Source: Candidatus Berkelbacteria bacterium
GTDB taxonomy: Bacteria; Patescibacteriota; UBA1384; JACPKC01
Direction: 5' to 3'
NCBI GenBank assembly: GCA_016198415.1
Contig: JACQIO010000003.1
Span: 1-35,032, forward strand
DNA length: 35,032 nt
Part shown: in pieces, positions 1 to 35,032 of the stretch
Layout: every line of letters starts with the position of its first letter
Numbering within the stretch: the first letter of the stretch is position 1
The notes under the pieces: generated by a model
Told to the model about the DNA's origin: nothing
Seen by the model: the letters and a program-made list of their open reading frames with translations, nothing else
Databases searched by the model: none
Program-made: the position numbers and the translations under genes

Positions 1-4
1 CCCC

Positions 5-88
5 ATGACGATCAAGACATTCGAGAAGGACGAGGGCACCTGGCGGGAGCTCACGCAAGCCGAGATCGATCGCTACCTCGGCAAGTAG
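5..88 (+). CDS. Small ORF or C-terminal end of a gene cut by the window edge
   Basis: The frame from ATG at 5 to TAG at 86-88 encodes 27 acidic residues beginning MTIKTF. The frame is open to the window edge, so this may be the tail of a longer gene. The first six codons closely resemble those of the small gene at 956 (MTINTF), which favours a genuine start. An intrinsic terminator follows at 164-185. No function is recognised. Confidence 0.4.
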   Translation: MTIKTFEKDEGTWRELTQAEIDRYLGK

Positions 89-163
89 CCCCGGCATCCG
101 GCCTGTGAGATGCGGCGACCCTCCGGGGCCGCCGCTCGCATACCCAAACGATAATTGGTGACT

Positions 164-185
164 ACGACCCACGTGGTCGTTTTTT
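164..185 (+). terminator. Intrinsic terminator
   Basis: ACGACC and GGTCGT form a six-base-pair stem with a five-base loop, followed directly by a run of T (180-185). It closes the transcript entering from the left edge. A GC-rich imperfect hairpin lies just upstream at about 105-138. Confidence 0.7.
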
Positions 186-306
186 GATGTCAATCACCGC
201 GACTGGACACTCCTTCATCCACAGCCCAGCCTGCGCATCTCGCGGTATGATGAAATAAGACGTTCCTGCGCTGAGCAGGGCCGTAGCACACTAGGGAGGT
301 ATCGAT

Positions 307-486
307 ATGGCGGCGGCATTCGACTCTCTGCCGGCGACCGAGTCCGGTCAGACGGACGACGAGATCACCGGCCTCCCCGCATTCTGTCTCTTCCTGCACG
401 GCATCGCGGAACGGCACGACGAGCAAGTGCGCGCCGGCCGCGCCCAGGCCTGGACGGCCTGGACCCTCCCTCAGGAGGGCAGCTAG
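307..486 (+). CDS. Hypothetical 59-aa protein, first gene of a small operon
   Basis: ATG at 307 is preceded by GGGAGGT at 294-300, a good ribosome binding site. The protein is 59 residues, with an acidic N-terminal third (ESGQTDDEI) and a central hydrophobic patch containing one Cys (LPAFCLFL). No signal peptide or known domain is seen. A second small gene starts two bases after its stop. A hairpin, CCCTCC (464-469) with GGAGGG (474-479), places the next gene's Shine-Dalgarno site in its 3' arm, so translation of this gene may open the site for the next one. TATGAT at 246-251 is a possible -10 box, but no good -35 is visible. Function unknown. Confidence 0.6.
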   Translation: MAAAFDSLPATESGQTDDEITGLPAFCLFLHGIAERHDEQVRAGRAQAWTAWTLPQEGS

Positions 487-488
487 CC

Positions 489-692
489 ATGGATGACGAG
501 CTGCGACGCGCCAGGAGCGTGACGCAAGTGGTGCGGCGACTTGTGGGCGGACGATGCTGCGGATTGCCGTTCGTGATCCGCATGAGCACCGCACGCTTCG
601 TCACCTACGACAGTTCCCTGAGTTTGGCCTCGGTTTCGAACGGCTTGACCGAGGCCGACGTGCCAACTTCCGAGGAGGTGGTGCCAACGTAA
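489..692 (+). CDS. Hypothetical 67-aa protein, coupled to the upstream gene
   Basis: ATG at 489 lies two bases after the stop of the 307-486 gene. Its Shine-Dalgarno AGGAGGG (473-479) is nine bases upstream, inside the end of that gene. The N-terminal half is basic (RRAR, VVRRLV) with a CC pair; the C-terminal half is rich in Ser, Thr and Glu. I recognise no family. The tight spacing and strong site make it plausible as a real gene, but the composition is not distinctive. The 130 bases after its stop hold no gene and lead to a strong hairpin at 823-854. Confidence 0.5.
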   Translation: MDDELRRARSVTQVVRRLVGGRCCGLPFVIRMSTARFVTYDSSLSLASVSNGLTEADVPTSEEVVPT

Positions 693-822
693 CACACTGG
701 CCAGACGTTCCGGTTACGGATTCCGAGATCGATGTTGAGGATCCGTGTTCCATAGAACGGTGAACCAGTTGTAAGACCGGGATGTCTGGCCAGCCACGCC
801 CTCTGGGCGACTGTAATGCCTC

Positions 823-854
823 GCGACCTGGGAGCCCAACGTCTCCCAGGTCGC
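823..854. terminator. Strong hairpin, probable terminator without T tract
   Basis: GCGACCTGGGAG (823-834) pairs perfectly with CTCCCAGGTCGC (843-854) across an eight-base loop. No T run follows on either strand. It separates the 307-692 operon from the promoter of the next small gene. Confidence 0.5.
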
Positions 855-896
855 ACCCATATTCAGGCGCGAAAATGCCGGGCTCTCGATCGCCTC

Positions 897-925
897 TTGA
901 CGCGTCAGGGGTGATTCGGCACAAT
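897..925 (+). promoter_or_regulatory. Sigma-70 type promoter of the Thr-rich peptide gene
   Basis: TTGACG (897-902), a 17-base spacer and CACAAT (920-925) give a good -35/-10 pair. Transcription would begin near 932, leaving a leader of about 24 bases with the site GGAAGGAAGGGAGG before ATG at 956. Confidence 0.65.
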
Positions 926-955
926 CACACCATCCTGGAAGGAAGGGAGGAGCGT

Positions 956-1093
956 ATGACGATCAACACCTTCCAGAACACCACCCGGGGCGAGCCCGTC
1001 GCGGTCACCGCGACCGAGCCGACCACCGGACATTGCGGGACCACCGCCACCACTCGGACGACGGCGACCCCGACCCCCAACGCGGTCACCTAG
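956..1093 (+). CDS. Small Thr-rich peptide (45 aa)
   Basis: ATG at 956 follows a strong purine-rich ribosome binding site (GGAAGGGAGGAGCGT) and a recognisable promoter at 897-925. The frame stays open upstream to 782, but that stretch contains the 823-854 hairpin and the promoter, so the short form is preferred. The peptide starts MTINTFQNTTRG and ends in a Thr/Ala/Pro-rich tail with a single Cys (GHCGTTATT). The first residues resemble the 27-aa ORF at 5-88. A leader-plus-core peptide is conceivable, with the SRPBCC protein 286 bases downstream as neighbour, but no modifying enzyme of a known class is present and the idea is speculative. Confidence 0.55.
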   Translation: MTINTFQNTTRGEPVAVTATEPTTGHCGTTATTRTTATPTPNAVT

Positions 1094-1182
1094 AACTCGA
1101 CGCGGGGGCTACGGCCCATCTGAGGTGACCAGCCAGCGCCCAAAGTCTACGGACTGCGGGCGCGTTTCGTACTGACTATCCT

Positions 1183-1214
1183 ACAATAATGTGGACGATC
1201 GTCCACATTATTGT
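1183..1214. repeat. 32-bp perfect palindrome, GATC centre
   Basis: Both arms match without a mismatch around GATC (1197-1200); the central part reads GTGGACGATCGTCCAC and the outer part ATAAT/ATTAT. The 28 central bases are shared with the palindrome at 18344-18381. TACAAT at 1182-1187, a possible -10 box, is inside the left arm, so an operator for the downstream SRPBCC gene is possible. A four-base-loop hairpin is the alternative. Confidence 0.85.
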
Positions 1215-1378
1215 GCGGATTTGCAGTATACGACTCACTTGACCCGCCTTCGCTGGCAGTTTCGGCAGGGTCTGTGGCCGCTCCAGGTCACGGCCTTGAC
1301 GATCGTGGCCACCCTTGGTACCACGCAGACAGCGGCGGGCTGAGCTCACCGACTCTTTTACTCAGAGGAGGAGACGCC

Positions 1379-1903
1379 ATGCCGACCGAGGCTGACCTGA
1401 CCACCGTGGTCCGGACCATGACGATCGCAGCCGAGCCTCGCCGGGTCTACGAGCTCGCCTGTCAGATGGAGCGCTACAGCGGGTTCATGCAGGACGTGAA
1501 CGCGGTGACGGTCCTCCAGCAGGGGGTTGCTCCGGACGGCCGGCGCTGGACGATTACCCATTGGGACACCAGTGTCGATGGGGTCCCTATCTACTGGTGG
1601 GAGTACGATCTCCTCGACGATCGAGAGTTGCGGATTGAGTTCCGACTCGCCACCATGGAGGAAGCACCGGACGCCGCCAACGACATGGACCGCTTCGAGG
1701 GTGACTGGACCTTCGAGCCCAGCGCGGGCGGAACCCTGGTGACGCTCCACGTTGAGTTCGACTTTGGCATCCCGGAGCTCAAAAAGCTGATCGGCCCGAC
1801 GCTTGAGATCAAGGTGGGCGAGAACTCGGAGATGATGCTGGCCGGGATGAAGGCTGAGCTCGAAGGGAGGTGCACTGATGGCGAGACGACGAGGCCGACG
1901 TGA
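1379..1903 (+). CDS. SRPBCC-superfamily protein (polyketide cyclase/aromatase or START-like)
   Basis: ATG at 1379 has an excellent ribosome binding site (AGAGGAGGAGACGCC); the frame is open further upstream but without such a site. The 174-aa product begins with a strand carrying VRTMTIAAEPRRVYELACQM, the usual first strand and helix of SRPBCC proteins, then MERYSGFMQDVNAVTVL. It continues through alternating strands (RWTITHWDT, PIYWWEYDL, LRIEFRL, FEGDWTFEP, LVTLHVEFDF) and a long C-terminal helix ending in KAELEG. This is the helix-grip order of coenzyme Q-binding, TcmN and related lipid- or polyketide-binding proteins. The ligand cannot be read from sequence. A small basic ORF overlaps its 3' end. 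Confidence 0.8.
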   Translation: MPTEADLTTVVRTMTIAAEPRRVYELACQMERYSGFMQDVNAVTVLQQGVAPDGRRWTITHWDTSVDGVPIYWWEYDLLDDRELRIEFRLATMEEAPDAANDMDRFEGDWTFEPSAGGTLVTLHVEFDFGIPELKKLIGPTLEIKVGENSEMMLAGMKAELEGRCTDGETTRPT

Positions 1904-2051
1904 TCGGCCGGTGCCGCTCGTACCGAGCACACGGCCGCCAGCGCTGGTGCCATCCGGAGGCTTGATGAGCTTCCGGGCCAGGCGCGGGACCGGTCTCAAA
2001 CCACAGGACGCCGCGGTCCGCCAGGCCGGTGCCTGGCACCAGCGATCCTAA
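1878..2051 (+). CDS. Hypothetical basic 57-aa protein overlapping the SRPBCC gene
   Basis: ATG at 1878 is preceded by GGGAGG (1865-1870) seven bases upstream and overlaps the end of the SRPBCC gene by 26 bases in another frame. The protein starts MARRRGRRDRP and is rich in Arg, Pro and Gly, with no hydrophobic core to suggest a fold. Overlap plus a strong ribosome site points to translational coupling, and a terminator follows 17 bases after the stop. It could still be a chance frame in GC-rich DNA. Confidence 0.45.
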   Translation: MARRRGRRDRPVPLVPSTRPPALVPSGGLMSFRARRGTGLKPQDAAVRQAGAWHQRS

Positions 2052-2067
2052 GAAGGGGAAGGAAGTA

Positions 2068-2105
2068 ACGGCTCTGCGTGTGGCAACACCGCGGGGCCGT
2101 TTCTC
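2068..2105 (+). terminator. Intrinsic terminator of the SRPBCC operon
   Basis: ACGGCTC at 2068 pairs with GGGCCGT ending at 2100, with inner pairing GTGT/ACAC around GGCA, followed by TTTCT. It lies just after the 1379-2051 gene pair. Confidence 0.65.
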
Positions 2106-2141
2106 TATCCCCTTGATCAGATCCCAGGAGCAACAACCGTT

Positions 2142-2163
2142 TTGCCTACGATCGTAGGCAAAT
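2142..2163. repeat. 22-bp perfect palindrome, GATC centre
   Basis: TTTGCCTACGA is followed by its exact reverse complement, centred on GATC at 2151-2154. It sits between convergent genes. Its ACGATCGT core resembles the palindromes at 1183 and 18344, but the outer arms differ. Confidence 0.75.
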
Positions 2164-2229
2164 GCGTCAGTCCATTGACGACCGTCTGGAATTGACGGTT
2201 CGTGAGCGAGTGCTTTGGTTGGAGGACAT

Positions 2230-2254
2230 GCGAACGCCCCGAGGGGACGTTCGC
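2230..2254 (-). terminator. Hairpin after the 2286-3041 gene
   Basis: GCGAACG (2230-2236) and CGTTCGC (2248-2254) pair, and CCCC/GGGG extends the stem with a one-base bulge. No T tract is visible, so this is only a possible minus-strand terminator. Confidence 0.35.
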
Positions 2255-2285
2255 GGGGAACGGGCTCGGGGCGTGATAGCCCTCC

Positions 2286-3041
2286 TCAACCCACCAGGTA
2301 GACCACCTCGGACAAGAGCGTGCCGGTGGGCCAGCAGATGAGCGGGATGCCGAACCGGTGCGCGTTCAGCAGATACTCCTGAGAGTACGGGGCGCTGTCC
2401 CGCTCAACGTGCTCGGCCATGACCGTGGCGACGGCGCTCGCCACCCCCTGGGCGAAGTGCAGGAGGACCCAGTCGACCAGTTCCACGTTGCGGAGGTAGC
2501 GGCGGAGCCAACGCCGGAGCGGCGCCAGTTGCCCGCGCAGATCATCGGGCCAGCCGAGGTCGCGCTGGACCTGCCGGTGGACCGCCTCCGCCAGCCTCTG
2601 GATGACGACCACGCGGTCCTTGATGCCAGAATGGAGACGAGCCACCATGAGCGTCTGCGTCGCCCAGGCATAGGTGACGTCGTAGACCGACTTGCCACCG
2701 CCTGCTCCATCCATCGCCGCTCGCAACCGTTCCAGCTCCGCCCCGAGTTTCTTGGAGGCGTGCCGGGTGACAGAGATACGGCGGATCGAGACGCCATGGG
2801 GGAAGGTGTTGCCCATACACCGCAGACCACACTCGATCCGCTTGTAGGCCTCCTCGTAGGTGCTGGGCGAGACGAGGACGGCCTCGTGGCCGTGCCAGAG
2901 CATCTCGTGGAGCGGCCGGAGGCAGAGCCAGAGCGAGTTGCTCACGCCGGGGAGGACCTGGCTCAGCTCGTGCATGAGCTCGTGGGGGAGCGGCTGCTCC
3001 AGAATCTGCTTGGGGGTCCGAACTTCAATCGTCCGTGTCAT
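2286..3041 (-). CDS. Hypothetical 251-aa soluble protein
   Basis: The start is ATG at 3041, with GAGAGGAAG upstream; a TTG eight codons earlier is possible but has weaker support. The protein has no signal peptide or clear membrane segment. It contains helical, Arg-rich stretches (about residues 160-185, RRWLRRYLRNVELVDWVLLHF) and a C-terminal region ending WPTGTLLSEVVYLVG. A motif HELMH near residue 20 matches HExxH by spelling, but no third metal ligand or membrane context supports a peptidase, so I do not call one. It lies downstream of uvrD on the same strand, separated by about 150 bases that contain seven-base repeats. I recognise no family. Confidence 0.7.
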   Translation of the reverse strand: MTRTIEVRTPKQILEQPLPHELMHELSQVLPGVSNSLWLCLRPLHEMLWHGHEAVLVSPSTYEEAYKRIECGLRCMGNTFPHGVSIRRISVTRHASKKLGAELERLRAAMDGAGGGKSVYDVTYAWATQTLMVARLHSGIKDRVVVIQRLAEAVHRQVQRDLGWPDDLRGQLAPLRRWLRRYLRNVELVDWVLLHFAQGVASAVATVMAEHVERDSAPYSQEYLLNAHRFGIPLICWPTGTLLSEVVYLVG

Positions 3042-3128
3042 GTTGGAAAACTTCCTCTCGGACAAATCTCATTCGCAAACTAGACAGCTCACGAACGGAC
3101 GGGGGGAGAGTAGCGGATCGCCTGACCA

Positions 3129-3174
3129 GTAGCAAGTAGTAAGTAGAAAGAGCCGGGGGGTGAAAGGGGAAAGG
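3129..3174. repeat. Seven-base tandem repeats downstream of uvrD
   Basis: AGTAGCA, AGTAGTA and AGTAGAA stand in a row (3129-3149). Shortly after come GTGAAAG and GGGAAAG (about 3161-3174). Both sets have a period of seven. Confidence 0.7.
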
Positions 3175-3190
3175 TCCCTTGCGGCAGGTT

Positions 3191-5128
3191 CTACAACCTC
3201 TCCTTCAAGTGCTCCGGGATCTCTGAGATGAACCGCGAGCCGGGGTTCGCTTGAATGCCGCCGTAGAGCAAGCGCGAGTTGGCGTGCAGGAGATACAGGC
3301 GCTCCATCGCCCGCGTCATGCCCACGTAACAGAGCCGGCGCTCCTCCTCCATCTGGGCCGGATCGGTCAGGGCCCGCGAGTGCGGGAAGATCCCCTCCTC
3401 GCAGCCCACAATGAAGACCACCGGGAACTCGAGGCCCTTGGCGTTGTGCATCGTCATGAGCGTGACCGCTTCGTGGGTGGGATCGTAGTTGTCGATATCT
3501 GAGATCAGGCTCGTGGCCTCCAGAAATTCCTGAAGCGTGGCGTAGCCCTCGGCGACGGACTTCAACTCCTGGACGTTCTCCCAGCGGCCGAGGCCTTCCT
3601 CGGACCCATCAAGCAGGAACTCGCGATAACCGGACCGCTCGGCCACTTGATCGATGAGCTCGGGGATGGGGTGGCTGGTGGCCACATCCCGTAGACTGGC
3701 CAAGAGCGCCGTGAAGGTCCGGAGTTTGACGTTCCCAGCTGAGGCCGCCTCGATCCCCTGAGCCCGGACCGCCTCGAGCGCCTTCTTGCCAATCCCGCGG
3801 CTGGGGGCCTGGGTAGCCCGCTCAAAGGAGATGAGATCGGCCGAGTTGGCAAGGACGCGCAGGTAGGCCAGGATGTCCTTGACCTCTTTGCGCTCGTAGA
3901 ACCGGACGGCGCCGACTAATCGATATGGAATCTCCCGGCGGAGGAAGGTTTCTTCCAAAAGCCGGGACTGGGCGTTGGTCCGGTAGAGAACGACAAAGGC
4001 GTTCAAGCTCTGGTGCGCGCGCTGGAGGCCGCGAATCTCGGTGATGACAAAGTCCGCCTCGTCCGTCTGGTCCAACGCCTCGTAGATGGTGACCGGCGCC
4101 CCACCGGCTTTGTCCGACCAGAGCGCCTTGTCCGTTCGCTGGGAGTTATTCTTGATGACGGCCGTCGCCGCATCCAGGATGGTCTGGGTGGACCGGTAGT
4201 TTTGCTCCAGCTTGACCACGGCAGTTTCCGGCCAGTCCTTCTCAAAGTTGAGGATGTTGCGGAAGTTGGCGCCGCGCCAGCCGTAGATGGCCTGGTAGTC
4301 ATCGCCGACGACGCAGATGTTGCCGTGGGTGGCCAGGAGCTTGACGAACATGTACTGGACCTGGTTGGTATCCTGGTACTCGTCGATCAAGATGTGCTGG
4401 AAGCGGCTCCGGTAGTCGGCAAGAATGGCCGGCTGGGTCTGGAAGAGCTCGACCGTTTTGACCAAGAGATCGTCAAAGTCGAGGGCGTTGGCGGCCTTGA
4501 GCGCCACCTGGTAGCGATGGTAGACCTTGGCGACCTGCTCCATGAAGTAGCCATCGGCGACGGCCTCGTAGCCGGCCGGGCTCAGGAGCTCATTCTTGGC
4601 CCCGGAGATGAAGCTCCGGACGGTGTTCGGGTTGGTGGCCTTGGCGTCGATTCCCAGCTCGCCCATGGCCTGCTTGATGAGGGTCAGTGAGTCCGAGGCA
4701 TCGTAGATGGTGAAGCTCGGCTTATACCCGAGGACGCCGATGTCCCGGCGCAGAATCCGGACGCAGACGGAGTGGAAGGTGCCGAGCCAAGGGAAGGCGA
4801 GTGAATCGCGAAAGGTGAAAGGTGAAAGGTCGTCCCGTTTTACGTTTCCCGTTTCCCGTTTCACTAACTTCGTCAGTCGCTCCCGCAACTCCCCTGCCGC
4901 CTTGTTGGTGAACGTGACGGCCAGAATGTTCCCGGGCTTGACGCCCTGCTCGACTAAGTAGGCGATGCGGTGGGTGAGCGTCTTGGTCTTGCCCGATCCG
5001 GCCCCAGCCAAAATCAAGACCGGCCCCTCAATAATCTGAGCGGCCCGCCGCTGTTCGGGATTGAGGTCGTCAAGAATCGACGAGTGAGTTGTCAGGCGTG
5101 AGTTGTCAGTGGCGGTTTCCATCGTCAT
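3191..5128 (-). CDS. pcrA: ATP-dependent DNA helicase, UvrD/PcrA family
   Basis: A superfamily 1A 3'-5' DNA helicase of 645 aa, acting in repair and in removal of blocked replication or recombination intermediates. Visible motifs in order: Q motif LNPEQRRAA (23-30), Walker A GAGSGKT (42-48), TFTNKAA (72-78), GTFHS (116-120), Walker B LIDEYQDTN, motif III VGDDYQAIYGWRGA, QNYRST, TMHNAKGLEFPVV and the arginine motif YVGMTRAMERLYL. In motif III the third Asp of the common GDDDQ is Tyr. The protein ends shortly after the last motif and lacks the C-terminal extension of Bacillus PcrA. About 17 extra residues between LTKLV and the GTFHS motif are encoded by seven-base repeats (4808-4864). The N-terminal 20 residues are also repeat-derived (5082-5109). 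A promoter lies at 5263-5271. Confidence 0.93.
   Translation of the reverse strand: MTMETATDNSRLTTHSSILDDLNPEQRRAAQIIEGPVLILAGAGSGKTKTLTHRIAYLVEQGVKPGNILAVTFTNKAAGELRERLTKLVKRETGNVKRDDLSPFTFRDSLAFPWLGTFHSVCVRILRRDIGVLGYKPSFTIYDASDSLTLIKQAMGELGIDAKATNPNTVRSFISGAKNELLSPAGYEAVADGYFMEQVAKVYHRYQVALKAANALDFDDLLVKTVELFQTQPAILADYRSRFQHILIDEYQDTNQVQYMFVKLLATHGNICVVGDDYQAIYGWRGANFRNILNFEKDWPETAVVKLEQNYRSTQTILDAATAVIKNNSQRTDKALWSDKAGGAPVTIYEALDQTDEADFVITEIRGLQRAHQSLNAFVVLYRTNAQSRLLEETFLRREIPYRLVGAVRFYERKEVKDILAYLRVLANSADLISFERATQAPSRGIGKKALEAVRAQGIEAASAGNVKLRTFTALLASLRDVATSHPIPELIDQVAERSGYREFLLDGSEEGLGRWENVQELKSVAEGYATLQEFLEATSLISDIDNYDPTHEAVTLMTMHNAKGLEFPVVFIVGCEEGIFPHSRALTDPAQMEEERRLCYVGMTRAMERLYLLHANSRLLYGGIQANPGSRFISEIPEHLKERL
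4808..4864. repeat. In-frame seven-base repeats inside uvrD/pcrA
   Basis: GTGAAAG-type units (about 4808-4829) and GTTTTAC, GTTTCCC, GTTTCCC, GTTTCAC (4837-4864) form two arrays of opposite sense, which could pair as a hairpin. They encode an insertion (around KRETGNVKRDD) before the GTFHS motif without breaking the frame. Confidence 0.85.
5082..5109. repeat. Two 14-base (2 x 7) repeats at the uvrD start
   Basis: GAGTGAGTTGTCAG is followed by GCGTGAGTTGTCAG. On the coding strand this gives TDNSRLTTHSS ahead of the first helicase motif. Confidence 0.75.
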
Positions 5129-5132
5129 TTTC

Positions 5133-5221
5133 TGTCATTCCGAGCTCGTCGAGGAATCTTTCATTGCCCCCTTGATAGATCCTTCGACTCCCTGGCTTGA
5201 GCCAGGGCGCTCAGGATGACA
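5133..5221. repeat. 89-bp hairpin element with TGTCATTCCGAG / CTCAGGATGACA ends
   Basis: The ends TGTCATTCCGAG (5133-5144) and CTCAGGATGACA (5210-5221) are inverted repeats with 10 of 12 matches. Pairing continues inward (GAGGAATCT against AGATCCTTC), and an inner hairpin CCCTGGCT/AGCCAGGG is present. From memory, very similar hairpins are scattered through many environmental bacterial genomes. Here it lies in the presumed leader of uvrD. No transposase is present, so it could only be a non-autonomous element. Confidence 0.75.
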
Positions 5222-5228
5222 CCACTCC

Positions 5229-5612
5229 CTACTTCGCTACATCGCTACGTGTTCGGCCACTCACTATAGCAGAGCGCTGGGGATGCGCGCGGGCATGAAG
5301 AAGGACTCCGCCGAGCTGGCGAAGTCCTTCTGACTGGGGCCCTCCGCCCTTACCGCGGATCCCCCGGGTTGTAGAGCGGGGTAGAGTCCGGTTGGCAGAC
5401 GTGGCGAGCAGCCGCCGGGCCGTGGCGAGTGAACCGGTCAGTTGATGCCCCTCTTCCATGGCGATGAGAAGAACTAACTTCTCGTGGCAGGCCGGGCAGC
5501 CCGGGGCGTGCTTCTTGACGTCGTTCAGACTTGGGTATACCCGGAGGCGACCCTCGTCGTTGACCACGACCGCGTGGAGGTCTGCCACGCATGGGCACCT
5601 ACTCTCCGCCAT
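5229..5612 (-). CDS. Hypothetical Cys-containing small protein (zinc-finger-like)
   Basis: Of three candidate starts in a row, ATG at 5612 has the ideal spacing from AGGAGGT and gives 127 aa. The first 60 residues look natural: MAESRCPC then PGCPACHEKL, four cysteines in two CxC/CxxC pairs that could bind zinc. After about residue 80 the sequence becomes Arg/Gly/Ser-rich, and this part overlaps a strong hairpin (5299-5331) and the presumed uvrD promoter (5263-5271). The true gene may therefore end earlier: a shift to another frame would end at 5350 with PLYNPGDPR, just before the hairpin. It is second in an operon with the gene at 5632-5916, 19 bases away. Function unknown. Confidence 0.55.
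   Translation of the reverse strand: MAESRCPCVADLHAVVVNDEGRLRVYPSLNDVKKHAPGCPACHEKLVLLIAMEEGHQLTGSLATARRLLATSANRTLPRSTTRGIRGKGGGPQSEGLRQLGGVLLHARAHPQRSAIVSGRTRSDVAK
5263..5271 (-). promoter_or_regulatory. Extended -10 promoter upstream of uvrD
   Basis: On the minus strand TGC precedes TATAGT, an extended -10 box close to consensus. No clear -35 is seen. The start would be near 5256, giving a 125-base leader that contains seven-base repeats (CTACTTCG, CTACATCG words, 5229-5252) and the hairpin element at 5133-5221. Confidence 0.5.
5299..5331 (-). terminator. Hairpin at the end of the two-gene operon
   Basis: AGAAGGACT and AGTCCTTCT pair, and CGCC/GGCG extends the stem to 13 pairs with one mismatch around a five-base loop. 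No long T tract follows. Its position inside the annotated ORF suggests that ORF overruns its natural end. Confidence 0.5.
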
Positions 5613-5631
5613 CGTCATCACCTCCTTCGAT

Positions 5632-5916
5632 CTAGATCTGCCGATGTGGTTCGAGCTGGAGCTCGGCCGTCACCGCCGGCGAACGCAGCAGCTCGCAGAC
5701 TCGATCGACGTCACCCACCTTTAGGAAAAGATTGACGCGCCCGGTCGGTGAGCACATGACTAGCGCGAACCGGAGCTGCTCCTCCTCGTCCGTCGCTTTC
5801 TGCAGCTGCACAGACACCCCCTGCATCGAACAGCTCATGCCGGAGATCAGCTGTCGTTCGAGGTCTGCCCGGTGCATGCCCTCCTTCCGCACGAGGGGGA
5901 ATACCTGAATCTCCAC
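5632..5916 (-). CDS. Hypothetical 94-aa protein
   Basis: The start is GTG at 5916 with AGAAGG nine bases upstream. The sequence alternates strands and helices: VEIQVFPLV, a helical stretch (DLERQLIS), a strand pair with SCSMQGVSVQL, and LRFALVMCSP then VNLFLKVGDVDRVCELL. This resembles a small alpha/beta domain, but I recognise no family. A consensus-like promoter lies at 6007-6035 and a palindromic site at 6075-6112, shared with the PaaX-like gene about 26 kb away, so common regulation is likely. The next gene (5229-5612) is in the same operon. Confidence 0.65.
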   Translation of the reverse strand: MEIQVFPLVRKEGMHRADLERQLISGMSCSMQGVSVQLQKATDEEEQLRFALVMCSPTGRVNLFLKVGDVDRVCELLRSPAVTAELQLEPHRQI

Positions 5917-6006
5917 GAGTCATCACCTTCTCTCGAAGCCACCCTCCGAACTCTGTTCTGTTAGGGTGCAGGATTGTTCCTGGGCCGAGGCCCAGAGAAC
6001 GAGCGC

Positions 6007-6035
6007 AGCCTACGCGCTCTACACCTGCGCGTCAA
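6007..6035 (-). promoter_or_regulatory. Promoter of the 5916-5229 operon
   Basis: On the minus strand TTGACG (6035-6030), 17 bases and TAGGCT (6012-6007) form a sigma-70 promoter. The start would be near 6000, with a leader of about 85 bases to GTG 5916. Confidence 0.65.
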
Positions 6036-6074
6036 GCGAACGCACGGGGGTGTTGAGTCGGTTCGAGGCGCAGA

Positions 6075-6112
6075 GTGTGCCATAACCTGACGGCCGTCTG
6101 ATTACGGTACAC
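6075..6112. promoter_or_regulatory. 38-bp inverted repeat, probable operator (PaaX-like class)
   Basis: An imperfect palindrome centred on GACGGCCGTC (6089-6098), with outer arms GTGTGCC and GGTACAC. Read on the minus strand it agrees with the element at 32384-32422 at all but about five positions. TGGCACACT at its minus-strand end resembles an extended -10. It lies about 40 bases upstream of the promoter at 6007-6035. A regulator site is the best reading; the protein is not proven. Confidence 0.7.
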
Positions 6113-6175
6113 CTTGTTCTCTACGCGTCATCAGCGAATACGTGTTCACTTGATAGCGGGATACCTAAGAACGGC

Positions 6176-7579
6176 TTAGGCTTCCCCCTTGGCCTCATGC
6201 CGGCGGTCGATGGTGCGGAACTTGGTCTGATCGGCCTGGAAGAAGAGGTCAAACTCGCCGACCGGCCCGTTCCGGTGCTTGCGAACCAGAATCTTGGCGA
6301 CGTTCTTGTTCTCGGTCTCTGGATTGTAGTAGTCCTCCCGGTAGATGAACATGACCACATCGGCATCTTGCTCGATTGAGCCCGATTCGCGTAAGTCGGA
6401 TAACTGCGGGATATGGTTGGGGCGGGTCTCGACGGCGCGGGAGAGCTGCGAGAGGGCGATGACTGGGACGTTCAGCTCCCGGGCCAGACCCTTCAAGCCC
6501 CGCGAGATATCGGAGATTTCCTGGACGCGGTTGGCATCCCGGGTCTGCCGGCCCTGCATCAACTGAAGGTAGTCAATGACCAGGAGCCCGAGGCCGTGCT
6601 CCACCTGGAGGCGGCGGGCCTTGGTCCGGACCTCCATGACCGTCAGGTTGGGCTGATCGTCAATGAAGAACGGCGCGTCCGCCAGGACGCCCATCGCGTA
6701 GTTGAGGCGCTCAAAGTCCTCGTTGGCCAGGTTACCGGTCCGGAGCTTCCAGGAATCAACGCCCGCCTCCCCGGCCACCAGGCGATCGACGAGCTGATCC
6801 TTGGACTGCTCGAGGGAGAAGAAGCCAATCGGCACCTGGTGGTGGATGGCGGCATGCTGGGCGATGTTGAGGGCCAACGAGGTCTTCCCCATGCTTGGCC
6901 GGGCGGCGATGACGACCAGGTCCGACTCTTGGAGCCCAGAGAGGAGGTTATCGAGATCCCGGAAGCCAGTTGGGACACCCCGGGTCTTACCGCGGTGTTC
7001 GTGGAGCTCCTCGATCCGCTCAAAAGCGCGCGTCAGGACCGCCTTGATGGGCTCAAACTTCTGCTTGACCGACTGCTCGGAGACCTCAAAGATCAGCCGC
7101 TCGGCCTCGTCCACGAGCTCATCAACCGCCCGTTCCTCCTGGTAGCCCAGCTCGGCCACGGCACTGGCCGCGCTGATGAGGCGGCGGAGCAAGCCTTTCT
7201 CATGGACGATGCCGGCGTGGTGGACGACGTTGACAGAGGTGGAAACGCCGCTCGTCAGACGGGCAATGACGGTGGCGCCGCCAACGGCCGCGAGCTCCTT
7301 GGTCCGCTCCAGCTCGTCCGTGAGGGTGATGACGTCGAGCGGCATCCGTTTCTCGTAGAGCCGGAGGATCGCCTCATAGATCTGCCGGTGGTCTGGCCGG
7401 TAGAAGTCCTCGGCCGCCAGGACATCGGCAATCTTGATGATGGCGTCCTTGTCCAGCAAGAGCGCGCCCAAAACGGCCTGCTCGGCCTCCACGGCCTGGG
7501 GTGGGACCCGCGGACCAACGGTGAAGACCGTTGATTTCTCCTCCCGCGCTGGCTCGATGGCAGCCGATCGCTTGGCCAT
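6176..7579 (-). CDS. dnaB: Replicative DNA helicase DnaB
   Basis: A 467-aa hexameric replicative helicase that unwinds DNA 5' to 3' ahead of the polymerase. The N-terminal DnaB domain (about 25-125) starts PPQAVEAEQAVLGALLLD. The RecA-like core holds Walker A ARPSMGKTS (226-234), Walker B LLVIDYLQLM (332-341), the RLSRAVE-like segment QLSRAVETRP, DLRESGSIEQDADVV, and the arginine finger region RKHRNGP (433-439). Length is normal. ATG at 7579 shares its A with the TGA of dnaX (TGATG), so the two are translationally coupled; a GTG one codon earlier is less likely. No intein is present. Confidence 0.97.
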   Translation of the reverse strand: MAKRSAAIEPAREEKSTVFTVGPRVPPQAVEAEQAVLGALLLDKDAIIKIADVLAAEDFYRPDHRQIYEAILRLYEKRMPLDVITLTDELERTKELAAVGGATVIARLTSGVSTSVNVVHHAGIVHEKGLLRRLISAASAVAELGYQEERAVDELVDEAERLIFEVSEQSVKQKFEPIKAVLTRAFERIEELHEHRGKTRGVPTGFRDLDNLLSGLQESDLVVIAARPSMGKTSLALNIAQHAAIHHQVPIGFFSLEQSKDQLVDRLVAGEAGVDSWKLRTGNLANEDFERLNYAMGVLADAPFFIDDQPNLTVMEVRTKARRLQVEHGLGLLVIDYLQLMQGRQTRDANRVQEISDISRGLKGLARELNVPVIALSQLSRAVETRPNHIPQLSDLRESGSIEQDADVVMFIYREDYYNPETENKNVAKILVRKHRNGPVGEFDLFFQADQTKFRTIDRRHEAKGEA

Positions 7580-9294
7580 CACGCGCCGCCACGCTTAGCC
7601 GCTGCGGCCGGCTCACCAAAGAGCTCGGCCACGTCCTGTTCAACCTCGGCTTGGGTTCGATGCGCTGGAGACCTGTCCTCCGCTCCTTCGCTACCAACGA
7701 CTTTGCTGCTTGGCGCTTGCGAGCCAGCTACCACACAGCGAACCGCGGTCCGCTGGCCCGTCAGGGCCTCGACCGTCTCGGCAATCAGGGTGGCGTTCTT
7801 CCGGTCCTTGATCCGGTCCGCGTAGAAGCTGAATGGGACTTCGATCTGGCACTCGCCGTCCTCGATGGCCAGGAGCCGGGCCGACTTCAGGAGAGCGGCC
7901 AGCTGGGCGTTCTGGGGACGGATCCCTGCCAGGACCTTGGTCCAGAGTTCTGGGAGATTGGTGATTTCCTGACTGTCCTTGGCACCCTGAGCCACGCTTG
8001 GCGCGGGCATAGGATCCTGTTCTGGCGGTTGTGGAACCTCGACTTGCCCAACCTCCAGCGTCTCCGACGTCACGGGCGTTGGTGGCGCGATCGCTGCACG
8101 CGCCGGCGCCGGGATCTCCCCGCCGCTCGTCTCCCGGACTTCGGACTTCGGACTTCGGACTGCTGGCGTTGACAGGAGTGCCAACTCAAGCGGCAGCATC
8201 GGCAACGGGCTCCAGCGCAGCTGCTGCTTGGCCTCGATGAGGCGTTCGATGAGCGTGACGAGCCCAGCCGACCCAAGCCGCTCGCTGGCCCGGGCCGCGA
8301 AGGCCTGAGCCGCCTCCGAACCGCCGATCGCCACCCCGTGGTGGTGCCAGAGCGCGGTCCGCAGGAGCTGGATCATGGCATCGGCCAGCGCCGCCGCATC
8401 GTAGCCCTCACTAGCGGCGGTAGTCAGGGCGGTGTGGATTGGTTCGGCCTGCCCGGCCAGCGAGGCCTCCAGGATCCGAACGAGCTCGGCCTCCGGCGCA
8501 ATCCCCAGGACCAACCGGACGTGATCAGCATCCACTGTTGCCTCGCCCAGTCCCGCCACCTGCTCCAGGATCGAAAGGGCATCCCGGAAGCCACCGTCGG
8601 CGTGGATCGCAATCAATTCGAGCGCCGCCGGCGTGATCGTCAAGCCTTCAGCCGTGGCGATCTGACCGAGGTGGTCCTTGGTCTGCTCGAGGGTGGCCCG
8701 CTTGAAGGTGAAGTGCTGGCTTCGGGAGACGATGGTGTCCGGGACCCGGTGGAGCTCGGTGGTCGCCAAAACAAAGAAGGCGTGGGCCGGCGGCTCTTCC
8801 AGAGTCTTCAAGAGCGCGTTGAACGCCTCCTTGGTGAGCATGTGGACCTCGTCGATGATGTAGACCTTGCGCCCCCCAGCCGACGGCGAAAAGCCGATTC
8901 CCTCCTTGAGGGAGCGAATCTCGTCGATGCCACGGTTACTGGCCGCGTCGATCTCGGTGACGTTGAGGTCGGAGCCTGAACGGATTGCGAGACAGCTTGA
9001 ACACTCACCGCATGGTTCTGCTTGCGTTGCTGAGGACGGAGGACGGGGGACGGAAGACGGACTCTTCTCCGAAGGTTTCTGTCTTCTGTCTTCTGTCTTC
9101 TGTCTTCCGGTACAGTTCAAGGCCATCGCCAGGATCCGCGCGATAGACGTCTTGCCCACGCCGCGCGGGCCGGAGAACAGGTAGGCGTGCGCGACGGTGC
9201 CATGGACGACCGCGCTCGCGATCGTCTGAGTGACGTGTGCTTGACCGACCAGGTCGGCAAAGCGTTGGGGACGGTGTTTCCGGTACAAACTCAT
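7579..9294 (-). CDS. dnaX: DNA polymerase III subunit gamma/tau
   Basis: Clamp-loader ATPase, 571 aa. The start is ATG at 9294 (MSLYRKHRPQRF), with GGAGG nine bases upstream; ten extra upstream codons are derived from seven-base repeats. Walker A GPRGVGKTS (42-50), Walker B VYIIDEVHML (144-153) and sensor 1 FVLATTE are present; the arginine finger segment reads VSRSQHF, where Ser replaces the usual Cys. The zinc module has C61, C95, C98 and C101. About 30 residues of low-complexity sequence separate the first Cys from the other three, encoded by two seven-base arrays (9032-9109); E. coli has only eight residues there. A second array (8134-8160) lies in the linker to the C-terminal domain. It is followed directly by dnaB. 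Confidence 0.95.
   Translation of the reverse strand: MSLYRKHRPQRFADLVGQAHVTQTIASAVVHGTVAHAYLFSGPRGVGKTSIARILAMALNCTGRQKTEDRRQKPSEKSPSSVPRPPSSATQAEPCGECSSCLAIRSGSDLNVTEIDAASNRGIDEIRSLKEGIGFSPSAGGRKVYIIDEVHMLTKEAFNALLKTLEEPPAHAFFVLATTELHRVPDTIVSRSQHFTFKRATLEQTKDHLGQIATAEGLTITPAALELIAIHADGGFRDALSILEQVAGLGEATVDADHVRLVLGIAPEAELVRILEASLAGQAEPIHTALTTAASEGYDAAALADAMIQLLRTALWHHHGVAIGGSEAAQAFAARASERLGSAGLVTLIERLIEAKQQLRWSPLPMLPLELALLSTPAVRSPKSEVRETSGGEIPAPARAAIAPPTPVTSETLEVGQVEVPQPPEQDPMPAPSVAQGAKDSQEITNLPELWTKVLAGIRPQNAQLAALLKSARLLAIEDGECQIEVPFSFYADRIKDRKNATLIAETVEALTGQRTAVRCVVAGSQAPSSKVVGSEGAEDRSPAHRTQAEVEQDVAELFGEPAAAAKRGGA
8134..8160. repeat. Seven-base repeats in the dnaX linker
   Basis: GGACTTC occurs three times in a row plus a partial copy. 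It encodes RSPKSEVRE in the linker after domain III, where insertions are tolerated. Confidence 0.8.
9032..9109. repeat. Two seven-base arrays inside the dnaX zinc module
   Basis: Four units GAGGACG, GAGGACG, GGGGACG, GAAGACG are followed about 20 bases later by four units of TTCTGTC. The frame is kept. The insert falls between Cys 61 and Cys 95 of the zinc-binding module. Confidence 0.85.
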
Positions 9295-9299
9295 CGAGG

Positions 9300-9420
9300 A
9301 TAACCTCCAAGTACCAAATTTCACTGACCAGACAAGGTTCGAATGTTCAAATTGCAGAATTGGTCATTCGATCATTGTCTGAACATTGATGCTTGATCAT
9401 TGGTCATTGGTGTGGTTTGG
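9300..9420. repeat. AT-rich seven-base word array upstream of dnaX
   Basis: Words such as CATTGGT, TCATTGG and GATCATT recur with a seven-base period. The same words occur at 23790-23912. No gene is seen in this stretch. Confidence 0.7.
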
Positions 9421-9467
9421 CCACAAAAAGGGGCGCCTCGCCCCTCCCATCAATGCCACACTGTGGA

Positions 9468-9938
9468 CTACTCGCTCGCGTCCCGATTTGCCAGATCGTC
9501 TTTGAGCTTCAGGAGATCGATGTCATCCGGCAGCTCGGCCAGGCCGGCGGTCAGGAGCGTGGTGGCGTCATCGTAACGCCCCTGTTCGATCAACAGACGC
9601 GAGAGGCCCACGTAGGCATCCTTCTCCGTGGGATCGCTGGTGACCACCTTCCGGTAGGTCGCCTCGGCCTCGGCCGGCTGCTCGTTCCGCTCGTAGGACT
9701 GGGCCAGGCCGAGCTGGGCGTTGGTGGTCAGCGTCTCCAGATTGGCAATCTGCGTGCGATACGATTTGATGGCCCGATCGTAGTTGCCAGCGGCCATCAG
9801 TTCTTCGGGCGTGGTGGCGATGCCGCTGGTGGTGGACGTGAAGTCCAGGTAGCCGAGCGAGCCAAAGTAGATGACGACCACGGCCGTGGCGACGATGACG
9901 ACAATCTTGAGGAGGAGTTGCGAGTCCATGTGGCGCAT
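9468..9938 (-). CDS. Membrane-anchored TPR protein
   Basis: 156 aa from ATG at 9938 (MRHMDSQLLLK); ATG 9929 is also possible. One membrane segment (about 8-27, LLKIVVIVATAVVVIYFGSL) is followed by an extended linker and at least two tetratricopeptide repeats (about 50-140): AGNYDRAIKSYRTQIANL, LGLAQSYERNEQPAEAEATY, YVGLSRLLIEQGRYDDATTL. The topology suggests a TPR domain outside the membrane that scaffolds envelope partners; the partner is unknown. TGC-TACACT lies six bases before the ATG and no Shine-Dalgarno site is present, which suggests a leaderless transcript. Confidence 0.85.
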   Translation of the reverse strand: MRHMDSQLLLKIVVIVATAVVVIYFGSLGYLDFTSTTSGIATTPEELMAAGNYDRAIKSYRTQIANLETLTTNAQLGLAQSYERNEQPAEAEATYRKVVTSDPTEKDAYVGLSRLLIEQGRYDDATTLLTAGLAELPDDIDLLKLKDDLANRDASE

Positions 9939-9944
9939 GGACGT

Positions 9945-9953
9945 AGTGTAGCA
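9945..9953 (-). promoter_or_regulatory. Extended -10 box six bases before the TPR gene
   Basis: On the minus strand TGC-TACACT ends six bases before ATG 9938. No strong -35 is visible. Confidence 0.6.
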
Positions 9954-9993
9954 CGCGCGCGTCTGGCCGATGGCAGACAAGCTGGGGATCATA

Positions 9994-10170
9994 TGTGGAT
10001 AGTCGCTTGCTTCCCAGACAACCAGACCTTCAGCCGATCAATCAGGTGCCAGTGACTCAGAAGCACCAGGCGGTGACTAATCTGTCTGTCCGGCCGGTCC
10101 CTGGTCTCTCACTGGCTGTCTGGCTGTTTGAAGGTCTGGCGGTCTGTGTCCTGCGACTCCTGGTGCTCTA
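9994..10170. repeat. Non-coding stretch of CTGG/GTCTGGC words
   Basis: The interval from the TPR gene to 10303 has no convincing gene. Most of it is degenerate seven-base words (GGCTGTC, TGGCTGT, GTCTGGC), like those between the tRNA genes at 34.6-34.9 kb. Confidence 0.55.
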
Positions 10171-10180
10171 GGGAACGCTC

Positions 10181-10200
10181 TGCTAGGCTACACGTAGCCT
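10181..10200 (+). promoter_or_regulatory. Extended -10 promoter with overlapping inverted repeat
   Basis: TGC-TAGGCT (10181-10189) is an extended -10 box. AGGCTAC (10185-10191) and GTAGCCT (10194-10200) form a perfect inverted repeat over it, as expected of a repressor site. It would serve the 10304-12211 operon with a leader of about 108 bases. Confidence 0.5.
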
Positions 10201-10303
10201 GGTCTCCTGCGCCCATGTGGACGGGGCAGGATGTTTCCAACGAGAGGAGGGATCGAAATTCTCCGAGTTGTCCACGACCACTCTGTCTTGGGAGGTTTCT
10301 GCG

Positions 10304-11104
10304 GTGAAGTACCGTCCAATCCAGCGGCCCTTCGTGGTCGCAATCGCCATGATGCTGGCGATGTCCCTCCTGATCATCTGGTGGGACGCAGCGCTCAGCG
10401 GTGCGATCAGCTCCCTGTTCCTCAAGGGCCTGGCGCTGATCGTGCTCATGACCCCGGCTGGCGCCGTGGTCGCGTGGGCCTCCACCAAGCTCACGCAGAA
10501 CGTTCTGGAGCGGCAAACAGAGCTCTGCCTGGTCCACGCTGGCACCCTGGCGCGGTTCGCCAACCAGTTCGGACATCTGTACACACAGCGGACCTGGGGC
10601 AGCTGGCTGGTGCGCTGCTACGTCGGTGCAACGAGCACGGAGGTCGAGGCCCCGCCTCTGAAGTTCCGGCGGGGGTTCTTCCTGATCAGGGCCCTCGGCC
10701 GCAACCTGCTCTACGGTCTCTTCGGGCTCCTCGTCCTCATGGGTATCGGCATCGCGGCCAGCAGCCTGGCCTGGGGTGGCAAGATCGTCGGGACGAGCTG
10801 CGCACACCAGGTCGCGCTCTTCCTCAACGAACGGATCGCTGGGGAGGGCCTCGCGGTCGCCTTCCTTACGATCCGCGTCCTCGCTATCTGGGGCATCCTC
10901 GTCGCGCTCGACTACTGGCAGTACACGGGCGATCTGCAGCGGTTCCTGCGCTTCCTGGGCTGGCTCCTGCTCGGGATCTGGGATGCAGCCCTCCTGGTGA
11001 TCGCCCTGATCGTGGGCACGATTCAGGCGGTCCACGACTGGATCAACCCGCTCGAATGCATCGGCAAGTTCGACGAGGTACCGGCGGAACTGCCCACCTC
11101 GTGA
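10304..11104 (+). CDS. Hypothetical polytopic membrane protein
   Basis: The start is GTG at 10304 with GGGAGG eight bases upstream, giving 266 aa. At least five hydrophobic segments are visible: FVVAIAMMLAMSLLIIWW, LALIVLMTPAGAVVAW, LLYGLFGLLVLMGIGIAAS, AFLTIRVLAIWGILVAL, and FLGWLLLGIWDAALLVIALI. Between the second and third lies a soluble loop of about 70 residues with two cysteines (ELCLVHAG, VRCYVGAT). No known transporter motif is seen. It heads a three-gene plus-strand operon of membrane proteins, all unrecognised. Confidence 0.75.
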   Translation: MKYRPIQRPFVVAIAMMLAMSLLIIWWDAALSGAISSLFLKGLALIVLMTPAGAVVAWASTKLTQNVLERQTELCLVHAGTLARFANQFGHLYTQRTWGSWLVRCYVGATSTEVEAPPLKFRRGFFLIRALGRNLLYGLFGLLVLMGIGIAASSLAWGGKIVGTSCAHQVALFLNERIAGEGLAVAFLTIRVLAIWGILVALDYWQYTGDLQRFLRFLGWLLLGIWDAALLVIALIVGTIQAVHDWINPLECIGKFDEVPAELPTS

Positions 11105-11118
11105 GCTGGCCTCTCTCG

Positions 11119-11153
11119 ACGCCTGGTTCGCCCCTCCGGGGGCAGCCAGGCGT
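11119..11153 (+). terminator. Hairpin between the first two membrane genes
   Basis: ACGCCTGG (11119-11126) pairs with CCAGGCGT (11146-11153), with inner GCCCC/GGGGC pairing, followed by a weakly T-rich stretch (TCGTCTTGT). It may attenuate the operon. Confidence 0.5.
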
Positions 11154-11244
11154 TCGTCTTGTCCTCAAGACCTACTCCTGGTAGCATCCCGATGACCTTG
11201 TCCCCGCCTTCCGGCGGGAGATTACAGAAAGGGGCGTCTGCCCA

Positions 11245-12051
11245 ATGAAGAAACTTTGGCAGAGACTGGTCGCCGAGGCTGGCGACTGGTACTCAAGCAC
11301 CGCCGGGACCTGGTGCACGTTCGTCGGCGCTGCCCTCGCGCTGGTGACGATGTTCACGATGCTCGTGCCGCCGCATGGGGCACCACCGTGGGCCCCACTC
11401 GGCGCGCTGATCCGCGGCATGAACATCTGTCTGCTGAGCGGCTGCGTCGGGTTCGTTGCCTTCGCCATCATGGTCACCGACTGGCGGGTCGGTTCTTGGT
11501 GGGACCGCTACCGCACCGTCCTCCCCGAGCTGGGATCGATCCAGGGCCCCTGGCCCGACCGACTCTGGAGCCTGAGCTATCGTCTCAAGGGCGAGTACCA
11601 GCCGGAGACGGTCAACCGGTGTTGCTACCTCGGCCGGATTGCCTGGTTGCCGTTCCGGATTGCCGGCATGTGGCTGGTGGCTGTGGCGTTGCCGAGCGTG
11701 AGCCTGGTGGTCATCCTCATCGGTGCCACCCTGCTCAGCTTCAGCACTGCCGCGTTCCTCCTCAACCGGGTCTTCGGCCTGATCATGACGCCCGACGAAC
11801 GGGCGGTGCTGATCATCTGGACAGCCTTCCTGTTACCCGCGGCGATCTTCCTGGTCTTCGTGGTGGCTGGCTTGCTCCGCCGCCACGTCCTCGAACCCAT
11901 CTGGGATGAGGTGCTTGGACCGAGTTGGCACTCGCTCGTGGTCCGGCCGTACCGGCGCTGGCTCAAGCCCTGGCTCTGCCCGGAGATCCGGCCCCAGGTG
12001 ACGTTCCGGGACTCGACGACGATCGAGGAGGAGCGACCCGATGGCTGCTGA
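11245..12051 (+). CDS. Hypothetical polytopic membrane protein
   Basis: 268 aa from ATG 11245, with AAAGGGGCG upstream. Hydrophobic segments: CTFVGAALALVTMFTMLVP, MNICLLSGCVGFVAFAIMV, IAGMWLVAVALPSVSLVVIL with the adjoining LLSFSTAAFLL, and LIIWTAFLLPAAIFLVFVVA. A cytoplasmic-looking loop with many Trp and Arg follows the second segment. The C-terminal 45 residues are soluble (WLKPWLCPEIRPQVTF). It shares the general layout of the upstream protein but no clear sequence identity. The next gene overlaps its last 11 bases. Function unknown. Confidence 0.75.
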   Translation: MKKLWQRLVAEAGDWYSSTAGTWCTFVGAALALVTMFTMLVPPHGAPPWAPLGALIRGMNICLLSGCVGFVAFAIMVTDWRVGSWWDRYRTVLPELGSIQGPWPDRLWSLSYRLKGEYQPETVNRCCYLGRIAWLPFRIAGMWLVAVALPSVSLVVILIGATLLSFSTAAFLLNRVFGLIMTPDERAVLIIWTAFLLPAAIFLVFVVAGLLRRHVLEPIWDEVLGPSWHSLVVRPYRRWLKPWLCPEIRPQVTFRDSTTIEEERPDGC

Positions 12052-12211
12052 ATTCGAGCAACTCTTGTTCGACGTCGCCACCCGTCGCCGGCCGACACGG
12101 ACTCACCGCTGCTGGCCCCGATTGCCTAGCCAACAGCGGTGGCTGAGATCCCTCCTCCTGGAGCTGGCGCCCTGCCTCGCCATGGCGTGGTGGATCAGCC
12201 GGCTCCTCTAG
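12041..12211 (+). CDS. Small hypothetical membrane protein (56 aa)
   Basis: ATG 12041 overlaps the end of the preceding gene in a different frame and has GAGGAGGAG eight bases upstream. The 56-aa product has a basic middle (TRRRPTRTHR) and a C-terminal hydrophobic helix (SLLLELAPCLAMAWWI). The terminator at 12212-12246 begins right after its stop, which supports it as the last gene of the operon. Confidence 0.6.
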   Translation: MAAEFEQLLFDVATRRRPTRTHRCWPRLPSQQRWLRSLLLELAPCLAMAWWISRLL

Positions 12212-12246
12212 CCCCTCGTGGGATGCAGTTCCCCGCGAGGGGTTCT
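12212..12246 (+). terminator. Terminator of the membrane-protein operon
   Basis: An 11-pair stem, CCCCTCGTGGG with a matching arm ending CGAGGGG at 12242, followed by TTCT. It lies between convergent genes. Confidence 0.65.
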
Positions 12247-12254
12247 GCATGCGA

Positions 12255-13391
12255 TCAGATAACCTCTGTTCTCTGTCCTCTGAGCACCCGTTCGTAGAGC
12301 GCGTAGGTCTGCTTGGCCATGGTCGACCAGGAGAACTCCTTGGCCCGGGTGATCCCAGCCCGGCTGAGCTGCTTGGCGAGCGCCGAATCGGTGAGGACTC
12401 GCTTGAGGGCGGCAGCGAGCGCCGGGACATCCTTGGGCGGCACGCCTAGGCCGGCCTCCCCAACCACCTCCGGCAGTGACGAGCTCTGGGCGTAGACGAC
12501 CGGTGTGCCCGAACGCATCGCCTCCAGGACCGGCAGCCCAAAGCCCTCGTAGTAACTGGGGAAGGCCAAGACCTCAGCCGCCGCCATGTAGCACGGCAGA
12601 TCGGCATCGCTGACAAATCCGGGCAGGACGATCTCGGCCCGGTACAGGGAGGCCTCGATAGCCCGCACGAGCTCGGGGAAGTGTGCGTTCGGCTTGCCGG
12701 TGATGACGAGCTTGTGGGGCAGGCCGTCAGCCTTGAGGGATTCAAAGGCCTGGATGAGTTCCGGGAGCCCCTTGTGGGGCCGCCACTGGTTGACAAAGAG
12801 GAGGTAGGGTCGATCCAGCCCAACGCGCTGACGGAAACTCGCCAACTCGGTGGCCGGCCGCGGCGCAAAGACCGCATCGGCGCTTTCGTAGATGACGTGG
12901 ACCCGGGCCGGATCTGGCCCCAGCTCCCGGACAATGTCGATCTTGGTGGAGCGGGAGACGGCGATGACGGCGTCCGAGGCCGCCGCGTGCCTGAGCACCC
13001 AGTTGAAGGCCAGGCGGCGGACTGGGTCCGACTGCTGCCGGCCCACCGGGAAGTACTTGACGGTCAGATCGTGGATGGTCGTCACGCGCGGAGCCCCAAT
13101 CGGCAGGAGCGGCTGGTTGAAGTTGAGGAAGTGAACCACGTCCGGCCGGAGCGCACGAATCAGGCCCGGGAGCCGGAGCTGTTCGGCCAACGAGTAGTGG
13201 CCGATTGGGACAACGTGGGGATGGACGCGGGCATCGCGAACGGCAAACTGTGGTTCGTCGGCTGGCGTCAAGAGGACGTGGAACTGGTCATCGGTCTTCA
13301 AGCGGAGCAGCTCACGGAGTAACTCACGCGAGTAGCGGCCGATCCCACCGGTTTCTTTGCGCCAGAAGCGAGCATCGAGGAGAATTCTCAT
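12255..13391 (-). CDS. Family 4 glycosyltransferase (GT-B fold)
   Basis: 378 aa from ATG 13391 (MRILLDARFWRKETGGIGRY); an upstream in-frame extension is repeat-like and is rejected. The N-terminal domain has the Gly-rich TGGIGRY loop, and DVVHFLNFNQ and IHDLTVKYFP follow. The C-terminal donor-binding domain has LLFVNQWRPHKGLPELIQAF, VLPGFVSDADLPCYM, and the catalytic E-x7-E region PSYYEGFGLPVLEAM. This is the pattern of retaining GT4 enzymes such as mannosyl- or rhamnosyltransferases; the sugar is not predictable. The C-terminus (RVLRGQRTEVI) is written in seven-base words (CTCTGTT, CTCTGTC). It is third in a minus-strand run with GtrA and a four-helix bundle protein. Confidence 0.9.
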   Translation of the reverse strand: MRILLDARFWRKETGGIGRYSRELLRELLRLKTDDQFHVLLTPADEPQFAVRDARVHPHVVPIGHYSLAEQLRLPGLIRALRPDVVHFLNFNQPLLPIGAPRVTTIHDLTVKYFPVGRQQSDPVRRLAFNWVLRHAAASDAVIAVSRSTKIDIVRELGPDPARVHVIYESADAVFAPRPATELASFRQRVGLDRPYLLFVNQWRPHKGLPELIQAFESLKADGLPHKLVITGKPNAHFPELVRAIEASLYRAEIVLPGFVSDADLPCYMAAAEVLAFPSYYEGFGLPVLEAMRSGTPVVYAQSSSLPEVVGEAGLGVPPKDVPALAAALKRVLTDSALAKQLSRAGITRAKEFSWSTMAKQTYALYERVLRGQRTEVI

Positions 13392-13444
13392 AAGCACCCC
13401 AAGAAACAAATCGCAAGTAGCAAAGAAGATCCAAGGACCATCTC

Positions 13445-13807
13445 TCAAGCCTTCCGACGTTTCTCAAGTATAGAGGAGAATATGAGTTTGAGCTCGTGGG
13501 CCTCTTGGGCCAAGTCAACACGGGTTGCGTCCAAGCGGGTACGTTCCACGGTATCGATGAGCTCCAGCCAGTAGCGAGTTTCTTTTGCCTCCTTTCGTGC
13601 GATGCCAATTCGATAGTAGAAATCCTTGCTCCCAAGCGCCTCATTCGCCTCGATGTAGTTGGCACCGATCGCGCTCGAGGAACGGATGAGCTGACGAGCG
13701 TACTCGCGATTATGGTCTGACTGCGGAAGTTGCTTGACGAACTCTCGGGTCGCCTTCGCGAACGTAACACAGCGTGGGATGAGATCGAATTTCTTCGGGC
13801 TTGTCAC
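13445..13807 (-). CDS. Four helix bundle protein (23S rRNA IVS / Avd-like family)
   Basis: 120 aa from GTG 13807, with a weak GAAGG site. The pattern is typical of the family: a helix with FAKATREFVKQLP, then YARQLIRSSSAIGANYIEAN, then SKDFYYRIGIARKEAKETRYWL and a last helix with KLIFSSILEKR. Family members form pentameric barrels and include proteins encoded in 23S rRNA intervening sequences and the diversity-generating retroelement accessory protein Avd. No reverse transcriptase or variable repeat is found in this window, so the role is open. It stands between two polysaccharide genes on the same strand. Confidence 0.88.
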   Translation of the reverse strand: MTSPKKFDLIPRCVTFAKATREFVKQLPQSDHNREYARQLIRSSSAIGANYIEANEALGSKDFYYRIGIARKEAKETRYWLELIDTVERTRLDATRVDLAQEAHELKLIFSSILEKRRKA

Positions 13808-13828
13808 GTGGTCCTTCGGTTCTTATTT

Positions 13829-13858
13829 GGTACTTGTCACTTGATACTTGTTCCTTAT
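13829..13858. repeat. Seven-base array at the end of the first gtrA gene
   Basis: TACTTGT, CACTTGA, TACTTGT, TCCTTAT stand in a row from 13831. The stop codon of the upstream GtrA gene (13855-13857) is inside the last unit. Confidence 0.75.
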
Positions 13859-14316
13859 TCGGCCTTCGGCCGAAATGTCCAGTACTTGTGGACCAGGAAG
13901 TTGAACCAGCCCGAGCCGGCGGTCGCCACGGCGAGTGACCAGACGGTCGGGAGGTTGAGGAACTCCGGGGCGTTGGCCAGGTAGAAGGCGAGGTTGTTGA
14001 GCGCCAACGCCAGACTTGAGGTGACCAGGAATCGTCCTCCCTGGAAGACGACGTTCGGATCGTCTGAGCGGAACGTCCAACGGCGATTAAGCGCAAAGGT
14101 GACCGCCGAGGCAAAGAGGTAGGAACCGGCCTTGAGGAGCTGTTCGGCCAGTTGCCGCTGGCCGATCACTGGGGAGAGGACCAGGAAGCAGCCCCAGTCG
14201 GCCAGGGCGCCGACGATTCCAACGAGCGCGTACTTGATGAGCTGGCGGAGGCCACGGCGCGGAATGAGCTCGTGGACCACCGGTGGCGTCTCGGGGAGAA
14301 AGTCATCAACGATCAT
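13855..14316 (-). CDS. GtrA-like family membrane protein
   Basis: 153 aa from ATG 14316 (MIVDDFLPETPP). After a soluble start comes LRQLIKYALVGIVGALADWG, the hallmark first GtrA helix, then LAEQLLKAGSYLFASAVTFALNRRWTF (the family NRxWTF motif), a third helix and a final FLVHKYWTFRPK. Four membrane helices are expected. GtrA-like proteins are thought to flip or shuttle lipid-linked sugars for cell-surface glycan modification. TGG-TAGGAT lies eight bases before the ATG. It is divergent from a second GtrA gene 47 bases away. Confidence 0.9.
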   Translation of the reverse strand: MIVDDFLPETPPVVHELIPRRGLRQLIKYALVGIVGALADWGCFLVLSPVIGQRQLAEQLLKAGSYLFASAVTFALNRRWTFRSDDPNVVFQGGRFLVTSSLALALNNLAFYLANAPEFLNLPTVWSLAVATAGSGWFNFLVHKYWTFRPKAE

Positions 14317-14324
14317 CGTCTCCC

Positions 14325-14354
14325 ATCCTACCACGCGGCCGTCTGTGCTACCGT
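14325..14354. promoter_or_regulatory. Divergent extended -10 boxes between the two gtrA genes
   Basis: Minus strand: TGG-TAGGAT (14333-14325), eight bases before ATG 14316. Plus strand: TGC-TACCGT (14346-14354), nine bases before ATG 14364. Only 12 bases separate the two elements, so both transcripts would have leaders of a few bases. Confidence 0.5.
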
Positions 14355-14363
14355 GAATGGACC

Positions 14364-14882
14364 ATGGTTGGCCAGACCATCCCACCACCCGCAAGCTCGC
14401 CCGCCGGGAACGACCCACCGGCCTCCGTGATCGACCTCTCGGTGGCGGCCCACCAGGCAGCCCGGCAGCTCGTCCCCAACCAGACCGTCCGGCAGTTCAC
14501 CAAGTACGTCCTGTCTGGCTTGGTCACCTTTGCCCTGGACATTGGCACGACCAACCTCCTCGTCTTCAGCCTGGACGTGCCCGCGGTGGAGGCTGGCTAC
14601 GTCGGCATCCTGGTGGCGCTCACGAACGGCTTTGTCATGAATCGCTGGTGGACCTTTCGGGCCGCCAACGGGCACCTGGCACCGCAGGCGCTCCGTTTCC
14701 TGGCCACCGCCAGCGTCGGCGGGATCTTAAACGGCGTCGTCTACACTCTCCTCCTCACCCACTGGCCGATCCACTTCAACCTGGCCAAGATCCTGGCCGG
14801 GGCCGTTGGGGCCGCCTGGAACTTCACGCTCATGAAGGTGTGGGTCTTCCCGCCCACCACCCGGCGCGTCTCGTCGGTCTAA
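14364..14882 (+). CDS. GtrA-like family membrane protein
   Basis: 172 aa from ATG 14364 (MVGQTIPPPASSP). A Pro/Ser-rich soluble start precedes VRQFTKYVLSGLVTFALDIG, the first GtrA helix, followed by a second helix and the family motif FVMNRWWTF. Later comes a third helix and FTLMKVWVF, the usual ending. It is a distant paralogue of the divergent GtrA at 13855-14316. It heads a plus-strand operon with a glycoside hydrolase, a GT-C transferase and a secreted beta-rich protein, so it probably handles a lipid-linked sugar for that pathway. Confidence 0.9.
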   Translation: MVGQTIPPPASSPAGNDPPASVIDLSVAAHQAARQLVPNQTVRQFTKYVLSGLVTFALDIGTTNLLVFSLDVPAVEAGYVGILVALTNGFVMNRWWTFRAANGHLAPQALRFLATASVGGILNGVVYTLLLTHWPIHFNLAKILAGAVGAAWNFTLMKVWVFPPTTRRVSSV

Positions 14883-14891
14883 CGGGACGTG

Positions 14892-14900
14892 TGGTAGAGT
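14892..14900 (+). promoter_or_regulatory. Extended -10 box before the glycoside hydrolase gene
   Basis: TGG-TAGAGT ends eight bases before ATG 14909. It may be an internal start within the gtrA operon. Confidence 0.4.
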
Positions 14901-14908
14901 GGACCTCG

Positions 14909-15928
14909 ATGCAACGACTCATGGTTGGACTCATCGTCCTGCTCGTCAGCGCCGGCACCGCCTGGGCGCTCTGGCAGCGTTCGCTCCACCCGAGCTTTGT
15001 CTGGGGCGTGGGGCTCAATCCAACGCCAACCGGTGTCCTGACGGCCGAGACCACCCACGACGTCGTCGAGCGCGCCCGCACGCTGGGCGTCAATACCATT
15101 CGCGTCAAGTACACCACAGAGAACGAGCAGCAACGGAACCGGGTCCGCTGGGCCGTCACCGAGGCACGGACTCCCTGGTGGCAGCCGCTCCAGATTGTCA
15201 TGATCCTGGAGCACAACGACCTCATCCTGAACGGGCCAGAGCCGTACCAAGCCGGCTACGATCTCGGCCTCGAGGCGGCCAGCACCTACCGCGGGCAGGT
15301 GGCCTACTACCAGCTGGGCAACGAGCTGGCCGCCTACGCCCTGAAGCCAACCTGGGGTGGCTTCACACCGGACTCCTACATCCCGGAAAAGTACGAGCGC
15401 GGCCTCACCTGGCTCCGCGGGGTCTCAGACGGCATTCACGCTGGCGATCCCAAGGCCAAGCGGCTCGTCACCGGCCACTGGCTCCAGCACGCGTTCTGGG
15501 AGATGGCCAAGGACGATGGCCTGGCCTTTGAGGCGATTGGCTGGGACTGGTTCCACGAGGAGCTCCCGGTGCCCAGCCTCGTTGACTTTGAGTTTGAAGA
15601 GAAGCCGTACGATCTCATCGGCAAGCTGGCTTCGATTGCCGAGACCGTCTGGGTGACCGAGGCCGGGGTGAATGGGGATGTGGTGGGCCGATCCAAGGCC
15701 GCCGCCTTTCTGACCGAGTTCATCACCGAGCTCCGCACCGATCCACGGATTGACGGGGTCTTCGTGGCCCAACTGACGGACGAGATGCACAACCAGTGGA
15801 GCGAAAACTGGCAGCATGGCTTGATTGGGATTGAGCCAGTTGATCTGGCCAACCAGATCTGGCGCTTCTCTGACACGGTCCGGCCTGAGTACCGGGCCTA
15901 CGACGCCCTGATTCACCAGACCAACTGA
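14909..15928 (+). CDS. Membrane-anchored glycoside hydrolase-like protein (clan A TIM barrel)
   Basis: 339 aa from ATG 14909. An N-terminal hydrophobic segment (about 3-22) acts as signal peptide or anchor. The body reads as a TIM barrel: WGVGLNPTP, LGVNTIRVKYT, LQIVMILEHND, then VAYYQLGNELAAYA with the presumed acid/base Glu 139 after Asn 138, and later TVWVTEAGVNGD with the presumed nucleophile Glu 251, then GVFVAQLTDE and MHNQWSEN. Asn-Glu on one strand end and Glu on another is the clan GH-A pattern (GH5, GH39 and relatives). The substrate is not evident. It may trim or remodel the glycan made by the cluster. Confidence 0.8.
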   Translation: MQRLMVGLIVLLVSAGTAWALWQRSLHPSFVWGVGLNPTPTGVLTAETTHDVVERARTLGVNTIRVKYTTENEQQRNRVRWAVTEARTPWWQPLQIVMILEHNDLILNGPEPYQAGYDLGLEAASTYRGQVAYYQLGNELAAYALKPTWGGFTPDSYIPEKYERGLTWLRGVSDGIHAGDPKAKRLVTGHWLQHAFWEMAKDDGLAFEAIGWDWFHEELPVPSLVDFEFEEKPYDLIGKLASIAETVWVTEAGVNGDVVGRSKAAAFLTEFITELRTDPRIDGVFVAQLTDEMHNQWSENWQHGLIGIEPVDLANQIWRFSDTVRPEYRAYDALIHQTN

Positions 15929-15930
15929 CC

Positions 15931-17730
15931 ATGACCGGGCTCGGCACTCTTGGTGTCCAAGTCACTTGGCTGGTGCTCGCCGCACTCTACTGGATGCTCA
16001 CCGCTGGCGTTGGCCTGGCCACGCTGCGGGCACTCCGGCTCCGTCTGGCGCCCTCGGTCACCCGCCTCGTCCTGGCAGTCGCCACTGGCTGGACCGTGGC
16101 TGGCCTGGTCCTCTTTGGTCTGGGCTTGGCTGGCCTCCTCAGCCGAGAGCTCATCCTCGTCTTGACCATCCTCACGATCCCCCTCGCGGTCCACCACGCC
16201 CCGTGGGAAGATCTGGGAATCCTGCGCCGCTTCCCCCAGCTACCGACGGCAGCACGGACGATCGCCGTTGGCCTGGCCGGTGTTGCCACCATCACCTTGC
16301 TCGGTGCCCTGGCGCCGGATGTGGAGTTCGACTCCACCTGGTACCACCTGCCCGATGCCCAGCGCTTCTTGGCCGAGCACGCCGTTCGGGTCCACGCCCA
16401 ATCGATCCAGGATATCGCCGCCTTCCTGCCCAAGCTTCCGGAGCTGCTCTTTGCCTGGGTACTCGCGCCCAACCCCACCAGCCCCACCCTCGCGCAGCTC
16501 AGTCACTGGCTGGCCGGCGGGCTGTTGGCCGCTGGTACGTACGCGCTCGCTCGCCGCGTGAGCCAGCCAACGGGGGCACTCCTGGCCACCGCCACCGTCT
16601 ACCTGGCCCACAGCGTTGGCTGGCTCTCCCAGACCGCCTACGCCGATCTCTTTGTGGGGCTGTTTGCCGTCAGCATCGCCCTCGCCCTACTCAAGGCGAG
16701 CGACTCATCTCACGGTCGTAATATGATTGGACTGGCTGGCCTCTTGACCGGGGCGCTCTTGCTGAGCAAGCTCCAGGCAATATTTTTCCTGCCCGCCATC
16801 GCCCTCGGAGCGTTCGCGGCTCGTCAGCGCTGGCAGGATGTGGTGGTGGTCCTCGGCCTGGGACTCTTGGTGGTCGCGCCCTGGTACATCCTGGTCTGGA
16901 CCACCACCGGCTCACCCTTGGGCTTGGCTGGCTACTGGCCACCCGGGGACGTCCACTACGGCGGCGGCGCCAACTTCCTCGACTGGCTGATCCGGATCCA
17001 TCCGACGGTCTTTGCGAGCCGCCTGGTCCAGGTCTTGCTCGAGACCTCGCCACTCTTGGTCCTGTCCGTCCTGCCGCTCTTGGCGTGGAAGCAGCTGTCC
17101 CCCACCGCCCGCTGGCTCATTGTGATTGGCCTGGTGACCCAACTAGGCTGGACGTACAATCCAGTGCCAGTTGATCGCTACGGCCTGCCGGCCCTGCCGC
17201 TCTTGGCCGCTGGCGTGGCGACACTTTACACGATCGGAAACCGTGTCATCCGGGCGACCCTCCTCCTGGGCTTGCTCGTCTTGGCCGTACCCCGCGCCAG
17301 CCTGATCGTCCAGGCTGCTCACGATCGGTTCCCCGTCGCCCTTGGGGCTGAGTCGCGAACCGCCTACCTGGATCGTCAGCTCCACGACAACCTCTGGATC
17401 TACTGGGATACGGAACAGCGCGTTCCCAAGATCCTGGGCAACGGCACGGCCCTCCTTCTGACCCACAACTCGTTCTACGTCAACGTCCGATCGATCGATC
17501 TCATCCAGTTCGCCCACGAAGCGCTCGGGGAGTCAGCCACGGTCAACGAGGTCCTGGCTGCGTTCGCCGAGGCCAAGATCACCCATCTGGTCCACACCCG
17601 CCCCTTCACCCTCGAATCCTTCCTGGGCGAACTCCCGCTCTCCGCAGCTGATCAAGTCACCCTCAGGACTCACCTTCGCCTGGTCTACCAGAGCCCCAAC
17701 CACCTGACCGTCTGGGAACTGGTGCCATGA
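15931..17730 (+). CDS. GT-C type membrane glycosyltransferase (GT39/ArnT-like)
   Basis: 599 aa, ATG two bases after the upstream stop. About 11-13 hydrophobic segments. The first large outer loop carries FDSTWYHLPDAQRFLAEH (133-150), matching the Asp...Tyr-His motif with which GT-C enzymes bind polyprenyl-phosphate sugars. A later helix pair with LLSKLQAIFFLPAIALGAFA and VVAPWYILVWTTTGSPLG fits the same superfamily. The C-terminal 150 residues form a soluble outer domain. The likely role is transfer of a lipid-linked sugar onto an acceptor outside the membrane. The ATG of the next gene overlaps its stop (ATGA). Confidence 0.85.
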   Translation: MTGLGTLGVQVTWLVLAALYWMLTAGVGLATLRALRLRLAPSVTRLVLAVATGWTVAGLVLFGLGLAGLLSRELILVLTILTIPLAVHHAPWEDLGILRRFPQLPTAARTIAVGLAGVATITLLGALAPDVEFDSTWYHLPDAQRFLAEHAVRVHAQSIQDIAAFLPKLPELLFAWVLAPNPTSPTLAQLSHWLAGGLLAAGTYALARRVSQPTGALLATATVYLAHSVGWLSQTAYADLFVGLFAVSIALALLKASDSSHGRNMIGLAGLLTGALLLSKLQAIFFLPAIALGAFAARQRWQDVVVVLGLGLLVVAPWYILVWTTTGSPLGLAGYWPPGDVHYGGGANFLDWLIRIHPTVFASRLVQVLLETSPLLVLSVLPLLAWKQLSPTARWLIVIGLVTQLGWTYNPVPVDRYGLPALPLLAAGVATLYTIGNRVIRATLLLGLLVLAVPRASLIVQAAHDRFPVALGAESRTAYLDRQLHDNLWIYWDTEQRVPKILGNGTALLLTHNSFYVNVRSIDLIQFAHEALGESATVNEVLAAFAEAKITHLVHTRPFTLESFLGELPLSAADQVTLRTHLRLVYQSPNHLTVWELVP

Positions 17731-18287
17731 GCCCGGCCCGATCTCTCCTCCTGACCCTCCTGACGATCGTCCTCCTCGGCTGGTCCCTCTGGAGCTACCT
17801 GGACCGCCACGCCCCCACGCTCAGTTGGTGGAAGCCGACGACTGTTTGGCAGTCCCTGGCCGCCAGTCGTACCTGGCTGGCCACCGATCTCCCACACCAG
17901 GGTGCGGGCAGTGGTACAGGCATCACCGCCGAGCGAACCGTCCCCGGCTTCTTCCTCTCCGGGCCATACGCGCCAGTCCTGGCTGGCTGGTATCGGCTCG
18001 AGATTGACGGGACGAGTCCCACCAGCGAGCGGGTCCTCCACGTTCAGCTGACCTCAGATCAGGGCGAGACGATCCTCCGGAAGCTCGATGTCAACGGCTC
18101 AGCGCTGCCCTTGGTCACGGAGCTCGATCTCCCCACGCTGGCTGACCTTGAGATCCGCTTGGCTGCCACCAGCGCAACGCCGGTCACCATTGAGGCGATC
18201 ACGCTCCGTCGCATCGAGTTCTCCCAACGTCGCCTCCGCGACGACCTCATCGCCCAGCTGCAGCGCTGGTTCACCCAGCCCTCGTGA
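17727..18287 (+). CDS. Membrane-anchored beta-sandwich-like protein
   Basis: 186 aa, coupled to the GT-C gene through an ATGA overlap. An N-terminal helix (LLLTLLTIVLLGWSLWSYL) anchors a domain of short strands: GFFLSGPYAPVLAGWYRLEI, VLHVQLTSDQGETILRKLDV, LADLEIRLAATS, PVTIEAITLRRIEF. The order and the phrase 'GWYRLEI' recall jelly-roll carbohydrate-binding domains, though no family is certain. Last gene of the operon; probably a partner of the hydrolase or the GT-C enzyme at the cell surface. Confidence 0.75.
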   Translation: MSPARSLLLTLLTIVLLGWSLWSYLDRHAPTLSWWKPTTVWQSLAASRTWLATDLPHQGAGSGTGITAERTVPGFFLSGPYAPVLAGWYRLEIDGTSPTSERVLHVQLTSDQGETILRKLDVNGSALPLVTELDLPTLADLEIRLAATSATPVTIEAITLRRIEFSQRRLRDDLIAQLQRWFTQPS

Positions 18288-18343
18288 GATCATCCCGCCA
18301 CGTGAGACGGTCCAGTCCGCCTGCACCCGATGGACCGGATAAA

Positions 18344-18381
18344 TCAACCATAATGTGGACGATCGTCCACATTATGGTTGA
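18344..18381. repeat. 38-bp perfect palindrome, GATC centre
   Basis: Nineteen bases, ending GTGGACGA, are followed by their exact reverse complement. The central 28 bases match the palindrome at 1183-1214, except that the outer base pair differs. It sits between convergent genes and has no T tract. Confidence 0.85.
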
Positions 18382-18418
18382 AAGTGAGATGGACACACCA
18401 GGGGGCTAGCTCTAGGCA

Positions 18419-18447
18419 GCAAAAGACCTGGGGCGAACCCCAGGTCT
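18419..18447 (-). terminator. Intrinsic terminator of the HhH-protein gene
   Basis: AGACCTGGGG and CCCCAGGTCT form a perfect ten-pair stem around CGAA (TTCG on the minus strand). On the minus strand it is followed by TTTTGCTG. Confidence 0.8.
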
Positions 18448-18459
18448 CTCCTCCTTCCC

Positions 18460-19011
18460 CTAGCGCCTTGGCCCCGGCTCGAGTCCATGCTCGTGGAGGA
18501 GTTGTTTGAGTGCCTCCTGACTGGCCGGCCCAATGCCCTTGATGGAGAGCAGCTCCAGTTCCCCCCACCCGGCCGCCAGCTGCCGGAGCGTCAGCGTCCG
18601 CCAGGCTGGCCGCTTGGCGAGCACCCGGAGCGCTCGCCTCTGCTGACTCGAGAGTGGGACCTCCACCCTGAGGAGCCGCGGCAGCGCGAGTTCCGTCCGG
18701 ACCTCGCGGGCCGTCTGCCCCATGAGACGACTGACGATGTCCGGTTCGCTGGTCTCCGTGTCCAGGAAGACCGTCCGCCACCGATCCTTGAGGGCGGCGA
18801 TGAGCTGCATCGAGAGGGTCTTTTCCAGCAGGGCAACCGCGAACCCGCCCTCAGGCGTCTTGAGGAGCTCGAGGACATCCGTTGGCCCCACCCGGCCAGC
18901 CTTCCAGGGCTCGGAGATGTCCACCTGGTTTCCGAGGCCCCAGCGCCGGTGCACCTCGCGCACTCGCTGAACAAGTGCCTCACTCGTTGCGATGAGAAGA
19001 ACACGTCGCAC
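18460..19011 (-). CDS. Hypothetical protein with C-terminal helix-hairpin-helix
   Basis: The start chosen is GTG 19011 because GGAGGTGAGGAG lies just upstream and a promoter at 19077-19104 lies between it and the previous gene's terminator; a longer frame to 19203 would cross that terminator. 183 aa. The N-terminal part begins VRRVLLIATSEALVQRV and has an alpha/beta feel. The C-terminal part (155-177) reads LSIKGIGPASQEALKQLL, the same helix-hairpin-helix pattern as the RNA polymerase alpha C-terminal domain, which binds DNA backbone. A DNA-binding or transcription-associated role is an inference. Confidence 0.7.
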   Translation of the reverse strand: MRRVLLIATSEALVQRVREVHRRWGLGNQVDISEPWKAGRVGPTDVLELLKTPEGGFAVALLEKTLSMQLIAALKDRWRTVFLDTETSEPDIVSRLMGQTAREVRTELALPRLLRVEVPLSSQQRRALRVLAKRPAWRTLTLRQLAAGWGELELLSIKGIGPASQEALKQLLHEHGLEPGPRR

Positions 19012-19076
19012 CTCCTCACCTCCCTTCAACCTGTCTGTAAAGACTGCGATCCAGCGTTGAACTCGATCGACGGCTG

Positions 19077-19104
19077 AGTCTAGCAGCTGAGGCCCAATTT
19101 GCAA
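19077..19104 (-). promoter_or_regulatory. Promoter of the HhH-protein gene
   Basis: On the minus strand TTGCAA (19104-19099), 16 bases and TGC-TAGACT (19085-19077) form a promoter with an extended -10. The leader would be about 60 bases. Confidence 0.6.
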
Positions 19105-19109
19105 GGAGA

Positions 19110-19134
19110 GGGACCGGGCTGTCTGCCCGGTCCC
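19110..19134 (-). terminator. Intrinsic terminator-like hairpin
   Basis: GGGACCGGGC and GCCCGGTCCC form a perfect ten-pair stem with a five-base loop. The minus-strand sequence after it is pyrimidine-rich (TCTCCTTGC). It ends the 19917-19157 gene pair. Confidence 0.6.
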
Positions 19135-19156
19135 GGTGAGGAGACTTGCCTCACAG

Positions 19157-19411
19157 CTACTTCCGCCGCTTGATCCGAACGCGCCGAACGCGCCACTCAC
19201 CATGGCAGTAGGGCCGCTCGTAGGTGAGCTCGAACAACGTCCGGCTGACTCGGCGCGCTTCTAGCGCCACCAGGTAGCCGCAGCGCTCGGCCGCCAGCGC
19301 CGCCGTCCAGGCCATCGATCGCTGGCAGGGCTGGTTCTCCACCCTGACCGCGGTCAGCGGCTGGCGATCGATCCGACCGTCCTGAACCATCTGGATGATC
19401 GCGAGCGTCAT
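19157..19411 (-). CDS. Hypothetical basic 84-aa protein
   Basis: ATG 19411 shares its A with the TGA of the upstream gene (TGATG), so translation is coupled. The protein starts MTLAIIQMVQDGRIDRQPL and ends in a very basic tail (WRVRRVRIKRRK), with three cysteines in the middle. The basic tail suggests nucleic-acid contact. I recognise no family. Confidence 0.65.
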   Translation of the reverse strand: MTLAIIQMVQDGRIDRQPLTAVRVENQPCQRSMAWTAALAAERCGYLVALEARRVSRTLFELTYERPYCHGEWRVRRVRIKRRK

Positions 19412-19917
19412 CAGGCCACCCCTGTGGGCCGCGCCGACTTCCGGGCGATGCGCCGTCTCCTCATGTAGTCGCGGAGCATCACCAGCAGCCCTTCGGGACC
19501 CACATCTTCACGCTGGAAGATGCCCCGGAATCGCGTGGCGTCGATCCCCTCGAGCTCAGCCCCGCTGCCGTTGCGAAAGACCCAGACGTCCGCCAGAAGA
19601 TCGCGGGCAACGCGGGCGTTCTCCAGCTGCCGAGCGGTCTGGGCGTCTGCGATCACCAACGTCACCCGCTCTCGCGCGACCAGAGCGGCCAGGCTACCAA
19701 TCCCATACTGGCTGGGCCTCTGCCGCGCCAGCCAAGAGAACGCTCCAACCGAGCAGTCCGTCCAGAGATCCGCGAGCGTCTCCTCGATCATCGCTCGCCA
19801 CGCCGGGTCGTGTTCAAGCACTAAGATCCTGACTCTGCCCTGTGCCACTGCACTGCACCATCCTCTCCAAGTTGGAAAGCTGGCGACCAGGGACACACCC
19901 TGGCAGCCATCAATCAT
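19411..19917 (-). CDS. Response-regulator receiver-like protein
   Basis: 168 aa from ATG 19917, which lies seven bases after TGC-TATACT. From residue 29 the sequence follows the receiver fold: VRILVLEHDPAWRAMIEETL (acidic pocket Glu 35, Asp 37), then VTLVIADAQT with Asp 91 at the phosphoacceptor-like position, and a final helix before an Arg-rich tail (MRRRRIARKSARP). The Lys of the switch region is not obvious, so phosphorylation is uncertain. The first 28 residues do not belong to the fold; an alternative start at an internal GTG cannot be excluded. It heads a small operon with the basic 84-aa protein. Confidence 0.6.
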   Translation of the reverse strand: MIDGCQGVSLVASFPTWRGWCSAVAQGRVRILVLEHDPAWRAMIEETLADLWTDCSVGAFSWLARQRPSQYGIGSLAALVARERVTLVIADAQTARQLENARVARDLLADVWVFRNGSGAELEGIDATRFRGIFQREDVGPEGLLVMLRDYMRRRRIARKSARPTGVA

Positions 19918-19924
19918 CGCCCGG

Positions 19925-19933
19925 AGTATAGCA
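19925..19933 (-). promoter_or_regulatory. Extended -10 box of the receiver-like gene
   Basis: On the minus strand TGC-TATACT ends seven bases before ATG 19917. This near-consensus extended -10 supports a leaderless start. Confidence 0.6.
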
Positions 19934-19966
19934 CGCCGCTCGGGGTGAACTGTGAAACGCGAAAGG

Positions 19967-21067
19967 CTAGGAACGCTGCCCAACCTGCTTGAGCACCGCG
20001 AGGGTTTCTCGCGCGGCCTTCTCCCAAGAGAACTGCTGGACCCGTTTTGAGCCAGCGGCCACGAGCCGGGCCCGGAGCTTGGGATCGGTCAAGAGACGCT
20101 TGAGGGCCTCTGTCAGGGCCCTCGTGTCAGCCGGATCAACGGTCAGGGCGGCCTCACCGACTACCTCGGGCAGCGAGGAGGTGTTGGCCGTCACCACTGG
20201 CGTCCCGGCAATCATCGCCTCAAGCGGCGGCAACCCAAAGCCCTCGTACCAACTCGGGTAGGCAAAGGCGGTCGCCAGGGCGTAGAGGCCAGGCAGATCC
20301 TCGGTGGGAACGCTCCCCAATTCACGTAACCAGCCGCCTGCGGTGCCGACCGCGATTGCCTTGGCCAACGCCTCGGTGTTCCAACCCCGCCGGCCCACTA
20401 GGAGCAGCGGTGACTGCGATCGAAGCGCGGGCGGGAGCTGGCGATAGGCCCGAATCAGCCCATCAACGTTCTTGCGCGGCTCGAGCGTACTCACAAAGAG
20501 CGTGAAGGAGGTGGGCAGCCCGTACTTCTTCACAAGCGTCGACTCCGAGGTCGGCTGCGGGGGGAGTGGGAAGGCCGCCTCGTGGACCACGGTCACCTTG
20601 CCGGTGGTGTGGGGAAAGAGCCGCTCCACGTCCCGCTTGGTCGAGTCCGACATCGCGATGAGATGGCTGGCGCGCCGAGTCGCCAGCGGCAGGCCAAGCC
20701 GCTCCATGATCGCGGTCTTGAGGGCCGGCCGAGCCCGGGGCTCCACAAGCACCGCGAGATCGTGGAGGACGAGGACGCTCGGGACTGGGGAGAAGAGAAT
20801 CGGGTGGTAGCCCGTGGGCGAGAGGAAGACGTCGGTACGCCGCCGGACCAGATCGAACGCCAACCAGAGGAAGCGGAGACCGGGCAGCTTGGGCAAGACC
20901 ACGAACGTGAAGTTAGTGGGGTATGACTCCCGGGGCCGCGCCCAGACGTAGAGGAGGTACTGGTTGGTTCGGTCGACCGCGGCCAGGGCCCGGACGAGTT
21001 CGGCCACGTAGCGGGCTTTGCCAGACCGCGGATCGGCAATCTCTCGGGCATCGATGGCAATCACCAT
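19967..21067 (-). CDS. Family 4 glycosyltransferase (GT-B fold)
   Basis: 366 aa from ATG 21067 ([20 protein letters not shown]); a TTG two codons earlier is possible but less likely. Typical GT4 blocks: [83 protein letters not shown], and the catalytic segment [15 protein letters not shown] with [14 protein letters not shown] after it. TACACT lies seven bases before the ATG. It is the last gene of the minus-strand run from the MurE-like gene through the flippase, so it probably builds the exported glycan. Confidence 0.9.
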
Positions 21068-21074
21068 AGGCAAC

Positions 21075-21103
21075 AGTGTATCGATCCGATGGCCGATTGT
21101 CTG
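21075..21103 (-). promoter_or_regulatory. Promoter of the GT4 gene
   Basis: On the minus strand CAGACA, 17 bases and TACACT (21080-21075) end seven bases before ATG 21067. The -35 overlaps the last codon and stop of the flippase gene, allowing separate expression. Confidence 0.45.
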
Positions 21104-22552
21104 CTACGTTCGACGCAGCAGCGCTCGGATCGTCTCCGGATCAACGGCGCCCAGCCGGTAGACGAGCACCCCGTAGACGAGGATCGCCACCGGCACCTCC
21201 AGCCACAGGTTCGCACCCGGCAGCGCCCAGAGCAGACCGGCCATGACCGCACTGGCGGCCAGCGATTTGGGGATGGTCTGGAGTCTGACCGGGAAGGTGA
21301 TCAGGCGAGACGCCAGCAGGATCGAGACGGTCAGGATGAGCGCCTCGGTGGCCACGGTGATGGCGGCCGCGGCCAAGTAGCTCAGGCGGGGGATGAGGAG
21401 GAGGTTGAGGCCAATGTTGAAGACCGCGTAGCCCACATTCGGGGCCACCAGCCAGCGCTGCTTGCCAGCCGCCAGAATGAGGGCGTTGAAAATGAAGGAG
21501 AGGTAGGAGAGGCCAACGCCAACCATGAGCACCTGGAGAATGAGGACCGGCGTGATCGCCACCCCACCGAGCGTCAGGGTCGCCACGTGGACAAACTCCG
21601 GCCCGGCAATCGCCACGAGCGGTTCCGCCAGGAGCATCCCACCCACCACCATCGGGAAGGTCAGCAAGGTGAGAAGGTCAAAGCTCTGCTGGAAGACTAT
21701 CCGCCACTTGGGATCCTCCTGGCCGTAGAGCTTGGTCAAGATCGGGAAGATTGAGTTGATGAAGAAACCCGGGAGGGCAATCAAGACCTCCAGGATCCGA
21801 AACGGCACGCCGTAGATGCCCACCTCCACGGAGGACTTGAGGAGCGAGAGCAGGATCGTGTCCACCTTGAAGTAGACGAACTGGAGCACCGAGTTGATCC
21901 CCAGCGGCAGCGCCTCGGCGACGAGGTAGCGCCAGTAGCCGAGATCGGCGGCTATTCGGATGGGCACGAGGGCGTTCGTCAGGAAAAACGCAACCAGGGA
22001 CGTGACGAGGTAGCCGGCAGTGACCGCCCAGAAGACCTCGGCTAAGCCGCCACCACCCGCCGCAATCCAGGCGGCCAGTCCCACCACCAACCCGCGGCCG
22101 ATGACGTCGGCAATCACCGCCCGGCCCATCTGCAGCTTGGCTTGGAGGACGGCAATGAACGTGTTCTGGAAGGTCAGGGCAAACTGACCGATGGCGATGA
22201 TCCCCAGGCCGGCCAGGACCGGCGCCGGGTAGTCCAGTTGCCAGCCGATGGCCAGACCCAGGCCATAGACCAAGACCGCCAGGACGGTCCGCAGGCCAAT
22301 CACGTTCGCCACCGCTTCCTGAGGCCGCGCGTCCGGCAGCGAGAGCTCCCGGACGAGAATGAAGAAGAATCCAAAGTCCGCCAGGACCGCAATCATGCCC
22401 ATAAAGGTCACGACCGTGGTGTACTGGCCGAGGCCCTCGACGCCCAGGAGTCGGCCCAAGATGGCCAGCAGCGCGAGCGAAAGCCCGACGGTCAGGATCT
22501 TACCGAGGATTTGGACGAGCGTGTTGGACGCCACCGTCCGAGTGGTGGTCAT
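21104..22552 (-). CDS. Wzx-like polysaccharide flippase (MOP superfamily)
   Basis: 482 aa, with about 12-14 membrane helices spread through the whole length. It starts MTTTRTVASNTLVQILGKIL, the usual polysaccharide-exporter opening with Asn-Thr and a Gly-Lys in helix 1, then QYTTVVTFMGMIAVLADFGF in helix 2. The central part has VYFKVDTILLSLLKSSVEVG, a well-conserved segment of the family (TM7 region). These proteins turn lipid-linked oligosaccharides across the membrane. The ATG overlaps the stop of the upstream ligase gene (ATGA), so the two are coupled. Confidence 0.9.
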   Translation of the reverse strand: MTTTRTVASNTLVQILGKILTVGLSLALLAILGRLLGVEGLGQYTTVVTFMGMIAVLADFGFFFILVRELSLPDARPQEAVANVIGLRTVLAVLVYGLGLAIGWQLDYPAPVLAGLGIIAIGQFALTFQNTFIAVLQAKLQMGRAVIADVIGRGLVVGLAAWIAAGGGGLAEVFWAVTAGYLVTSLVAFFLTNALVPIRIAADLGYWRYLVAEALPLGINSVLQFVYFKVDTILLSLLKSSVEVGIYGVPFRILEVLIALPGFFINSIFPILTKLYGQEDPKWRIVFQQSFDLLTLLTFPMVVGGMLLAEPLVAIAGPEFVHVATLTLGGVAITPVLILQVLMVGVGLSYLSFIFNALILAAGKQRWLVAPNVGYAVFNIGLNLLLIPRLSYLAAAAITVATEALILTVSILLASRLITFPVRLQTIPKSLAASAVMAGLLWALPGANLWLEVPVAILVYGVLVYRLGAVDPETIRALLRRT

Positions 22553-23784
22553 CGGGCGCCTCCGCGCGGGCCAGCCAACACCGCCGCACTCGCCACCAGG
22601 ATCCAGAACACGACCATCCCATCATTCTTCCAGATCGGCTGATCAACAAGGCCGTGAGTCAGGAGGACAAACCAGGCACCGATGAGCGCCGCAGCCGCAG
22701 GCCCTCCGGAGCCTTGGCGAAGGAGGGCGAACAGTCTCTTGCCAGCCAGCACCAGCGATCCGATCAATCCTAGAAGACCGACGAGTCCTAGTTCCACCCA
22801 CACGCCGACCACCAGGTTATGCGGCGTCCGGGCCCGGGGCGTGATGAACTCGGGGAAATTGACGCGATCAGCCGTCAGTTCACCAAAGGCGGTCTGAAAG
22901 CCGCCCAGTCCGGTGCCGAGAACTGGGTTGAGGCGCACGAGCTCCCCGGTCACCGCCCAGAGTTGCCAGCGGACGTTGGTGCTGGTGACCGTCCGACTGC
23001 CGTCATCCGAGAGCGAGAAATCCGGTTTGACGACCCACCACGAGCCGATGGCGGCCAGCAGCAACCCGACGACAAGGACGGTTTTGGCACCCTTCAAGCG
23101 CCAGAACCACTCCGCTCCCAGCACCAACGCCAAGATGCCACCGCCAACCGCTGCCACCAGTCCCGCCCGCGATCCGGACACCGCAATCGCGGCCAAGAGC
23201 AATCCCGGGACAATCCAGGAACCGATGTGCGATATGATTTGCGATTTGCGATTTGCGATTTGCGATTTGACCAGCCAGCTGGTCAGTGGCACCAGTGGCG
23301 CCAAGGCGAATGCCAGGTAGTTGGGCGACGCGTCCGGATCGAGGTCGTAGGGTCCGATCGTTCGAGACGCCCCGGGCGTGATCGATTCAACGAGCGCCCA
23401 GAGCGCAACGACCAGTCCCCCAGCCAACAGTCCCCAGAGAATGGTTCGGAGGTCGAGCACAGTCCGGACAAACGCCAAGAGCAGCAGGTAGACCAGGATC
23501 GGATCGACGATGAACCCTTTCCAGAGGCCAAGGGCGGTTCGGCTGTCATCGGCAATCACAATTCCAGCCGCGGCTCCAAGGAGTATTAGGCCGGCGGGCC
23601 ACAGCCAGACCCGTCGCGACCAGAGTCGAGACCGAACTGCACGATCGTGAGCAAACTGCCAGACACCCACTACGACCGTGAGGTAGATGAGGACTTCGAG
23701 CAGGGTCGAAGGTATACCGAAGAGCTCGAAGCGCACGAGGTAGGTGGGGAGGAGGACAGCGATGAGGGCGATGCGGGAAGTCAT
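22549..23784 (-). CDS. O-antigen ligase/polymerase-like protein (Wzy_C)
   Basis: 411 aa from ATG 23784; an in-frame TTG two codons earlier is the alternative. About ten membrane helices. Wzy_C signatures: AIAVSGSRAGLVAAVGGG near the middle and, after a long outer loop with GTGLGGFQTAFGEL, RTPHNLVVGVWVELGLVG. Members join or polymerise lipid-linked glycans outside the membrane. A stretch reading VKSQIANRKSQIISHIG between two helices comes from four seven-base repeats (23231-23269), an in-frame insertion. Overlaps the flippase start. Confidence 0.85.
   Translation of the reverse strand: MTSRIALIAVLLPTYLVRFELFGIPSTLLEVLIYLTVVVGVWQFAHDRAVRSRLWSRRVWLWPAGLILLGAAAGIVIADDSRTALGLWKGFIVDPILVYLLLLAFVRTVLDLRTILWGLLAGGLVVALWALVESITPGASRTIGPYDLDPDASPNYLAFALAPLVPLTSWLVKSQIANRKSQIISHIGSWIVPGLLLAAIAVSGSRAGLVAAVGGGILALVLGAEWFWRLKGAKTVLVVGLLLAAIGSWWVVKPDFSLSDDGSRTVTSTNVRWQLWAVTGELVRLNPVLGTGLGGFQTAFGELTADRVNFPEFITPRARTPHNLVVGVWVELGLVGLLGLIGSLVLAGKRLFALLRQGSGGPAAAALIGAWFVLLTHGLVDQPIWKNDGMVVFWILVASAAVLAGPRGGAR
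23231..23269. repeat. Seven-base array inside the O-antigen ligase gene
   Basis: GATATGA is followed by four copies of TTTGCGA. The frame is kept and the product gains a short basic loop. Confidence 0.85.
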
Positions 23785-23789
23785 CGACA

Positions 23790-23912
23790 ATTACCAAGCT
23801 TCAAATTCCAATGTCCAGACAATATCCAATTGACCAATGTTCGAGTTTGGACATTTAGACATTGGTCCTTGTCTGATCATTGGAGCTTGGTCATTGATCA
23901 TTGGAACGATCC
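23790..23912. repeat. AT-rich seven-base word array between the two ligase genes
   Basis: The region is made of words such as TTGGTCA, TTGATCA, ACATTGG and TGACCAA, the same set as upstream of dnaX (9300-9420). It also encodes the last residues of the upstream ligase (RSNDQ). Confidence 0.75.
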
Positions 23913-25345
23913 GCTGCGCGGATAAGGATCAAATTCTGCACCGCCACCAGCAGTCCGACGAGCACCCAGACGTGAATAATGTAGAGCGTGGAGAAGAAGT
24001 TGTACTGGATAAGCGTGCCAACGAAGGCCGCCGTCACCCCCACCAGGGCGGCGGTGAGCAACGGATCGCGGGTGGCGCGGTACGCCACCACGGAGCGGTG
24101 GAGCAGGACCAACGCCAGGACCAGAAACGCACCCAGACCGATGACGCCGGTCTCGGCCAAGAGCTCCAGGTACTCGTTGTTGACAATCGGCCAGTCATCG
24201 ACCGGTCCGGCGGGGTAACCCTTGTCGAACGGACCGTAGTTCCCAATCCCAATCCCCAGCCAGGGACTGGTTCGCCAGGCCCGCAACGCGGTCTCGTACG
24301 TGGCAAATCGACCCTGGGTTGACTCGCCAAAGGAGAAGTCGGACACGGTCGCGTGACTCGTGAAGCGAGCGAGGGCATCGCCTTGACCGCGACTGACAAA
24401 GCCAGCTGCCCCCACCAGCGCCACCAGGCCAATCGCAAGGAGGGCCAGGATGTGGCGGGGCGTGAGTGTTTGGTGCGGGAGCGTCGCCAGGATCACCAGG
24501 CCGGCCGCCGCCAGGGCGAGGTACGCCCCGCGCGAGAGCGTCAGGACCAGGATCAAGAGCAAGAGACCGAGGAGCGCCCAGCGCCACGGCCGCGACCAAC
24601 CGGGTACCTGGAGAAAGAGGGTCGAGGCCACCAGGCTGATTGGGAGCAAGAGGAAGTTGCCCAGGTAGAGGGGCTCAATGGAGAAGGCTTGGACGCGCGG
24701 GAACCCAAAGATCGCCTTGGTGTAGAGCTCGCGCAGGCCCGTCAGGGACGGGGAGAGACCGGCCACATCGCCCACAAACTGGTAGATGGCAAACAGCCCC
24801 ACTACCGTGGCTGAGGCCCAGAGCACCGTCAGGGCCGTCCGGAGGCGATCCTTGGTAGTCAGGAGGTTGACGACCACCAGTTCGAAGGAAGCCGTGAAGA
24901 GGATGAAGACGATCACCAGCCCGGCTCGGCTCTGCTCGAGCGCCAGTGTGGCCGAGAGCAAAATCGCCCCGGCCAGGAGGTAGGCCGGGAGACGGATTGG
25001 GTTGGGAGCGAGTCGGCGCCGCTCCCGAAGCCAGAGGAGTGCCCAGGCCACAAGCGTGACCGCCCCCAGGAAAAAGTTGATCCGAACGGTGATCCCGCCC
25101 ACATCCAGGCTCGGAATCCGTTCGAACGGGAGGAAAAAGAGGATCAGCCAGAGACCCCGAACCGGATCGCGCAGGATTGCGAGCGCGGTGACGATCCCCA
25201 CCAGGATCGTGCCGACGAGTGCGATCGTCCCGAGCTCACCGACGCTGGCAATCCCGGCCACGCCCAGCATGGCCGCCAGACCGGCCAGGGTCCAGGAGCG
25301 GAGCCACGTAGTACGTAGTGACGTAGTGAAGGGGTTGCTCGTCAT
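23891..25345 (-). CDS. O-antigen ligase/polymerase-like protein (Wzy_C)
   Basis: 484 aa from ATG 25345. About 11-12 membrane helices, with LTLSRGAYLALAAAGLVIL and the outer-loop signature GIGIGNYGPFDKGYP followed by NNEYLELLAETGVIGLGAF, both typical of the Wzy_C family. It resembles the downstream ligase in layout, so one may be the polymerase and the other the ligase; which is which cannot be told. The N-terminal residues TTSLRTTWLRSW are written in seven-base words (ACGTAGT). Starts 10 bases after the MurE-like gene. Confidence 0.85.
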   Translation of the reverse strand: MTSNPFTTSLRTTWLRSWTLAGLAAMLGVAGIASVGELGTIALVGTILVGIVTALAILRDPVRGLWLILFFLPFERIPSLDVGGITVRINFFLGAVTLVAWALLWLRERRRLAPNPIRLPAYLLAGAILLSATLALEQSRAGLVIVFILFTASFELVVVNLLTTKDRLRTALTVLWASATVVGLFAIYQFVGDVAGLSPSLTGLRELYTKAIFGFPRVQAFSIEPLYLGNFLLLPISLVASTLFLQVPGWSRPWRWALLGLLLLILVLTLSRGAYLALAAAGLVILATLPHQTLTPRHILALLAIGLVALVGAAGFVSRGQGDALARFTSHATVSDFSFGESTQGRFATYETALRAWRTSPWLGIGIGNYGPFDKGYPAGPVDDWPIVNNEYLELLAETGVIGLGAFLVLALVLLHRSVVAYRATRDPLLTAALVGVTAAFVGTLIQYNFFSTLYIIHVWVLVGLLVAVQNLILIRAADRSNDQ

Positions 25346-25379
25346 CACTACGTTCCTACCTGACTACATCACTACGTTC
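25306..25379. repeat. Seven-base words across the MurE-like/ligase junction
   Basis: ACGTAGT units and, past the start codon, CATCACTACGTTCC followed by a similar 14-base unit. They encode the ligase N-terminus and the C-terminus of the MurE-like protein (RSDVVR). Confidence 0.65.
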
Positions 25380-26726
25380 GAGGACTTCCTCAATCACCTT
25401 CCGATCGGAATACGGCACGAGCTTACTGCCCACCACCATCACCTCCTCATCTCCCTTCCCCGTGATGAGAACGAGGTCGGTGGCTTTAGCCAGGCTCAAG
25501 GCTTTCCGGATCGCCTCGGCTCGATCGAGGATGGTGAAGAAGTTGGTGCCGTGCTCAAGCGACTTCTGGCCCGCCCCCTTCTTCACGCCGGCCACGACGT
25601 CGGCCATGATGGCGCTCGGATCCTCATCGTACGGATCCTCGTCGGTGACGATGACAATATCGGCGTAGCGGCCCGCCAAGGCGCCGAGCAGCGGCCGCTT
25701 CTCTGGATAGCGACGACCGGTGGCACCGCCGACGTGGATGATCCGACCTTTGACGAGTGGTCGGAGCGTCTCAAACACCTTCTTGAGGGCATCGGGCGTG
25801 TGGGCGTAGTCGAGGACGATCGCGTACGTCTGGCCGTGGTCAACCAGCTCCATCCGCCCGGGCGACGCCGGTAGCGCCTCTAGTCCACTGACGATCGTGT
25901 CAAGTGGAATATTCGCCCCATGCGCGGCCGCGGCGGCAGCTAGCGCATTCTCCACGTGAAACTGGCCGATGAGCTTGAGGTTGACCTCGGCAGATTCCCC
26001 GTTTAATCCGAGGCGAAACCTCGTCCCCCTCAAACTCACCCGTACCCCCCTCGCAACAACGTCGAGACGCTCCGGGGACACTTGCGAAGTGGATCCGCCG
26101 GCTGGCGGAGACTCTTCGGAAGTGAAAGAGGAGCGGCTCGTTCCCTTGACTCTAAATGCCAACTTCCGCACCGCCGGATAGCTCAGGAACACCGCCGCAC
26201 TGGGATCATCGCCGTTGACCACACTCACCCGGTGCGGCAACACGAACAGTGTTTCTTTGGCTTGTCGATACGCCTCTTTGGTGTGATGGTACTCAAGGTG
26301 ATCGGACGTCACGTTGGTCAGGATGGCGGTGTCGATCGGGATGCCCCAGATTCGGTGTTGATCCAACCCAATGCTCGTTACCTCGAGCACCGCCTCAGTG
26401 GCACGATTGGCGACCATGCGGCGCAGGAGCCGCTGGAGCACAAACGGGTTCTGGGTCCCGAGCTTGGTGTCGTTGCGCCACAACTCCTTGCCGTCGGAGA
26501 ACCGGACAGTCGACATCAAGCCGACCTTTCGCCGAGCTGTTGTCAAAATCGAATGGAGCAGCAAGGCCGTCGTCGTCTTCCCATCCGTCCCCGTCACCGC
26601 AAACACCCGCAGCCGCCGGCCCGGGAAGAAGTAGATAAGGTTGGCCACCACCGCCCCCAGCCAGTGCCACCCCCGCACCACCGGCCTCGGGACGATTTGT
26701 CGCAAGAGATTTTTGATCGCTTCCAT
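25356..26726 (-). CDS. MurE-like Mur ligase lacking the N-terminal UMP-MurNAc domain
   Basis: 456 aa. Mur ligases use ATP to add an amino acid to a nucleotide- or lipid-linked precursor. Here the ATP loop VTGTDGKTTT is already at 44-53, so the N-terminal substrate domain of MurE is missing and is replaced by a short, partly hydrophobic segment (about 20-35). Conserved central parts: EVTSIGLDQHR, LTNVTSDHLEYH, FHVENALAAAAAAHG, SPGRMELVDHG and VLDYAHTPDALKKV. The amino-acid pocket motif DNPR of meso-diaminopimelate MurE is replaced by EDPY in TDEDPYDEDP (361-370). About 20 residues around SEESPPAGGSTSQ come from an inserted hairpin (26085-26118). A promoter six bases before ATG suggests a leaderless message. 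It heads the glycan-export run. Confidence 0.88.
   Translation of the reverse strand: MEAIKNLLRQIVPRPVVRGWHWLGAVVANLIYFFPGRRLRVFAVTGTDGKTTTALLLHSILTTARRKVGLMSTVRFSDGKELWRNDTKLGTQNPFVLQRLLRRMVANRATEAVLEVTSIGLDQHRIWGIPIDTAILTNVTSDHLEYHHTKEAYRQAKETLFVLPHRVSVVNGDDPSAAVFLSYPAVRKLAFRVKGTSRSSFTSEESPPAGGSTSQVSPERLDVVARGVRVSLRGTRFRLGLNGESAEVNLKLIGQFHVENALAAAAAAHGANIPLDTIVSGLEALPASPGRMELVDHGQTYAIVLDYAHTPDALKKVFETLRPLVKGRIIHVGGATGRRYPEKRPLLGALAGRYADIVIVTDEDPYDEDPSAIMADVVAGVKKGAGQKSLEHGTNFFTILDRAEAIRKALSLAKATDLVLITGKGDEEVMVVGSKLVPYSDRKVIEEVLERSDVVR
26085..26118. repeat. REP-like hairpin inserted in the MurE-like gene
   Basis: CGAAG and CTTCG at the ends and ATCCGCC/GGCGGA inside form an imperfect hairpin. 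It translates to a Ser/Pro/Gly-rich loop without breaking the frame. Confidence 0.55.
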
Positions 26727-26732
26727 GTGATG

Positions 26733-26762
26733 AGTATATCTGTTACAGACCCCCTATGTCAC
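26733..26762 (-). promoter_or_regulatory. Promoter directly before the MurE-like gene
   Basis: On the minus strand GTGACA (26762-26757), 18 bases and TATACT (26738-26733), then six bases to ATG 26726. No Shine-Dalgarno site fits. Confidence 0.65.
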
Positions 26763-26770
26763 TGATGGAA

Positions 26771-26804
26771 AAGAAAAAGGGCTACACAATATCAGTGTAG
26801 CCCT
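26771..26804 (-). terminator. Intrinsic terminator of the 26888-27409 gene
   Basis: AGGGCTACAC and GTGTAGCCCT form a perfect ten-pair stem with a seven-base loop. On the minus strand it is followed by TTTTTCTTTTCC. Confidence 0.85.
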
Positions 26805-26842
26805 GGGCCTGGGGCGGGAGCGACGCTCTACCGCGCAACCAG
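26778..26842. repeat. Copy A of a shared gene-end segment
   Basis: The hairpin plus GAGCGACGCTCTACCGCG and CAACCAG closely match 30795-30863, where the same bases form the stop codon and last residues (LVAR) of another gene. Here no matching gene is attached. Confidence 0.65.
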
Positions 26843-26887
26843 GTATTGTATACTTCCCTCGAGACCTAACCCAGGATCTGTAGATGT

Positions 26888-27409
26888 TTACTCTTCTTCC
26901 TGAGGCCAGTCAGTGAGATCGATGAAGCACGCGGGGACAACCGTCAAGACCTTGTGAGACTTCGACTGGACTGTGGTGACCACAAAGGACTTCCCCTGCC
27001 ACTGGACTACATCACCGCAGAGCAGGGCTTCGGTTACTTGCTCGCGAAGTTCGCTAGGAAATTCTTTGTAGTCCTCGTACTCCTCGGTCCACGAGAAGTG
27101 TGGAACCAGTTGCCACTCCGGCAATGCTTCGGCATAGGTGTCAAGCGAAACCCAGCTGAAATCCTGTCCCTCATAGACCTTGTGGCCATCGATCTCGATG
27201 TCGATCCCTCGGGCTAGCACGTCAAGCATCGTCCGAGCAAACGGACGGAGTATCATTTGCTCAGTATACTCGCCACTTAACCAGGCCTTGGCAAGGATCT
27301 CACGGGATCCGGGCACCATGCCGAATTCTCTGGGTGAGCGCGACAGCAGCAAGGGAATGACCTCGCTGAGTGCCTCGATGTTAATGTACACCTGTTCCGT
27401 CCTCCGCAT
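26888..27409 (-). CDS. Hypothetical protein divergent from the first TrmB gene
   Basis: 173 aa from ATG 27409. An alternative is GTG 27391, which has GGAGG eight bases upstream inside the first codons. Acidic and Trp/Tyr-rich, with no membrane segment: PREFGMVPGSREILAKAWL, then IEIDGHKVYEGQDFSW and a C-terminal strand-rich part (VVQWQGKSFVVTTV, HKVLTVVPACFIDL). The last part may be a small beta barrel. Its promoter shares the -35 region with that of the TrmB gene (27444-27487), so the two are probably co-regulated. I recognise no family. Confidence 0.7.
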   Translation of the reverse strand: MRRTEQVYINIEALSEVIPLLLSRSPREFGMVPGSREILAKAWLSGEYTEQMILRPFARTMLDVLARGIDIEIDGHKVYEGQDFSWVSLDTYAEALPEWQLVPHFSWTEEYEDYKEFPSELREQVTEALLCGDVVQWQGKSFVVTTVQSKSHKVLTVVPACFIDLTDWPQEEE

Positions 27410-27443
27410 CTCTATTTATTAAGCCACCCAAAGGTGACCGAAA

Positions 27444-27487
27444 AGAATACTTGCAGGATTGACAAAGTTCAATACCTACACAATACT
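27444..27487. promoter_or_regulatory. Back-to-back promoters with interlocked -35 boxes (first TrmB module)
   Basis: Plus: TTGACA (27459-27464), 17 bases, AATACT (27482-27487). Minus: TTGAAC (27472-27467), 17 bases, TATTCT (27449-27444). The two -35 boxes are separated by two bases in the near-palindrome TTGACAAAGTTCAA. Confidence 0.75.
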
Positions 27488-27525
27488 GTGGTGGCGATGA
27501 TAGGTTCAATCGAGAGGCTGCCACA

Positions 27526-28284
27526 ATGACTGAGACTGATCCTTTGCGAGAGCTGGGACTGACAGCACGGGAGGCGGAGGTCTACCGCCTTCTCTTGAAG
27601 CTGGGTGATTCGTCGGTGGCTGAACTCCACGCCGCCTCGAGGATTCACACCCAGCTCATCTACCGGGCGATCCAGGGCCTCTCGTCCAAGGGCCTCGCGA
27701 CCGTTGTCCGGCGTAAGTACAAAACGTACGTCCGGGCGGAAAGCCCCTCCACGCTCGAGAAGCTCGCGGCCGCTCACCTTGCGGACATCCGGGCCGAACT
27801 CCCCAAGCTCCAGGCGATCCACAAATCCGGCAAGGACGCGGTCATTCGTGTTGCGCAAGGGGTGGAGGCAATCCGAGATGTCCGACTTAAGGCGATCGAG
27901 GCGCTGCCGGAGGGAGGTACCTTCTATATCATCGGCGGGGCTGGTGGGAGCAAACATGAGGCCGGGCAGTACTACGACGTCATGGGCAGGCTCCACGAAA
28001 AGATTGAGAAGTTGCGCAAGAGAAAACGGATCCGACGTCTGATGATCTCCTACGAGAACATGCGATCAGTGACCAAGCGCCTCGGCGGCGACGCTGAACC
28101 GCTCTCTGAGTTCCGCTACCTCCCCGAGGACTTCCCGACGCCGACAAGTACCTACATTTATGGCGACACGGTGGCGATCCTGATCTGGCCCCCCGAACCA
28201 GCCGTGATCACGATTGAGTCCGAGCGCCTCGCCCAAACCTACCGCCAGCAGTTTGAGACGCTCTGGAATCTCGCCAGGCCGTAG
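27526..28284 (+). CDS. TrmB-family transcriptional regulator (1)
   Basis: 252 aa from ATG 27526 with GAGAGG upstream. The N-terminal winged helix (about 5-75) reads LRELGLTAREAEVYRLLLKL, SSVAELHAASRI, then LIYRAIQGLSSKGLATVVRR. A helical linker with many charged residues follows (80-105). The C-terminal effector domain has DAVIRVAQGVEAIRDVRLKA, FYIIGGAGG, KRKRIRRLMISYEN and ends TYRQQFETLWNLARP. TrmB proteins bind sugars in archaea; the ligand here is unknown. The closest relative in the window is the second TrmB (29677-30411). The promoter overlaps that of the divergent 26888-27409 gene. Confidence 0.88.
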   Translation: MTETDPLRELGLTAREAEVYRLLLKLGDSSVAELHAASRIHTQLIYRAIQGLSSKGLATVVRRKYKTYVRAESPSTLEKLAAAHLADIRAELPKLQAIHKSGKDAVIRVAQGVEAIRDVRLKAIEALPEGGTFYIIGGAGGSKHEAGQYYDVMGRLHEKIEKLRKRKRIRRLMISYENMRSVTKRLGGDAEPLSEFRYLPEDFPTPTSTYIYGDTVAILIWPPEPAVITIESERLAQTYRQQFETLWNLARP

Positions 28285-28295
28285 TCCGCACAGTA

Positions 28296-28304
28296 TGGTA
28301 GACT
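28296..28304 (+). promoter_or_regulatory. Extended -10 box six bases before the coiled-coil gene
   Basis: TGG-TAGACT is followed by exactly six bases and ATG 28311. The same arrangement stands before the paralogue at 30525. Confidence 0.65.
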
Positions 28305-28310
28305 GATTCC

Positions 28311-28568
28311 ATGACACTCACCAATGACGACCTTCAGAAGATCAAGGCCGTCGTGGATTCTGGACACGAGTTGACTCGCTCATACGTCGATCAGAAGATC
28401 GAAGGGCTTCGCAAAGACATGGCAACGAAACAAGATCTCCTACTGCTGGAGGAGCGTCTGAACGGCAAAATTGATTCCGTCAAACAGATGCTCGAGGAAA
28501 ACCACGCGGCAACAGTGGGTGACGTTGAGCTCCTCAAGTCGCAGGTCGCCCAGCCCCAAGCTAAGTAG
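28311..28568 (+). CDS. Small coiled-coil protein (paralogue 1)
   Basis: 85 aa, MTLTNDDLQKIKAVVDSGHE at the start, then a long charged helix with the ATKQDLLLLEERL segment and heptad-spaced Leu, Ile and Val. The start region, ATK-x-L segment and spacing match the protein at 30525-30788. Such short coiled coils with ATKxDL repeats are frequent in candidate-phyla genomes; their role is not established. It follows TrmB 1 by 26 bases but has its own promoter and no Shine-Dalgarno site. Confidence 0.8.
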   Translation: MTLTNDDLQKIKAVVDSGHELTRSYVDQKIEGLRKDMATKQDLLLLEERLNGKIDSVKQMLEENHAATVGDVELLKSQVAQPQAK

Positions 28569-28586
28569 GATAATCAGACACAAAGA

Positions 28587-28617
28587 AGGCCGGGTGCGTC
28601 CTCCAACGCCCCGGCCT
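28587..28617. terminator. Bidirectional terminator-like hairpin
   Basis: AGGCCGGG and the matching arm ending CCGGCCT pair, with GCG/CGC extending the stem past a bulge. The minus-strand side continues TCTTTGTG. It lies between convergent genes. Confidence 0.65.
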
Positions 28618-28632
28618 CTTGCTTGCCCTCCT

Positions 28633-29496
28633 CTAAATCTTGAGTCGGAACTGGAGCGTTGTCGCTCCGGTTTTTGTGTTGTAGTCCAGGAGGAGGATCT
28701 CCTCCTTGGAGAAGTCGTGCCGCCAGCCGAGGATCAGCTCGGAACTAGTCGGCAGGTTATCGACGCGGAGGGCAAGGCTGTCCTGCCACGCGCCGTCGGC
28801 GTGCCGCGTCACCGGCAGACGGAGCTGCTCGAAGTGGCGCGAGCCGAGCTTCGAGTCGACCCACTCGGCCTTGAGCTCGAGCGCATCGAGCCGAACCGTC
28901 AGGTCGGCGCCGGTGGCCGGCTCACGGCTGAGTCGCTGGCTGGCGCCGAGCGTGACGCCGCCGGCTGGCTGCCACTCCAGGCGAGCGACCCCATACCCGC
29001 CGCCCGTATACTTGGGTCCGCCGATCGCCAGAGCGTCGGCGAAGATCCCGGCCTTGAACGTGAGCTCGTCACCGACCTTCTGCGCCACCGAGATCCCCGG
29101 GTTACGGAGCGGGACGTCGGCGTAGAGCGGCGGGCGACTCGTCGTGTCGAAGACGTATGGGTACTGGGCAAGAGCCGCCCCAAAGGGCGGCGCCTGCTGC
29201 CCGAGCGTCCAGGTGGTGTCCCTGTCCCTGAGCTCGAGCTGCCCCTTGATGAGGGGCTGGTGCCCAAACGGGTCGAGCAAGAGTAGGAATCGGTGACCGC
29301 CGTCGATGGGCTGCTTGACCACGATCGTCGTGGCCGGCAGTGGGAACCGGTCGCCCAGGTGGATCACCTGATCCCGGACTGTCGTCGATCCGCTCCAGAT
29401 GAGCTCCAAGTTCACCTGTGTCTCCGATGCCTCCTGCGCCAATACCGGCACTCCCAGAAAAAGGCCGATCACCACTACGAGCAAAAGCTTCTTCAT
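28633..29496 (-). CDS. Secreted beta-rich protein, porin-like
   Basis: 287 aa from ATG 29496 (MKKLLLVVVIGLFLG) with GGAGG eight bases upstream; a TTG five codons earlier is rejected. A clear signal peptide ends VPVLAQEA. The mature part alternates polar and hydrophobic residues in strand-length stretches: TTIVVKQPIDGGHRFLLLLD, LTFKAGIFADALAI, VTLGASQRLSREP, LTVRLDALELKAEWV, LALRVDNL, SELILGWRHDF, ATTLQFRLKI. This looks like a beta barrel or beta-propeller-like surface protein. An outer-membrane porin would be unexpected if the organism is a monoderm candidate-phylum bacterium. It is divergent from TrmB 2 and shares its operator. Confidence 0.75.
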   Translation of the reverse strand: MKKLLLVVVIGLFLGVPVLAQEASETQVNLELIWSGSTTVRDQVIHLGDRFPLPATTIVVKQPIDGGHRFLLLLDPFGHQPLIKGQLELRDRDTTWTLGQQAPPFGAALAQYPYVFDTTSRPPLYADVPLRNPGISVAQKVGDELTFKAGIFADALAIGGPKYTGGGYGVARLEWQPAGGVTLGASQRLSREPATGADLTVRLDALELKAEWVDSKLGSRHFEQLRLPVTRHADGAWQDSLALRVDNLPTSSELILGWRHDFSKEEILLLDYNTKTGATTLQFRLKI

Positions 29497-29588
29497 CGGT
29501 TCATCCTCCAATTTTAGAGTTGTGAAGGAGCAAAACTCCCTCCGGTTGTGTCACACTAGCCGGATCGGCTGCTTGAACGTGACGCGAG

Positions 29589-29633
29589 AGTATAGGTGAA
29601 AACCTTGACAATGTCAATAGTTTCACGTATATT
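29589..29633. promoter_or_regulatory. Perfectly interlocked divergent promoters on a symmetric operator (second TrmB module)
   Basis: Plus: TTGACA (29605-29610), 17 bases, TATATT (29628-29633). Minus: TTGACA (29617-29612), 17 bases, TATACT (29594-29589). Both -35 boxes lie in one 13-base palindrome. Outside it, GTGAAA (29596-29601) and TTTCAC (29621-29626) add a second symmetric half-site pair. GTTTCACG recurs at 29665-29672, near the TrmB start. Confidence 0.85.
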
Positions 29634-29676
29634 GTGATGAAAATATACCTGAAGCATTGGTAGGGTTTCACGCGCG

Positions 29677-30411
29677 ATGAACATTGATTTCCTTCAGGAG
29701 CTCGGACTAACCCAGCGAGAGGCTGAGGTGTACACCAGCCTCCTCAAGTTGGGCGAGGTACCGATCGCCAAGCTCCTCAAAACCACCGGCGCGCACCCAC
29801 AAGTGGTGTACCGTGCTATCGATAGCCTGGTGGCCAAAAAACTTGTCCTCGTTGCCCAGAGAAAGCACCGGAAGTACGTGAAAGCCGAAGACCCTCGAAT
29901 CCTCGAGCAGATCGAGAAGGATCGGCTCGAGGAGCTCCAGCAGGAGCTCCCGAAGCTCTTGGCGCTCCAGACGGAGACGACGGAGTCGATCGTCCGTGTC
30001 CACAAGGGGGTCCCGGCTGTCCGTCGCTTTCGCAAAGCCTTCGTTGAGGACATTGCCGAAGGCGGACTCCTGCGTATCCTCGGGGGTTCCGGTGATCGGT
30101 TCTATCAGGTGATGGGTGAGACGTTTCCCAAAATTGAGGCGCTCCGCGAGAAGAAGCGGATCCGGCGCCAGCTCATCAGCTACCGCTCCCAGCAGGCGGG
30201 CCTGGAAACTCGTGACTCTCAGACAGCGCTCGTGGAGCGGCGCTACTTTGACGAGCCCTTCCCTGTTCCGGCTTCGATTCTCGTCGGCGACTCATTCATC
30301 GGCATCTTTATCTGGACTGGCGAGCCACTGGCAATTCAAATTGAGAATCCCGAGGTGGTCCGAACCTATCGCGATCACTTCGATTCGCTCTGGAAGCTCG
30401 CCAAGCCATAG
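29677..30411 (+). CDS. TrmB-family transcriptional regulator (2)
   Basis: 244 aa from ATG 29677; no Shine-Dalgarno site. The winged helix (about 4-75) reads LQELGLTQREAEVYTSLLKL, then PQVVYRAIDSLVAKKLVLVA. The linker helix and effector domain match TrmB 1: SIVRVHKGVPAVRRFRKA, LLRILGGSGD, REKKRIRRQLISYR, and the tail TYRDHFDSLWKLAKP. It is divergent from the secreted beta-rich protein and very probably represses or activates it from the shared operator. TGG-TAGGGT ten bases before the ATG is a second possible promoter. A fragment of another TrmB tail lies just after its stop. Confidence 0.88.
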   Translation: MNIDFLQELGLTQREAEVYTSLLKLGEVPIAKLLKTTGAHPQVVYRAIDSLVAKKLVLVAQRKHRKYVKAEDPRILEQIEKDRLEELQQELPKLLALQTETTESIVRVHKGVPAVRRFRKAFVEDIAEGGLLRILGGSGDRFYQVMGETFPKIEALREKKRIRRQLISYRSQQAGLETRDSQTALVERRYFDEPFPVPASILVGDSFIGIFIWTGEPLAIQIENPEVVRTYRDHFDSLWKLAKP

Positions 30412-30428
30412 AGATTGTTCTAGCGATC

Positions 30429-30474
30429 TTGCCACCCACCAGCGCCAACTCTTCGAGGCCCTTTGGCAGATCTC
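30429..30474 (+). pseudogene. Fragment of a TrmB C-terminus (copy 1)
   Basis: Read in frame it gives ATHQRQLFEALWQIS, which aligns with the AQTYRQQFETLWNLA tail of TrmB 1. It has no start and follows the stop of the intact TrmB 2. A near-identical copy lies at 32270-32316. Confidence 0.65.
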
Positions 30475-30509
30475 CGCTCCAGTCTCAGAAATCTCGTGAT
30501 TGCGGCTTG

Positions 30510-30518
30510 TGCTAGACT
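30510..30518 (+). promoter_or_regulatory. Extended -10 box six bases before the second coiled-coil gene
   Basis: TGC-TAGACT, six bases, then ATG 30525, with no Shine-Dalgarno site. The spacing is the same as at 28296-28311. Confidence 0.65.
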
Positions 30519-30524
30519 GAGCGT

Positions 30525-30788
30525 ATGGCACTGACCAACGACGATCTGAAGAAGATCAAGGCGGCGATTGACGCTCGCGCTGATTTGCAGGACGCGAAGA
30601 ACGAGCGTCAGTTTGAAGCACTCCAAAACACGATGGCGACGAAGGCAGAACTCCACGAGGCTGAAGATCGTCTCTCTGGCAAGATTGAAGAGGTCAAGGA
30701 GATGCTCACCGAAGACATTCACGTCCTCGGCGGCGACGTCCGCACCCTCAAACGCCGCGTTCGCATGAAAGATCGAGCACAAGCGTAG
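30525..30788 (+). CDS. Small coiled-coil protein (paralogue 2)
   Basis: 87 aa starting MALTNDDLKKIKAAIDARAD, then NTMATKAELHEAEDRLSGKI and a charged helix with heptad hydrophobic residues. It is clearly homologous to the 28311-28568 protein, and both follow a TrmB gene and have the same leaderless-type promoter. It may oligomerise or partner with the regulator, but nothing in the sequence proves this. Confidence 0.8.
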   Translation: MALTNDDLKKIKAAIDARADLQDAKNERQFEALQNTMATKAELHEAEDRLSGKIEEVKEMLTEDIHVLGGDVRTLKRRVRMKDRAQA

Positions 30789-30794
30789 ACGAAG

Positions 30795-30824
30795 AAGGGC
30801 CACACCGTGATTGGCGTGGCCCTT
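30795..30824. terminator. Terminator hairpin between convergent genes
   Basis: AAGGGCCAC and GTGGCCCTT form a nine-pair stem. The minus-strand side continues CTTCGTC. It corresponds to the hairpin at 26771-26804. Confidence 0.65.
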
Positions 30825-30863
30825 GTAGCCTGGGACAGGAGCGAGGCTCTACCGCGCAACCAG
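30795..30863. repeat. Copy B of a shared gene-end segment
   Basis: Hairpin plus GAGCGAGGCTCTACCGCG and CAACCAG, matching copy A at 26778-26842. Here CTACCGCGCAACCAG encodes the LVAR end and stop of the 30849-31364 gene. Confidence 0.65.
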
Positions 30864-31364
30864 CGACTCGAAGATGAGAGCCTGAACTTTTGGCCAGTGC
30901 TTACCTGAGCGGGCAATTGCTTTGATAGCCTCCCTACCCCACGAGCGGTCACGGTACTCCCATTCACTCTCTCGGAGTCGCGCCACGATAGCCAAGTAGT
31001 GCTCGAAGAGGTGGATGGCATCTTTCCCCAGGTAACCCGGGGTGCAGAAGCAGTCGATACAACGCAGACCCATGAGCGGCCAGTCCTCGCGGCCCCTGGT
31101 GAATTGACCTGCACCATGCAGCAAGGCCGCATCGTCCCACCACGCCGGATCCTTCAGGAGATACTCCGTCATGCTAGTGAGGAGCTGATCCATCCAGATC
31201 TTTCGAAGCCCGGTCGTGATCGGCCCCGGCGCCTTGATCTGCAGCTCGTTCAGGGCCCTTTGCAGCTGCATCGACTCCTTAGCCGTGATCGGCCTGGATA
31301 ACGTCTGACTCGCCCACGTGAGCGCGTCGGCCATCTCCTGCGCCGTTGTGAGGTTATCGAACAT
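30849..31364 (-). CDS. Hypothetical helical protein divergent from the third TrmB gene
   Basis: 171 aa from ATG 31364 with AGGAGG seven bases upstream. The sequence is largely helical and Trp-rich: AQEMADALTWASQTL, QLQRALNELQIKAPG, TTGLRKIWMDQLLTSMTEYL, DPAWWDDAALLHGAG, then a CxC pair (CIDCFC), IHLFEHYLAIVARLRESEWE and REAIKAIARSGKHWPKVQAL. The helix pairs could be HEAT-like, but that is a guess. It is not similar to the other divergent genes in the cluster. Promoter at 31415-31442. Confidence 0.72.
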   Translation of the reverse strand: MFDNLTTAQEMADALTWASQTLSRPITAKESMQLQRALNELQIKAPGPITTGLRKIWMDQLLTSMTEYLLKDPAWWDDAALLHGAGQFTRGREDWPLMGLRCIDCFCTPGYLGKDAIHLFEHYLAIVARLRESEWEYRDRSWGREAIKAIARSGKHWPKVQALIFESLVAR

Positions 31365-31414
31365 GTCACTCGCCTCCTGTTTGTTAATCGTCGACCATCG
31401 CTGATCGACTGGAT

Positions 31415-31452
31415 AGTGTATGAGAAATTCAGAATCTGTCGATACAATCGAC
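31415..31452 (-). promoter_or_regulatory. Promoter and inverted repeat of the 30849-31364 gene
   Basis: On the minus strand TCGACA (31442-31437), 16 bases and TACACT (31420-31415). GTCGAT and ATCGAC (31438-31452) form an inverted repeat over the -35. Confidence 0.5.
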
Positions 31453-31464
31453 GAACCTCTAAAC

Positions 31465-31513
31465 TTGGATCAGGTAAATATATGTAGTATAGTGTCAGTT
31501 ATACTGACACTAT
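31465..31513 (+). promoter_or_regulatory. Promoter and operator of the third TrmB gene
   Basis: TTGGAT (31465-31470), 17 bases and TATAGT (31488-31493). Two 11-base arms (31489-31499 and 31503-31513) with a three-base centre form a perfect inverted repeat running from the -10 to the AT of the start codon. A protein bound there would block its own gene. Confidence 0.75.
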
Positions 31514-32252
31514 GAAGCTGACCGACGCGCTGGCCCAACTTGGACTCAATGCTAAGGAAACCGCTACGTACCTAGCGGCCCTTGAATTGGGGGAGACGTT
31601 ACTCCGGCCGCTAGCTCAACACGCGCATGTCAAACGGCCGACGCTGTACGAGGTCCTGCCACGGCTCCACGAGCTCGGTCTGGTCAGCTACGGGAGGAAG
31701 GGGAAGCGGCGCACGATCATCGCCCAAGAACCGGCCAAGCTCCTTTACCTCCAGGAGGAGCGGCTCGAAAACTTGCGCACCGTGCTTCCCGAGCTCATCT
31801 CCCGCTACAACGTGATCGGCGCCACGCCCAGGGTCCTGACTTACGAGGGCGTTAAGGGCATCAAGCAGGTCTACGAGGACACACTGACCGAGGAACTGCC
31901 GATCCGTTCGTTTCTCCAGGTAGCCGAGATCGAGCCAGAGATCGAGACCTACCTTCTCAAAAGCTACGTCCCACGTCGGGTTAAGCGTCGGATTCACGTC
32001 AAGAATTTAGTCAGCGGGAGCGAAGGCGAGGCGACGAGGATTCTCCCGGATGCCGGCACGTACCGAGAAAATCGCTTTGTCGACCAAAAGCTCTTCCCCG
32101 CCAACATTGAGGTTCTGATCTACAGCAACAAGGTCGCGTTCGTGACGTACAAGACGGACAGTCCGGCGATGGGAATCATCATCGAGAGCGGCCAGATCGC
32201 CGAGACGATGCGCTCGTTCCACAGCATGGCTTGGGAGTTTGCCAGACCGTAA
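31512..32252 (+). CDS. TrmB-family transcriptional regulator (3)
   Basis: 246 aa from ATG 31512, which lies inside its own operator; the leader would be about 12 bases with no Shine-Dalgarno site. The winged helix (about 5-72) reads LAQLGLNAKETATYLAALEL, then RPTLYEVLPRLHELGLVSYG. The effector domain has VLTYEGVKGIKQVYEDTL (the EGxxGIxxxYEDTL block common in bacterial members), LLKSYVPRRVKRRIHVKNLV and FPANIEVLIYSNKVAFVTY. It is more distant from TrmB 1 and 2 than they are from each other. A fragment of another TrmB tail lies after its stop. Confidence 0.88.
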   Translation: MKLTDALAQLGLNAKETATYLAALELGETLLRPLAQHAHVKRPTLYEVLPRLHELGLVSYGRKGKRRTIIAQEPAKLLYLQEERLENLRTVLPELISRYNVIGATPRVLTYEGVKGIKQVYEDTLTEELPIRSFLQVAEIEPEIETYLLKSYVPRRVKRRIHVKNLVSGSEGEATRILPDAGTYRENRFVDQKLFPANIEVLIYSNKVAFVTYKTDSPAMGIIIESGQIAETMRSFHSMAWEFARP

Positions 32253-32269
32253 GGGTTGAGTCGAACGAA

Positions 32270-32316
32270 TTGGCCACCCACCAGCGCCAGCTCTTCGAGG
32301 CCCTTTGGCAGATCTC
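32270..32316 (+). pseudogene. Fragment of a TrmB C-terminus (copy 2)
   Basis: Encodes LATHQRQLFEALWQISKP in frame, nearly the same bases as 30429-30474, again just after an intact TrmB gene. The alignment to TrmB tails includes the F-E-x-L-W core and the final Pro. Confidence 0.65.
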
Positions 32317-32380
32317 GAAACCCGTCCCGGATCGCCTTCTTCCAGAAGCAACTGACAGTAAACAACGCCCGTAACTGGTG

Positions 32381-32424
32381 AAAGTGTACCGTAACTCGAC
32401 GGCCGTTTGGTTATGGTACACTTT
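32381..32424 (+). promoter_or_regulatory. 44-bp inverted repeat over the PaaX-like gene promoter
   Basis: Arms starting AAAGTGTACC and ending GGTACACTTT flank a CGACGGCCG centre; most positions pair. TGG-TACACT (32414-32422), an extended -10, lies in the right arm. The sequence closely matches 6075-6112 read on the minus strand. Autoregulation by the gene product is likely. Confidence 0.7.
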
Positions 32425-32489
32425 GAGTGATGCTGGTGAGACGTTAGTGATGAAAGGCGTGATGAAGGGAGAAAAAGGAAGGAGGCGCT

Positions 32490-33149
32490 ATGGCACGGCC
32501 GCTCGGTGAATTGAGTCGATCGATTCTCAGCTCGCTCAAGTTCATGGCTGAGGTGATCGATGAGTATGGACGCAGCCCAATGGGGAGTAAGTACCAGTTG
32601 GCGCGGTGGGTGTGGAATCAAACGAGACCGACAGGAGTGCCCTACGACACGCGCTACCGCCGCGCCGTTTGGCGGCTCCGTAAGGCGGGCCTCATTCGCC
32701 TGCAACACAACCGGATTGAGCTGGCCCCCGAAGCGCAGGCGTATCTCGAGCCGAGCGAGACCACGATCAATGACGTCAGACTCTCAAGACCTGCCACTTG
32801 GGATGGGCTCTGGCGGATGGTCATTTGGGACATCCCGGAACGCAAGCGCGACGTACGTAACCGTTTCCGACAGAAGCTGACGGAGCTCGGCTTTGTCCGC
32901 ATCCAGGGGAGCATCTGGGTCACTCCTTGGCCATGCGAGTCGGAACTTCAGCTCCTCCGATCCGGCTACGGGCTCTCAAGCGAGAATGTCCTCTACGTTG
33001 AGGCTCGTCGCATCGAAGGCGAGGCTCGGCTCCGTACCCACTTCCATCTTGAGGGAGCCCACGATCAATCATCGACCACTGAGGTACCGTCTGCGTTCCT
33101 CTCTCGGGCCGATGCCGAGCTCATCGAGAGTTATCTGAACCAAGCCTAA
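32490..33149 (+). CDS. PaaX-like regulator with Cas2-like C-terminal fold
   Basis: 219 aa from ATG 32490 with AAGGAGG upstream. The N-terminal part (about 30-85) is winged-helix-like: YQLARWVWNQTRP, TRYRRAVWRLRKAGLIRLQ. The central block WDGLWRMVIWDIPERKRDVR (104-123) and GFVRIQGSIWVTPWPCESEL (134-153) is the signature shared by PaaX-type repressors and Cas2 nucleases (ferredoxin fold); IWDIPE stands where Cas2 has its catalytic Asp strand. No CRISPR array or cas1 is near, and the winged helix argues for a regulator. Palindromes lie before (32381) and after (33253) the gene. Confidence 0.82.
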   Translation: MARPLGELSRSILSSLKFMAEVIDEYGRSPMGSKYQLARWVWNQTRPTGVPYDTRYRRAVWRLRKAGLIRLQHNRIELAPEAQAYLEPSETTINDVRLSRPATWDGLWRMVIWDIPERKRDVRNRFRQKLTELGFVRIQGSIWVTPWPCESELQLLRSGYGLSSENVLYVEARRIEGEARLRTHFHLEGAHDQSSTTEVPSAFLSRADAELIESYLNQA

Positions 33150-33252
33150 GTCCGAGTCTTCACGAGACTTTGCTTAACGCGGAATCCCCTGGAGCCGATG
33201 AACGAATCGATAATGTGTAGGATCCCAGATCCTTGGAGAAATCTCGGATAGT

Positions 33253-33286
33253 GGTCCATAATCAGACGGCCGTCTGATTATGGACC
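33253..33286. repeat. 34-bp perfect palindrome, GGCC centre
   Basis: Seventeen bases, ending CAGACGG, are followed by their exact reverse complement. The GACGGCCGTC centre is shared with 6075-6112 and, in part, 32381-32424; the CATAAT arms resemble 18344-18381. It lies between convergent genes. Confidence 0.85.
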
Positions 33287-33381
33287 TTCTTGGTTATCCG
33301 ACGATGTTCCTACGATCAAAAAAGGTGACGGTGACGTAGGCGCCGAGTAGATACGACGCATCGGCCACCTCAGCAACCTTT

Positions 33382-33448
33382 GCAGGACGTACGCACCTCC
33401 TCCAAGAGAGCCGGGAGCTTATCTCGGGTTCGGTTGCGTACGTCCTGC
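33382..33448. repeat. Long-armed inverted repeat in the 33.15-33.49 kb gap
   Basis: GCAGGACGTACGCA (33382-33395) and TGCGTACGTCCTGC (33435-33448) are perfect 14-base arms around a 39-base loop that may form its own weak stem. The gap 33150-33490 has no gene. A structured RNA, terminator or protein site are all possible. Confidence 0.7.
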
Positions 33449-33490
33449 TGTTGATACCACGGGCCACGGGATCATCGGTTCGTCAACCGC

Positions 33491-34579
33491 CTACCGTTGC
33501 TGCGTTTCCCTCATCACCCGCTCGTAGACGCGGATGGTTTCGCGGGCGGTTCGCTCCCAACTGAACTTCTTGGCTTGCTTCCTCCCTTTGGCGGCGGCTT
33601 CGCGGCGGAGTGAGGCGTCGGTCATGAGTCGGGCCAGGGCGTGGACCCAGCCGGCTGTGTCATCGGGTGGCAGCAGGATGCCGCCGTTCCCAACCATCTC
33701 GGGTAAAGACGAGGTGTTGGAGGAGACAACCGGCGTCCCACACGCCATTGCTTCCAGCGGCGGCAGGCCAGCCCCCTCGTAGAGTGACGGGAAGGCAAAG
33801 AGACTGGCGGCGCTGTACAGGTACGGCTTGTCCTCCTCGTCAATATAGCCGGTGAAGACGACGGCATTGGCGAGACCAAGCTCCTGGACGGCCCCAAACA
33901 GGCCCTCGTAGTACCAACCTTTCTTGCCGGTGATGACGAGCTTCCAACTTGGCCCGACCTTCTTCCGAGCCTCGCCAAAGACGCGGACCAGGAACTCCAG
34001 GTTCTTCCGAGGATTAATCGTCCCCACGTGGAGGATGAACCGCTCACCAGTCTGGTACTTCTGCCGAACGGCCGCCAGCCGATCTTTGTCCCGGACGGGC
34101 CGGAAGATTTCGTCCGCGGCCTCGTAGATGACGGTGATCTTCTCCTCCGGAATGCCGAGGAGCTCGATGATATCCTGCTTGGTGTGCTCGGAGACGGAGA
34201 TGATGTGGCTGGCAAACCGGTAGGAGAAGGGCATCCAGCGGCCAAAGTACATTCGGGAGCCGAGTGGGATGTCCGCCCCAAAGTGCATCGCGATGAGATC
34301 GTGGATGGTCACGACGACCGGGATCTTGACCCGGAGTGGGGCGGAGAACGCCGGCTGGTGGATCACGTTGGCACCAGCCCGGAGCGCGGCCGTTGGGTAG
34401 CCAACCTGGTCCCACCACCAGCGCCGGACCGAGGTGAAGTCCTCTTCCGTCTCTGGCAGAATCCGGATGTACTCGTTCCGTCGATCGATCTGCTCCAGGT
34501 TACGGACCAAGTTCTCCACGTAGAACCCAAACCCCGTCTTCTGGGCCTGGGTGGTCTGCATGTCGATGGCAACCTTCAT
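33491..34579 (-). CDS. Family 4 glycosyltransferase (GT-B fold)
   Basis: 362 aa from ATG 34579 (MKVAIDMQTTQAQKTGFGFY). GT4 blocks: KTGFGFYVENLVRNL, VVVTIHDLIAMHFGAD, SHIISVSEHTKQDIIELLG, LHVGTINPRKNLEFLVRVF, VFTGYIDEEDKPYLYSAAS and the catalytic segment [18 protein letters not shown]. It is similar to the GT4 at 19967-21067 in several blocks. TGC-TACCAT lies exactly six bases before the ATG. It stands apart from the main glycan cluster, next to the tRNA genes. Confidence 0.9.
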   Translation of the reverse strand: MKVAIDMQTTQAQKTGFGFYVENLVRNLEQIDRRNEYIRILPETEEDFTSVRRWWWDQVGYPTAALRAGANVIHQPAFSAPLRVKIPVVVTIHDLIAMHFGADIPLGSRMYFGRWMPFSYRFASHIISVSEHTKQDIIELLGIPEEKITVIYEAADEIFRPVRDKDRLAAVRQKYQTGERFILHVGTINPRKNLEFLVRVFGEARKKVGPSWKLVITGKKGWYYEGLFGAVQELGLANAVVFTGYIDEEDKPYLYSAASLFAFPSLYEGAGLPPLEAMACGTPVVSSNTSSLPEMVGNGGILLPPDDTAGWVHALARLMTDASLRREAAAKGRKQAKKFSWERTARETIRVYERVMRETQQR

Positions 34580-34585
34580 GCTGCT

Positions 34586-34594
34586 ATGGTAGCA
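34586..34594 (-). promoter_or_regulatory. Extended -10 box six bases before the third GT4 gene
   Basis: On the minus strand TGC-TACCAT is followed by six bases and ATG 34579. No Shine-Dalgarno site is present. Confidence 0.55.
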
Positions 34595-34596
34595 AA

Positions 34597-34694
34597 GTCG
34601 CTTCGCTCCAGAGACCAGCTATCCAGTAACCAGACCCTCAGGACTGGTGAGCTGGACTCTGGTTGTCTGGGATCTCCCGCACCGATGCGGGTTT
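34597..34694 (-). repeat. tRNA spacer, copy 1
   Basis: Begins GTCGCTTCGCTCCAGA and is largely CTGG-type seven-base words; it ends with the hairpin CCCGCA/TGCGGG beside the tRNA 3' end. It aligns along its length with 34773-34869. Confidence 0.75.
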
Positions 34695-34770
34695 TGGTGC
34701 GCCCGGGGGGACTCGAACCCTCGGCCTTCAGGTCCGGAACCTGACGCTCTATCCGCTGAGCTACGGGCGC
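34695..34770 (-). tRNA. tRNA-Arg (anticodon CCG)
   Basis: The cloverleaf folds fully: acceptor GCGCCCG/CGGGCGC, D arm GCTC/GAGC, anticodon stem TCAGG/CCTGA with loop TTCCGGA, T arm GAGGG/CCCCC with TTCGAGT. Discriminator A, and CCA is encoded. Reads CGG. Confidence 0.95.
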
Positions 34771-34772
34771 TC

Positions 34773-34869
34773 GTCGCTTCGCTCCAGAAATCAGATATCC
34801 AGTGACCAGACTATCAGTACTGGCAGGCTGGACACTGGTTGTCTGGTCTCTCTCGCACAACGTGCGAGT
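34773..34869 (-). repeat. tRNA spacer, copy 2
   Basis: Divergent copy of 34597-34694, with the same opening GTCGCTTCGCTCCAGA and a hairpin CTCGCAC/GTGCGAG at the same place. With the tRNA it forms a duplicated unit of about 175 bases. Confidence 0.75.
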
Positions 34870-34946
34870 TGGTGCGCCCGACAGGATTCGAACCTGTGGC
34901 CTCGAGCTCCGCAAGCTCGCGCTCTATCCAACTGAGCTACGGGCGC
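34870..34946 (-). tRNA. tRNA-Arg (anticodon GCG)
   Basis: Acceptor GCGCCCG/CGGGCGC, D arm GCTC/GAGC, anticodon stem CGAGC/GCTCG with loop TTGCGGA, T arm ACAGG/CCTGT with TTCGAAT, discriminator A, encoded CCA. The anticodon starts with G, whereas most bacteria use ACG (inosine) for this box. Confidence 0.92.
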
Positions 34947-34947
34947 C

Positions 34948-35032
34948 TGGCGGTGAGGGTGGGATTCGAACCCACGGGCCCCTTACGGAGCCAACGCATT
35001 AGCAGTGCGTTGCTTTCGGCCACTCAGCCACC
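34948..35032 (-). tRNA. tRNA-Ser (anticodon GCU), 5' end cut by the window
   Basis: Anticodon stem ACGCA/TGCGT with loop CTGCTAA, a long variable arm typical of tRNA-Ser, T arm GTGGG/CCCAC with TTCGAAT, discriminator G and encoded CCA. The first acceptor bases lie beyond the window. One base separates it from the Arg tRNA. Confidence 0.9.

Follow-up and report, generated by a model that had tools for sequence, protein, structure and literature searches.

Why should several long, perfect palindromes lie between the genes of a small bacterial genome, and is there a protein that recognizes them? The question is raised by a 35,032-nucleotide stretch of DNA (hereafter the window), which is contig 22 of a genome of 738,346 bases in 37 contigs that is 83% complete; the G+C content of the window is 62%. 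Its size and gene content, and the named organisms in which the gene arrangement recurs, suggest that the genome belongs to the candidate phyla radiation.

Palindromes of the window

A sequence-only reading of the window had reported four perfect palindromes and had suggested that they are sites for a dimeric protein or markers of gene ends. The three longest are found exactly where it had placed them (Table 1). The fourth, of 22 bp, exists as well, at 2141-2162 rather than at 2142-2163, a stretch one base off that is no palindrome. After these four, the longest other perfect palindrome in the window measures 14 bp. The palindromes at 1183 and 18344 do have a common centre, which is 26 central bases long and not 28 as had been reported; at arm position 14 they differ (C versus A), and the change is present on both arms. 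A layout of GAC, four-base palindrome and GTC, said to recur with different bases, holds at 1183, 18344 and 33253, and the 22-bp site reads TAC-GATC-GTA. The motif ATTAT is present within the arm of the family to which the palindromes at 1183 and 18344 belong (family A, see below). Rfam searches of the whole window at gathering scores gave three tRNAs and nothing else; the three tRNA genes lie on the minus strand at 34698-35032, where the end of the contig cuts one of them.

Table 1. Palindromes and the PaaX-like gene of the window.
Feature	Position	Strand	Remarks
Solo palindrome, family A	1183..1214	.	32 bp, perfect; family assigned by one-arm search
Partly decayed solo palindrome, family C	2141..2162	.	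perfect core of 22 bp
Decayed solo palindrome, family B	6077..6110	.	4 of 17 pairs broken
Solo palindrome, family A	18344..18381	.	38 bp, perfect; the site singled out by the sequence-only reading
Family B palindrome, left flank of PaaX-like gene	32381..32424	.	imperfect, 4 of 22 pairs broken
Gene for PaaX-like protein, 219 aa	32490..33149	+	PaaX_M (Cas2-like) at residues 102-177; no PaaX_C match; start codon chosen by us
Family B palindrome, right flank of PaaX-like gene	33253..33286	.	34 bp, perfect

Long perfect palindromes in this and other genomes

In 574 kb sampled from the window's genome (the window and 40 other stretches, one of which, 2.2 kb long, was masked) there are 17 perfect palindromes of at least 26 bp, where about none would be expected by chance. 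Ten of these belong to four families, A to D; the other seven stand alone at 26-30 bp, and some of these singletons resemble ordinary terminators (for example, stretch L168, 8363-8390). The first 303 kb sampled contain 12 perfect palindromes of at least 22 bp, versus zero in ten 303-kb Markov simulations, and palindromes of 10-16 bp are about as frequent there as in the Markov model. Samples of 20 other genomes of the group (334 kb, with one stretch apparently masked) yielded none of at least 26 bp, and none turned up in 81 and 62 kb of two genomes from the same family as the window's genome or in 298 kb sampled from one Saccharibacteria genome, which has two such sites elsewhere. They are also present in genomes G011, G053, G045 and G038, where the longest has 48 bp.

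A single universal motif was considered and rejected, as GTCCATAAT...ATTATGGAC occurs in one of 379 genomes of the phylum, namely the window's own; a wider pattern gave 51 contig matches, of which 10 are perfect palindromes and 41 are not. A perfect 40-bp palindrome in G053 (L239, 5239-5278) has the centre CACCGGTG and is unlike the other families. Separately, a repeat of about 110 bp at L196 9893-10015 is found on several G053 contigs as well, and since it matches both strands at several places in G053 it is probably an imperfect palindromic repeat in its own right.

Families, paired changes and decay

The palindromes fall into sequence families, four of them in the window's genome, with a low copy number of about 2-6 loci per family, counted in part within the sampled stretches. 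Copies were collected by a one-arm search, in which the second arm was not demanded, and this search returned two classes: perfect or nearly perfect copies, and copies with about 3-7 broken pairs. Unpaired changes between copies would have spoken against the sequence-only reading, and here the two classes differ: in the perfect copies changes are mostly paired across the axis, and in the second, decayed class unpaired changes are present. In family T (five copies in G045) the two variable inner pairs are both changed on both sides and no inner pair is broken, a pattern matched in 20 of 500 shuffles. Family D has eight pairs with changes in both arms, a number reached by 0 of 500 shuffles, in an alignment of five distinct rows that includes one copy from another genome, G028. 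Two copies of family W have different outer four bases, which are symmetric in each. In the Saccharibacteria set 1 of 500 shuffles reached the observed 14 cells with two-sided changes; the set is weaker all the same, as its number of pairs changed on both sides was reached by 42 of 500 shuffles and many of its pairs are broken. Paired changes in the perfect copies together with a separate decayed class fit a symmetric birth followed by decay; slow compensatory mutation is the poorer explanation of the paired changes, since few half-changed intermediates are seen in intact copies.

Two listed D sites, at the end of contig 7 and the start of contig 20, have common flanking bases and are probably one locus, so that family D has six loci rather than the seven listed; contigs C7 (stretch L176) and C20 (L169, L179) probably adjoin, the assembly having broken at the D palindrome. 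A 28-bp palindrome in G028 (L174, 1498-1525) has the GCTATATAGC centre of family D with several paired positions changed; G028 belongs to another family than the window's genome, and its sole match to the PaaX_M domain (see below) is on a different contig. An intact family C copy of 38 bp lies on contig C9 of the window's genome (L020, 3791-3828). Finally, an orthologous palindrome in Saccharibacteria is about 95% identical over 42 bases, versus 68% in the surrounding 1.2-kb alignment, and is the best 40-base bin of that alignment (0.93, with two other bins at 0.88 and 0.90). That it outconserves its surroundings suggests a kept host function or homogenization, and not a neutral relic.

Placement relative to genes

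Random placement, including placement inside genes, would have spoken against the sequence-only reading and is not what we find: none of 29 family sites in four genomes has its centre inside a called gene, even though 77% of the sampled DNA is called as coding, and one of the 29 overlaps a gene end by a few bases. Genes were called with a simple caller of our own and no annotation was used; not counted among the 29 are the D palindrome interrupted by the ends of contigs C7 and C20, the copies beside PaaX-like genes described below, those of Saccharibacteria and G053, and all seven singletons. One of these singletons, the 26-bp L016 4564-4589, is an exception outside the families, in that it lies within a called open reading frame (ORF).

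According to our gene calls three of the four window palindromes do lie between convergent genes, as had been reported (to the left of the palindrome at 1183 no gene was called). The idea that they mark gene ends at such junctions did not survive the wider count: of the 29 sites, 16 lie in tandem, 6 in convergent and 6 in divergent contexts and 1 at the edge of a contig, compared with 329 tandem, 60 convergent and 74 divergent among intergenic gaps of at least 60 bp, and convergent junctions are not special. A common neighbour gene other than PaaX was also rejected, since ten neighbours scanned had no Pfam family in common. On contig C8 (L019, 1666-3148) two identical 36-bp D palindromes enclose two called ORFs; neither these nor the next ORF beyond had any Pfam match, and the stop codon of an upstream amidase-like ORF, which we take to be gatA, falls inside the first of the two palindromes.

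A PaaX-like gene between two palindromes

The right-hand end of the window holds a PaaX-like gene with a family B palindrome on each side (Table 1). Two PaaX-like queries were compared by phmmer with all ORFs of at least 70 codons from the sampled stretches, and inverted repeats were then sought around each match. All eight short-form PaaX-like loci examined have palindromes of one family on both sides: the window, L194 of G045, L235 of G053, L047 of G011, L118 of a Saccharibacteria genome, L069 of Liptonbacteria, L077 of Wolfebacteria, and L042 of G011, where the gene is truncated. L047 and L118 came from contigs taken blind in genomes chosen for their palindromes, and L069 and L077 were retrieved by a palindrome pattern, which selects nothing for PaaX. 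A long form with a PaaX_C domain in the window's genome (L028) has no flanking palindromes. As a control, inverted repeats on both sides (within about 150 bp, with at most 5 broken pairs of 17) were found around 18 of 751 called genes, versus 7 of 7 intact short forms when start codons were set by hand and a few bases of overlap were allowed; with the caller's own gene ends, L235 is the only short form among the 18 genes that pass. A ninth locus is known from coordinates only, on contig 3 of G038, where GACGATCGTC occurs at 59887 and 60572 with a PaaX_M domain at 59996-60208 between them. A PaaX-like gene is physically linked to family B in the window and to related palindromes elsewhere.

Across 55 genomes (about 44 Mb in total, with 113 PaaX_M domains), 5 of 73 GACGATCGTC sites, at three loci, lie less than 700 bp from a PaaX_M domain, where about 0.3 would be expected; the reversed control pattern has 15 matches. 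GACGGCCGTC lies near PaaX_M at 2 of 51 sites, in the window's genome (G000) and in G030; the reversed control of this 10-mer is more frequent than the 10-mer itself, which therefore shows no enrichment as such. GGACGATCGTCC occurs in 5 of the 55 genomes, all five of which have PaaX_M; PaaX_M is found in 38 of the 55, 33 of these being without GGACGATCGTCC. Copies dispersed elsewhere in a genome match the family that flanks the gene there, namely T in G045, V and W in G011 and S in the Saccharibacteria genome G398, and in the window's genome dispersed, decayed family B copies match the family B copies at the gene. In that genome a gene association was found for family B only, and a third PaaX_M gene lies on contig 34. 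The ACGATCGT core of families A and C recurs in T and W, two families that have genes between their copies in G045 and G011; A and C are tied to PaaX solely through this core common to other genomes, and D has no tie.

At six of the loci (L194, L235, L069, L047, L077 and the window) the chosen start codon lies 8-74 bp beyond the end of a palindrome, and an extra palindrome copy is present downstream of the gene in all eight; L118 has two palindrome copies close together. There are up to 11 PaaX_M copies per small genome. The Liptonbacteria and Wolfebacteria proteins are 53% identical and their best-matching arms agree in 19 of 20 bases, and the G045 and G053 proteins are 55% identical with arms that are unlike; over seven loci the correlation between protein similarity and arm similarity is not significant (rho 0.32, with 370 of 5040 permutations as high).

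A viral or plasmid origin was rejected: a pattern scan of viral contigs returned 10 contigs with no perfect palindrome and no PaaX-like ORF, three protein scans found no relative, one protein gave zero matches against phages, and one gave three against plasmids, weak and partial. Three related regulators lie near the PaaX-like gene of the window (27526-28284, 29677-30411 and 31512-32252), of which two match TrmB and the third is related to one of these by BLAST. In G045 a stretch of about 57 bp is present in two copies that enclose a Tad4-like gene (L196, 6333-6902; Pfam 'Type I Thoeris inhibitor', E 4.4e-6); the gene lies shortly upstream of a palindrome, and its place in the sister genome G053 is taken by a different stretch of about 1.5 kb.

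The short PaaX-like proteins carry a Cas2-like domain

The window protein matches PaaX_M (PF20803) with E 1.1e-21 and CRISPR_Cas2 with E 4.4e-4, the latter under its cut-off, and scores 26.2 bits against TIGR01573 (cas2; cut-off 24.5). The seven intact short forms are 179-219 aa long, and all of them exceed the PaaX_M gathering score (51.6-77.2 bits versus 24). CRISPR_Cas2 was also matched by Pfam in five of the seven; Cas2 family scores are marginal, the PF09827 cut-off being reached by one and narrowly missed by four. Pfam found neither PaaX_C nor an HUH/Y1 transposase domain in any of the seven. Two of the four proteins scanned pass the TIGR01573 cut-off, and the four gave 31.4, 16.2, 27.3 and 34.3 bits against the PaaX repressor model TIGR02277, whose cut-off is 264.55.

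In an alignment of all seven, D-I-P, R, F, Q, S and W, among others, are invariant, and most of these positions correspond to Cas2. All seven retain the Cas2 aspartate, which E. coli PaaX (PDB 8a39) and L028 lack at the corresponding position. Two predicted structures have mean pLDDT values of 54.9 and 53.2, with a better central beta-alpha-beta-beta-alpha-beta part. The best Foldseek match was E. coli PaaX for one model and Cas2 structures for the other, with mostly weak E-values; since both models are of low confidence, these matches to PaaX and Cas2 are merely supportive.

Discussion

These observations lead us to propose that the palindromes are recognized by short PaaX-like proteins with a Cas2-like domain, whose gene would sit between copies of its own palindrome while other copies are scattered between genes, much as in REP/RAYT systems, which consist of repetitive extragenic palindromes (REPs) and REP-associated tyrosine transposases (RAYTs). 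Cas2 is a dimer, and a protein that combines a DNA-binding N-terminal part with a Cas2-like domain would bind a site of two-fold symmetry and could help to spread the palindrome. New copies would be born symmetric, a fold-back or hairpin intermediate serving to copy one arm into the other, and would decay afterwards. We hold it to be somewhat better than an even chance that the PaaX/Cas2-like protein recognizes, binds and spreads its own palindrome. The earlier suggestion of sites for a dimeric protein thereby gains a candidate, in that a DNA-binding-type protein is linked to family B and to related palindromes; binding, dimerization on the site, mobility and the fold-back origin are what we infer.

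With regard to mobility, no clean empty site or insertion difference was seen among the sister sequences compared, most of which do not cover the loci, and an attempt to define insertion boundaries from sister genomes was abandoned since the regions are too rearranged or the loci uncovered. No target duplication is obvious by eye in the outer flanks of seven loci. A separate second protein may do the moving. It is conceivable, though we would not yet lean that way, that several candidate phyla radiation lineages carry mobile elements of a new class, in which a non-HUH PaaX/Cas2-like protein spreads its own perfect, hairpin-copied palindrome.

The main competing explanation is an ordinary dimeric transcription regulator, for which the flanking palindromes would be autoregulatory operators and the scattered ones a regulon under selection for symmetry. 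The canonical PaaX is a repressor, to go by family and molecule names, a palindrome ends shortly before the chosen start codon in six loci, the orthologous Saccharibacteria site outconserves its surroundings, and a promoter-like match at 33234-33262 of the window extends into palindrome B. However, a regulator does not account well for the further copy after the gene in all eight loci, or for the fact that 6 of the 29 other sites are placed where two convergent genes meet at their 3' ends, one of them overlapping a stop codon; the multiplicity of PaaX_M in small genomes and the truncated copy suggest a proliferating gene instead, and sites of 30-48 bp that are symmetric out to their outer pairs are long for an operator. 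We therefore regard a plain regulator as unlikely, if still a serious contender.

The symmetry might also have arisen without such a protein. If the palindromes were bidirectional intrinsic terminators or 3' RNA hairpins, symmetric by accident and only incidentally linked to PaaX, one could understand why some singletons look terminator-like, why many matches to the wider pattern in other phyla resemble, to our reading, an A-tract, stem and T-tract with a four-base loop, and why a T-rich stretch comes after the 33253 site. That last site bears on the earlier statement that none of the window palindromes has a T tract, which is roughly right: by eye the palindromes at 1183, 18344 and 2141 have a perfect centre and no T tract after them, rather than a GC stem, loop and T tract, and a simple scan of 17001-35032 called only the 33253 site of the two perfect palindromes there, because TTCTTGGTTA comes after it. 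The same scan gave 12 terminator-like sites in all, versus a shuffled-sequence mean of 12.9, which is no excess. Symmetry here continues through the centre, where pairing is unneeded for termination, families recur at 30-48 bp within one genome, copies lie directly upstream of PaaX-like start codons, and convergent junctions are not clearly enriched, so that we consider terminators improbable. Arm-to-arm correction of any long inverted repeat, with no dedicated protein, is another route to symmetry, by quasipalindrome template switching or cruciform mismatch repair; it would explain why nearly all differences between perfect copies are paired and why even the copy-specific outer bases of family W are symmetric. 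It leaves the dispersal and the gene sandwich unexplained, though, and the decayed copies that persist in the same genomes with 3-7 broken pairs show that such correction is not general; we give it very little credence.

Should the preferred reading, in which the PaaX/Cas2-like protein recognizes and spreads its own palindrome, be correct, it would tie the Cas2-like domain of a PaaX-like protein to the making or binding of dispersed palindromes, might connect Cas2-type machinery with repeat biology, and would offer a testable DNA-processing system, visible in the sequence, in bacteria with small genomes. The paired changes are a natural record of how symmetric DNA gets copied or stays symmetric. 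In the open literature, with preprints outside the scope, we found no publication that ties PaaX to Cas2 together with palindromes, to Cas2-like proteins, to the candidate phyla radiation or to Parcubacteria, and none on standalone Cas2 in mobile elements of that group; broader literature searches gave nothing on such a system among the matches listed.

Comparison with known systems

Among known systems, short inverted repeats between genes are also typical of palindromic MITEs and intrinsic terminators; the palindromes described here differ from these in having no loop, mostly no T tract and no target duplication that we could see, and in that they sandwich a Cas2-like gene. The protein resembles the PaaX repressor (E. 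coli PaaX, PDB 8a39; TIGR02277) in that a Cas2-like PaaX_M domain (PF20803) follows a helix-rich part, but the palindrome-linked forms have no PaaX_C, fall far under the TIGR02277 cut-off in the four proteins scanned, and keep the Cas2 aspartate that E. coli PaaX does not have. With Cas2 and VapD nucleases they have the D-I-P...R...F..Q.S signature in common, and a low-confidence beta-alpha-beta-beta-alpha-beta model has Foldseek matches that include Cas2 and VapD (E 0.01 and weaker); the palindrome-linked proteins differ in an extra N-terminal part of about 100 residues, and any nuclease activity is putative.

The closest parallel in arrangement is with REPtrons, in which, in the portions of the reports consulted, a RAYT gene lies between two palindromes with further copies scattered outside genes, REP families are particular to one or a few genomes, and typical REPs number more than 100 copies per genome (PMC2817692; PMC3733652). 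As far as those portions go, the likeness extends to a gene between two palindromes of the same family, to dispersed extragenic copies and to families particular to a genome, and the difference in copy number is that of a handful here versus more than 100 for REPs. The protein also differs, being PaaX_M/Cas2-like with no Pfam match to an HUH (Y1) transposase, and so do the palindromes, many of which are perfect through the centre over 30-48 bp. Since by Pfam the protein is no RAYT, the system stands outside the RAYT family, though it may work similarly. It has the look of a repeat-spreading or repeat-binding system of a kind not yet described, and, if our interpretation is right, would be a parallel to RAYTs and REPs built on an unrelated protein.

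Follow-up and report, generated by a model that had tools for sequence, protein, structure and literature searches.

Interlocked divergent promoters and a candidate off-axis operator at a TrmB-type regulator gene of a Candidatus Berkelbacteria bacterium

In the 35,032-nt stretch of Candidatus Berkelbacteria DNA analyzed here (hereafter, the window), the gene for a TrmB-type regulator (trmB2) and a divergently oriented gene for a probable secreted protein are preceded by two near-consensus, sigma-70-type promoters that interlock at their -35 elements. Such a pair would admit only one polymerase at a time, and the reading we favor, at about even confidence, is that a TrmB2 dimer binds off the axis of the pair, on its own -10, repressing its own gene and leaving the divergent promoter free.

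Read from the sequence, positions 29589-29633 are AGTATA GGTGAAAACC TTGACA A TGTCAA TAGTTTCACG TATATT. The promoter scan gave TTGACA-17-TATATT on the plus strand for trmB2 (-35 at 29605-29610, -10 at 29628-29633) and TTGACA-17-TATACT on the minus strand for the divergent gene (-35 at 29612-29617, -10 at 29589-29594), each with 11 of the 12 consensus bases and a 17-bp spacer. Both -35 hexamers lie within a palindromic core, TTGACAATGTCAA (29605-29617), and the promoters interlock at an offset of -7, each -35 falling inside the spacer of the opposite promoter. In its layout the pair corresponds to overlapping divergent promoters, with two opposed predicted promoters on common core promoter DNA. 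With start sites set seven bases past each -10, transcription is predicted to begin near 29640 (plus) and 29582 (minus), about 58 bp apart. No Rfam family was found near the site.

The trmB2 gene (29677-30411, plus strand) encodes a protein of 244 aa with an N-terminal TrmB winged helix (PF01978; E 3.9e-10, 39.9 bits against a cut-off of 25.6). This was the sole family found at E<=0.01; the C-terminal effector-binding domain PF11495, which is present in many archaeal members but not in all PF01978 proteins (PMC4158304), was absent, and no sugar-binding domain was found. Relatives of TrmB2 were found neither on plasmids nor, by sequence, in the PDB. The divergent gene (28633-29496, minus strand) starts at an ATG at 29496 with a GGAGG at ribosome-binding distance, and specifies 287 aa with a signal-peptide-like N-terminus. 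A homologue of this protein was not found in 380 genomes of the phylum, nor was a Pfam family, and single-sequence structure prediction gave a model of no use (pLDDT 32).

An earlier note on this DNA had described both 17-bp-spaced promoters, the 13-base palindrome and a GTGAAA/TTTCAC frame around it, all of which proved exact on re-reading, and had placed the axis of a symmetric operator on that of the promoter pair; the two axes do coincide, at base 29611, with 17 of 22 arm positions complementary. Its view that so exact a coincidence is unusual is in part tautological. The palindrome core is formed by the two -35 elements, and since two TTGACA hexamers one base apart with equal 17-bp spacers already produce a 13-base palindrome and near-symmetric -10s, only the 10 + 10 bases between the hexamers are independent, the rest of the symmetry being forced by the consensus promoters. 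What holds independently is GTGAAA/TTTCAC, with six contiguous matches among ten free positions (P ~0.001, hexamers fixed). GTGAAA occurs three times in the region (29596, 29621 and 29666; P ~0.008, hexamers masked), a value to be read in the light of the several shuffles, masks and thresholds tried on this one region, for which single P values near 0.01 carry correspondingly less weight. The sequence GTTTCACG (29665-29672), found in a repeat search just 5' of the trmB2 start codon, is an exact repeat of 29620-29627. The 13-mer TTGACANTGTCAA has a single copy in the organism's 738-kb genome; 55 class genomes hold 12 copies, and good -10s flank only the window copy on both sides.

A weaker interlocked pair (27444-27487) lies 5' of the paralogous trmB1. 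Its plus promoter is TTGACA(27459)-17-AATACT(27482) and its minus promoter, read by eye, is TTGAAC(27472-27467)-17-TATTCT(27449-27444), which matches at 8 of 12 bases; the offset is -8. An alignment of the regions upstream of trmB1 and trmB2 spans about 64 columns (shuffle P 0.002), and its indels, each one base long, do not alter any of the four 17-bp spacers. Each of the two regulator genes is followed by a small gene (28311-28568 and 30525-30788) coding for 85 and 87 aa, respectively, with 47% mutual identity, so that each regulator and its small gene resemble one copy of a module that has been duplicated. Inverted repeats were also seen elsewhere in the window. A perfect 11-base repeat, ATAGTGTCAGT-3-ACTGACACTAT (31489-31513), covers the start codon of trmB3 downstream of TTGGAT-17-TATAGT, and is likely an autoregulatory operator, while others flank a PaaX-like gene, with GTGTACCGTAAC...GTTATGGTACAC upstream (32383-32423) and TCCATAATCAGACGGCCGTCTGATTATGGA downstream (33255-33286).

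No close relative and no orthologue was found in the family or order (3 genomes), nor any close relative in a further contig search, but a phylum-wide draw of 380 genomes for orthologues yielded a TrmB gene, designated L156, in a genome of another family (G222), the product of which is 43% identical to TrmB2. A search of that family for further orthologues found only this one gene to be close, and the phylogenetic footprint described here rests on it as one independent orthologue. Upstream of L156 the sequence reads TTGACAATGTCAAATGTTTCACTTAATATGTGATGA, and its counterpart in the window is TTGACAATGTCAATAGTTTCACGTATATTGTGATGA (alignment P ~0.0003). The core is identical at 13 of 13 positions, including the central base, and the promoters interlock at -7 in both. 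The L156 -10s are weaker (TAATAT and TAAATT), with the minus -10 matching at 4 of 6 positions. On the right side, 17 of 26 non-hexamer bases match (P 0.0001), and TTTCAC-N7-GTGATGA surrounds the trmB -10 at both loci with no difference in letters, spacing or position; on the left, only 9 of 26 match (P 0.26), the arm GTGAAA (29596-29601, plus strand, in the window) is lost, and 3 of 10 spacer bases agree. The alignment with this one relative, a kind of check that the earlier note had proposed, keeps TTTCAC and not its left partner, and we take it to decide between the readings. No relationship was detected between the divergent genes at these loci, so the promoter layout has been kept while the target differs.

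The conserved right side points to TTTCAC-N7-GTGATGA (29621-29640), which straddles the trmB2 -10, as the likely TrmB2 operator. This pattern was formulated after the L156 alignment had been seen, and in its looser form (TCAC-N5-8-GTGA within 130 bp) it was found at only two of 122 TrmB genes with enough upstream DNA, namely trmB2 and L156, both with N7. The same two proteins share 18 of 21 residues in the recognition-helix stretch, with TGAHPQVVYRAIDSL identical, and in TrmB1 the recognition helix is altered and CAC-N6-GTG stands at the equivalent place with changed flanking bases. Characterized TrmB sites include TACT-N3-AGTA, TATCAC-N5-GTGATA and TACT-N7/8-GAGTA (PMC4158304). The predicted operator leaves the divergent -35 uncovered, with a gap of three bases between the two; two further members of the class have an exact operator half-site that begins 4-5 nt past the divergent TGTCAA, comparable to the 3 nt of TTTCAC in the window. 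Elsewhere in the organism's own genome, the half-site pattern is approached only inside open reading frames, one of them RuvB-like. A second inverted repeat, TTCACGTATATT-N8-AATATACCTGAA (11 of 12; right arm at 29642-29653, plus strand), was considered as a +1 operator and rejected, being neither significant in its segment nor conserved in L156. As a class-wide rule, +1 palindromes were not significantly enriched overall (6 of 70 at P<=0.05).

In the scheme we prefer, RNA polymerase would occupy the interlocked pair in one orientation at a time. When TrmB2 is not bound, the two promoters would compete directly. A TrmB2 dimer on the predicted operator, straddling its own -10, would silence trmB2 and keep the competing polymerase away, and the secreted-protein promoter would stay available, the operator center lying near -48 from its predicted start. 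For archaeal TrmB proteins, activation is reported from sites that lie upstream of a promoter, and repression from sites that lie downstream (PMC4158304). Competition between the two polymerases is well supported by the geometry, since their footprints must overlap, and by the interlock kept at -7 in L156. Sequence, geometry and conservation in one distant relative are what we observe; the start sites, TrmB2 as the binder and autorepression are inferred. The sign of the TrmB2 effect on the divergent gene is the least certain part of the scheme: blocking the trmB2 promoter should, if anything, favor the divergent one because both polymerases cannot bind together.

The earlier note had likewise proposed competing polymerases, which the overlapping footprints and the L156 offset bear out, but had a single regulator dimer silencing both genes from GTGAAA-N19-TTTCAC on the promoter axis. 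This operator was our first candidate and was dropped after the L156 footprint; we now regard it as unlikely, though worth keeping in mind. It would account for the uninterrupted symmetry of six bases lying outside the hexamers, which our preferred scheme leaves unused on the left, and for the threefold GTGAAA. Moreover, the window divergent promoter lacks, exactly where GTGAAA sits, the extended -10 (TGnTATAAT) found in 40 of 57 divergent promoters of the class, compared with 20 of 47 trmB promoters. Against this, L156 has not kept the left arm, the half-sites of the symmetric operator are 25 bp apart center to center, far wider than in known single-dimer TrmB sites (PMC4158304), and clear operators in the class have 3-6 nt between arms. 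The symmetric operator is possibly a window-specific addition.

A little less probable still is that the palindrome itself, or a composite of it with TTTCAC-N7-GTGATGA, is the regulator site, only the trmB2 promoter being real and the minus promoter a by-product. The complete conservation of the core in L156, down to its central base, would fit, as would a minus -10 of only 4 of 6 in L156 and a minus -35 of only 4 of 6 at trmB1. However, a separate TGTCAA-17 divergent promoter lies 5' of many class TrmB genes, and since operators differ among those that keep it, TGTCAA tracks the promoter and not the operator; in addition, the window minus promoter matches at 11 of 12 positions and precedes a gene with a ribosome-binding site. 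That interlock and symmetry are a chance or low-complexity resemblance devoid of regulatory meaning is very improbable, for although much of the symmetry follows from the consensus promoters and the window was picked after the fact, dinucleotide shuffling of the intergenic region, repeated 3000 times, never gave an interlocked pair of 10+/12 promoters, the 13-mer is unique in the genome, and the arrangement is conserved in L156.

For 124 TrmB genes from 33 class genomes we collected the DNA upstream, and 122 of them had enough of it. At a threshold of 9.5, an own plus a divergent promoter was found in 59 of these 122 regions, a count in which part of the divergent promoter calls will be chance, the genomes being AT-rich; for other open reading frames at the same loci it was 6 of 118, and two of those six, at an offset of -7, are most likely extra copies of the window pair (giving ~4 of 116). 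Back-to-back divergent promoters are a usual layout of TrmB genes in the class, and interlocking is a rare extreme. In most regions the two -35s lie +10 to +60 bp apart, with the window pair (-7) at the extreme, and the distances (L011-L137) cluster near 11-12, 23-26, 35, 46, 55-60 and 77 bp, with a best period of 10.9 bp (P 0.005 under a smoothed null that ignores relatedness). One other interlocked pair, offset by -8 and with 10/12 promoters, occurs in G011, where it lacks the palindrome. The same genome has 18 TrmB genes at E<=1e-6 and, on contig C15, a stretch of 45 kb (about 80-124 kb) that holds about ten. At three class loci (L034, L038 and L019) and at window positions 29612-29627, near-identical words stand directly upstream of the divergent -35 (TGTCAATAGTTT) and are followed by locus-specific letters. 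We tentatively suggest that TrmB paralogues in this group of small-genome bacteria are local, one-locus switches, each divergent from its own unrelated target, in which binding at the regulator's own promoter would hand the shared site to the target, and in which -35 spacing at steps of about 11 bp would set the degree of polymerase exclusion, the window pair being the extreme.

Overlapping divergent promoters are already known; the present case is set apart by its interlock at consensus -35s and its TrmB-type regulator. The Pr/Pc promoters of pLS20 with RcoLS20 (PMC4207663) resemble the window in that overlapping divergent promoters of regulator and target are controlled by that regulator, and a reciprocal -10/-35 placement has been proposed there. 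In pLS20, however, Pr is a weak promoter that depends on an activator, and switching relies on a second operator and DNA looping (PMC4207663), whereas both window promoters are near-consensus, interlock at the -35 and belong to a TrmB-type regulator. The tetR/tetA pair of Tn10 (Bertrand 1983, cited in PMC11686294) also has overlapping divergent promoters of repressor and target with the regulator acting on both, but there are two TetR operators, the target is antibiotic efflux and the regulator family is unrelated. The bidirectional promoters of Warman and Grainger (PMC12825309) share pseudo-symmetric DNA and two exclusive polymerase orientations; they differ in having a common -10 and starts commonly 10-23 bp apart (10, 18 or 23), whereas the window has separate -10s (29589-29594 and 29628-29633) and predicted starts ~58 bp apart. 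Basal activities of the E. coli bidirectional promoters tested were too low for competition (PMC12825309), a caution that may apply to the window as well. Archaeal TrmB/TrmBL1 operators such as TATCAC-N5-GTGATA (PMC4158304) are alike in being inverted repeats with similar half-site letters and a short spacer, and the window differs in its N7 spacer, its bacterial sigma-70-type promoter and a regulator in which no sugar-binding domain was found.

Genome sizes of 0.5-1.4 Mb and the gene content may point to a Patescibacteria-type phylum. A literature search on TrmB together with Patescibacteria found no open paper, and next to nothing has been described of gene regulation in small-genome bacteria of this type. 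For a TrmB protein from bacteria, the window provides a concrete candidate operator and pairs it with a recognition helix, and because paired divergent promoters are common at TrmB genes of the class, a single footprint might give access to an entire series of local regulators.
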